Origin: a virus
Strand: one strand, 5' to 3'
IMG/VR virus record: IMGVR_UViG_3300025151_000130
Location: 1-35,811 of that record
DNA: 35,811 bases
Of the stretch, positions 1 through 35,811 are shown piece after piece (position 1 is the stretch's first letter; the number at the start of each line of letters is the position of its first letter). A program made the position numbers and the translations under genes. Below the pieces are notes generated by a model that did no database searches, was not told the DNA's origin, and saw only the letters and a program-made list of their open reading frames with translations.

Positions 1-10
1 AACTATTTAT
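1..10 (+). promoter_or_regulatory. AACTATTTA box, putative late promoter upstream of scaffold gene
   Basis: AACTATTTAT lies 35 bp upstream of the scaffold start codon. The 16-base stretch AACTATTTATTGTAGC is repeated exactly at 5897-5912 before the tail sheath gene. Shorter AACTATTTA matches lie at 3091 and 27001, each in a gap before a virion or lysis gene. I infer a phage late-promoter element. The reverse strand reads ATAAATA, like the T4 late -10 box, so the orientation of the functional signal is uncertain. Confidence 0.5.
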
Positions 11-35
11 TGTAGCGTAAATTAGGAGTTTACTT

Positions 36-1160
36 ATGTCATCTATGTTAGAACAAGCAATTATCGACGCAACTGCCCTTAGAGAAGCAGCCATTAAGAG
101 CGCTGAACAAGCAGTTGTAGAAAAATATTCACCAGAAATCAAGGAAGCCGTTGAAAAGCTAATGGAAGAGAATGATTTCGAAGAGAACAAGACTGTCGAT
201 GAGCAGATTGTTGAGGCAGATGACAAGGGCGAAGGTTACGCTTTTGTTGAGAATACAGAGCTAAGCAACCTTGAAGAGAACGAAATGATTGATATTGATG
301 TTAAGTCTCTCTTTGAGGAGATTCAGAAAGAGCAGCTTCAGGAAGAAGTAGAGATTGATGATGAGTTATTAGAAGAGGACGTTGAAATCTCAGAAGAGCT
401 TATTGATCAGTTGGTTAAAGAGGTTATGGAAGAGGGAACCTCTGAGGCTGCAAAGAAAAAAGCAGAATTAGAAAAAGCCCGTGAAGAAATGAAAAGACGC
501 CTTGATGCAATCGAAAAAGAGATACAAAAAGCCAAAGACGAAGCTGAAGAAGAATATAAACCAATCCCATCCCCAACAAACGAGGAAGTCCTAGAGGAAA
601 CTATTGATGAGGCTATGGATTTTGATTATGAGCCAGAGCCAGTTGGTCAGACAACTGCATATGGTGCAACAAGAGCCCAGCAGGCAGAGCAAGCCATGTT
701 AATGGATGTTATGCTCGCCGTTGAGGAAGAGAATGCAAAGCTCGAAAAAAAGAACGAATCTTTGGTTAAAACCAATCAAAGACTAAAAGAAACAGTGCAG
801 AACATTGCTGATAAGTTTGAAGAGATCAAGCTAGTAAACAGCAAGTTGTTCTACACAAACAAAACTTTAATGGACGACTCCCTGAATGAGCGACAAAAGG
901 GTAACCTTGTCGAGTCTATTAATAACGCTCAGACATCTGAGCAAGCGAAGATTGTCTATGAAACTCTAAAAAGCACAGTGGGCAATGCTAATACTAATAA
1001 GCAACCGGAATCATTGAGTGAGGCAGTAGGCAAGCGATCTTCAGCATCTTTATTGCTAAAAGCAAGAAAAAGCGACGATAAGCCAAAGGTAAACGAAGGT
1101 AATATCTTTGCTGATCGTATGCAAATTTTAGCAGGCATTAAACATCAAAAGGAGGATTAA
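36..1160 (+). CDS. gp22: prohead core/scaffold protein (T4 gp22-like)
   Basis: A 374-residue, very acidic, helical protein directly upstream of the major capsid gene. That is where T4-like phages carry gp22, the internal scaffold around which the prohead assembles and which is later degraded. Residues about 30-200 are dominated by Glu/Asp/Lys heptad-like stretches. A second coiled-coil segment lies near residues 228-265, and the C-terminus turns basic (residues 335-374), as expected for a scaffold tail that contacts the shell. The start has a Shine-Dalgarno (TAGGAG) upstream and lies 35 bp after the AACTATTTA box. Only 4 bp separate it from the capsid gene, so the two are surely co-transcribed. 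The call rests on composition and position rather than a catalytic motif. The prohead protease expected next to it must lie to the left of the window. Confidence 0.75.
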   Translation: MSSMLEQAIIDATALREAAIKSAEQAVVEKYSPEIKEAVEKLMEENDFEENKTVDEQIVEADDKGEGYAFVENTELSNLEENEMIDIDVKSLFEEIQKEQLQEEVEIDDELLEEDVEISEELIDQLVKEVMEEGTSEAAKKKAELEKAREEMKRRLDAIEKEIQKAKDEAEEEYKPIPSPTNEEVLEETIDEAMDFDYEPEPVGQTTAYGATRAQQAEQAMLMDVMLAVEEENAKLEKKNESLVKTNQRLKETVQNIADKFEEIKLVNSKLFYTNKTLMDDSLNERQKGNLVESINNAQTSEQAKIVYETLKSTVGNANTNKQPESLSEAVGKRSSASLLLKARKSDDKPKVNEGNIFADRMQILAGIKHQKED

Positions 1161-1164
1161 AACA

Positions 1165-3024
1165 ATGTCAAATATAGTCGAAAGATTAACAGAAAACATC
1201 GTTGCTCGTGATCTCCGTAAAGAAGGCGCTGCCCTAGTTTCCAAATGGGAAAAAACAGGTCTACTTGAGGGACTCGGTGATGATAGAACAAAGGACAATA
1301 TGTCCCGTCTCTTAGAGAACCAAGCCAAGGAACTTCTACGTGAAGCTTCAACCATGGCTGCTGGTGATGTCGAGGGCTTTGCTGCCGTCGCATTCCCAAT
1401 CGTCCGTCGTGTATTCGGCGGTCTACTCGCTAACGATCTCGTTAGTGTTCAACCAATGAGCCTTCCATCAGGTCTCATCTTCTTCTTGGATTTCACCAAG
1501 GGTAATGATGGCACTGACAACCGTCTAGGCGACGACCTTAATGATTCAGTATACGGTGGTGGTGTAACAGGTTCACAAATCACTGGTGGTGTTAACCTAG
1601 ATGGGCGTAATACTGAGAAGTCACTTTACTCCCTAAACAATGGTTACTCTTCACCAGTTTCCGGTGCCGACCCAGGTGCCACTGTTGAGGGTTTGATTGC
1701 AACATCTGGTGCAATCGGTGTTAACAATGAGTTTGAGCAGATGGTTGCTGACGCTGGTTCAACAATTACTGAGCAAGAGGCTCGTAGAATTCTACGCTAC
1801 GACCCAGACATCGCTTCTGGTACTGGCGTTATTATTCTTCGCGTACCAAAGAACGTATACCTACAAAATCTAAATGATGATGATCTTGTTGGCGTTACTT
1901 GGGCAGGTAGCTCAACTCAGGAGCTTGATGGCGCGGCTGCTCGTTTTGGTCTTACTCAGGCACGTCGTCTAACCCAGTACGGTACTGCATCAAACGGTGC
2001 CCAGGATCGTGAGAATGTTTACTGCGTTCTAACAATCACTGGTACAACAAACTTGGGTCAGACTGCTCACATTGCTGACAACGGATTAGCTCAGGCTCGT
2101 GCGAACTTAAATGCTACGGTCAACTTCCTATCCTTCCCAGCCGCTGATGTATTCGCTGCTGGCGGTGGTATTGGTTCTGTTGAAGGTGGCGCTGAGTGGC
2201 TCTTAGAGTCCGATATGTCTGCATTCGCCGGTAACTTCGGTGATGATCAGGGCGGTAGCATTCCAGAGATTGACATTCGTGTCGATTCTGTTGCTGTTAC
2301 AGCCGTAACCAAGAAGCTTCGTGCTAAGTGGTCACCAGAGTTAGGTCAAGACCTAAACGCTTACCACAACCTCGACGCCGAGGTAGAGTTAACTGGCATT
2401 CTTTCTGAGCAGGTCGCTCTAGAAATCGATCGTGAGATCCTAGAAGACCTCGTAAAGAGAGCTACTGCCGGTACGCTACACTGGTCACGTCAGCCCGGTA
2501 AATTCCTAAACCGCGAGACAGGTGCTACCCTAGAGGACGCATCAAGCTCAACCGGTTACCCAGAGTTTACTGGTACTGTTTCTGAGTGGTACGAGACTCT
2601 CATCGAGACCGTCAACGACGTTTCTGCTCGTATTCACAGAAAGACACTTCGCGGTGGCGCTAACTTTATCGTTTGCTCACCAGAAGTTGCCAACCTACTT
2701 GAGTTCACCGCTGGTTTCCGCGCAAGCGTCAGCGTCGACTCAAATGGTACAGCCGGTGCTGTAAATGTTGGTTCAATCTCCAAGAAGTTCGACGTTTACG
2801 TCGACCCATACTTCCCACGCAACATCTTGTTGGTTGGTCGTAAGGGTGCTAGCTTCCTAGAGAGCGGCTACGTTTACGCTCCATACGTCCCACTACAGGT
2901 CACACCAACAATCTTCGGTACCGAGGACTTTGCACCACGTAAGGGTGTAATGACTCGCTACGCCAAGAAGATGGTTCGTCCAGACATGTATGGTCTAGTA
3001 ATCTGCCACGACCTCGTGAGCTAA
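1165..3024 (+). CDS. gp23: major capsid protein (T4 gp23-like)
   Basis: A 619-residue HK97-fold shell protein that forms the capsid hexamers. The C-terminal section is the most diagnostic. A DVYVDPYFPRN segment is followed by VGRKGASF, YAPYVPL (about residues 571-577) and a TRYAKKMVRP stretch. These match the conserved end of T4 gp23 proteins (YAPYVPL...F.P..G..TRY). The protein is about 100 residues longer than T4 gp23, with a Gly/Ser/Asn-rich insertion around residues 115-200. T4-type gp23 is cleaved near its N-terminus by the prohead protease; the helical first ~65 residues here would be the candidate propeptide, which is inference. A strong GGAGG precedes the ATG. Base use is more C-rich than in neighbouring genes (CTA, GTC, TCC codons), consistent with very high expression. 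A strong terminator follows at once. Confidence 0.93.
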   Translation: MSNIVERLTENIVARDLRKEGAALVSKWEKTGLLEGLGDDRTKDNMSRLLENQAKELLREASTMAAGDVEGFAAVAFPIVRRVFGGLLANDLVSVQPMSLPSGLIFFLDFTKGNDGTDNRLGDDLNDSVYGGGVTGSQITGGVNLDGRNTEKSLYSLNNGYSSPVSGADPGATVEGLIATSGAIGVNNEFEQMVADAGSTITEQEARRILRYDPDIASGTGVIILRVPKNVYLQNLNDDDLVGVTWAGSSTQELDGAAARFGLTQARRLTQYGTASNGAQDRENVYCVLTITGTTNLGQTAHIADNGLAQARANLNATVNFLSFPAADVFAAGGGIGSVEGGAEWLLESDMSAFAGNFGDDQGGSIPEIDIRVDSVAVTAVTKKLRAKWSPELGQDLNAYHNLDAEVELTGILSEQVALEIDREILEDLVKRATAGTLHWSRQPGKFLNRETGATLEDASSSTGYPEFTGTVSEWYETLIETVNDVSARIHRKTLRGGANFIVCSPEVANLLEFTAGFRASVSVDSNGTAGAVNVGSISKKFDVYVDPYFPRNILLVGRKGASFLESGYVYAPYVPLQVTPTIFGTEDFAPRKGVMTRYAKKMVRPDMYGLVICHDLVS

Positions 3025-3047
3025 TTGCTAATGCGTAGTTAAGAGTT

Positions 3048-3085
3048 GCCCCTCATCCGTTTCGACGGGTGGGGGGTTTCTCTTT
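3048..3085 (+). terminator. rho-independent terminator after major capsid gene
   Basis: A 13-bp stem (3048-3060 with 3065-3077, three G-T wobbles) closes on a TTCG tetraloop. The T-rich tract TTCTCTTT follows. This is a textbook intrinsic terminator 24 bp after the capsid stop codon. It probably makes the capsid mRNA 3' end separate from the neck genes, whose own AACTATTTA box starts 6 bp later. Confidence 0.93.
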
Positions 3086-3090
3086 AATAA

Positions 3091-3099
3091 AACTATTTA
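3091..3099 (+). promoter_or_regulatory. AACTATTTA box, putative late promoter upstream of neck genes
   Basis: The element follows the capsid terminator and lies 29 bp upstream of the next start codon. It shares AACTATTTA with positions 1, 5897 and 27001. A box placed directly after a terminator is what a re-initiation point would look like. Confidence 0.5.
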
Positions 3100-3119
3100 G
3101 ATAGTAGGAGATTATGTGA

Positions 3120-4409
3120 ATGTCAGTACCAGTTTTAACACCGTCAAGTAATTTAAGCAAAGTCATTTTGCCAATTACAGGAACACCCGGCAATGTGAAT
3201 GATAGTAGCAACCCATTACCATTTGGTTTTTATATGCAAGGACCAGATGCAGCAGCTTTTGCATCGGGTGCGGCAGATCAGGTTAGTTTTGTTTACAAAA
3301 AATTAGGTGGTGATGTGTTAGATATTGAATTAACTCAGTACAATGTCTATGCTGCATATGAAGAGGCAGTATTAGAGTATTCATACTTGGTAAACATTCA
3401 TCAAGCAAAGAACTCATTAAACAACCTACTTGGCTCTACAACAGCCTCTTTTAATGAAGATGGACAGATTGTTGAGGGCGACACATTAAGTGGCTCTAAT
3501 CGCGAAATGGCGCTTCCTAGATATACGTTTGATTACACAAGAAGGGTGGCTGAGGGAATTGCTTCTGAGGCTGGTGCAGGAGGCGGTTTAACTTATTACA
3601 CTGCATCTTTTATTCCAACATCCTCACAACAAGATTATGATTTACAAGAAATTGTAAGTTCATCTATTGTAAACGGTGAATTGTCTTTAGATAGTGGCGA
3701 TACAGTTGGAAATAATAAAATTATTATCCGCAACATGTATTACAAAACGCCAAGATCAATGTGGAGATTTTTTGCCTATTATGGTGGATTGAATGTTATC
3801 GGAAACTTATCAACATACGGTCAATATGCTGATGATTCTACATTTGAAGTTGTTCCAACGTGGCAGAATAAACTTCAAGCTATGATGTATGAAGATTCAA
3901 TTTATACAAGGACCTCTCATTACTCGTATGAAATTATTAATAATAAATTAAGATTGTACCCAACGCCAAGTGATTACTCTTCACCAGATCGCTTTTACTT
4001 TAGATTTACTGTAAAGAAAGATGCCACAGAAGAATACTCAGATCGTCAGAATGGCTCCCGTGGTGTTAACAACATGAACAATCTACCATTCCAGAATATT
4101 CCATATGCTTCAATTAACTCAATTGGTAAGCAATGGATTCGTAGATTTGCTTTAGCACTTTGCAAAGAAATGCTAGGACAAATCAGAGGAAAGATGGGTA
4201 ACGCTGTTCCACTTCCAGGTGGAAACATTACACTCAACGCACCTTCCTTGTTGTCAGAAGCAGCAAAAGAGATGGGAGATTTGAGAACAGAGCTTAAGAC
4301 AGTCTTAGATGAATTGACTTACGAGAAGTTATTGACAAAAGACGCTAATATGACTAAAACAACTGCGGACACATTAAGTAAAGTTCCAGTTCCATTATTT
4401 GTAGGATAA
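3120..4409 (+). CDS. putative neck / head-completion protein (gp13 position)
   Basis: A 429-residue protein between the capsid gene and a gp14/gp15-like pair, where T4-like phages carry the neck protein gp13. Around residues 65-95 it has a helical segment, YNVYAAYEEAVLEYS, followed by NIHQAKNSLNNLLG. I associate this helix pattern with head-tail adaptor proteins of marine myoviruses. The middle is beta-rich, and the last 60 residues are helical and charged. No enzymatic motif and no signal peptide are visible. The ATG follows TAGGAG at a somewhat long spacing. The role, joining the filled head to the tail, is inferred from position and general appearance; it could be another connector or adaptor component. 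Confidence 0.5.
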   Translation: MSVPVLTPSSNLSKVILPITGTPGNVNDSSNPLPFGFYMQGPDAAAFASGAADQVSFVYKKLGGDVLDIELTQYNVYAAYEEAVLEYSYLVNIHQAKNSLNNLLGSTTASFNEDGQIVEGDTLSGSNREMALPRYTFDYTRRVAEGIASEAGAGGGLTYYTASFIPTSSQQDYDLQEIVSSSIVNGELSLDSGDTVGNNKIIIRNMYYKTPRSMWRFFAYYGGLNVIGNLSTYGQYADDSTFEVVPTWQNKLQAMMYEDSIYTRTSHYSYEIINNKLRLYPTPSDYSSPDRFYFRFTVKKDATEEYSDRQNGSRGVNNMNNLPFQNIPYASINSIGKQWIRRFALALCKEMLGQIRGKMGNAVPLPGGNITLNAPSLLSEAAKEMGDLRTELKTVLDELTYEKLLTKDANMTKTTADTLSKVPVPLFVG

Positions 4410-4415
4410 TAAAGA

Positions 4416-4901
4416 ATGGCAGATGATAAATGGACAAGACCTGATGCGCCGCCCCCACCACTTTTTACGGGGCAAAAGGAAGCTGATTTTGTTAAACAAA
4501 TTAATGACGAGGTTATTGAACGTGTTGTTGGTCAACAGATTCTTTACTTTCCTATTTCAAGAGAACACTCAAATTACCACCCACTTTATGGCGAGGCAGT
4601 AGAAAAAACATACTTACCGCCAGTTAGAGTTTACAGTCGTGTAAAGTGGAATGGTACAAAAACTGAATTTACAAAGTATGGTGTTGATAGAAGACCACAA
4701 ATTGTTGTTGATTTTCATAAAAGACGCTTGACTGAAGATCAAGATCTTTATGTTCGCGTTGGGGACTTTGTTCGTTATGGTGATTTTGATTATGAGATTG
4801 TTGAACTAAGCGAGCCAAAGCTACTCTTTGACCAGACAGATAAGAGTTTTGAGATTAGCGCAACTTGTATTTTGGCAAGAGAAGGAAAATTTAACCCATA
4901 G
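4416..4901 (+). CDS. gp14: putative neck protein (gp14-like)
   Basis: A 161-residue protein starting 6 bp after the previous gene and ending 9 bp before the gp15-like gene. After a proline-rich N-terminus (DAPPPPLF) comes a helix ending in GQQILYFPISRE. That helix-to-'YFP/YYIPR' transition is typical of the T4 gp14 neck family. The remainder is beta-rich, with VRVYSRVKWNG and a GDFVRYGDFDYEIVEL strand pair, as in small head-tail joining proteins. It is much shorter than T4 gp14 (256 residues). The neighbours on both sides are connector or terminator candidates, so a neck role is the best reading, although the exact gp number is uncertain. Confidence 0.55.
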   Translation: MADDKWTRPDAPPPPLFTGQKEADFVKQINDEVIERVVGQQILYFPISREHSNYHPLYGEAVEKTYLPPVRVYSRVKWNGTKTEFTKYGVDRRPQIVVDFHKRRLTEDQDLYVRVGDFVRYGDFDYEIVELSEPKLLFDQTDKSFEISATCILAREGKFNP

Positions 4902-4910
4902 GATTATTAA

Positions 4911-5879
4911 ATGCTACCAAAGTATATTGAAGAAAATTATAAATTCAACAATTACCGTGATGCTCTAAAGAAGGCTGAGGATCTTAGTTGTGTTGGAACT
5001 CATACAGAGGGTGGTCATTATTATCCTTGCAAAAATGCAGATGCTTTATTTAAGGCAGCTTATCCTGTACAGTACGACACACTAAAACCATCAACCTTTG
5101 AGACTATTGATATGGCTCTTTATGGTTGGCTAGATCAGACTATTGATGTTTTCGCAACAAGAAATGATGGTTGGCGCAAAGTTCCAATTGTTTGGTTGAC
5201 GCAAGAAAGAGCATTTCAGATTAAAGATGATAGAGAAATGAGAGAGTTGGGAACAGAATCTTTAAAATTTCCAATGATCTCAGTTGAAAGAACATCAGTA
5301 AAACAAACTGCGGTAAACGACAGACCAATTCCAGCTAGACTATTTGCAGATGGAGATGGAACAACTTTGGTTATAGCAAAAAAAGTTAAGCAGTCTAAAA
5401 CAAAGAATTTTGCCAATGCCAGAAGTTTAAGACTGTACAAGCAGGACAATTTTAAATTTAAAAATGAAAAAGTTGTCTATGAGTATGCAACCGTTCCTTT
5501 GCCAATTTATCACGACCTTAGTTACAATATTAACCTAAGAGCAGAGTATCAGCAACAAATTAATGATATGATTCGTCCATTTGCTACTTTTAATAATAAT
5601 ATTAATCAATTTATGATTAACGACAATGGACACAGTTACGAAGCATTTTTAGAAACTGATTTTTCTATTTCAAATAATATAAGCAGTTTAGCTAATAATG
5701 AAAAAGTTTATGAAGCTACTGTAAAAGTAAAAGTTATTGGTTATGTCATGGGTGCTGGACCAAATCAAAAAGGTCCACAAGTTGCAAGAAAAGAAAATTT
5801 TGTTGAAGTGCGTTTCCCAAGAGAGCAGGTTATGTTGGGTGATATTAACGAATTCTCCGACGAAGGCTATAGACCCTAG
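4911..5879 (+). CDS. gp15: tail terminator / proximal sheath stabiliser (gp15-like)
   Basis: A 322-residue protein directly before the tail sheath gene. T4 gp15 caps the finished tail and forms the surface to which the head joins. The family layout is visible. RKVPIVWLTQERAF (about residues 84-97) corresponds to the 'R(V)PI.Y.s.E+' strand of gp15. KFPMISVER follows, then a long insert. YNINLRAEYQQQINDMIRPF (about 204-223) matches the 'Y.L.i.T+Y.dDm.Qi.EQIlPyF' region. The C-terminal beta segment VYEATVKVKVIGYVMG also has a gp15 counterpart. The length is close to T4 gp15 (272). It probably shares a transcript with the two genes before it. Confidence 0.7.
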   Translation: MLPKYIEENYKFNNYRDALKKAEDLSCVGTHTEGGHYYPCKNADALFKAAYPVQYDTLKPSTFETIDMALYGWLDQTIDVFATRNDGWRKVPIVWLTQERAFQIKDDREMRELGTESLKFPMISVERTSVKQTAVNDRPIPARLFADGDGTTLVIAKKVKQSKTKNFANARSLRLYKQDNFKFKNEKVVYEYATVPLPIYHDLSYNINLRAEYQQQINDMIRPFATFNNNINQFMINDNGHSYEAFLETDFSISNNISSLANNEKVYEATVKVKVIGYVMGAGPNQKGPQVARKENFVEVRFPREQVMLGDINEFSDEGYRP

Positions 5880-5896
5880 TCTTTGCCATATTTCTA

Positions 5897-5906
5897 AACT
5901 ATTTAT
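5897..5906 (+). promoter_or_regulatory. AACTATTTAT box, putative late promoter upstream of tail sheath
   Basis: The box lies 34 bp upstream of the sheath start codon. Eighteen of 19 bases from 5897 match positions 1-19 (AACTATTTATTGTAGC, then A or G, then TAA). The two sites precede different genes and share no coding sequence, so conservation this long outside genes indicates a regulatory signal. Confidence 0.55.
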
Positions 5907-5930
5907 TGTAGCATAATTGGGAGATATTTT

Positions 5931-8894
5931 ATGAGTGCCAGAAAATTTAAGTTTATTTCACCCGGCGTTTTCCTAAACGAGATTGACAATACACAACTAC
6001 CAAACGAACCAGCAGAGATTGGTCCATTGTTTATTGGTAGGGCAAAATACGGTCCAGCAATGAGACCTGTAACGGTTGATTCATTTGCAGAGTTTGTGCA
6101 GTTATATGGTGAACCAGTTCCAGGTGGTAAGTCAGATGATGTTTGGAGAAACGGTAACGAACAAACTCCAACTTATGGTGCTTATGCTGCCCAGGCTTGG
6201 CTAAGAAACTCATCAACTTGTACATATGTTCGTCTTCTAGGTTCTAAGAACCTGAATGCAACAGATGCAGGTAAGGCTGGTTGGAAGATTGATGGTGATT
6301 CACCAATTGGCAAAGACATAGAAGCTATTCCAAACTTTTTCGGTAGCACAACTGGTTCTGCTTACGGTTTATTTGTTTTCGGTAACAATTTAAGTGGCAC
6401 AACACCGCAGACAGGTACAGGTTCTTTAGTTGCAACTTGGTACGTTGAAGACGGCATGGTTGGACTTGTTGGTAAAGATACGGACGGTACAAACATTCCT
6501 CACACACAAGTAGGAAGTGGTTCTTGTCGCCTTATCGCATCTGACAGTGACGGTAGATTTACTGTTGTGATTACGGGTTCAACTGGTTATGGTAAAAGTC
6601 CAGTTATTAATTTCTCATTGAATGAGAACAGTAAAGATTATATCAGAAACGTATTCAATACAAACCCATCCTTAGTTAACAAAACTGTTGTAAAGTCAAA
6701 TCAAAGAGAAAGATACTGGCTTGGTGAGACATATGCAAGAGAGTTTTTACAGAAAGTTGACAGAGGAATTGTCACAGGTTCAGGAGACCCGGCATCTAGC
6801 TCAGCAGGAGGCATAGTTGATGGAACCTATTTAGGTGTTATCATCCCACTAGCTTCTGGTTCTGATGCTAGACACAGTAATAGACAAATTGCATTTGAAG
6901 ATGGCTCAACAAGAAATAACCCAGCAACCGGCATGGTGTTTGGTCAAGACTTGGGTGGTGCAGCCGCATCGAGTTCATACAGATATTCTGCTATGACCCA
7001 ATTATTTAAATTCCATGCTCTAGATCACGCTGAGTGGGCACAAAACAATCTTAAGATTTCAATCGCAAATATTAATTACTCTGAAGATCAATTCAATAAG
7101 TTTGGTACTTTTGATGTTTTAGTTCGTCGTGCCAATGATACAGATGCTTCACCAGTCGTTGTTGAAAGATTTAGCAACTGTAATTTAGATGCAAATTCAT
7201 TAGATTACATTGCTAGAAAAATTGGAGACGCCTTTGTTCAATTTGACACAACAACAAGAAGATTGGAGACAAGGGGTGAATACCCAAACAACTCCAAATA
7301 CATCAGAGTTGAGATGGATGCTGAGGATTATGATTCTCAGTTGCTACCATTTGGCTACTATGGTCCTCTAAAATACAAAGATTTCCGAATCACTAGCGGG
7401 ACTAACATTTCACAAGCCAACTTCGGTACCGGTGTCATTGGATTAGGTGCAAAGAACATTTTAAGTTCATCTATTCAGAATTCTGATCAAGTTTTAATTC
7501 TAACAGGCTCAGGCTTGGGCATGGCAGGTGATGGACCAACACTTGATTTTGTTTACCCTTCACACGAATTAAGACTTTCCGGTAACCAGGATGGCTTATC
7601 TGACCAGACTGACGCTTACTGGGGTGTTTGGACCGGCATCACAAAAACTAGTAATAAATTCAATCGTGATTTTGCTGATTTAAACAGAAACAGATCAGAT
7701 ATTATCACGGCTCCTTTGACCGATACGGCGTATAGTGAATTTCAGTACATTTTTAGCTTAGATGAGATTGTGTCTGGAACATCAGATGGTATTCTAAGTT
7801 GGGTTTCAGGTTCAAGAGTAGATGGTGATGCCATTTCTGCTCAGTCAGGGTTTACCTACAAGAACGTAATCGACAAGGGTGTCGATAGATTTACCTTACC
7901 AATGTATGGTGGTTCTGATGGTCTAGATATCACAGAGAAAAACCCCTTCAGAAATACTCTGCTAAGTGGTCAAACGGAAACAAGCAATTATGCTTACAAC
8001 TCTGTAAAAGAGGCGATTGATATTGTTAGAGATCCTGAGTTTGTTCCATACAACTTAGTATCAATACCCGGTATCACAAATGAGGAGTTAACAACACACC
8101 TTATTAACACTGCTGAAGCAAGAGCAGACGCTCTAGCAGTGATTGATCTCAAGGGCGACTTTCAGCCAGCAGATGAAGATGATGAGGGTAAACAATACCC
8201 CAACCTAAGTAACACAATCACAAACTTGAAAGATCGCCAACTTAACTCAAGTTACGGTTGCGCTTACTACCCCTTCGTTCAGATTAGAGATACTCTAGAA
8301 GGTCAATTGGTATACATGCCAGCTTCCGTAGCTGCCATCGGTGCAATGTCTTACACAGACAGAGTTAGAGCACCATGGTTTGCACCCGCAGGATTTAACC
8401 GTGGCGGTCTTTCCAGCGGTGTTGCTGGTCTACCTGTTGTTAACGTAACACAGAAGCTTACATCACAAGATAGAGACCTTCTATATGATGCAAACATTAA
8501 CCCAATTGCTTCATTCCCAAATGAGGGTATTGTAATCTTTGGTCAAAAGACCCTACAGGTTACAAGAAGTGCTCTAGACAGAATTAACGTTCGTAGATTG
8601 CTCATCTTTATTAAGAAGGGCATCTCAAACATCGCCGCTGGCATCTTGTTTGAGCCAAACGTTCGCGCCACATGGGCACGCTTTATCGGTCAGGCTAATC
8701 CTTTCCTATCCGATGTACAGGCAAGATTTGGATTAGATGAGTTTAAGTTGGTCCTCGATGAAACAACAACAACACCAGACCTTGTTGATAGAAATATTCT
8801 ATACGCAAAGGTTTACTTGAAGCCCACAAGAGCAATCGAGTTTGTTGCCGTTGACTTTATCCTAACCAACACTGGCGCATCTTTTGAGGATTAA
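5931..8894 (+). CDS. gp18: contractile tail sheath protein (T4 gp18-like)
   Basis: A 987-residue sheath subunit. The N-terminus FISPGVFLNEID (residues 8-19), followed by a P..IGP.FIGRA.YGP block (to about residue 43), is the universal start of contractile sheath proteins. The C-terminal 105 residues (from 883) carry the second hallmark, RRLLIFIKKGI...GILFEPN..ATW, and end in IEFVAVDFIL. These two ends form the conserved inner domain that handshakes with neighbouring subunits and contacts the tube. The protein is about 330 residues longer than T4 gp18, and the excess sits in the middle (about residues 90-750, Ser/Gly/Asn/Thr-rich). This suggests extra surface domains on the sheath. A GGGAG Shine-Dalgarno precedes the ATG. 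The tube gene follows after 31 bp. Confidence 0.93.
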   Translation: MSARKFKFISPGVFLNEIDNTQLPNEPAEIGPLFIGRAKYGPAMRPVTVDSFAEFVQLYGEPVPGGKSDDVWRNGNEQTPTYGAYAAQAWLRNSSTCTYVRLLGSKNLNATDAGKAGWKIDGDSPIGKDIEAIPNFFGSTTGSAYGLFVFGNNLSGTTPQTGTGSLVATWYVEDGMVGLVGKDTDGTNIPHTQVGSGSCRLIASDSDGRFTVVITGSTGYGKSPVINFSLNENSKDYIRNVFNTNPSLVNKTVVKSNQRERYWLGETYAREFLQKVDRGIVTGSGDPASSSAGGIVDGTYLGVIIPLASGSDARHSNRQIAFEDGSTRNNPATGMVFGQDLGGAAASSSYRYSAMTQLFKFHALDHAEWAQNNLKISIANINYSEDQFNKFGTFDVLVRRANDTDASPVVVERFSNCNLDANSLDYIARKIGDAFVQFDTTTRRLETRGEYPNNSKYIRVEMDAEDYDSQLLPFGYYGPLKYKDFRITSGTNISQANFGTGVIGLGAKNILSSSIQNSDQVLILTGSGLGMAGDGPTLDFVYPSHELRLSGNQDGLSDQTDAYWGVWTGITKTSNKFNRDFADLNRNRSDIITAPLTDTAYSEFQYIFSLDEIVSGTSDGILSWVSGSRVDGDAISAQSGFTYKNVIDKGVDRFTLPMYGGSDGLDITEKNPFRNTLLSGQTETSNYAYNSVKEAIDIVRDPEFVPYNLVSIPGITNEELTTHLINTAEARADALAVIDLKGDFQPADEDDEGKQYPNLSNTITNLKDRQLNSSYGCAYYPFVQIRDTLEGQLVYMPASVAAIGAMSYTDRVRAPWFAPAGFNRGGLSSGVAGLPVVNVTQKLTSQDRDLLYDANINPIASFPNEGIVIFGQKTLQVTRSALDRINVRRLLIFIKKGISNIAAGILFEPNVRATWARFIGQANPFLSDVQARFGLDEFKLVLDETTTTPDLVDRNILYAKVYLKPTRAIEFVAVDFILTNTGASFED

Positions 8895-8925
8895 ACTAAT
8901 TAATAGGAAAGCAGGAGTATAAATA

Positions 8926-9483
8926 ATGGCTGTAAATAAAGCATCACCAATCCCACCATGGGCATCAGTTAAGATCGAACCAAAAAGACAATTTAAATTT
9001 ATCTTAACCATAGGAGATATTCCTGCTTGGGTTGTAACAAGATGCGATAGACCAAACCCAAACTTTGATGGAACTGTCAATCATGAATTTTTAGGACACC
9101 AGTTTAAATTTCCTGGTAAGCTTAAATGGTCTGATGTTAACGTTACTCTTGTTGAACCAATCGATCCTGATGTTTCCGGTCAGGTTTTGGATGCAGTTAT
9201 TAAAGCTGGTTACAATCCACCATCAACATGGACTGCTGATAATGAAGGTTGGAGAACCACATTCTCAAAAGAAAGGTTTGTCACAGGTAACTTTGGTAAC
9301 ATCTCAATTAAGGTTTTAGATTCCGATGGCAATGAAGTTGAAACATGGACACTATTCAACTCATTCGTCTCAGATGTAAACTACTCTGCTCTAGAGTACA
9401 GTGGTAATAACATCAACACAGTAACACTAAAGTTTAGTTACGATTACGCTACTGTAAACATTACCGAGATCAACCAAAATTAA
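8926..9483 (+). CDS. gp19: tail tube protein (T4 gp19-like)
   Basis: A 185-residue protein right after the sheath gene. It forms the inner tube through which DNA passes. Family features are the early beta strand KRQFKFILTIGDIPAW (about residues 21-36), the 'CDRPNPNF' segment, and a final W..FNSFVSDVNYSALEYSGNNI stretch leading to a beta strand. Its length is close to T4 gp19 (163). AGGAG precedes the ATG at proper spacing. The next gene encodes a paralogue of exactly the same length, so this one is taken as the main tube subunit because it adjoins the sheath gene. Confidence 0.88.
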   Translation: MAVNKASPIPPWASVKIEPKRQFKFILTIGDIPAWVVTRCDRPNPNFDGTVNHEFLGHQFKFPGKLKWSDVNVTLVEPIDPDVSGQVLDAVIKAGYNPPSTWTADNEGWRTTFSKERFVTGNFGNISIKVLDSDGNEVETWTLFNSFVSDVNYSALEYSGNNINTVTLKFSYDYATVNITEINQN

Positions 9484-9503
9484 TAAATGACATAATTATA
9501 TAA

Positions 9504-10061
9504 ATGTCAGATATAAACTATACACAAACTGTACGCTCCTCTTTGCAAAGTAATTTTCGGTTTTTACTGAGAATTGATGATATTCCATTTGCAATGGTTT
9601 CAAATGTCAGTAGACCATCACCAAATTTTGAAGCGCCAAAAACATTTCAGTTATTGAATTGGAGATTTAAAAATCCAGGTGCAGTTGTGTCTTGGAATGA
9701 TCTAACATTTAAAGTTGTTGAGAGTTTTGACAACGAAAAATTTGATAGTATCTCTGGTATATTACTTAATACCTATAAAAGACTTGGATATGATAATCCA
9801 AATCAAATTAATCCAACAAATCTTAAAGATATGAACAAAAGGGATTTAATAAATTCTATAGGAACTGTTAAAATAGAGGTGTTAACACCTGATGGTGATG
9901 TATACGAGACTTGGCAGTTATATAATGCGTTTGTTTCAAAGATTGATTTCGACGGTTTAAATTATGCTGGAGCAAGTATTTTGGGAGCATCAGTCTCATT
10001 ATCTTATGACTGGGCAGATATGACTTATAGAACTGCATCAGGTAGAGAAACGACTTATTAA
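9504..10061 (+). CDS. second tail-tube-fold protein (gp19 paralogue)
   Basis: A 185-residue protein with the same order of motifs as the preceding tube protein. NFRFLLRIDDIPFAM parallels RQFKFILTIGDIPAW, VSRPSPNFEAPKTF parallels CDRPNPNFDGTVNH, ETWQLYNAFVSKIDFDGL parallels ETWTLFNSFVSDVNYSAL, and ASVSLSYDWADM parallels VTLKFSYDYATV. The two are clearly related but divergent. It may be a minor tube ring, a tube terminator/initiator such as gp3 or gp54 (which share the tube fold), or a second tube subunit. No Shine-Dalgarno stands out before the ATG (only an A/T-rich leader), so it may be translated less than its neighbour. Confidence 0.8.
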   Translation: MSDINYTQTVRSSLQSNFRFLLRIDDIPFAMVSNVSRPSPNFEAPKTFQLLNWRFKNPGAVVSWNDLTFKVVESFDNEKFDSISGILLNTYKRLGYDNPNQINPTNLKDMNKRDLINSIGTVKIEVLTPDGDVYETWQLYNAFVSKIDFDGLNYAGASILGASVSLSYDWADMTYRTASGRETTY

Positions 10062-10072
10062 ACGAGGTTAAA

Positions 10073-10864
10073 ATGCAAAAATTTGATATGACAGATGACG
10101 TTAGATCATCTGAGTTGAATGGCGCAACATTCTTTGTTGATTTGCCAACAAAGGGAGCGTCTTATCCCGAAGGACATCCTTTTCATGGCAAAGAAACGAT
10201 TGAAGTTAAGATGTTGACAATGAAAGAAGAGGAAATTCTTTTGAACTCCTCTTATGCACAGAAGGGTGTTTTGGTCGATAAGCTTTTACAAAGCATTGTT
10301 TTGGAAAAAGACTTTAATCCAAAAGAGATTTTTGAAACAGATCAATTAGCTATATTGATTGCTGCTAGAATTGATGCATATGGCGAAGATTATGGTGTAA
10401 CAATTGAGTGTATGTCATGCGGCGAGGATTATGACGCAGATTTAGATCTTTCAAAGATATTAGAGAATGTAAATGTCCCAGACATTGAGACAACTGAAAA
10501 TGGTACGTTTATTATTGAGCTACCAAAATCAAAGAAAGTTGTGGAATACAAAATTCTGTTGCCAACTGAAGCCAATTCTGTTAAAAAGACAACAGAAAAA
10601 ATGCAGAAAATGAACATAAACACATCTGAACAAAAAGAATTCTATAAAAGAATACTTTTAAGTGTTGATGGTAACACTGACCGTGAAGTAATTTCTAATT
10701 TTATTGATAATATGCGAATTATGGATTCACGATTTTTAACTAAGAAGTATGGAAATTGTTTGCCATCGATTAATGCTTCATTCAAGTCAGCTTGCTCTCA
10801 TTGTAATCATGAACAAGAAGGAGGTCTGCCTATCCAGGCGAACTTTTTTTTCCCTGAATTCTAA
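10073..10864 (+). CDS. baseplate/tail assembly protein, T4_baseplate (PF12322)-like, likely frameshift donor
   Basis: A 263-residue protein between the tube and tape-measure genes. The sequence LTMKEEEILLNSSYAQKGVLVDKLLQS, continuing to LAILIAARIDAYGEDY and a Cys pair, is the pattern I know from the phage 'T4 bacteriophage base plate protein' family. Cysteines occur as two CxxC pairs (113/116 and 241/244), suggesting one structural zinc. In tailed phages this slot usually encodes a tail assembly chaperone that binds the tape measure. The gene ends with an eight-T run (10844-10851) whose sequence continues in a second frame (next entry), with a perfect AAGGAGGT at 10818-10825. A programmed frameshift is therefore likely. 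The family call is fairly firm; the chaperone role is inference. Confidence 0.75.
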   Translation: MQKFDMTDDVRSSELNGATFFVDLPTKGASYPEGHPFHGKETIEVKMLTMKEEEILLNSSYAQKGVLVDKLLQSIVLEKDFNPKEIFETDQLAILIAARIDAYGEDYGVTIECMSCGEDYDADLDLSKILENVNVPDIETTENGTFIIELPKSKKVVEYKILLPTEANSVKKTTEKMQKMNINTSEQKEFYKRILLSVDGNTDREVISNFIDNMRIMDSRFLTKKYGNCLPSINASFKSACSHCNHEQEGGLPIQANFFFPEF

Positions 10865-11018
10865 TTATATTCAAAGCGTGTACGAAAATATTATATTTTT
10901 GGCACAATCTGGATGGAGTTATTCTGAAGTTTCAAAATTTCCAATAAAGAAGAGGGATTGGCTGTTTGAAACATTTGTCGCAGCAATGAAAACGGATGAA
11001 ATAACAGAGGATATATAA
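10842..11018 (+). CDS. downstream frame of tail assembly protein (probably made by frameshift)
   Basis: This open frame overlaps the end of the previous gene in the +1 (equivalently -2) frame and runs to a TAA at 11016. After the T run it encodes about 55 residues: NYIQSVYENIIFLAQSGWSY, then a short helix and PIKKRDWLFETFVAAMKTDE. This resembles the second domain of tail assembly chaperones. No start codon with a Shine-Dalgarno exists after the upstream stop. The only possibilities are a GTG at 10878 and a TTG at 10899, with no purine-rich site. An ATG at 10749 lies deep in the upstream gene and gives an unlikely N-terminus. I therefore prefer ribosomal slippage in the eight-T run to a separate gene. 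The start coordinate given is the frame entry point, not a start codon. Confidence 0.6.
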   Translation, partial: TFFSLNSNYIQSVYENIIFLAQSGWSYSEVSKFPIKKRDWLFETFVAAMKTDEITEDI

Positions 11019-12401
11019 TTGGCAACGCCACAAGAAAATGCAGAGAAGATCGTTCAAGCTATCGGAGAGATGGCTGGACCTATATCTAAAGTTAATACTG
11101 AGCTATCAGTAACTCGCAAGGCTTTAAACCTTATAAATCAAGATCTTTCAAACTCAACAATTCAGTTTTTAGCTTTTTTTAATGAAATTCAAGAACTGCA
11201 AAAAAGAGCAGTTACCGAGATAGGTTTTTTAGATTTCAATGAAAGCATTGAGAGAGGAGTTGATTTATTTAAAGACTTAAATGCGGCGGGAACTGATTAT
11301 GCAATCACCCAAAAGAACATTAATGATACTATTTTTGATCTAGCAAAGAATTTTGAAGCTACGGGAATTAGTGTTAAGGGTCTTGATAGGGCAATCGCAG
11401 CTAACAGTAACCTTGTGGAAAGATCGAAATTGGTTCAGTTCGTTACTGACTTAAGCTTTCAGCAAGAGAAGGGTTCAAGAATAGCAGCAAGATTTTCAGA
11501 TAGTTTGATTGGATTATCAATTGCACTAAAAAGACCACCCGGCGAGTTATTAAACTTAACTCAGGGCTTGCTAAACAGTAATGCGACATTTGCTCAGTCA
11601 GAAGAAGTTTTAAAGAGGTTGGCAGTTAGGTCTTCGCAGCTTGGAAGGATGTTTAACACATCAAGTCAGTCTTTGAACCAAGCACTTGGTGCGACGTTTA
11701 CAATTCAGCAGAGACAAGAACAGGCGGCAAGGCTTTCACAAATCGCTGGCAGATTGCAATTGGGCATTGACACATCGGGTCTATTAAGTTCTGATCCAGA
11801 AACAAGACAAAAGGCTATTGTACAAATTGTTCAACAGCTTAATAGGCGTGCAAAAGGTCTTAGCCCAGCAATTAGACAAGCTTTGATTGCAGCATTAGGA
11901 CCTACTGTCATTGGAACAGCGTTGGGACCAAAAGGCTTAAGAGCGTTAGGAACAAGAGATTTTAGCGCCCAGGCATTGGAAAAAGCACCACGCACCGCAC
12001 CTGCCGATCTTGACGCAGCAAGGCGCGGGGCAGCTACAGCAAAAGATGTTCTTGAGCAGAGAGTACGCGCCAAGGCTTTAAATGCTGCACAAACACAACT
12101 ACGTGAAGTAACTAGAAAACTTGGCTCCGAAGTAACAAAAATGACAGAAGCAACTCAAGTTTTAGCTTCGGCAACAGTTGATGGTAGTGCTGCTCTATCT
12201 AAAGCAGCGGGAATTTTATCTGCCAGTGCAGCACAAATAATAACAAAACTTTCAGCAAAAGTTCTAAAAATGCTTGGTGTTATTGAAAAACTACCGCCAA
12301 GTGTCAGAGGACCCCTACAACAAGAGATTGATGAAATAAAAGCTGGCATGAGAGAGTTAGCAGAAAAAACAGGTGCTGTTCTTCCAGGTGCAACGAAATA
12401 A
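11019..12401 (+). CDS. tape measure-like tail protein (gp29 position)
   Basis: A 460-residue, almost entirely helical protein rich in Ala/Leu/Gln. Segments such as FNTSSQSLNQALGATFTIQQ, then RQEQAARLSQIAGRLQLGID with LLSSDPETRQK, match the repeated texture of tape measure proteins of marine phages. Tape measures set tail length and are ejected ahead of the DNA. T4 gp29 has 590 residues; at about 1.5 angstrom per residue, 460 residues would give a tail of roughly 70 nm, if the whole chain is stretched. Translation starts at TTG, directly after the upstream TAA, with AGAGG 8 bp before it. That tight junction with the assembly-chaperone frame is typical. A hub protein is the main alternative. 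Confidence 0.65.
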   Translation: MATPQENAEKIVQAIGEMAGPISKVNTELSVTRKALNLINQDLSNSTIQFLAFFNEIQELQKRAVTEIGFLDFNESIERGVDLFKDLNAAGTDYAITQKNINDTIFDLAKNFEATGISVKGLDRAIAANSNLVERSKLVQFVTDLSFQQEKGSRIAARFSDSLIGLSIALKRPPGELLNLTQGLLNSNATFAQSEEVLKRLAVRSSQLGRMFNTSSQSLNQALGATFTIQQRQEQAARLSQIAGRLQLGIDTSGLLSSDPETRQKAIVQIVQQLNRRAKGLSPAIRQALIAALGPTVIGTALGPKGLRALGTRDFSAQALEKAPRTAPADLDAARRGAATAKDVLEQRVRAKALNAAQTQLREVTRKLGSEVTKMTEATQVLASATVDGSAALSKAAGILSASAAQIITKLSAKVLKMLGVIEKLPPSVRGPLQQEIDEIKAGMRELAEKTGAVLPGATK

Positions 12402-12425
12402 ATTTATTTTAATAATAATTACTGT

Positions 12426-13259
12426 ATGGCAATTAACCTTGGAAATGATTATTTAACAAGCCTCGTTGATTCACAGCTTAGTGCTGTTGACGATGCTTTC
12501 TCTAGTAATGTTGGTAATGATACAACAATAAAAACGGCTTTACCGGCAGAAGCAGGAATTAGAAATTCGTTAGCTTTCTCTAATATTAGAATTAGTTTTC
12601 CAACAAGACAAGGTAATATACCATTTTTAAATGCACTAACAACAAATTCTTTATATTTTCCAGCGTACATAACTACTTTTGACGACAACTATACTGTCGG
12701 TGTGACAGGTGAACAAGTCTTTGGTAGAACTGATCCAACCCCTGTTTACAGAGGCGTTACCAGAACAATATCAGTAGCATTAAATATTCCATGCTTTGAT
12801 GCAAACGACGCAAATGAAAATTTAAAAAAGATTAATAAGTTTATTCAAAACTTATATCCATCTTACAATAGTTTTAAAGGTGATTTGATTGTAGGCTCAC
12901 CACCCTTGATTAGAGTTAAATTTGCAAATCTGATTACAAATCAATTAAGAGGGTCTGGTGGATTGCTTGGTTATGTGACCAATTTTAAATATAACTTTAA
13001 TCCAGGTGATGGCTTTTACTTTTCAAGTAGAAATGGAACACAAAATTCAACAAACTTATTCTTTAGAAGTTACACAATGACATTTACTTTTTCAGTCTTA
13101 CACGAAGACGTGGTTGGTTTTGTTGACGGTAGATCAAGTTCAACCCGTGAATTCCCATATAAAACAAATGTCGGTAGGTTTAACCCAGCAGAGGTTTTCA
13201 CAGGTAGATATGCGCCAGTTAGTCCAGACACAGCAGAAGAACAGCAATTAGGCGGTTAG
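12426..13259 (+). CDS. baseplate tube initiator/cap-like protein (gp48/gp54 type)
   Basis: A 277-residue, beta-rich protein between the tape measure and gp53-like genes. The block TGEQVFGRTDPTPVYRGVTR followed by TISVALNIPCFD (about residues 95-127) is the 'GR.dPi..Y..TTR.i.l...i' pattern seen in T4-like baseplate proteins that sit where the tube begins. A helical NLKKINKFIQNLYPSY follows, then strands such as PPLIRVKFANLI. T4 places gp48 and gp54 at this structural position, and both have a tube-like fold. Assignment to one or the other is not possible by eye. The start ATG at 12426 lacks an obvious Shine-Dalgarno and follows an A/T-only leader. Confidence 0.6.
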   Translation: MAINLGNDYLTSLVDSQLSAVDDAFSSNVGNDTTIKTALPAEAGIRNSLAFSNIRISFPTRQGNIPFLNALTTNSLYFPAYITTFDDNYTVGVTGEQVFGRTDPTPVYRGVTRTISVALNIPCFDANDANENLKKINKFIQNLYPSYNSFKGDLIVGSPPLIRVKFANLITNQLRGSGGLLGYVTNFKYNFNPGDGFYFSSRNGTQNSTNLFFRSYTMTFTFSVLHEDVVGFVDGRSSSTREFPYKTNVGRFNPAEVFTGRYAPVSPDTAEEQQLGG

Positions 13260-13269
13260 GTATAATACG

Positions 13270-13623
13270 ATGGCAATTTCAAGATATTCTAAAACAGAGA
13301 CGCAAGACTTAACAGACGCAGACTACAAAGAAGTTTATATTGATAAATTTGATAATAAACGAAAAAAATTTATTGCTAAAAAAGCAACTTTAAATTTGCA
13401 GTATCCAAGTTTTAATGAAGTCCTTTCTTATAATTTTGAACTTCACGTATGGTCTCTTGGAGATCACTATTATAAATTAGCTGAAAGATTTTATGGTGAT
13501 CCTACTTATTGGTGGGTTATAGCGTGGTTTAACAAGAAGCCGACTGAAAGCCATGTCAATGTTGGTGACATAATACGTGTGCCAAAACCACTAGGGCAGA
13601 TTTTGACAGATTTAGGATATTAA
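13270..13623 (+). CDS. gp53: baseplate wedge protein with LysM-like domain (gp53-like)
   Basis: A 117-residue protein. Residues about 60-108 read WSLGDHYYKLAERFYGDPTY, then WWVIAWFNKKPTE, then VNVGDIIRVPKPL. This is the compact LysM-like fold of T4 gp53: a 'GD..Y.LA..yYGDp.yWW.Ia..N' helix pair followed by 'GD.I.iP'. In T4, gp53 links neighbouring wedges into the closed baseplate. It is shorter than T4 gp53 (196 residues), keeping little beyond the core domain. It lies in a tight run of baseplate genes, 10 bp after the previous gene and 1 bp before the next. Confidence 0.82.
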   Translation: MAISRYSKTETQDLTDADYKEVYIDKFDNKRKKFIAKKATLNLQYPSFNEVLSYNFELHVWSLGDHYYKLAERFYGDPTYWWVIAWFNKKPTESHVNVGDIIRVPKPLGQILTDLGY

Positions 13624-13624
13624 A

Positions 13625-16618
13625 ATGGAACTATTTTACCCAGGAAAAGGGATTACAGTAGATCAAGATAATCTATTAGATCAAGCGTTCCTTATACAGT
13701 CAATTCTGCCAAACATTGCCAACTCTAAAAATAATAATAAAATTTACAAGTTTTTTAAAGAGTATCATAAGGAACAGCTTTTAAAGTCTTTTGAGATGAA
13801 CAAGAGAACAATCTCTTTAAACACATCATATGGCTGTGATTTTGAATCTGAGATTAGATTTGCTTCTATTGATGATAGAACCAAACACATTAAACTAATG
13901 CAGAATTTGACAACAGTTCAAAAGTCTGCTTTAGCTCCATACGTTCGATTATATTTGGTTCCTAATCCATATACAAAAACAGCTTTAGACTTTAAAAGAA
14001 ACGCCATTCCTCTTGCATTTGGCAAAAGTTTTGACTTGGACTTTTATTTGAACAAGAAGAGGCAAGGTACATTTTCTCAAAGATTAGAAAATACAGCAGT
14101 CAATTCTTTCGATAATACAAAAATTAGCTCAACAAGTCGTGGTGAGTTGGCGGCAATTCAATCAATGACAGTTGGAAGAGTATATAACCAAACAAACGTT
14201 TTTGATCCAATCAACATTGATATGACGTTTTATTTTTCCTCATTTGACGTATTTGCACATAAACCAGCAATTGAAGCTTCTAGCGGCTTTGAGACTTACT
14301 TGAACAGATTGTCTCAAGGAGGTGGACTTAGCAGTTTTTATAGTGACCTCAGAGATTTAAGATACACAGAGTTAATCACTTTACAAAATAAAGACTTTAA
14401 ATTAGTTGTTGAATATGGCTGGAATGTTGACGATAGTGTTTCCGAACAAGTATTTAGCTTTCTTGATAAACAGAGAATTAAAAAGTTTGAAAAAACTTTC
14501 TATCTTCTTAATCCGCAAGATCACCGTATAAACTTTTCAGATGATGGTAGCTTTACAATGTCTGTTAAGTATGTGCCTTCTACTGTTGATAGCATTTTTA
14601 AATCCACAGATATCAAAACAGGACTTCTATTAAACGAAGAAGTTTTCAAAAAGGTCAAAGGTGCGGCATCGGAGAACATACAAGAAAAAGTTAAAAAAAT
14701 TAAAAAACTAAATTCTTTGAGATACGAAGATGCAACTAAAGAATTGAAAAGATTAAAAGATATATCAAAACTAAAAGAAGAACTGTCTAGCTTAAAAGCA
14801 GTAAACTATGTAAATTTATTTGAAAGGTTTTGTCGCGAATCCGACATAATATATCGTGCTGCTGTTGAAACAGAAGTTGTAGATTCAAAATATGTCTTTA
14901 GAACAACACTTGCTAAAAATTTTACTAAGAGTTCTAACGTTAACGAAAGACCTGTACCTATTGGGAGAGAAGCTTCAGATTTTTCACTGTATAATGTAAA
15001 CCAAATTATTGATAAGATAAAAACTTTAAGAAAGAAAAACAAATTAGAAACAGAGGATTTATCCGAGGAAGAGAGATTAAAAGACATAGATTTTTTAGGG
15101 TTTACAAAAGTAGGTCTTACACGAATTACACCGGAAATAAGACAAGACCCAAGGTATAAAGACCGCTTTGATAAACTATCGCGTGATATTGTAAAAGATG
15201 TATTAATAAATTTTCAGAATAGAAAATTTATAAGTTTCATGCTTTTTAGAGATGTCTTGAACGTTATAATTGAGTTAGCAAAAGTTTCTGGTCCAAAAGA
15301 TGAAATTCCATATTTTGTATTGGGAAATTTTGCGATGCCATTACCAAACGGAAAAAAGTATTGGTGCAATGTTGGAGACATTCCAATTGAACTCAGAACT
15401 TTAAAGGGTAATATGAAAAGTTTCTTTAATAAAAGACCAAAAGCTTCTTTTAAAGATTTTTTATATTATTTCTTACATGATGTATTTCCCTCGATTGTGG
15501 TTCAGAAGGGGCAAAAAGCAGCACTTCCAACAATGAGTTTTCCATTTTTTCACTTTAACCAAAAAAAGTGGGACGGAAATTCTAAAGATAAGAAAAACTA
15601 CTTTGATTTAATTGATGGTAAAAAAGAAAGTTTAACAAAGTTTGGAAAAGAATATTTTAACGACTCTGATTTTGATGGTTCAATTGGATGTCTATTTGTG
15701 GGACAATCACCAAGACTAAGTTTTGAAAATTCATCATTCTTTGTTGGTAAAAATGTTAAGATTGCGTCAGATGCTTTCTTAAAGAACGATGAAGAGCTTT
15801 TAAAGGTTGGAATTGGTAAAATGCTTGTAGGCAGTTCAAGAGGTCTGGTCAAAAGATTATCATTTAACTCTTCTGGTGATCAGTATATTAACAACTTAAA
15901 CTATGAGTTAAATAAGCAAAAGCCAGGAATAGGTCCAGTGCTCATTTCATCTGCCTATCAGTACACGGTTAGTGCCACTTTATATGGCAATAGAATATAT
16001 GAGTTTTCAAATCTAATATATATCCCTGCTGCAAGCCTTGGGTATAGTCCCCAATCTGCCGAAGACGCTTTGAAAAGAGTTGGCTTTGAAGATTTTGAGA
16101 TTGGTGGAATATATTCAATAAACAATATAACAGATCAAGTTGATTTAAAGGCAGGTACTTATACAAAAAATATTAGTGCTTCTACAATTAGAAGAGAATC
16201 TCAGTTGGTTGGAAAGGCATTAAGAGAAGTTAAAAAATCTAATGATAAAGAAGTTCTTTTTCCTTCAAACGGCATAGATTATACTTTACCAGATTATCTC
16301 TATGATAACTCAGAAAAGATTGATAAGCTTTTTAAAGTAAAGATTAAAAAAGTTCTTGTGGACGTATTGTTTGAACGCAGCGGACTTGAGCTTCCTATCG
16401 GACAAACTTTGGAAACTGAAACGCTTACTTTGGGTGCTGGAGTTGGAACAAACTTGACAGATCAGGCTCTTCCATCTCAAATTCAGGCTAGTCTAGACGC
16501 CCCAACCACGATAGACACACCTGCGACGCAAGCGAGCAGTCCTTCAGGACTATCACTAAGTCCACAGCCCAGTCCTGGCACACCAGGATTATCTTTGAGC
16601 ACGGGAGGAGATAGTTAA
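13625..16618 (+). CDS. large virion/baseplate-associated protein, unrecognised
   Basis: A 997-residue protein I cannot name. The N-terminal ~350 residues alternate beta strands and loops. They include VRLYLVPNP, an INIDMTFYFSSFDVFA strand and FKLVVEYGWNVDD, followed by SFTMSVKYVPST. This texture recalls large structural proteins of other giant or marine myovirus baseplates. Residues about 370-500 are strongly helical and Lys/Glu/Leu-rich (coiled-coil-like). The last ~70 residues are a Ser/Pro/Thr/Leu linker (SSPSGLSLSPQPSPGTPGLS) ending in a Gly-Asp tail. No catalytic motif or membrane segment is visible. Position between gp53-like and a second unknown, with a 1-bp gap upstream and a TAATG overlap downstream, argues for a baseplate component. 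Confidence 0.8.
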   Translation: MELFYPGKGITVDQDNLLDQAFLIQSILPNIANSKNNNKIYKFFKEYHKEQLLKSFEMNKRTISLNTSYGCDFESEIRFASIDDRTKHIKLMQNLTTVQKSALAPYVRLYLVPNPYTKTALDFKRNAIPLAFGKSFDLDFYLNKKRQGTFSQRLENTAVNSFDNTKISSTSRGELAAIQSMTVGRVYNQTNVFDPINIDMTFYFSSFDVFAHKPAIEASSGFETYLNRLSQGGGLSSFYSDLRDLRYTELITLQNKDFKLVVEYGWNVDDSVSEQVFSFLDKQRIKKFEKTFYLLNPQDHRINFSDDGSFTMSVKYVPSTVDSIFKSTDIKTGLLLNEEVFKKVKGAASENIQEKVKKIKKLNSLRYEDATKELKRLKDISKLKEELSSLKAVNYVNLFERFCRESDIIYRAAVETEVVDSKYVFRTTLAKNFTKSSNVNERPVPIGREASDFSLYNVNQIIDKIKTLRKKNKLETEDLSEEERLKDIDFLGFTKVGLTRITPEIRQDPRYKDRFDKLSRDIVKDVLINFQNRKFISFMLFRDVLNVIIELAKVSGPKDEIPYFVLGNFAMPLPNGKKYWCNVGDIPIELRTLKGNMKSFFNKRPKASFKDFLYYFLHDVFPSIVVQKGQKAALPTMSFPFFHFNQKKWDGNSKDKKNYFDLIDGKKESLTKFGKEYFNDSDFDGSIGCLFVGQSPRLSFENSSFFVGKNVKIASDAFLKNDEELLKVGIGKMLVGSSRGLVKRLSFNSSGDQYINNLNYELNKQKPGIGPVLISSAYQYTVSATLYGNRIYEFSNLIYIPAASLGYSPQSAEDALKRVGFEDFEIGGIYSINNITDQVDLKAGTYTKNISASTIRRESQLVGKALREVKKSNDKEVLFPSNGIDYTLPDYLYDNSEKIDKLFKVKIKKVLVDVLFERSGLELPIGQTLETETLTLGAGVGTNLTDQALPSQIQASLDAPTTIDTPATQASSPSGLSLSPQPSPGTPGLSLSTGGDS

Positions 16619-18171
16619 TGCCAGAATTTAATATTCAATCTTTAACTTTTAAACCTGAAGAGAAAAGCGTTGTAAAAGAAAAACTTGAAGTTATTGATGT
16701 CACTAATGGTTCATCAACAGCAGAGAGATATAAAAGTCGTCTTGTGTATAAAGAACAGGTAAATGATAAAAATTTACCAGTAGGTAATGAAAATTCAAAA
16801 GGTGTTAGTACAAGAAATCAATTAGACATTTGGTATGACAATCTTTTCTACGGAAAGAAAGATTTTGCAAATAGATTAATCACTGTTGTTTTTAATAATC
16901 AAAATTTCAAAACAATCTCAGGTACAAATTTATCAGCACTAAATTTTGTTGCTGATGCGGTTAATAATTTTTTAGTTCAATTTAATGAAGATAGAGCCAC
17001 ACACCCTCAAAGCAGATTAAATAATATAAAAATTGTTAAAGCATATTCACCACAACAAAATTATGATATATACTTCAGAAGTCTCTATGAGAGATTTTTC
17101 AATGACGTTCTAAATGATATAAAGTATACAAACAAGATAAAAAATATAAATGATTTTACAAAATTATTTTATCTCTGGGCTTTAAACACAAATGATCCGA
17201 TCACAGAAACAGGATTTTACAAAAGTCAAAAATATGATTTGTACAATACAGGGTTTGCTGTGGATTTTTCTGTGATTAACTCTGATAAAGATAAAGAACT
17301 TATTTTAAATGATCCAAGATTTGAAGCTCTTAATTATGTTGCTAAGATAAATGGTTTAAAGATTGATCCAAATTATCCTGTAAGATTAATAGCAGATTTA
17401 AAATCAGAAGCCTTATTACAGTCTTATGCACAAAACTATTTTCCTAATGCTGGTTTGTTTGAATTACCAGAGCTTGTATATAAAAACTACTTTATAAGAA
17501 GAAACTTCTATGCTTCATCTGAGGCACTAATATCTGACTTTTTAGGAAAAATTATTAAAATATATAATTTATTTATAGACAGATATAAATATAGATCCGA
17601 CTTTTCAACTAGCGGAAACTTAAGTCAAAGTTTTCTAAAAAAATTTGAAACAAATAAAATAAAAAGAGAGAAGGGTAATTTAAGTGCATTCTTTGAGCCA
17701 AATCAAAATGGAGATCTGATTATTAAATCAGAAGCAGTGAAAACCTATATACAGTTTAGGGCAAAAGAAGAAGATATAAAATTAAACAAGGGAGAACTAA
17801 AATTTTTAACTAATAATATTTCTAATATAGTAAAATTAGATGGTGGAACTGTTTATGTCCAAAATTCACAGTTTAATGAAGAGAAGTTTTTAATTCAATC
17901 ACAAGCGGTAAATTACTTAGAAAACTTTTTATTCACCAAAAACAACAAAGATAAAAATAATACCAGAGATTTTATATTTTTCTGGAATAGAGGCAGAGAA
18001 TACGTTAAAAACTTTACAACATTTTCTGAGAGCGAGGCTTTGTTTTCTTACTTACTTGCTGCTTTAGACGCCAAAAGAATTAAATGTATTGGAGTACACC
18101 AGATGGAAAGCGGTCTTTTTATGCCTTGTAAGTCGCACGAAGAATATTTGCGCTTGACAGGTGGCTATTAG
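16618..18171 (+). CDS. unrecognised structural-module protein
   Basis: A 517-residue protein starting in a TAATG overlap with the previous large gene, hence likely translationally coupled and from the same module. It is rich in Asn, Lys, Phe, Tyr and Ile, with A+T-rich codons. Helical stretches lie around residues 145-185 (YDIYFRSLYERFFNDVL) and 290-330. The final 90 residues contain FLFTKNNKDKNNTRDFIFFW and a compact end with ESGLFMPCKSHEEYLRLTGG. I see no known fold, signal or catalytic set. A full sigma70 promoter for the polymerase is embedded in its last 18 bp. A baseplate or tail-fibre-attachment role is possible but only by position. Confidence 0.75.
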   Translation: MPEFNIQSLTFKPEEKSVVKEKLEVIDVTNGSSTAERYKSRLVYKEQVNDKNLPVGNENSKGVSTRNQLDIWYDNLFYGKKDFANRLITVVFNNQNFKTISGTNLSALNFVADAVNNFLVQFNEDRATHPQSRLNNIKIVKAYSPQQNYDIYFRSLYERFFNDVLNDIKYTNKIKNINDFTKLFYLWALNTNDPITETGFYKSQKYDLYNTGFAVDFSVINSDKDKELILNDPRFEALNYVAKINGLKIDPNYPVRLIADLKSEALLQSYAQNYFPNAGLFELPELVYKNYFIRRNFYASSEALISDFLGKIIKIYNLFIDRYKYRSDFSTSGNLSQSFLKKFETNKIKREKGNLSAFFEPNQNGDLIIKSEAVKTYIQFRAKEEDIKLNKGELKFLTNNISNIVKLDGGTVYVQNSQFNEEKFLIQSQAVNYLENFLFTKNNKDKNNTRDFIFFWNRGREYVKNFTTFSESEALFSYLLAALDAKRIKCIGVHQMESGLFMPCKSHEEYLRLTGGY

Positions 18172-18182
18172 CCTGTTATACT
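18154..18182 (+). promoter_or_regulatory. sigma70 promoter for polymerase operon
   Basis: TTGACA (18154-18159), 17-bp spacer, TATACT (18177-18182). The -35 lies inside the coding end of the preceding gene. The predicted transcription start is about 18189, right at the polymerase ATG. Confidence 0.85.
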
Positions 18183-18188
18183 GTTGGC

Positions 18189-19376
18189 ATGTTTTTCTCA
18201 AAAATCGATTCAAAAAATAACTGCAAAAGCATTTATGCAGACAACAAAGTATTCTCAGATTATGATGAGGGTATGAAATATACTTGGACTTATCAAGAAG
18301 ATCTACCACAGGATGTTAAGTTTGTAAAACTGTTCTGCGGTGGTAAAGATTACTTGGAACTGCTCCCAAAGCGTGATGCAGAAGAATACAAATCACTTGA
18401 AAACAAGATCAAGAACACTCTCAAGTCATATAGTGTGTGTGGATATGATCCTCGTGGATATTGTTTGGATGAGTTAGTGGGCAAGACCTTTATTGAGGAC
18501 TTCTTTAATCTCAAGAATAAAGCAATGGAGCTTGCAGTAAAGAACTTCCCAGAACCAAAGAATTATGCTCAGTTGGAAAAGATTGAGCGTTTAGTTCATT
18601 CTATTTCAAAGCGTCAGTTGAACTTGGATCTTACAAATGTCTACACAGCAGCGAACGACAACCGTATCAGGAAGATCATCAAGAGGTACTCAAGTAGTCC
18701 CGCCTTTATCCACTACAACACCTTCGGGACCGTTACGGGGCGGTTATCTACTACCCCCTCTTCATTTCCCATCCTTACCCTAAACAAAGAATATCGAAAC
18801 ATGATTACACCAAATAATGGTGTTTTTGTAGAGTTTGATTATAATGCCTTTGAATTACGTGTTCTTACGGCTCTGCTTGGACGTGAGCAGCCGAAAGGGG
18901 ATATCCACGACTGGAACATCAAGAATATTTTTGAGGACGGTACAATCCGTTCTGAAGCGAAACAGAGGATATTTGCTTGGTTGTACAATCCCAACTCTAA
19001 TGATAAGCTTTTATCTGAGAAGTACGATCGAAAAGGTCTGTTGAAAAAATATTTTTCTGATGGTAAGATTGTAACTGACTTTGACCGTGAGATTGAGGCT
19101 GATGATTATCATGCACTTAACTATCTAATCCAAAGTACGGCATCTGACTTGTTTTTGGAGCAGGTATATAAGGTATTCAAGATTTTAGAAGACAATAATG
19201 CTAAATCTTATGTATCGATGCTTATTCATGATAGTATGATCTTAGATTTTGATAGAATGGACTACAAACTACTAAACCAGATCAAAGATGCTTTCAAGCA
19301 AACAAGATATGGCGACTTCAAACTAAATATTCAGGTCGGAAGGACATTAGGAGATCTAAGCACAGAATGGAAGTAA
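18189..19376 (+). CDS. polA: family A DNA polymerase, polymerase domain only
   Basis: A 395-residue enzyme with all family A polymerase motifs but no room for a 3'-5' or 5'-3' exonuclease domain. Visible are T..TGRLS (residues 181-187), motif A VEFDYNAFELRVL (Asp217), motif B with Arg254, Lys258, Phe262 and Tyr266 at the exact R-x3-K-x3-F-x3-Y spacing, NYLIQSTASDLF (311-322), and motif C IHDS (346-349). Motif C normally reads HDE: catalytic Asp348 is kept, but the Glu is replaced by Ser. Phe262 equals Pol I Phe762. The first ~100 residues match nothing I recognise. Proofreading may come from a separate gene, as I recall for the distant T4-like phage RM378. A 5'-3' exonuclease is encoded nearby. 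The ATG at 18189 lacks a Shine-Dalgarno; Met29 (18273) is an alternative start. Confidence 0.9.
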   Translation: MFFSKIDSKNNCKSIYADNKVFSDYDEGMKYTWTYQEDLPQDVKFVKLFCGGKDYLELLPKRDAEEYKSLENKIKNTLKSYSVCGYDPRGYCLDELVGKTFIEDFFNLKNKAMELAVKNFPEPKNYAQLEKIERLVHSISKRQLNLDLTNVYTAANDNRIRKIIKRYSSSPAFIHYNTFGTVTGRLSTTPSSFPILTLNKEYRNMITPNNGVFVEFDYNAFELRVLTALLGREQPKGDIHDWNIKNIFEDGTIRSEAKQRIFAWLYNPNSNDKLLSEKYDRKGLLKKYFSDGKIVTDFDREIEADDYHALNYLIQSTASDLFLEQVYKVFKILEDNNAKSYVSMLIHDSMILDFDRMDYKLLNQIKDAFKQTRYGDFKLNIQVGRTLGDLSTEWK

Positions 19377-20212
19377 TCGGTATTGGTAATGCAGGGCGTG
19401 AGATTTGTAAAGTATTTGAGCAGAAAGGGTATAAAGCATACTCTATTGACAATCACAGCGATGCTTTTATAAAGTTTCCTAAAGTAAAGACGATTGAGGA
19501 AGCAGAAAAGGTTGAAATAGACCTTTCACAACTAAAAAATAACATAAAATCGGATCAGATCCTGTGTGTAATGGCAGGATCTGGACTTATAACAGGTGCT
19601 TGCCTTAGAATTTTAGAGAATTTCAGAGATAAGAAGATTGATTTTCTTTATATTCAACCTGATACTTCATTTATGAACAATAATGGTAAGACAAGAGAGC
19701 GAGTTGTAAGAAATATTCTACAAGAGTTTGCCCGTTCAGGGTTATTCAACAAAATGTGGATGGTTTCCAACAAAAGTATCTCTAACCTCTCGTCAGATAT
19801 ATCGATTGGCAACTATTTTGAGAAGGTCAACGAGAAAGTAGTTGACATGTGGCATCTGATGGAGTATTATAGTCAGGCAACTGCGTTGATGGGGAACTTG
19901 GAAGAACCACAAGAGCAGAATAGGATCGCAACTTTTGGTCTGTATAGTTTAAACGACGAGACAGAGCAGAAGTTCTATGAACTAGAAGGGGTGAGAGAAA
20001 AACACTTTTACTTTACTTTTAGTGAAGAAACATTGAGTGAAACAGGCAATGTTTTAGAATTAGTATCTCGTAAATTGGATAAAGCAAGAGAAAATGAATT
20101 TCAGGAAATATCTTATGGCTTTTTCTCATCGGGATATACTGTTGACAAAGTGTACATAATGTACTATACTAATCATATACAAAGCGAGACAGGAAAATCA
20201 CCTGTCTTATAA
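19367..20212 (+). CDS. putative FtsZ/tubulin-fold protein in the replication operon
   Basis: A 281-residue protein overlapping the polymerase stop by 10 bp. By eye it follows the FtsZ/tubulin order. VIGIGNAGREICKVFEQKG (3-21) resembles the FtsZ 'VIGVGG.G.N' strand-loop-helix, and AYSIDNHSDAF resembles 'AINTDAQ.L'. A glycine loop AGSGLITGA (70-78) lies where FtsZ has GGGTGTGAA. IDFLYIQPDTSFMNNNGKTR with a long helix (91-125) parallels 'VAVVTKPF.FEG..R'. MWMVSNKSISNL (130-141) parallels 'LIVIPNDKLL', and ISIGNYFEKVNEKVVDMWHL (145-164) parallels the core H7 helix. The second half is smaller than usual (about 112 residues) and lacks a clear T7 catalytic loop. The nucleotide loop is degenerate, so GTPase activity and polymerisation are uncertain. 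The main alternative is an NAD-type Rossmann protein. Confidence 0.6.
   Translation: MEVIGIGNAGREICKVFEQKGYKAYSIDNHSDAFIKFPKVKTIEEAEKVEIDLSQLKNNIKSDQILCVMAGSGLITGACLRILENFRDKKIDFLYIQPDTSFMNNNGKTRERVVRNILQEFARSGLFNKMWMVSNKSISNLSSDISIGNYFEKVNEKVVDMWHLMEYYSQATALMGNLEEPQEQNRIATFGLYSLNDETEQKFYELEGVREKHFYFTFSEETLSETGNVLELVSRKLDKARENEFQEISYGFFSSGYTVDKVYIMYYTNHIQSETGKSPVL
20142..20170 (+). promoter_or_regulatory. sigma70 promoter for single-strand binding protein
   Basis: TTGACA (20142-20147), 17-bp spacer, TATACT (20165-20170), inside the end of the upstream gene. The predicted start near 20177 gives a ~50-nt leader that contains the hairpin at 20187-20207. Confidence 0.87.
20187..20207 (+). promoter_or_regulatory. 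leader hairpin upstream of the SSB ribosome binding site
   Basis: AGACAGG (20187-20193) pairs perfectly with CCTGTCT (20201-20207) around a 7-base A-rich loop. It lies 5 bp before the Shine-Dalgarno AAGGAG (20213-20218). In T4 the gp32 mRNA leader carries a structured element bound by gp32 to repress its own translation. A comparable autoregulatory role here is inference. No T tract follows, so it is not an intrinsic terminator. Confidence 0.5.
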
Positions 20213-20226
20213 AAGGAGAAAATAAT

Positions 20227-20967
20227 ATGGCTATTGATTTGAGTAAAATGCGTGCGAAACTTGCTGCTTCAGAGGGCAAGGGCGGTGGTTCAAGTAAGAA
20301 CCTTTTCTGGAAGCCAACAGATGGCGAGAGTGTTATTCGTATTGTTCCAGATGCAGACGGAGACCCCTTCAAGGAGTATTGGTTCCATTATAATGTTGCT
20401 AATGCCCCAGGTTTCCTATCACCTAAGAAGAATTTTGGTGAGGAGGATGTGCTAGATAAGTATGTTCGCAAGTTGTTCAACGATGGTACAGAGGAGAGCC
20501 GCGAGGAAGCGAAGAAGCTAATGGCAAAGCAGCGTTTCTTTTCCCCTGTAATTGTTCGTGGCGAAGAGGAAAAGGGTGTTCGTCTTTGGGGTTACTCCAA
20601 GACCGTTTACCAGAAGTTACTACAGTTGGTTCTAAACCCAGAGTATGGCGATATTACTGATCCAGAAGAGGGTACTGACCTAACCATTAATTATGGTAAG
20701 AAGGCAGGACAGATGTTCCCAAGCACTGACATCTTCCCAGCCCGTCGTACATCACCTCTACACAGTGACCGTAACATCGCTAAGGATCTTGTTGATACTG
20801 ACATCGATTATGATAATGTGTTTAGCAAGAAGACCCCAGATGAGGTTCAGCAGTTGTTGGAGCAACACCTATCAGGTGATACCGATGACAGCACCGGTAC
20901 TGTTCAGTATGCACAGAACACCGAAGACGCAGCAGACCAAGCATTTAAGTCCTTGCTTTCTGCGTAA
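20227..20967 (+). CDS. gp32: single-stranded DNA-binding protein (T4 gp32-like)
   Basis: A 246-residue protein that coats single-stranded DNA during replication and recombination. The N-terminal region has a short basic-polar arm (LSKMRAKLAASEGKGGG), then FWKPTDGESVIRIVPDADGD and EYWFHYNV. These are the strand pair that opens the OB-fold in gp32 proteins ('.RIvP...D.f.e...HY'). The C-terminal ~40 residues are acidic (HLSGDTDDSTGT, EDAADQAF) and end in FKSLLSA, like the gp32/SSB acidic tail that recruits replication partners. The Cys-rich zinc site of T4 gp32 is absent, as in several marine T4-like phages. It has its own promoter, leader hairpin and strong Shine-Dalgarno. A terminator follows, so it forms a separately controlled, likely very abundant product. 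Confidence 0.87.
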   Translation: MAIDLSKMRAKLAASEGKGGGSSKNLFWKPTDGESVIRIVPDADGDPFKEYWFHYNVANAPGFLSPKKNFGEEDVLDKYVRKLFNDGTEESREEAKKLMAKQRFFSPVIVRGEEEKGVRLWGYSKTVYQKLLQLVLNPEYGDITDPEEGTDLTINYGKKAGQMFPSTDIFPARRTSPLHSDRNIAKDLVDTDIDYDNVFSKKTPDEVQQLLEQHLSGDTDDSTGTVQYAQNTEDAADQAFKSLLSA

Positions 20968-20981
20968 GATAGTGCTATAAT
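20953..20981 (+). promoter_or_regulatory. extended -10 promoter for uvsX
   Basis: TTGCTT (20953-20958), 17-bp spacer, TATAAT (20976-20981) with a TGC extension immediately before the -10. The start would be near 20988, inside the 5' arm of the terminator hairpin. New transcripts would therefore carry only part of that arm. Confidence 0.65.
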
Positions 20982-20982
20982 G

Positions 20983-21012
20983 GGCGAGGGGGCAAGTCCC
21001 CCTCGCCTTATT
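20983..21012 (+). terminator. intrinsic terminator between SSB and uvsX
   Basis: A perfect 10-bp G/C-rich stem, GGCGAGGGGG (20983-20992) with CCCCCTCGCC (20998-21007), has a 5-base loop and is followed by TTATT. The T tract is short, so termination may be partial, letting some SSB transcripts reach uvsX. Confidence 0.8.
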
Positions 21013-21025
21013 CTATGGAGACAAA

Positions 21026-22135
21026 ATGGCTAAAACAAAAAGCGGCAAGCTTTCTATTGCCGATATGAAAAAGTTGATAAACAAGAAAGCAGGCGTTGAC
21101 GTTGCTTTTTCTTTATCAGATGATAACCCAACAGAAGTAAATCAGTTTATCCCGACTGGTTGTAAATGGCTTGATGGTATTATCAAGCGTGGTGATTGGG
21201 GTGGTATTCCTGTGGGTAAGGTTAGTGAGATTGCTGGTTTAGAAGCAACTGGTAAATCTTATATGGCAGCACAGATTGCAGGTAATGCCCAAAGAATGGG
21301 AATTGATGTTGTTTATTTCGATTCAGAGAACTCTATTGATCCAGGTTTCTTAGCAAATGCTGGATGTGATATTGAAAGATTACTTTATGTTCAGGCAAGT
21401 TCAGTAGAGTTTGTATTGGAAACTATTGAGAGCCTATTGGCAAACAACGATAGTCAAATGCTCTTTATCTGGGATAGTATGGCACTTACACCATCTGTTT
21501 CTGATATTGAGTCGGACTTCAATCCACTCTCTACGATGGCAGTAAAGCCTCGTATTCTTTCCAAGGGCATGTCTAAGTTGATTCAACCGATTGCAAATAC
21601 AAAGTCAACTTTGCTTATTCTAAATCAGTTGAAGACCAACATTACAAGGAATACAGCAGAGGCATTGACAACTCCTTACTTTACCCCAGGTGGTAAGGCA
21701 CTTGCTTATTCCTACTCTTTGCGTATCTGGCTGACAGCACGTAAGGGTAAGTCATCTTTTATCTTTGATGATAAGGGATTTAGGATTGGTACAGAGGTCA
21801 AGGCAAAGATTGAGAAGTCCCGCTTTGGAACTCAAGGTCGTAACTGTGCTTTCAAGATTTTGTGGGCAGGTGAACAGGTCAAGATTATGGACAAGGAAAG
21901 TTGGTTTGAGGCAATCAAGTCATCTGATAAACTAACAAATGCAGGTGCTTGGTTTACTCTACATCATGATGATGGAACACAAGATAAGTTCCAATCGAAG
22001 CAGTGGTTGAATAAGTTAGAAGAAGAAAAATTTTATAATACAGTACAGAAGTTGTTAGAGGAAGAAGTGGTAATGAAGTTTGACAAGCGTATTGGCGATT
22101 CAAGCGATTTTTATGAGGATAAGGAGGAGAAGTAA
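21026..22135 (+). CDS. uvsX: UvsX/RecA-type recombinase
   Basis: A 369-residue strand-exchange ATPase. Walker A is GLEATGKS (71-78), preceded by IPVGKVSEIA. VVYFDSENSIDPGFLANAG holds the catalytic-acid segment, QMLFIWDSMA is Walker B, and LLILNQLKTN is the RecA-type 'Q' switch region. Loop L2 lies in the TTPYFTPGGKALAYS stretch. The C-terminal domain has a helix-turn region (KSSDKLTNAGAWFTL) and ends acidic. The length is close to T4 UvsX (391). In T4-like phages UvsX drives recombination-dependent replication with gp32, whose gene is just upstream. A GGAG precedes the ATG. The stop overlaps the next start (TAATG). Confidence 0.95.
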   Translation: MAKTKSGKLSIADMKKLINKKAGVDVAFSLSDDNPTEVNQFIPTGCKWLDGIIKRGDWGGIPVGKVSEIAGLEATGKSYMAAQIAGNAQRMGIDVVYFDSENSIDPGFLANAGCDIERLLYVQASSVEFVLETIESLLANNDSQMLFIWDSMALTPSVSDIESDFNPLSTMAVKPRILSKGMSKLIQPIANTKSTLLILNQLKTNITRNTAEALTTPYFTPGGKALAYSYSLRIWLTARKGKSSFIFDDKGFRIGTEVKAKIEKSRFGTQGRNCAFKILWAGEQVKIMDKESWFEAIKSSDKLTNAGAWFTLHHDDGTQDKFQSKQWLNKLEEEKFYNTVQKLLEEEVVMKFDKRIGDSSDFYEDKEEK

Positions 22136-22272
22136 TGAACCCATCTAAAAAGGGCGCACGTAAGAAGATAAGCAGAAAAAAGACAAATCAGGGAAATGGA
22201 ACCTTCAGTAAAAGATTCCACAACAAGCGATCAAAAACATACAAGAAGCGATACAGAGGACAAGGGAAATGA
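22135..22272 (+). CDS. 45-residue highly basic protein
   Basis: A short frame from the ATG that overlaps the uvsX stop (TAATG) to a TGA that overlaps the exonuclease ATG (ATGA). Both junctions are coupling-type, and GGAGG lies 8 bp before the start, so this is very probably a real gene. About 20 of 45 residues are Lys or Arg (for example KKGARKKISRKK and RSKTYKKRYRGQGK), with almost no acidic residues. A nucleic-acid-binding role is likely from charge and from its place between recombinase and exonuclease, but no named family is recognised. Confidence 0.75.
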   Translation: MNPSKKGARKKISRKKTNQGNGTFSKRFHNKRSKTYKKRYRGQGK

Positions 22273-23228
22273 CAGAGAGATCTCTAATAATTGACGGCAC
22301 AAATATATTCTACAGAGCATATGTAGTAAATCCATCTTTATCTAACAGCGGGTTACCCGTTGGTGGGTTGGTTGGTTTTTTAAAGTCATTACAAAAACTT
22401 ATTAGAGAAATGAAACCAACCAAGGTTTTCGTTTGTTGGGATGGGGCAGGCGGGTCTTCACGACGAAGATCCGTTGTGTCCTCATACAAGGAAGGTAGAA
22501 AGGCAATTAGGTTGAACAGATCTACAGGTGTTTCACTTTCTTTGGAAGAGGAAAACCAAAGCAAGTTACGTCAGATAATGCGTTTATTTGAGTATCTTGA
22601 TAACTTACCTCTCATTCAGTTGATGCACGATGGTGTTGAGGCAGACGACATGATTTCTATTTTGTGTCAGGAGTTGAGAGGCGAGCAAAAAATAATTGTT
22701 TCAAGTGATAAAGATTTTTATCAATTGTTGGATGATGAGACAATTATTTATCGTCCAGTGCAAGCAGTATTCAAAACTAAAAAGGATATTGTGGAGGAGT
22801 TTCAGATTCATCCAAACAACTTTGCCCTAGCAAGAGCGGTTAGTGGTGATAAGAGTGATAATTTACAAGGTGTTAAAGGTGCAGGGTTAAAAACCCTAGC
22901 AAAGCGTTTCCCCTTCTTGGTAGAAGAAAAAGATTATAGTTTAACTGATTTAGTTGATGCGTGTGAGGAAACAGAGAATAAGTTAAAAATCCATGAAGGC
23001 ATTATTGACAATTACGACAAGATCCTAAAGAACTACAAGATTATGCAGCTATACGTCCCGAGTGTTTCATTCCAGGTGAGAGATATAGTAAAGAATGCAA
23101 AAGAGAACTATTCAAGATATTACAATAAAACAGAGATTGTTAAGATGATGTTTACGGATGGTTTCCCACAGATCAGTTGGACAGACCTTTTTGCTCACTC
23201 AAACAGGATTGCTTCCATAAAGGACTAA
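22269..23228 (+). CDS. 5'-3' exonuclease / RNase H (FEN family)
   Basis: A 319-residue nuclease of the FEN/PIN family, like T4 Rnh, T5 D15 and the N-terminal domain of Pol I. It removes RNA primers and 5' flaps. Metal-binding acids stand in order: Asp9 in IIDGTNIFYR, Asp58 in FVCWDG, EADD (124-127), SSDKDF (145-150, two Asp) and SGDKSDN (192-198). The helix-hairpin-helix DNA-binding motif GVKGAGLKT follows at 201-209. It supplies the 5' nuclease function missing from the short polymerase upstream. Its ATG overlaps the TGA of the small basic gene. Confidence 0.93.
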   Translation: MTERSLIIDGTNIFYRAYVVNPSLSNSGLPVGGLVGFLKSLQKLIREMKPTKVFVCWDGAGGSSRRRSVVSSYKEGRKAIRLNRSTGVSLSLEEENQSKLRQIMRLFEYLDNLPLIQLMHDGVEADDMISILCQELRGEQKIIVSSDKDFYQLLDDETIIYRPVQAVFKTKKDIVEEFQIHPNNFALARAVSGDKSDNLQGVKGAGLKTLAKRFPFLVEEKDYSLTDLVDACEETENKLKIHEGIIDNYDKILKNYKIMQLYVPSVSFQVRDIVKNAKENYSRYYNKTEIVKMMFTDGFPQISWTDLFAHSNRIASIKD

Positions 23229-23248
23229 TTATATTCGGAGGTTTTGAG

Positions 23249-23656
23249 ATGAAAAATTTCAAAGAAATGGTATACGGTAATCTTTTTGAGGCGAAAATGG
23301 CAAAAAAGGATTATGATGGTGATGGAAAAATTGAAACATCCACCGAAGAATACTTAGGTTCCCGAGATAAAGCAATCAAAAAAGCAACAGGAAAGCTTGA
23401 GGAAGAAAAAGAAGTTGCAACTGATGAAGAAATCAAGAAAGTTGTAATTGATATTTTAGATGAAGAAGGCGGCGCATCCGGTTTAGATCCAATCAAGGTC
23501 GCAGTAGAGAAGTTGAATCTCCCAGAAGATTTTAATCTTGAAGATTTTTTAGATTCTTTGCCCGATGACGAAGTTAAAAGGCATGAAGAAAAAGATTACA
23601 TTGAAATGACTGGGTTAAAAGAAGAAAACACGGCTGTAACAAACTCTGAAGAGTAA
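23249..23656 (+). CDS. acidic protein with EF-hand-like loop
   Basis: A 135-residue, strongly acidic protein. The ATG at 23249 is chosen because CGGAGG lies 8 bp upstream; an earlier in-frame start would read back into the exonuclease gene. Residues 19-40 contain KKDYDGDGKIETSTEEYLGS. DxDGDG followed by an Ile resembles a calcium-binding EF-hand/dockerin loop, although the closing acidic residue is at position 13 rather than 12. Similar 'KKDYDGDGK.E....EY.GSR' segments occur in small proteins of marine T4-like phages as I remember them. The rest is Glu/Asp/Lys-rich helix. Function is unknown. A promoter for the helicase begins 7 bp after the stop. Confidence 0.75.
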   Translation: MKNFKEMVYGNLFEAKMAKKDYDGDGKIETSTEEYLGSRDKAIKKATGKLEEEKEVATDEEIKKVVIDILDEEGGASGLDPIKVAVEKLNLPEDFNLEDFLDSLPDDEVKRHEEKDYIEMTGLKEENTAVTNSEE

Positions 23657-23662
23657 TATCAC

Positions 23663-23691
23663 TTGACATCAACAACCATTCTTGCTATAGT
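23663..23691 (+). promoter_or_regulatory. sigma70 promoter for helicase operon
   Basis: TTGACA (23663-23668), 17-bp spacer, TATAGT (23686-23691) with a TGC extension before the -10. The expected start near 23698 gives an ~18-nt leader containing AAAGGTGA before the ATG at 23716. Confidence 0.85.
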
Positions 23692-23715
23692 GGTAGACCC
23701 AACAAAAGGTGATCT

Positions 23716-25092
23716 ATGCGTACAAGCGAGAAAGTGGACTTTTCTAAGTTCGGTAATATGTTTCAAGAGAATCTTGCCAAGCTTATCCTTATGGATAGGG
23801 CTTATTCTGACCAGATTGGCGAGGTTCTTGAGACTGAATATTTCGAAACAAAATATCTGAAAAGATTCACAAATCTAATTTATCAATATAAAGAAAAGTA
23901 TGAGGTTCATCCGTCGATGAACCTCATGGCGTCTCTAATCAATACAGAGATGGACAAGGAAGACGACTTGGTAATCAAGCAAGTTCGTGATTTCCTTATT
24001 CGTATTCACTCAGACCCAGCAGTGCAGGGTGAGGAATACATCAAAGACACTGCTTTGGACTTTTGTAAGAAGCAGAAACTAAAAGAAGCAATCGTAAAAT
24101 CAGTTCGTCTTTTGGAGAAATCTTCATTTGACGAGATTAGTGATTTGATCAACGAAGCACTCAAGTTAGGTCAGTCAAATGACTTTGGTTATCATTATCT
24201 AAAAGATTTTGAGAAACGTTTTGAGATTAAAATTCGCAGTCCGTTGACAACAGGTTGGAAAACCTTTGATGACCTGATGCAAGGTGGTCTTGGCGCAGGC
24301 GAACTTGGCGTTGCTATGGCAGGAACTGGCGCTGGTAAAAGTCATATTCTTGCTCACTTAGGTGCTCAAGCGTTGAAAAATGAAAAGACCGTAGTACATT
24401 ATACTCTAGAACTTTCTGAGACAGTTGTTGCACGTCGTTATGATTCGTGTATCACAGGCGTAAAACTAAAAGATCTAAACGTGTTCAAGGATAATATTTT
24501 AGAGAAGGTCAAAGATATTAAGGGAACTTTGATTGTAAAAGAGTACCCAACAAAATCAATCACTACTACAGCAATTAAGAACCATCTTTCTAAATTGAAG
24601 ATGCGTGGAATTGAACCAGATATTATTATTGTTGATTATGCTGATTTGATCAGCCCTAAAAAGAGTTATGGTGAAAAACGACACGATTTAGAATCAATTT
24701 ATGAGGAGTTGCGAGGAATTGCTCAAGAGAATAGTTGTCCAATTTGGACCGTTTCTCAGACGAATAGGACAGGGTACAACGCAGAACTTGTCACAATGGA
24801 GTCAATTTCGGAGGCTTTTTCCAAATGTTTTGTTGCCGACTTCATATTTACTCTATCCCGAACTACCGAGGATAAAAACAACAATACAGGAAGGTTCTTT
24901 GTAGCTAAAAATCGTTTCGGACCAGACGGCTTAATTTACCCAGTCAAGATGGATACAAGCAATGTAAAGATTTCTGTTGAAGAGAATTCTATTGATCCGT
25001 CCGCTGTTGGCAAGAACGCTGCAAAAGAACAAAAAGATATGTTGAGACAAAAATATAAGGAACTTAAACAAGAAATGAAAGGAGATAAATAA
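23716..25092 (+). CDS. gp41: replicative DNA helicase (DnaB/T4 gp41 type)
   Basis: A 458-residue RecA-fold hexameric helicase. Residues 1-160 form a helical N-terminal domain like that of DnaB/gp41. TTGWKTFDDLMQGGLGAGEL leads into Walker A GTGAGKS (203-209). HYTLELSETVVARRYDS is the DnaB-type H1a/H2 segment, and IIIVDYADLI (303-312) is Walker B. The SQTNR motif (H3) and the SRTTEDKNNNTGRFFVAKNR arginine-finger region follow. It unwinds the fork ahead of the polymerase. The length fits T4 gp41 (475). No primase gene is seen in the window. The stop overlaps the next ATG in TAATGG, so reductase synthesis is likely coupled to it. Confidence 0.94.
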   Translation: MRTSEKVDFSKFGNMFQENLAKLILMDRAYSDQIGEVLETEYFETKYLKRFTNLIYQYKEKYEVHPSMNLMASLINTEMDKEDDLVIKQVRDFLIRIHSDPAVQGEEYIKDTALDFCKKQKLKEAIVKSVRLLEKSSFDEISDLINEALKLGQSNDFGYHYLKDFEKRFEIKIRSPLTTGWKTFDDLMQGGLGAGELGVAMAGTGAGKSHILAHLGAQALKNEKTVVHYTLELSETVVARRYDSCITGVKLKDLNVFKDNILEKVKDIKGTLIVKEYPTKSITTTAIKNHLSKLKMRGIEPDIIIVDYADLISPKKSYGEKRHDLESIYEELRGIAQENSCPIWTVSQTNRTGYNAELVTMESISEAFSKCFVADFIFTLSRTTEDKNNNTGRFFVAKNRFGPDGLIYPVKMDTSNVKISVEENSIDPSAVGKNAAKEQKDMLRQKYKELKQEMKGDK

Positions 25093-26951
25093 TGGAAATA
25101 GCATCAGAAATTTTGTCAGATATTACCGTACACATGAAGTACGCTAAATACCTACCAGAAGAACAACGTAGGGAAAACTGGGTTGAACTTTGCACACGCA
25201 ATAGAGATATGCATATTAAGAAATACCCAGAGTTGAAAGAAGAAATTACACAAATCTATGACAACTTTGTCATACCAAAGAAGGTTTTACCTTCAATGAG
25301 ATCAATGCAGTTTGCTGGCAAGCCAATTGAGGTCGCCCCAAACCGCGTATATAACTGCGCGTACATGCCAATCGACCATGCTGATGCTTTTGCTGAATGT
25401 ATGTTCCTCCTTCTAGGCGGTACAGGTGTGGGCTTCTCTGTTCAAGCTCACCACGTTGAGAAACTACCAGAGATTCGCAAACCAAATCAAAAGCGTACCC
25501 GTCGCTTCCTAATCTCTGATTCTATTGAGGGTTGGGCTGATGCTGTAAAGGCTCTTATTCACTCCTATTTTAAGGGCACATCAAAGCTTCGTTTTGATTT
25601 CAGCGACATCCGTCCAAAGGGTGCTCGCCTTGTAACTTCAGGTGGTAAGGCACCAGGACCACAACCACTACGCGAGTGCCTAGTAAAGGTCGAAGGTGTT
25701 TTAGCAGAAAAGTCTGATGGTGATAAGCTAGAACCAATTGAAGTTCATGACATTGTTTGTCACATTGCCGATGCTGTTTTAGCTGGTGGTATTCGTAGAG
25801 CCGCACTTATTTCACTCTTTTCAGCAGATGACGATGAAATGATTGCTTCTAAGTCAGGAAGTTGGTGGGAGACAAACCCACAGCGAGGTAGAGCAAATAA
25901 CTCCGCAGTAATTTTACGACACAAGGTCGATAAAGAATACTTTATGTCACTTTGGGATCGTATTAAGAAGTCAGGCTCAGGCGAGCCAGGAATTTATCTA
26001 TCAAATGATAAGGATTGGGGAACCAACCCATGTTGTGAGATTGCCCTTCGTCCTTACCAGTTTTGTAACTTAACAGAGGTAAATGCTTCAGATTTAGATG
26101 ATCAGGAAGAGTACGAAGCCCGAGTTAAGGCAGCAGCCTTTCTAGGCACCCTACAAGCCGGTTACACGGACTTTCACTATCTACGCGATGTATGGCGTAG
26201 AAACACCGAGAAAGACGCTCTCATCGGCGTCTCGATGACAGGAATCGGGTCTGGTGCTGTTCTCAACTTAGACATGGAAGCAGGCGCTAAGGCAGTCAAG
26301 GAAGAGAATAGTAGAGTTGCAAATCTAATTGGTATTCGTGAGGCAGCAAGAACTACTTGTGTAAAACCAGCAGGCACAACTTCACTAACATTAGGCACTT
26401 CTTCAGGCATTCATGCTTGGCATAATGATTACTACATTCGTCGTATTCGTGTCGGTAAGAATGAAGCAATTTACAACTACTTATCACTGGCACACGAGGA
26501 ATTGATTGAAGATGAATATTTTAGACCCCACGACACTGCTGTTATCTCTATTCCACAAAAGGCTCCAGAAGGAGCAATTTACCGAACAGAATCAGCCATG
26601 TCCATGCTCAAGCGAGTGGCGAAGGTCTCAAACGAGTGGGTTAGGAAAGGTCATAGAAAAGGTCAAAACACTCACAACGTTTCCGCAACTGTAAGCATTC
26701 GTGAGTCCGAGTGGGCTGATGTTGGAGAGTGGATGTGGGAGAACCGTGATGTTTATAATGGTCTTTCAGTTCTACCTTACGATGGTGGCAATTATGATCA
26801 GGCACCATTTGAGGATTGTTCCAAGGAAACTTATGAGGTTATGCTTCAGTCCTTGACTAAAGTTGATTTAAATAATGTTTACGAGGCAGAGGATAACACT
26901 GATTTATCAGGCGAACTGGCTTGTGCAGGCGGCGCTTGCGAAGTAGTGTAG
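25092..26951 (+). CDS. nrdJ: adenosylcobalamin-dependent ribonucleotide reductase (class II)
   Basis: A 619-residue enzyme that makes deoxyribonucleotides. Active-site cysteines of the monomeric class II type are in place: Cys89 in VYNCAYMP, the thiyl candidate Cys314 in TNPCCEIAL, and Cys325 in QFCNL. The Cys314-Cys325 spacing of 11 equals that between Cys408 and Cys419 of the Lactobacillus enzyme. PAGTTSLTLGTSSGIHAWHN is the phosphate/cobalamin-side loop. The C-terminal relay pair is Cys611 and Cys616 in ACAGGACE. No small radical-generating subunit gene or activase is nearby, as expected for class II. It is shorter than the 739-residue Lactobacillus protein, as phage versions often are. 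Cobalamin must come from the host. Substrate (triphosphate form) is inferred from the type. Confidence 0.93.
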   Translation: MEIASEILSDITVHMKYAKYLPEEQRRENWVELCTRNRDMHIKKYPELKEEITQIYDNFVIPKKVLPSMRSMQFAGKPIEVAPNRVYNCAYMPIDHADAFAECMFLLLGGTGVGFSVQAHHVEKLPEIRKPNQKRTRRFLISDSIEGWADAVKALIHSYFKGTSKLRFDFSDIRPKGARLVTSGGKAPGPQPLRECLVKVEGVLAEKSDGDKLEPIEVHDIVCHIADAVLAGGIRRAALISLFSADDDEMIASKSGSWWETNPQRGRANNSAVILRHKVDKEYFMSLWDRIKKSGSGEPGIYLSNDKDWGTNPCCEIALRPYQFCNLTEVNASDLDDQEEYEARVKAAAFLGTLQAGYTDFHYLRDVWRRNTEKDALIGVSMTGIGSGAVLNLDMEAGAKAVKEENSRVANLIGIREAARTTCVKPAGTTSLTLGTSSGIHAWHNDYYIRRIRVGKNEAIYNYLSLAHEELIEDEYFRPHDTAVISIPQKAPEGAIYRTESAMSMLKRVAKVSNEWVRKGHRKGQNTHNVSATVSIRESEWADVGEWMWENRDVYNGLSVLPYDGGNYDQAPFEDCSKETYEVMLQSLTKVDLNNVYEAEDNTDLSGELACAGGACEVV

Positions 26952-26974
26952 TTTGTTTTAGTCGTTAGATTTGG

Positions 26975-26999
26975 GGGCAGGGAGTTTATCTTCCTGCCC
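26975..26999 (+). terminator. hairpin terminator after reductase gene
   Basis: GGGCAGGGAG (26975-26984) pairs with CTTCCTGCCC (26990-26999) through 10 bp with one G-T pair, around a TTTAT loop. Only a weak TAACTATTT follows, so efficiency is uncertain. It closes the replication block, and the AACTATTTA box of the lysis genes begins 2 bp later. Confidence 0.65.
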
Positions 27000-27000
27000 T

Positions 27001-27010
27001 AACTATTTAT
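27001..27010 (+). promoter_or_regulatory. AACTATTTAT box, putative late promoter upstream of lysis genes
   Basis: The fourth copy of the AACTATTTA element, again directly after a terminator-like hairpin, 53 bp before the holin-like start codon. Lysis genes should be expressed late, which fits the late-promoter idea. Confidence 0.5.
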
Positions 27011-27053
27011 AAGACATACCGACATAAAATATATAACTTACGAGGAACAGAAT

Positions 27054-27338
27054 ATGTCTGAAGAAAGAATAAACGCAGCAATTGAGTTTACAGAGTTAAA
27101 GGGAGCGCTAAAAAGGATCGAGGATGCCATCATGACGATGAAGGAAAAGAACGAAGAAATGGCAGATGATATTACAAAGATCAAAGAAGCGATCTATAAT
27201 CCAGATCAGGGCATTTACTCACGCCTAAAAGAACTTGAAGCATGGAAGCAAAACATGAGTAAGGTTCTTTGGATTGGCGCAACTGGAGTTATTGGTTCCA
27301 TTGGCGTTGCAATCTGGGAAGTTTTAAAAAACACATAA
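27054..27338 (+). CDS. holin-like membrane protein (XhlA-like layout)
   Basis: A 94-residue protein. Residues 1-65 are charged and helical (coiled-coil-like, with KRIEDAIMTMKEKNEEM). ELEAWKQNMSKVLWIGATGV then leads into one hydrophobic membrane helix (about 71-91, WIGATGVIGSIGVAIWEVL). An N-terminal coiled coil ending in 'LE.W......' before a single C-terminal membrane helix is the layout of XhlA/holin-associated proteins. The gene lies 9 bp before the endolysin. It would permeabilise or anchor at the inner membrane to release the lysin. GAGGAAC precedes the ATG. The holin call is based on layout and neighbour, not on a strong family motif. Confidence 0.65.
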   Translation: MSEERINAAIEFTELKGALKRIEDAIMTMKEKNEEMADDITKIKEAIYNPDQGIYSRLKELEAWKQNMSKVLWIGATGVIGSIGVAIWEVLKNT

Positions 27339-27347
27339 GGATAAAAA

Positions 27348-28274
27348 ATGTTATTAAAAAAAGGTTCATCCGGTCATCAAGTAGTCGAACTACAAGAGGG
27401 GCTTGAAGCATTAGGTTACGAATTAGGTGCCTGTGATGGCGCTTTTGGTCCAGCAACAGAAAAAGAAGTTAAAAAGTTCCAAGCAGAAAACGGACTAAAA
27501 GCAGACGGTTTAGCAGGCAAAGGAACAATTGGCAAACTAAATGAGTTGCTAAATGCTAGAAATATTGAGATCCAAGTTGGTGAAGATAGTCAAAATGAAG
27601 AAGATCTACCACCAGATGAAAAGTTAAGTTGGGTAAAGTGCCCAGCAGATAAGTTCCCCGGCAGAGCAGGTTATACCCGTGTAACACTACGTTCAGATGC
27701 CGCAGAGGCTTACAATGCCCTCTATCAAGAGGTTCAGGACTTAGGCGGTTACTTGACTTCAGCAGGCGGTAGAAGAGGCTTGGCTTCCAAAGCAGGAGCC
27801 GCACGATCTAAGAAATCAATGCATTATGTAGGTTTAGCTTTTGATATGGCTTTGCCAACAGGAATGTACAAACCAGAGAAAGACCCTTATGTTATTGAAG
27901 ATGTTGGCAATCGTCGCTGGAAAGTCTGGATGAGATGTGATAAGGGCGAAGAAATGACCGTCGAAGGAACTTATGTAACTCGTTCAGGTGGTAAGACAAA
28001 GTTAAACAAGAAAGAAGTCACAGATAAGTTTGTAGATTTTACAGCATTAGCAAAAAAGCATGGTTTTCATTCCATTCGTGCCCGTAGTTCATTTTTTAGA
28101 GGCGGTTCCTATGGTGGAGCAGAATGGTGGCATTTCCAGTATGAAAACGCACTTACAGTTGGTAAGTCTACTTTTGGTGAAGAGCTACTAAAAGTTTACC
28201 CACTCGCCAAAGCAAAGCGATTTGTTTATTGGAACCAGTCAAAAGATTGCGTTTTCGGAAAGAACTGGTTTTAG
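27348..28274 (+). CDS. endolysin: peptidoglycan-binding domain plus M15-type peptidase
   Basis: A 308-residue lysin without a signal peptide. Residues 1-68 are a PG_binding_1 domain (GSSGHQVVELQEGLEALGY, then DGAFGPATEKEVKKFQ and GLAGKGTIGKL). An acidic linker (about 78-93) follows. The catalytic half has the zinc-peptidase pattern of the VanY/M15 family: SMHYVGLAFDM (His159, Asp166) and AEWWHFQYE (Glu259, His262). Such enzymes cut peptide stems of murein at the end of infection. The binding domain is at the N-terminus, unusual compared with Gram-positive phages but common in large Gram-negative phages. Between the motifs sits an insertion (about 172-230) with beta-rich content. It needs the adjacent holin-like product to reach the wall. 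Confidence 0.88.
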   Translation: MLLKKGSSGHQVVELQEGLEALGYELGACDGAFGPATEKEVKKFQAENGLKADGLAGKGTIGKLNELLNARNIEIQVGEDSQNEEDLPPDEKLSWVKCPADKFPGRAGYTRVTLRSDAAEAYNALYQEVQDLGGYLTSAGGRRGLASKAGAARSKKSMHYVGLAFDMALPTGMYKPEKDPYVIEDVGNRRWKVWMRCDKGEEMTVEGTYVTRSGGKTKLNKKEVTDKFVDFTALAKKHGFHSIRARSSFFRGGSYGGAEWWHFQYENALTVGKSTFGEELLKVYPLAKAKRFVYWNQSKDCVFGKNWF

Positions 28275-28277
28275 TTC

Positions 28278-28306
28278 TTGACATGGACCCCAAGATCGCC
28301 TATAAT
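28278..28306 (+). promoter_or_regulatory. consensus sigma70 promoter
   Basis: TTGACA (28278-28283), exactly 17 bp, TATAAT (28301-28306): a perfect consensus. The predicted start near 28313 leaves an ~11-nt leader for the gene at 28324. A 6-bp inverted repeat, TCGCCT (28296-28301) and AGGCGA (28311-28316), brackets the -10 and could be an operator. Confidence 0.92.
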
Positions 28307-28323
28307 GATTAGGCGAGGTCGAG

Positions 28324-28530
28324 ATGAAAAGATTCCAATTTGTAATTCATAATCCAAAAACAGAAGAAGTAAAGATGCGAAACATCGAAAGGCGAAACAT
28401 TGATGAAGCCATGGTTGATGCTCGTATATATGCCCGTAGTGAATGGGAATATACAGGTGATCAGTGGTTTTTAGTTGCTCTTTATGACATGGATTATCAA
28501 TTTGACCTCTCAAGACCGACGAGGGGGTGA
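28324..28530 (+). CDS. small conserved-looking protein of unknown function
   Basis: A 68-residue protein with alternating strand/helix texture: MKRFQFVIHNPKTEEVKMRN, a helix IDEAMVDARIYARSE, and a final strand WFLVALYDMDYQFDL. No known motif. Its perfect consensus promoter and very short leader suggest immediate-early expression and possibly a host take-over role, which is inference only. GAGG within the leader can serve as Shine-Dalgarno. The 76-bp gap after it holds no gene that I can support. Confidence 0.7.
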   Translation: MKRFQFVIHNPKTEEVKMRNIERRNIDEAMVDARIYARSEWEYTGDQWFLVALYDMDYQFDLSRPTRG

Positions 28531-28606
28531 TTTCCATTAGGTCGAGGTCAACCCGCAGGTGGGCACGGGGTAAAAGGTGTCCTATTTTCACTAGTTATGG
28601 TATAGA

Positions 28607-29122
28607 ATGGATACTTTGGTATTATCGTCTGCTTATCAACCAATGCACCATGTAAAGTGGCAAGAAGCCATTTCTATGTGGTTTGCTGGAAGGGTTGAGA
28701 TTGTTTCAGTTTACGAAGACAGATTTATTAAAACTGTAGATGACATCCTAAATGTTCCTTCAATCGTTCGATTTGTAGGCAATGTTCTAAAAAGATTTCA
28801 GTTTAACAGAACAATCAAGTTTAGCAGAGAGAATGTTTTTATTAGAGACGAAGGTGTATGTCAGTATTGCTCTAAACAACTGAACAAACAGAACTTTACC
28901 TTAGATCACATCAAACCAGTTTCACAAGGTGGAAAAAAGGTTTGGCATAACATAGTAACTTGTTGCAAGTCCTGCAACCAAAAGAAGGGCAACAAGTCAG
29001 TTAAGCAAGCAGGAATGAAATTATTAAAACCACCAGTTGTTCCAAAGGAACTGATTGTAAATAAAGAAAACAAGTTCAGTCCCAATGTTCCAGACGAGTG
29101 GAAAGATTATCTTGGAGTATAA
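28607..29122 (+). CDS. HNH endonuclease
   Basis: A 171-residue protein. The N-terminus TLVLSSAYQPMHHVKWQEAI matches the start of bacterial HNH proteins of the '...VL..SY.PL..V.W..Ai' type. The nuclease core has CQYC (85-88), FTLDHIKPVSQGG (Asp100-His101, the catalytic His) and HNIVTCCKSCNQKKGNK, containing the second Cys pair (120/123) and the final Asn. It may be a free-standing homing-type nuclease or may act on host or competing DNA. The two zinc Cys pairs are intact, so it looks functional. No Shine-Dalgarno precedes the ATG; TATAGA directly abuts it. It shares a coupled stop/start with the next small gene. Confidence 0.9.
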   Translation: MDTLVLSSAYQPMHHVKWQEAISMWFAGRVEIVSVYEDRFIKTVDDILNVPSIVRFVGNVLKRFQFNRTIKFSRENVFIRDEGVCQYCSKQLNKQNFTLDHIKPVSQGGKKVWHNIVTCCKSCNQKKGNKSVKQAGMKLLKPPVVPKELIVNKENKFSPNVPDEWKDYLGV

Positions 29123-29335
29123 ATGTATAGAACATATAAGATTACAGATTTTGAAGTAGGTGATTACTTGTACAAGTTTGAAGAAGATAAATGGATAAAC
29201 TATGGCAAGATCGTACTTCAACAAGGTCAAGTATTTGGTATTAGATCAAATAAATTTGATGGTATTATTATGCTTCGTACAGATCTTGTTTATGGAGAAG
29301 GGTTTATCGCAAGCAATAATATACTTGACAGCTAG
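29123..29335 (+). CDS. hypothetical small protein
   Basis: A 70-residue protein whose ATG follows the HNH stop immediately, with GGAG 8 bp before. It is beta-rich: FEVGDYLYKFEEDKWINYGK, then VLQQGQVFGIRS and GIIMLRTDLVYGEG, which could form a small barrel. No family is recognised. The tRNA-Leu promoter's -35 sequence lies in its last codons. Confidence 0.65.
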   Translation: MYRTYKITDFEVGDYLYKFEEDKWINYGKIVLQQGQVFGIRSNKFDGIIMLRTDLVYGEGFIASNNILDS

Positions 29336-29353
29336 TAAAAAAGTTGATACAAT
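29325..29353 (+). promoter_or_regulatory. sigma70 promoter for tRNA-Leu
   Basis: TTGACA (29325-29330), 17 bp, TACAAT (29348-29353). The predicted start, about 29360, is only a few bases before the mature tRNA 5' end (29366). Confidence 0.87.
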
Positions 29354-29365
29354 AGTTTTCAAGAA

Positions 29366-29452
29366 GCGAGCATGGTGGAATTGGTAGACACAACGGACTT
29401 AAAATCCGTCGCCTCGTTTGGCATGGGGGTTCAAGTCCCCCTGCTCGTACCA
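29366..29452 (+). tRNA. tRNA-Leu(UAA): tRNA-Leu (anticodon TAA)
   Basis: An 87-base class II tRNA with a variable arm. The acceptor GCGAGCA pairs with TGCTCGT. The anticodon loop CTTAAAA sits on an ACGGA/TCCGT stem, the T arm contains GGTTCAAGTCC, and the 3' CCA is encoded. It reads TTA, an A/T-rich leucine codon used heavily in the structural genes. It has its own promoter directly upstream. Confidence 0.97.
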
Positions 29453-29462
29453 AAGGTGTTTT

Positions 29463-29687
29463 ATGAGATATAAAAAAGCATTAAAAGAATTTAGAGAAGA
29501 ATTTTTATTAGATGAAGATTATGAGTATAGCATTCAACAAGACGATGGCGGGAAGACATTAGACATTATAGTTCCAGAAGGACATGCCAAGTTCTTAAGG
29601 CAAAAAATTCCACGAAGATGGAGAGGAATTAGGACGATGATAATTTCCCGTAAAAAAAGAAAGCAAATAGATGAAGATGAAATCTAA
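29463..29687 (+). CDS. hypothetical small charged protein
   Basis: A 74-residue protein that starts 10 bp after the tRNA-Leu CCA. AAAGGTG precedes the ATG at 29463; an earlier in-frame start would lie within the tRNA and is rejected. The N-terminal helix (KKALKEFREEFLLDEDYEY) is followed by a strand (TLDIIVPEGHAKF) and a very basic end (RRWRGIRTMIISRKKRKQ). No known family. It may be co-transcribed with the tRNA. Confidence 0.65.
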   Translation: MRYKKALKEFREEFLLDEDYEYSIQQDDGGKTLDIIVPEGHAKFLRQKIPRRWRGIRTMIISRKKRKQIDEDEI

Positions 29688-29690
29688 TTT

Positions 29691-29912
29691 ATGAAGATAG
29701 GTGATTTAGTTATAACAAAAACACACAGACATGTCGGCTGTATAATCGACATAAAAAAACAAAGGTGGGCAGGCATTTGTGCCAAGGTCTTATTCTTCAA
29801 ATCAGGTAAACAGGGTTGGAGAAAAATGGGCAACTTAGAACCACTTGACAAAATCCACAAGGAGGGTTATAATGGATTCACTTCACGAGAAAAGAATGAA
29901 AGAGATCAATAG
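29691..29912 (+). CDS. hypothetical small beta-rich protein
   Basis: A 73-residue protein 3 bp after the previous gene. KIGDLVITKTHRHVGCIIDI, then GICAKVLFFKSGKQGWRKMG and NLEPL look like an SH3/KOW-type small barrel, common in tiny phage proteins of unknown role. The Shine-Dalgarno is weak. Its last 68 bases overlap a promoter and the start of the next membrane protein gene in another frame. Confidence 0.6.
   Translation: MKIGDLVITKTHRHVGCIIDIKKQRWAGICAKVLFFKSGKQGWRKMGNLEPLDKIHKEGYNGFTSREKNERDQ
29845..29873 (+). promoter_or_regulatory. consensus sigma70 promoter for the tRNA cluster
   Basis: TTGACA (29845-29850), 17 bp, TATAAT (29868-29873). The spacer contains AAGGAGG and the -10 overlaps an ATG, so the same bases look like both a promoter and a translation start. 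Transcripts beginning near 29880 would miss that start codon and instead lead into tRNA-Arg, tRNA-Ile and tRNA-Thr. Confidence 0.82.
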
Positions 29913-30030
29913 AGAGTATGATAAGCTACGACGAAATGAGCTTATCTATGTAGCGGTCTCAAGCACATGTATAGGCTATGTAGCAGGATGTTTAGCAAGA
30001 AACTTCTTCATATACATGGGCTGGATGTAA
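29872..30030 (+). CDS. 52-residue membrane protein
   Basis: The ATG at 29872 has AAGGAGG (29859-29865) at ideal spacing, so translation should be strong from upstream transcripts. A charged N-terminus (EKRMKEINREYDKLRRNE) is followed by one hydrophobic segment (LIYVAVSSTCIGYVAGCLA) with a short tail. It is probably a single-pass inner-membrane protein. The start overlaps the preceding gene by 41 bases and the -10 element of the tRNA promoter. Function is unknown. Confidence 0.65.
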   Translation: MDSLHEKRMKEINREYDKLRRNELIYVAVSSTCIGYVAGCLARNFFIYMGWM

Positions 30031-30038
30031 AAATCCAA

Positions 30039-30115
30039 GCGCCCTTAGCTCAGTTGGATAGAGCATCGGTCTTCTAAACCGAGGGTCACAGGTTCGAATC
30101 CTGTAGGGCGTGCCA
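30039..30115 (+). tRNA. tRNA-Arg(UCU): tRNA-Arg (anticodon TCT)
   Basis: The acceptor GCGCCCT pairs with AGGGCGT. The D arm contains AGCTCAGTTGGATAGAGC, the anticodon loop is CTTCTAA, the T arm contains GGTTCGAATCC, and CCA is encoded. It reads AGA/AGG; AGA is the common arginine codon in the A/T-rich structural genes. Confidence 0.97.
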
Positions 30116-30117
30116 AA

Positions 30118-30194
30118 GCGGGTGTAGCATAACTGGTAAATGCACTGTTCTTATAAAGCAGAGATAGTGAGTTCAAGCCTCACCACCCGTACCA
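30118..30194 (+). tRNA. tRNA-Ile(UAU): tRNA-Ile (anticodon TAT)
   Basis: The acceptor GCGGGTG pairs with CACCCGT. The anticodon loop CTTATAA sits on CTGTT/AGCAG, the T stem is GTGAG/CTCAC, and CCA is encoded. TAT would read ATA, rare in many proteobacteria but present in this genome. Only two bases separate it from tRNA-Arg, so they are processed from one precursor. Confidence 0.92.
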
Positions 30195-30198
30195 AAAC

Positions 30199-30271
30199 GC
30201 CGAAATAGCTCAGTTGGTAGAGCGCTTCACTTGTAATGAAGATGTCACGGGTTCGATTCCTGTTTTCGGCA
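30199..30271 (+). tRNA. tRNA-Thr(UGU): tRNA-Thr (anticodon TGT)
   Basis: The acceptor GCCGAAA pairs with TTTCGGC. The D arm is AGCTCAGTTGGTAGAGC, the anticodon loop CTTGTAA, and the T arm contains GGTTCGATTCC. Unlike the other five tRNAs here, CCA is not encoded (the sequence continues CTGG), so host CCA-adding enzyme would be needed. Confidence 0.95.
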
Positions 30272-30282
30272 CTGGACGAAAA

Positions 30283-30477
30283 ATGAAAGAAATAACAATA
30301 AAATTCGATGAAAAGTTTTACAAGCGGCTAAATGAAGCACGCAAGTTGGAAGCACCGGACATTAGGAATGCTAAGTTCTGTAAAGAATTAGTAGAAGCAA
30401 TGGTCGGTGCTATTGAAGACGATCACAAAAACAAAGGAGAAAAAGGTGGAAATCGTAAAAAACGAACTAACAAATAA
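30283..30477 (+). CDS. small protein, ribbon-helix-helix-like
   Basis: A 64-residue protein starting 12 bp after tRNA-Thr. A longer in-frame start would lie in the tRNA and is rejected. The N-terminal strand KEITIKFDEKFYKRLNEARK followed by a second helix (AKFCKELVEAMVGAIED) has the strand-helix-helix proportions of Arc/MetJ-type DNA-binding proteins, though this is a visual impression. The C-terminus is a basic tail (NKGEKGGNRKKRTNK). It overlaps the next gene by 32 bases. Confidence 0.6.
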   Translation: MKEITIKFDEKFYKRLNEARKLEAPDIRNAKFCKELVEAMVGAIEDDHKNKGEKGGNRKKRTNK

Positions 30478-30931
30478 ACTAAACAAACTAAATCTAAAGA
30501 GCGATGCTGAGGTCACACTTCGCTATGAGAATGGTCGCCAAGTATTTCATTACACAGGTGATTATTTAGACGAGGTTTTTCAAGAGACCAATGCTATTGC
30601 TGATGTTGCACACCTTGTATCATACGATGGTATTCGAAAATCAAACTCAATTATCAACGATCTCCGAATCAATGGAGCACTTGATGACTACGAGCGAGGC
30701 TCATTTACCTTTGAGGACCATGTTTATGAGGCAGTAAAGAACGATTGGTACGATTACATTGAGGAGTCAGTCGAGCAATGGGATTACAAGCGAGGAATGT
30801 GCAATCTTTCCGCAGAGGTAAAAGTTCCACTAAACCTATTAGCAGAGGCAGAAGAGTTTGGTTTTACTCTTGATAATGCTTGGAAGGTCTTTGTTCGCAC
30901 TGATGCTGGTATGTTGGAGGTAGAACGATAA
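30446..30931 (+). CDS. conserved-looking hypothetical protein
   Basis: A 161-residue protein. The start is placed at GTG 30446 because AAAGGAG lies 6 bp upstream; a GTG at 30407 without a ribosome site is less likely. Acidic and aromatic-rich: VTLRYENGRQVFHYTGDYLD, a helix through DVAHLVSYDGIRKSNS, then NDWYDYIEESVEQWDYKRG and a strand AEVKVPLNLL. I recognise the general look from T4-like marine phages but know no function. Its stop overlaps the next small gene (TAATG). Confidence 0.7.
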   Translation: MEIVKNELTNKLNKLNLKSDAEVTLRYENGRQVFHYTGDYLDEVFQETNAIADVAHLVSYDGIRKSNSIINDLRINGALDDYERGSFTFEDHVYEAVKNDWYDYIEESVEQWDYKRGMCNLSAEVKVPLNLLAEAEEFGFTLDNAWKVFVRTDAGMLEVER

Positions 30932-31038
30932 TGACTTTGGAACAACAGGAAAAGAAAGATAATAGAGTTTTTTGGTCAATCGTGACATTTATCACAGTGG
31001 TGTCTGGACTTGTGCTTTATTTGGGAAGTTTAGGATGA
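30931..31038 (+). CDS. 35-residue membrane protein
   Basis: An ATG in a TAATG overlap with the previous gene, ending in a GATGA overlap with the next. A short charged N-terminus (TLEQQEKKDNR) precedes a single membrane helix (VFWSIVTFITVVSGLVLYLG). GGAGG lies about 14 bp upstream. Double coupling supports it as real. Function is unknown. Confidence 0.55.
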   Translation: MTLEQQEKKDNRVFWSIVTFITVVSGLVLYLGSLG

Positions 31039-31136
31039 CTTTGAAACAATTATTTTATAGTATTTTAGGAATCACATTTGTTAGTTATTGTTTGTTCAGA
31101 ATGATTCCTGGTGTTTACAATTTATTTATGGGGTAA
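31035..31136 (+). CDS. 33-residue membrane protein
   Basis: This frame starts inside the stop of the previous tiny gene (GGATGA) and also begins Met-Thr-Leu. It is almost wholly hydrophobic (LFYSILGITFVSYCLF), ending MIPGVYNLFMG one base before the thyX ATG. With its neighbour it forms a pair of coupled mini membrane proteins. Its function is unknown, and it could also be only a coupling device for thyX. Confidence 0.5.
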   Translation: MTLKQLFYSILGITFVSYCLFRMIPGVYNLFMG

Positions 31137-31137
31137 A

Positions 31138-31836
31138 ATGTTATTAAAAATGAACATGCCACTCTACGGAGATGGCAAAGGTTTTGTAGAGTTGGTTGAT
31201 GCTGTGGGTTCAGACCTTTCAGTTGTAAACTCTGCTCGTGTTTCCTTTGGCAAACACAAAACAGAACTTGATGAGAAAGATAAAAAACTTATCAAGTATC
31301 TTATCAAACACAAACACACTTCAACCTTGGAACATTGCTTTGTAACCTTCCGTGTAAAGGTGCCGCTGTTTGTTCGCTCACAGCATCATCGTCACCGCAC
31401 TTGGTCTTACAACGAGATTAGCAGGCGGTATACAGACTTTGATATCCAGTTTTATGAGCCATTAACTTTTAGAACACAACACAAATCAAATCGACAAGCA
31501 AGCAATGTAAGTGATCTAGTTGACCCTGTTTTACCACAGTGGGAAACATCAGCAGCAGTAGCAATGCGGCACCACCATCAAGCAAGTCTTCAATTGTTTG
31601 AAGAGCTTATCGAAGCAGGAGTTTGTCGAGAGCAAGCCCGTGGTGTTCTACCACAAAACATGTATACAGAATACTATGCTTCAGCAAACCTAAACAACAT
31701 CTTGAAGTTTATTGACCTTCGCACACACGAAGGAGCACAATGGGAGATTCAAGAAATGGCAAAGGGTATGTTGGAAATTATTACAAAACTATATCCAGAA
31801 ACAGTAGGAGCTTATCGTGAAATCAGGGGGCACTGA
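31138..31836 (+). CDS. thyX: flavin-dependent thymidylate synthase ThyX
   Basis: A 232-residue enzyme that makes dTMP from dUMP with FAD and methylene-tetrahydrofolate. The signature RHRxxSxNExSxRY is complete at residues 85-98 (Arg85, His86, Arg87, Ser90, Asn92, Glu93, Ser95, Arg97, Tyr98). A second family segment, EAGVCREQARGVLPQ, with its catalytic/binding Arg residues, lies downstream, followed by LRTHEGAQWEIQEMA. The start at 31138 lies just after the preceding stop; an earlier in-frame start would fall inside the mini membrane gene. It works with the dUTPase at 33530, which supplies dUMP. Confidence 0.95.
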   Translation: MLLKMNMPLYGDGKGFVELVDAVGSDLSVVNSARVSFGKHKTELDEKDKKLIKYLIKHKHTSTLEHCFVTFRVKVPLFVRSQHHRHRTWSYNEISRRYTDFDIQFYEPLTFRTQHKSNRQASNVSDLVDPVLPQWETSAAVAMRHHHQASLQLFEELIEAGVCREQARGVLPQNMYTEYYASANLNNILKFIDLRTHEGAQWEIQEMAKGMLEIITKLYPETVGAYREIRGH

Positions 31837-32295
31837 ATGGTCATTACGGGAAAAGTTATCTGTCTTGCTGTCATGGCTAACACAGCACTCTTTAGTCGTG
31901 CTGGTACAAATAGTGCTTGTCGTTATAGCAATATTGTTGTAAAGGCAAGTTCTAAATACAAATTAGATCCCTATTTACTAACGGCTTTAATCAAAGTCGA
32001 ATCTAATTGGAAACCTCATGTTGTCTCACCAGCCGGTGCTTGCGGATTAACTCAAGTCGTTCATAAATACAGCAAATATAATTGTAAGCAATTAAAAAAT
32101 CCAAAGATCTCAATTTGGGAGGGAGCTAAAAAATTAAATTACTGGATTTATAAATACGGCAAGGGAAATGTAAAAATCGGATTATGTGGGTATAACGCAG
32201 GTTTTCGATGCAAAGGAAAGTCACCCAACAAAAAAGGGTTGACTTATGCAAAAAAAGTTGTTAGAATAAGCAACAGGTTAAAAAGGAGAAAATAA
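31837..32295 (+). CDS. exported SLT-type lytic transglycosylase
   Basis: A 152-residue protein. An N-terminal hydrophobic segment (ITGKVICLAVMANTALFS) is a signal peptide or uncleaved signal-arrest anchor. The lysozyme-fold SLT domain follows: LIKVESNWKPHVVSPAGACG (catalytic Glu55), GLTQVV (70-75), an NPKISIWEGAKKLNYWI helix and the GYNAG motif (118-122). It cuts the glycan strands of murein. Cysteines at 28, 69, 83, 117 and 125 suggest periplasmic disulfides. It is encoded away from the M15 endolysin, so it may act in the periplasm early or give a second lysis route. CAGGGGG precedes the ATG, which lies right at the thyX stop. Confidence 0.87.
   Translation: MVITGKVICLAVMANTALFSRAGTNSACRYSNIVVKASSKYKLDPYLLTALIKVESNWKPHVVSPAGACGLTQVVHKYSKYNCKQLKNPKISIWEGAKKLNYWIYKYGKGNVKIGLCGYNAGFRCKGKSPNKKGLTYAKKVVRISNRLKRRK
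32239..32267 (+). promoter_or_regulatory. possible sigma70 promoter for lipoprotein gene
   Basis: TTGACT (32239-32244), 17 bp, TAGAAT (32262-32267), inside the end of the transglycosylase gene. One mismatch in each box makes it weaker than the other promoters here. The predicted start near 32274 would give a leader of ~23 nt with AAGGAG. Confidence 0.5.
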
Positions 32296-32296
32296 T

Positions 32297-32542
32297 ATGC
32301 GAAACCTAATTCTAATCATGGCATCACTATCAATGCTACTATTCGGTTGTGATGACACCGAAAAGAAGAAGACGGAAGCAAAACCAGATGTGGTTGATGC
32401 TCAATCCGGCGAAGAAGTTGGCTCTACCGATGTTAGTGATACCACTGATGCTGGTACACCAACAGATGTCACAAGCACACCAGATGCAGCAACACCAGTT
32501 GATGCTGTAGTGCTTCCCGGTGATGTAACACCACAAGGTTAA
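32297..32542 (+). CDS. small secreted lipoprotein
   Basis: An 81-residue protein with a clear type II signal peptide: MRNLILIMASLSMLLFGC, lipobox LFGC at 15-18, lipidated Cys18. Asp-Asp at +2/+3 would favour inner-membrane retention by the classical Lol rule. The mature part is unstructured and repetitive in Asp/Thr/Pro/Val (VSDTTDAGTPTDVTSTPDA, then ATPVDAVVLPGDVTP). It follows a periplasmic transglycosylase. It could be a spanin-like lysis partner or a superinfection-exclusion lipoprotein like T5 Llp; the sequence does not decide. The Asp-Thr-Pro repeats resemble surface lipoproteins of Myxococcota/Bradymonadia, a weak host hint. A strong AAGGAG precedes the ATG. Confidence 0.82.
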   Translation: MRNLILIMASLSMLLFGCDDTEKKKTEAKPDVVDAQSGEEVGSTDVSDTTDAGTPTDVTSTPDAATPVDAVVLPGDVTPQG

Positions 32543-32549
32543 TCACCTT

Positions 32550-32625
32550 TCCGTGATAGCTCAGCCGGTAGAGCAAGTGGCTGTTAACCACTGGGTCGGG
32601 GGTTCGAATCCCTCTCACGGAGCCA
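32550..32625 (+). tRNA. tRNA-Asn(GUU): tRNA-Asn (anticodon GTT)
   Basis: The acceptor TCCGTGA pairs with TCACGGA. The D arm is AGCTCAGCCGGTAGAGC, the anticodon loop CTGTTAA is on GTGG/CCAC, the T arm contains GGTTCGAATCC, and CCA is encoded. It lies 7 bp after the lipoprotein stop and 16 bp before the next gene. Confidence 0.97.
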
Positions 32626-32641
32626 ACTAGGAGAAACTAAA

Positions 32642-32857
32642 ATGGATAGAACAGCAATAGGAAATTTATTTTTAGAAGCAGCGAAGCGAAGACTTGAAGC
32701 GCAAATCAAAGATGCTGAAGCAAAGGTAAATCTCTATCTAACTCAATCAGTTGGAGTTGGAGAACACGCAGAGATTACAGAAGAACTTATCAAGGCAGCA
32801 GAGCAAGGTGCTCATGCTCAAGATGTTCTAGATTTTATCAACAAGCGATGGAACTAA
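32642..32857 (+). CDS. hypothetical small helical protein
   Basis: A 71-residue, all-helical, charged protein with AGGAG before the ATG. FLEAAKRRLEAQIKDAEAKV is a long amphipathic helix, and a second helix runs from ITEELIKAAEQGAHAQDVLD to the end. No motif I can name. It is sandwiched between tRNA-Asn and tRNA-Glu and may share their transcript. Confidence 0.68.
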   Translation: MDRTAIGNLFLEAAKRRLEAQIKDAEAKVNLYLTQSVGVGEHAEITEELIKAAEQGAHAQDVLDFINKRWN

Positions 32858-32862
32858 TAAAA

Positions 32863-32937
32863 GCTCCCGTAGTTTAACGGTCAGAATACCGGATTTTCAC
32901 TTCGGTGGCAGGGGTTCGATTCCCCTCGGGAGTACCA
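32863..32937 (+). tRNA. tRNA-Glu(UUC): tRNA-Glu (anticodon TTC)
   Basis: The acceptor GCTCCCG pairs with CGGGAGT. The anticodon loop TTTTCAC sits on CCGGA/TTCGG (one G-T), the T arm contains GGTTCGATTCC, and CCA is encoded. It reads GAA, by far the preferred Glu codon in the acidic scaffold and late genes. Confidence 0.96.
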
Positions 32938-32949
32938 AAAGGAGGCGCA

Positions 32950-33255
32950 ATGATAATGGAATTGCATAGAGTAGATGATAAGGTGGATCCGTTTGAGATG
33001 CCAACACAGGAATATGAAATGAATTCAGACAGAAATCAATTAAAAAGTTATTCAGAATTAGTAAATCACCCTGACCATTATAACACCGGAAAGATTGAGG
33101 TTATTGATGCGATTCAGGATTGGGGACTTGACTTTATCGAGGGAAATGTGGTAAAGTATGTAGCAAGGTCAAGACACAAGTCATCTCGTGTCGGTGATCT
33201 AAAGAAAGCCAGATGGTATCTGGATTATCTTATTAGACAATTAGAAGGAGAATAA
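32950..33255 (+). CDS. DUF3310 family protein
   Basis: A 101-residue protein. The start at 32950 is chosen because AAAAGGAGG lies 5-6 bp upstream; an earlier in-frame start lies in tRNA-Glu. VNHPDHYNTGKIEVIDAIQD (38-57), then IEGNVVKYVARSRHK (63-77) and DLKKARWYLDYLI (83-95), is the standard DUF3310 pattern (HPdHY...iE.id.i....f..GN..KY..R...K....DL.KA.wYl). Members are widespread in phages and sometimes labelled 'nucleotide kinase', without firm biochemical proof. It sits close to dUTPase and ThyX, which would suit a nucleotide-related role. Confidence 0.9.
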   Translation: MIMELHRVDDKVDPFEMPTQEYEMNSDRNQLKSYSELVNHPDHYNTGKIEVIDAIQDWGLDFIEGNVVKYVARSRHKSSRVGDLKKARWYLDYLIRQLEGE

Positions 33256-33256
33256 A

Positions 33257-33439
33257 ATGTCAGTTAAGGTTTCACTTGAACAAGTAGTTCAGCAACTTAC
33301 AGAGGCACTTGCCGACGCAGAGAAGACCGATAGTGGTAATAAGGCAGCAGGTACTCGTGTACGCAAGGCAGCACAAGGTGCGGCGAATGCACTAAAGGAG
33401 TTGCGTAAGCAAGTTCTTGAAGTTCGTAATAATGATTAA
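33257..33439 (+). CDS. Hc1 histone H1-like small protein
   Basis: A 60-residue basic protein. The segment DAEKTDSGNKAAGTRVRKA, followed by helix LKELRKQVLEVRN, closely follows the N-terminal domain of chlamydial Hc1 and its Bacteroidetes relatives ('D.EK...GNKAA..RvR......k..RK...e'). Hc1-type proteins bind and condense DNA. Here the Lys/Ala/Pro-rich C-terminal tail of chlamydial Hc1 is absent, leaving only the helical hairpin. A phage copy could bind phage or host DNA, but this is inference. AAGGAG lies before the ATG, 1 bp after the previous stop. Confidence 0.7.
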   Translation: MSVKVSLEQVVQQLTEALADAEKTDSGNKAAGTRVRKAAQGAANALKELRKQVLEVRNND

Positions 33440-33585
33440 TGTGGAAAACTAAAGAAGATTACGAAGAAATGAGGGACTCTATCTTATGGATAGAGTCCCA
33501 ATTTATTAAAATAAAAAAGAGGATAAAAAATGCTATTAAAAGTCGCAAGAACACACAACCTAGCAAAACTACCAAGCAGGGCTAA
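33439..33585 (+). CDS. possible 48-residue protein overlapping dUTPase start
   Basis: An ATG in a TTAATG overlap with the preceding stop, giving MWKTKEDYEEMRDSILWIES followed by a basic tail. It runs 56 bp into the dUTPase gene in another frame. Coupling and an amphipathic first half support it. The basic, Thr/Gln-rich end arises where it overlaps dut and could be accidental. A perfect 11-bp inverted repeat lies in its middle. Confidence 0.4.
   Translation: MWKTKEDYEEMRDSILWIESQFIKIKKRIKNAIKSRKNTQPSKTTKQG
33473..33499 (+). repeat. perfect 11-bp inverted repeat upstream of dUTPase
   Basis: GGGACTCTATC (33473-33483) and GATAGAGTCCC (33489-33499) pair perfectly around a 5-base TTATG loop. A/T-rich sequence follows but no T run, so it is not a standard + strand terminator. 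It is 31 bp before the dUTPase ATG. It could protect or expose the 5' end of the dut message, be a processing site, or bind a repressor. Confidence 0.8.
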
Positions 33586-33985
33586 TCCATCTGACGCAGG
33601 CGCAGATGTTTTTTATTGTCCAACAAAGAAAGTGTTTACTGAATTACAACCTGGAGAATCTGCTGTACTTCCAACAGGATTGAAGGTTGAGGTTCCACAT
33701 GGCTATATGTTAGAAGTAAAGAACCGCTCAGGCATGGCAGCAAAGAATAGTTTGGTTGTCGGTGCTTGTGTTGTTGATTCAGGTTATTCAGGTGAGATTT
33801 TTGTAAATCTACACAACATTGGAAATACACCAAAGACCATCGACATGGGGGATAAGATTGCTCAACTGGTTCTAATTCCAGTTGTTCAGTGGCGTAGTTT
33901 TCCGGTAGAGGAAGAAATGCTTTACGTTGATCCACTTACGATTTCAGATCGTGGTGATGGAGCATTAGGCAGCACGGGCAAGTAA
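33530..33985 (+). CDS. dut: dUTPase (trimeric)
   Basis: A 151-residue dUTP diphosphatase giving dUMP and pyrophosphate, preventing uracil incorporation and feeding ThyX. All five trimeric motifs are present: SDAGADV (21-27), NRSGMAAKNSLVV (65-77), GACVVDSGYSGEI (78-90, catalytic Asp83 and Tyr86), GDKIAQLVLIPV (107-118) and RGDGALGSTGK (141-151). The last has Leu where Phe normally stacks on uracil, a mild variant. The length matches the family. GAGG precedes the ATG. The stop overlaps the next ATG (TAATG). Confidence 0.95.
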   Translation: MLLKVARTHNLAKLPSRANPSDAGADVFYCPTKKVFTELQPGESAVLPTGLKVEVPHGYMLEVKNRSGMAAKNSLVVGACVVDSGYSGEIFVNLHNIGNTPKTIDMGDKIAQLVLIPVVQWRSFPVEEEMLYVDPLTISDRGDGALGSTGK

Positions 33986-34491
33986 TGAAAGACATACAGG
34001 ACTATCTGATAAATTTTATTGAGAAAGAACAAGAAATTTTTAGTAGATTTCCTGTATGTCCTTTTGCAAGAAAAGAAAGAATAGAGAATAAAATAAAGTA
34101 CGTTGAATGTTCATTTGCTGACATCAATACAGAAAAAGTAATAAGTGAAACACTTGATTGGTTAGAAGGCGATTATTCAACACTCTTATACGTTGATAAT
34201 AGTGATTCAAGTTATATCCAGACAAACCACTTTAATAAATGTATTGATGCCTTGATGGATAAGAAAAATGTAATTACTTTTCTTTTTCATAAAGAAAGTA
34301 AAAGAAAGTTTGGTGGAATATTTACCAGACGATCACCAAGACCATTTATTATGGTCGGATATAAAAAACAGATTGGGAAAAAGAAATCCCAACTACTAAA
34401 AACAAAATATTACGATAAATTAACAGACAAAGAATATGGTGTCCTGAACTCAAAGGAGAGGAAACGTGGGAAAGATAAAGCAGATAATTGA
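33985..34491 (+). CDS. hypothetical protein
   Basis: A 168-residue protein in a TAATG overlap with dUTPase. The N-terminus has a helix (DYLINFIEKEQEIF), then RFPVCPFARKERIENK, an alternating alpha/beta middle (TLLYVDNSDSS, KKNVITFLFHKE) and a very basic C-terminus from residue 125 (KKQIGKKKSQLLK, KERKRGKDK). I have seen 'PVCPFA+..R' at the start of unassigned marine phage proteins. The fold could be thioredoxin- or PLP-like, but I cannot name it. Confidence 0.65.
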   Translation: MKDIQDYLINFIEKEQEIFSRFPVCPFARKERIENKIKYVECSFADINTEKVISETLDWLEGDYSTLLYVDNSDSSYIQTNHFNKCIDALMDKKNVITFLFHKESKRKFGGIFTRRSPRPFIMVGYKKQIGKKKSQLLKTKYYDKLTDKEYGVLNSKERKRGKDKADN

Positions 34492-34630
34492 AAAAATAAA
34501 AACAGACGAGGACCTCACAACACAAGAGGTCTTGACAAAGTACCCAGACCTTGCTATACTATTAGAGCAAGAAGAACAACAGGAGAAACTAAATGAATCA
34601 AAAGACGGACGAGTTCTTCTCAAAAGTTGA
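34466..34630 (+). CDS. 54-residue helical protein with GTG start
   Basis: GTG at 34466 with AAAGGAGAGG upstream at suitable spacing. The protein is mostly charged helix: MGKIKQIIEKIKTDEDLTTQ, then EVLTKYPDLAILLEQEEQQE. It overlaps the previous gene by 26 bp and the next by 38 bp in other frames. It contains a complete sigma70 promoter and the inverted repeat at 34511-34531. The strong ribosome site argues it is translated. Function is unknown. Confidence 0.55.
   Translation: MGKIKQIIEKIKTDEDLTTQEVLTKYPDLAILLEQEEQQEKLNESKDGRVLLKS
34511..34531 (+). repeat. inverted repeat abutting a promoter -35 (operator candidate)
   Basis: GACCTC (34511-34516) and GAGGTC (34526-34531) are separated by 9 bases. 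The second arm touches the -35 TTGACA at 34532. With one wobble the pairing extends to 8 bp. This position suits an operator or an upstream stop signal. Confidence 0.45.
34532..34560 (+). promoter_or_regulatory. sigma70 promoter inside 54-residue gene
   Basis: TTGACA (34532-34537), 17 bp, TATACT (34555-34560) with a TGC extension. The predicted start near 34567 gives a ~26-nt leader with CAGGAG for the gene at 34593. Confidence 0.87.
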
Positions 34631-34823
34631 GAACAAGTATGAAGTCAATATTGGTCGTGTAAAACGGTGCCCTATCTGTAAAGCAGAGGGAACACCAATG
34701 CAAGGCAACGGATTGGTTATGGAACATCGAGTAGATGGTGTCAAGGGCATCGTTTATCATCGATGGTCTTATGGCACAGGTCGTCTTGTACAACACGAAT
34801 CAAGTGATACAAATGTTTTGTAA
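34593..34823 (+). CDS. hypothetical small CxxC protein
   Basis: A 76-residue protein with its own promoter and AGGAG. RCPICKAEGTPMQGNGLVME, then HRVDGVKGIVYHRW, gives one Cys pair (26/29) plus two His that could hold zinc. It faintly recalls the T4 endonuclease VII layout (C..C...DH...G.vRG..) but lacks the second Cys pair and is too short, so I do not call it a nuclease. The stop overlaps the next ATG (TAATG). Confidence 0.65.
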   Translation: MNQKTDEFFSKVENKYEVNIGRVKRCPICKAEGTPMQGNGLVMEHRVDGVKGIVYHRWSYGTGRLVQHESSDTNVL

Positions 34824-35059
34824 TGAATAAAAAAATTACCGTTTTTGTTGATGACACAGAACAATCGCGTCAGGTTTTAGGTTTTATTGTAAAAAATGGA
34901 ATCGCTCACAACTTGGTAACAGACCAAGATATCGTGAATAAAATAAAAGAGGCATTAGACTTTGAACCACCAATTATTCTGTGTCACGATGAAGACACTA
35001 ACGAATATTCTATTTTAGAAAATAAAAAAGAATTAATGGAGATTAAAAATGGAAACTGA
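34823..35059 (+). CDS. glutaredoxin-like protein lacking the redox cysteines
   Basis: A 78-residue protein in a TAATG overlap. KKITVFVDDTEQSRQVLGFI, then VKNGIAHNLV, then PPIILCHDEDTNEYSILENKKELMEI follows the glutaredoxin order: strand, active-site loop, helix, 'G i.. n/y.lv', cis-Pro strand 'P.i', and final 'L...'. Where glutaredoxins have CPYC, this has TEQS, so it cannot be a normal thiol oxidoreductase. It might be a binding protein derived from that fold. The call is visual and moderate. Confidence 0.5.
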   Translation: MNKKITVFVDDTEQSRQVLGFIVKNGIAHNLVTDQDIVNKIKEALDFEPPIILCHDEDTNEYSILENKKELMEIKNGN

Positions 35060-35321
35060 TAATAGGCAGCAAAAGATGGCAGAGTATATTCAATCCCTCG
35101 CCGCTATTGAGGATTGTATGCGTCCTTACCGTGAGTCCCGCAAGGAACTACGCAAGAACTTTATTGAGAACGCATGGTTGGATAAGGATGAGATTTCCCT
35201 TGCAACAAAGGCATATCGTATGTGGGAGCAGCAGATTGACTTTGATGACTTTGCCAAGATTTTTGAGGCAGTAGAGACAAGCTTTATTGATAAGGAGGAT
35301 AAGGATGACTCCGCTCAATAG
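35049..35321 (+). CDS. hypothetical helical protein
   Basis: A 90-residue all-helical protein overlapping the previous gene by 11 bp, with GGAG before the ATG. IQSLAAIEDCMRPYRESRKE, then LRKNFIENAWLDKDEISLA and an acidic end (FIDKEDKDDSAQ). It resembles nothing I can name. The shape recalls small DNA-associated coiled-coil proteins. It overlaps the co-chaperonin gene by 17 bp, so the two are surely co-translated. Confidence 0.65.
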   Translation: METDNRQQKMAEYIQSLAAIEDCMRPYRESRKELRKNFIENAWLDKDEISLATKAYRMWEQQIDFDDFAKIFEAVETSFIDKEDKDDSAQ

Positions 35322-35574
35322 GTCCTTGCTTGTAAATATCTTGGAGCAAGAAGAAGAGAAGCAATCAGCTTTTTATTTGCCTGATGATGTTGTAACAGGT
35401 AAGAAGCCGTTTGAGGTTGTGGAGATTGTTGATGTATCCTCAGAGTCGAAGTTTGTGGATAAGTTAAACCCAGGTGACAAGATTGTCGTTGAAGGTCACA
35501 TGCTTCGTAAGATTAATGTGTTTGGTGAGACAGCAACTTTGATTGAGGATAATTACGTTTTAGCAAAAATGTAA
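35305..35574 (+). CDS. groES: GroES/gp31-like co-chaperonin
   Basis: An 89-residue protein. The start at 35305 is chosen because AAGGAGG lies 6 bp upstream. It follows GroES: TPLNRSLLVNILEQEEEKQS matches 'RPL.DRvlVk..e.e.ks', and AFYLPDD (22-28) is the mobile-loop 'GI.LP' analogue with hydrophobic FYL to bind GroEL. FEVVEIVD, then LNPGDKIVVEG and ATLIEDNYVLAKM match 'g.VvavG', 'vk.GD.V.f' and 'y.il.e.diLA'. T4 uses gp31 in place of host GroES to fold gp23; the enlarged capsid protein here would be the likely client. It lies in a string of overlapping genes. Confidence 0.85.
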   Translation: MTPLNRSLLVNILEQEEEKQSAFYLPDDVVTGKKPFEVVEIVDVSSESKFVDKLNPGDKIVVEGHMLRKINVFGETATLIEDNYVLAKM

Positions 35575-35811
35575 TGCCTAAGAAAATTGTTGAAATACCT
35601 TACGAAAATATCGTTGTTGGGTCGGACATAAGAGCACTGTTGTATTCCTTCACTAAGGGTATGACGTGCTTTTATGTTCATCAAAACAAGATAGAACCAA
35701 TTGTTCAACCAGCCAATCAATTTGTCTTAGATAATTTCTGTGCAGATGAGAATATCGCAAATGAAAATAAACAAGAAAAGTTCTTAGAAACTGATAAATT
35801 AGAGTTCTTTT
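35574..35811 (+). CDS. hypothetical protein, cut by the window end
   Basis: The frame begins in a TAATG overlap with the co-chaperonin stop and stays open for 79 residues to the end of the window. It starts MPKKIVEIPYENIVVGSDIR, continues ALLYSFTKGMTCFYVHQNKI and then turns acidic and Asn-rich. No family is recognised from this part. Confidence 0.65.
   Translation, partial: MPKKIVEIPYENIVVGSDIRALLYSFTKGMTCFYVHQNKIEPIVQPANQFVLDNFCADENIANENKQEKFLETDKLEFF

Follow-up and report, generated by a model that had tools for sequence, protein, structure and literature searches.

Tubulins encoded by phages are a mark of the nucleus-forming Chimalliviridae, and only a handful have been described in other large phages (PMC11835377). 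PhuZ dynamics need the catalytic residue D190 (PMC4244570), and the contact between protofilament subunits involves loop T7 and the base of helix H8 in tubulin, FtsZ and phiKZ TubZ (PMC3678025). Here we compare these systems, together with archaeal CetZ and the TubZ proteins of Bacillus plasmids and phages, with a 281-aa protein encoded beside the DNA polymerase gene of an uncultured T4-like phage. The window, by which we mean the whole stretch of DNA that was analysed (35,811 nucleotides; IMG/VR record IMGVR_UViG_3300025151_000130), is a 35.8-kb fragment of a viral contig. The family to which this protein belongs has, as modelled, the fold of the superfamily, yet it lacks the hallmarks of FtsZ, PhuZ and TubZ. 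We found no earlier description of it in the open-access papers searched, among them one on the genes that surround polA in virioplankton (PMC6302109).

An earlier note on this DNA had placed a possible FtsZ/tubulin-like gene at 19367–20212, overlapping the polymerase gene and preceding the SSB gene. This arrangement is correct to the nucleotide, with an overlap of 10 nt between the 3′ end of polA and the start of the gene and a gap of 14 nt between its stop and the SSB start. From polA onward, the replication genes run in the following order, preceded by a gene of no assigned function:

16618–18171, + strand: 517-aa protein, no assigned function, upstream of polA and kept across the clade
18189–19376, + strand: polA, family-A DNA polymerase, 395 aa (DNA_pol_A, E = 5.6e-16)
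19367–20212, + strand: predicted tubulin-fold protein P0001, 281 aa, ATG start (ORF call with family and fold evidence)
20227–20967, + strand: gp32-like single-strand DNA-binding protein, SSB (E = 1.8e-12)
21026–22135, + strand: UvsX/RecA-like recombinase (E = 3.3e-49)
22269–23228, + strand: 5′-3′ exonuclease, FEN type (profile match)
23716–25092, + strand: DnaB-like replicative helicase (profile match)

Upstream of these genes the window encodes a gp23-type capsid protein (E = 5e-71), a sheath, a tube and a baseplate hub, and the genome is thus that of a T4-like myovirus; with gp32, UvsX and DnaB alongside these structural genes, the description of the region as a T4-like replication operon also holds. 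Measured against nine relatives, the tubulin-fold gene has a dN/dS of 0.08–0.17, demonstrating that the ORF encodes a real protein under purifying selection.

Several other genes of the window have features of their own. At 395 aa only, the polymerase has the family-A polymerase domain as its sole match, and its R-x3-K-x3-F-x3-Y motif (R254, K258, F262, Y266) carries Phe at the position of E. coli Pol I residue 762. Among the tail genes, adjacent ORFs at 8926–9483 and 9504–10061 both match phrog_4542 (tail tube) and look like a tandem duplication of the tube gene, and the product of the sheath gene at 5931–8894 is 987 aa long, with its first ~390 residues left uncovered by the best sheath family match. 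The 517-aa protein and a 997-aa protein (13625–16618), both upstream of polA, have a fixed place across the clade and no PHROG function; the C-terminal end of the former is a DUF3721-like stretch (E = 9.6e-7).

Searched as a single sequence against Pfam, PHROGs, NCBIfam, PDB sequences and GenBank phages, the window protein had no solid match. Its weak matches in Pfam, PHROGs, NCBIfam and PDB were mostly to NAD-binding Rossmann proteins by way of the GxGxxG loop, and weak N-terminal matches in Pfam, NCBIfam and PDB, family members included, were to TrkA_N, phosphogluconate dehydrogenase and KtrA/KtrC. Pfam Tubulin did not match the window protein, and TubZ_C_2 did not match it at E 10 nor, among the families listed, any of the family members searched, whereas PhuZ, the positive control, matched Pfam Tubulin and TubZ_C_2 (E = 1.7e-37). 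Across family members, TrkA_N was matched by 14 (best E = 0.007) and Tubulin by 3 of 52 (best E = 0.1). No relative was found in GenBank phages by tblastn with three members (the window protein and two distant ones). Iterated scans of IMG/VR expanded the set from 13 close loci to 141 and then to at least 594 stretches that encode relatives; those outside the close clade are mostly ~27–37% identical to the window protein. The family alignment used below contains 101 non-redundant members.

The structure was predicted from the 101-member alignment: AlphaFold2 reached a pLDDT of only 50 with nine near-identical sequences, compared to a pLDDT of 92.9 and a pTM of 0.90 with the full alignment. Foldseek comparison of this model with the PDB returned FtsZ as all of the best 50 matches listed (best E = 2.4e-12, probability 1.00, query TM 0.58–0.69). 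By VIA-align, the highest Z scores were 22.9 to Bacillus cereus TubZ (4ei7; rmsd 3.2 Å, 275 residues aligned) and 22.9 to CetZ (3zid), followed by 21.4 to FtsZ (2r6r) and 20.0 to eukaryotic tubulin, with a range of 19.6–22.9 over 252–275 residues for tubulin-superfamily matches; because several top rows tie to within 1 Z, no subfamily is singled out, and the absence of PhuZ from the best 50 VIA matches listed says nothing for or against kinship with it. The earlier note had proposed a divergent, minimal tubulin/FtsZ fold and had set a plain NAD-binding Rossmann fold as the contrary outcome; the model has two domains and is no such plain Rossmann fold, with VIA Z scores of 20–23 to TubZ, CetZ, FtsZ and tubulin along the full length of the protein. 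A profile-profile comparison with FtsZ upheld the expected register but was modest in strength: hhalign against 27 FtsZ sequences placed residues 2–163 onto FtsZ 14–194, the entire GTPase domain, with P = 8.5e-4, and a stricter variant scored 24.1, whereas none of 100 column-shuffled controls scored above 21.9. Identity to FtsZ in structure alignments was 12–16%. As the profile likeness to FtsZ is weak to modest, the claim of a common fold rests on structure, with sequence in support. On the evidence of the model, the window protein almost certainly has a two-domain tubulin fold around core helix H7, with residues placed in space from model secondary structure and the alignment:

19367–19804, + strand: predicted N-terminal GTPase-type domain, residues 1–146 (model secondary structure; hhalign register to FtsZ)
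19805–19876, + strand: predicted core helix H7, residues 147–170, with F151 and invariant N155 (model, alignment)
19877–19924, + strand: predicted short loop, residues 171–186, replacing the T7 loop and helix H8, with no N.D..D (model, alignment)
19925–20170, + strand: predicted C-terminal domain, residues 187–268, comprising strands, a hairpin replacing H9, helix H10 and S9–S10 (model)

Four short segments of the GTPase-type domain bear on whether the nucleotide site is kept:

19379–19396, + strand: T1 phosphate loop GxGxxG, residues 5–10; G5, G7 and G10 invariant (alignment)
19574–19600, + strand: T4-position loop AGSGLITGA, residues 70–78; GGGTG[SAT]G signature lost (hhalign, alignment)
19721–19741, + strand: QEFARSG, end of helix H5, residues 119–125; Q119, R123 and S124 invariant in 101 members
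19769–19771, + strand: N135, aligned with FtsZ N165 (hhalign, alignment)

The invariant residues of the 101-member alignment are G5, G7, G10, L80, Q119, R123, S124 and N155, and N135 is present in 100 members. Most of the FtsZ-like segments that the earlier note had picked out by eye belong to this conserved set. The N-terminal GIGNAG is the T1 GxGxxG loop, kept in 101 of 101 members; the strand end VSNKSI carries N135, which lies at the end of S5 and aligns with E. coli FtsZ N165; and the H7-like helix is modelled at 147–170, where N155 (101/101) aligns with FtsZ N186 and residue 151, aromatic in 94–98 of the 101 (98 when His is counted), aligns with FtsZ F182. In FtsZ itself, N165, F182 and N186 hold the guanine base, as N206, Y224 and N228 do in β-tubulin. 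Because the T1 glycines, N135, the aromatic residue at 151 and N155 are invariant or nearly so, it is likely that the usual pocket of the protein accepts a guanine nucleotide.

Two further likenesses held in position only. AGSGLITG, which had been read as the counterpart of FtsZ GGGTGTG, does lie at the T4 position, but what the family conserves there is G-S/A-G-x-I-S/T-G, and the tubulin signature [SAG]GGTG[SAT]G is found in 0 of 101 relatives compared to 27 of 27 FtsZ controls. SFMNNNGKTR, likened to FtsZ FEGxxR, falls at T5, but its R110 is present in 12% of members, and the resemblance is a matter of chance because it is not conserved in the family. The T7 acid motif N.D..D is likewise found in 0 of 101 relatives compared to 25 of 27 FtsZ controls, and at no one position between 172 and 185 is the residue acidic in more than 69 of the 101. 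In the model there is no helix at 171–186 (and so no H8), H9 is also missing, and no helix follows residue 268 where TubZ and PhuZ have the C-terminal helix H11. As seen in the alignment and the model, the missing tubulin signature, catalytic T7 motif and H8 go beyond what the earlier note described. Without a T4 signature, T7 acids or H8, the protein would have little or no canonical GTPase activity, and canonical hydrolysis-driven dynamics are unlikely. Loss of T7 and H8 also argues against a canonical filament, since elsewhere both contribute to the contact between subunits; a canonical protofilament is thus uncertain, and we lean slightly against the formation of a homopolymer.

Like PhuZ and phiKZ TubZ, the window protein is encoded by a phage of the lytic myovirus type and is predicted to combine a GTPase domain, H7 and a C-terminal domain. 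It differs from them in that its model has no helix H11 or extended tail, in that the window family has no conserved T7 acid whereas PhuZ has the catalytic D190, and in that the window gene adjoins polA whereas phiKZ phuZ does not adjoin the phiKZ polymerase gene. A query with phiKZ gp54 (chimallin) gave no match in 7 contigs, in a search run without a positive control. Likeness to FtsZ, the source of the best Foldseek matches, extends to the T1 loop, the N165/F182/N186 equivalents and H7 in register, whereas GGGTG[SAT]G, N.D..D, H8/H9 and a conserved C-terminal peptide of FtsZ type are missing from the window family. Compared to TubZ and CetZ, which gave the highest VIA scores, the protein is shorter, lacks H11 and is encoded in a replication operon, and no direct-repeat array resembling a TubZ centromere occurs in 16500–24000. 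BFVD holds a few further phage tubulin-fold structures; the closest viral structure there, A0A6J5RW92 ("FtsZ Cell division GTPase" of an uncultured Caudovirales phage; E = 2e-12, TMq 0.73), is 452 aa long compared to 281 aa for the window protein, and the two are 16% identical.

The position of the gene is highly constant. In 95 of 104 loci polA is found no more than 600 nt upstream, and in 114 of 116 the SSB gene follows within 1500 nt. Of 124 loci, 71 have the polA stop and the tubulin-fold start overlapping or separated by at most 30 nt, the commonest arrangement being a 4-nt overlap (38 loci). In ~40 of the 124, including L025, L027, L036, L039, L075, L081, L091, L116 and L149, a gap of ~300 nt separates the two genes and, where checked, holds an ORF of ~105 aa starting near KLVRDKIP; two examples of this small protein had no Pfam match at E 0.01, and we take it to resemble an all-alpha NTP pyrophosphohydrolase. 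When contigs were picked by their polymerase alone, the gene adjoined polA in 79 of 80, and the 80th ends too early to tell. The same gene therefore stands beside polA in all 79 testable contigs; the earlier note had named this arrangement in related phages as a check. In pairwise distances, the tubulin-fold protein tracks polA best among the pairs tested (r = 0.82, n = 66 phages). The gene is core in a large clade of uncultured T4-like phages. Operon position and co-evolution establish an association with replication genes, which falls short of a physical role in replication.

By capsid, the nearest sequenced relatives of the clade are Flavobacterium phage immuto, Microcystis phage Mel-JY01, LR756508 (uncultured) and Rhodothermus phage RM378. 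The first three have the polA-gp32-UvsX neighbourhood in common with the window clade, but the 101-sequence profile found no homologue between polA and SSB in any of them, where small or unrelated ORFs lie; the same profile found no homologue in the whole RM378 record. Core in the clade and undetected at the sister loci, the gene is a marker of the clade, and a gain at the base of the clade (or a loss in the sisters) is probable. A hit in a WOR-3 genome (L159, CP070664.1, MAG bin77) was considered as a clue to the host and rejected as a scaffolding artefact. At 7588–12827 of that record, a ~5-kb phage fragment carrying the 517-aa homologue, polA, the tubulin-fold gene, SSB and part of UvsX sits amid ordinary bacterial genes; because it is bounded by two exact 100-N runs (7588–7687 and 12728–12827), the record is chimeric there and gives no host. 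In L132, an apparent one-stop read-through joining the tubulin-fold gene to SSB was set aside as a chance in-frame gap.

A role in replication or in the placement of replication is likely. Taken as a whole, the best explanation, towards which we lean, is that the window protein is a stripped-down member of the tubulin/FtsZ superfamily that acts as a scaffold of the phage replication site, probably binding GTP and hydrolysing it poorly. Translational coupling would produce it together with the polymerase and SSB; once loaded with GTP, it could form a static or slow oligomer or filament, alone or with a replisome partner, and this assembly would keep and organise the replication site. More specifically, and only tentatively, a non-hydrolysing tubulin fixed in the replication module, evolved independently of the PhuZ spindle of jumbo phages, may keep polymerase and SSB, and hence the replicating genome, in one place in the form of a static filament, ring or tether loaded with GTP.

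The main rival to a scaffold is a replisome accessory that does not polymerise but sits as a monomer or dimer on the polymerase or SSB, serving without any filament as a GTP switch, a nucleotide-pool sensor or a processivity aid. Loss of the T7 acids, of H8 and of the C-terminal helix of TubZ would suit such a protein, as would its tight coupling to polA and SSB, the evolutionary distances it has in common with them and the invariance of Q119, R123 and S124. Known members of the tubulin fold are, however, mostly filament proteins, and to our knowledge no tubulin-fold polymerase accessory has been described; we regard this alternative as unlikely, if the most serious. Less likely still, and in our view improbable, is an inhibitor of host division that caps or co-assembles with host FtsZ and halts division during infection. 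A protein of FtsZ fold that has the GTP pocket and lacks the catalytic T7 face would make a suitable filament cap, but identity to FtsZ is just ~12–16%, and the gene is strictly core, slow-evolving and fixed behind polA among replication genes, whereas the division inhibitors known to us are accessory and fast-changing; organisation of the replication site fits core status better than blocking of host FtsZ. That the protein is an NAD-binding Rossmann protein resembling FtsZ at the GxGxxG loop only, as the weak TrkA_N, phosphogluconate dehydrogenase and KtrA/KtrC matches might imply, is hardly credible and is largely refuted by a model in which residues 1–281 align to tubulin-fold proteins, including H7 and the C-terminal domain, and the best 50 Foldseek matches listed are FtsZ.

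A scaffold of the replication site is the reading we prefer, and the results suggest that a cytoskeleton-type protein has been built into a viral replication module. A tubulin-fold family missed by standard profiles is core in a clade of hundreds of contigs and tied to polA, which would widen the known use of tubulin-type proteins beyond the phage tubulins linked to Chimalliviridae. It would represent a natural tubulin in which the predicted nucleotide pocket is kept and the catalytic face is lost. The organisation of the replication site in mid-sized phages would become a question open to tests with one purified protein, and at least 594 public viral stretches carry a gene that thereby gains a function-level annotation.

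Two minor observations concern possible contact sites. The invariant Q119, R123 and S124 (19721–19738), located where helix H5 ends, could belong to a contact surface; we know of no catalytic role for the matching place in FtsZ. An acidic C-terminal tail, DDQDIG or DDQ(D/E)IS, which the window protein lacks, is present in L027, L035, L054, L098, L105, L149 and other loci and might serve as a partner-binding peptide.
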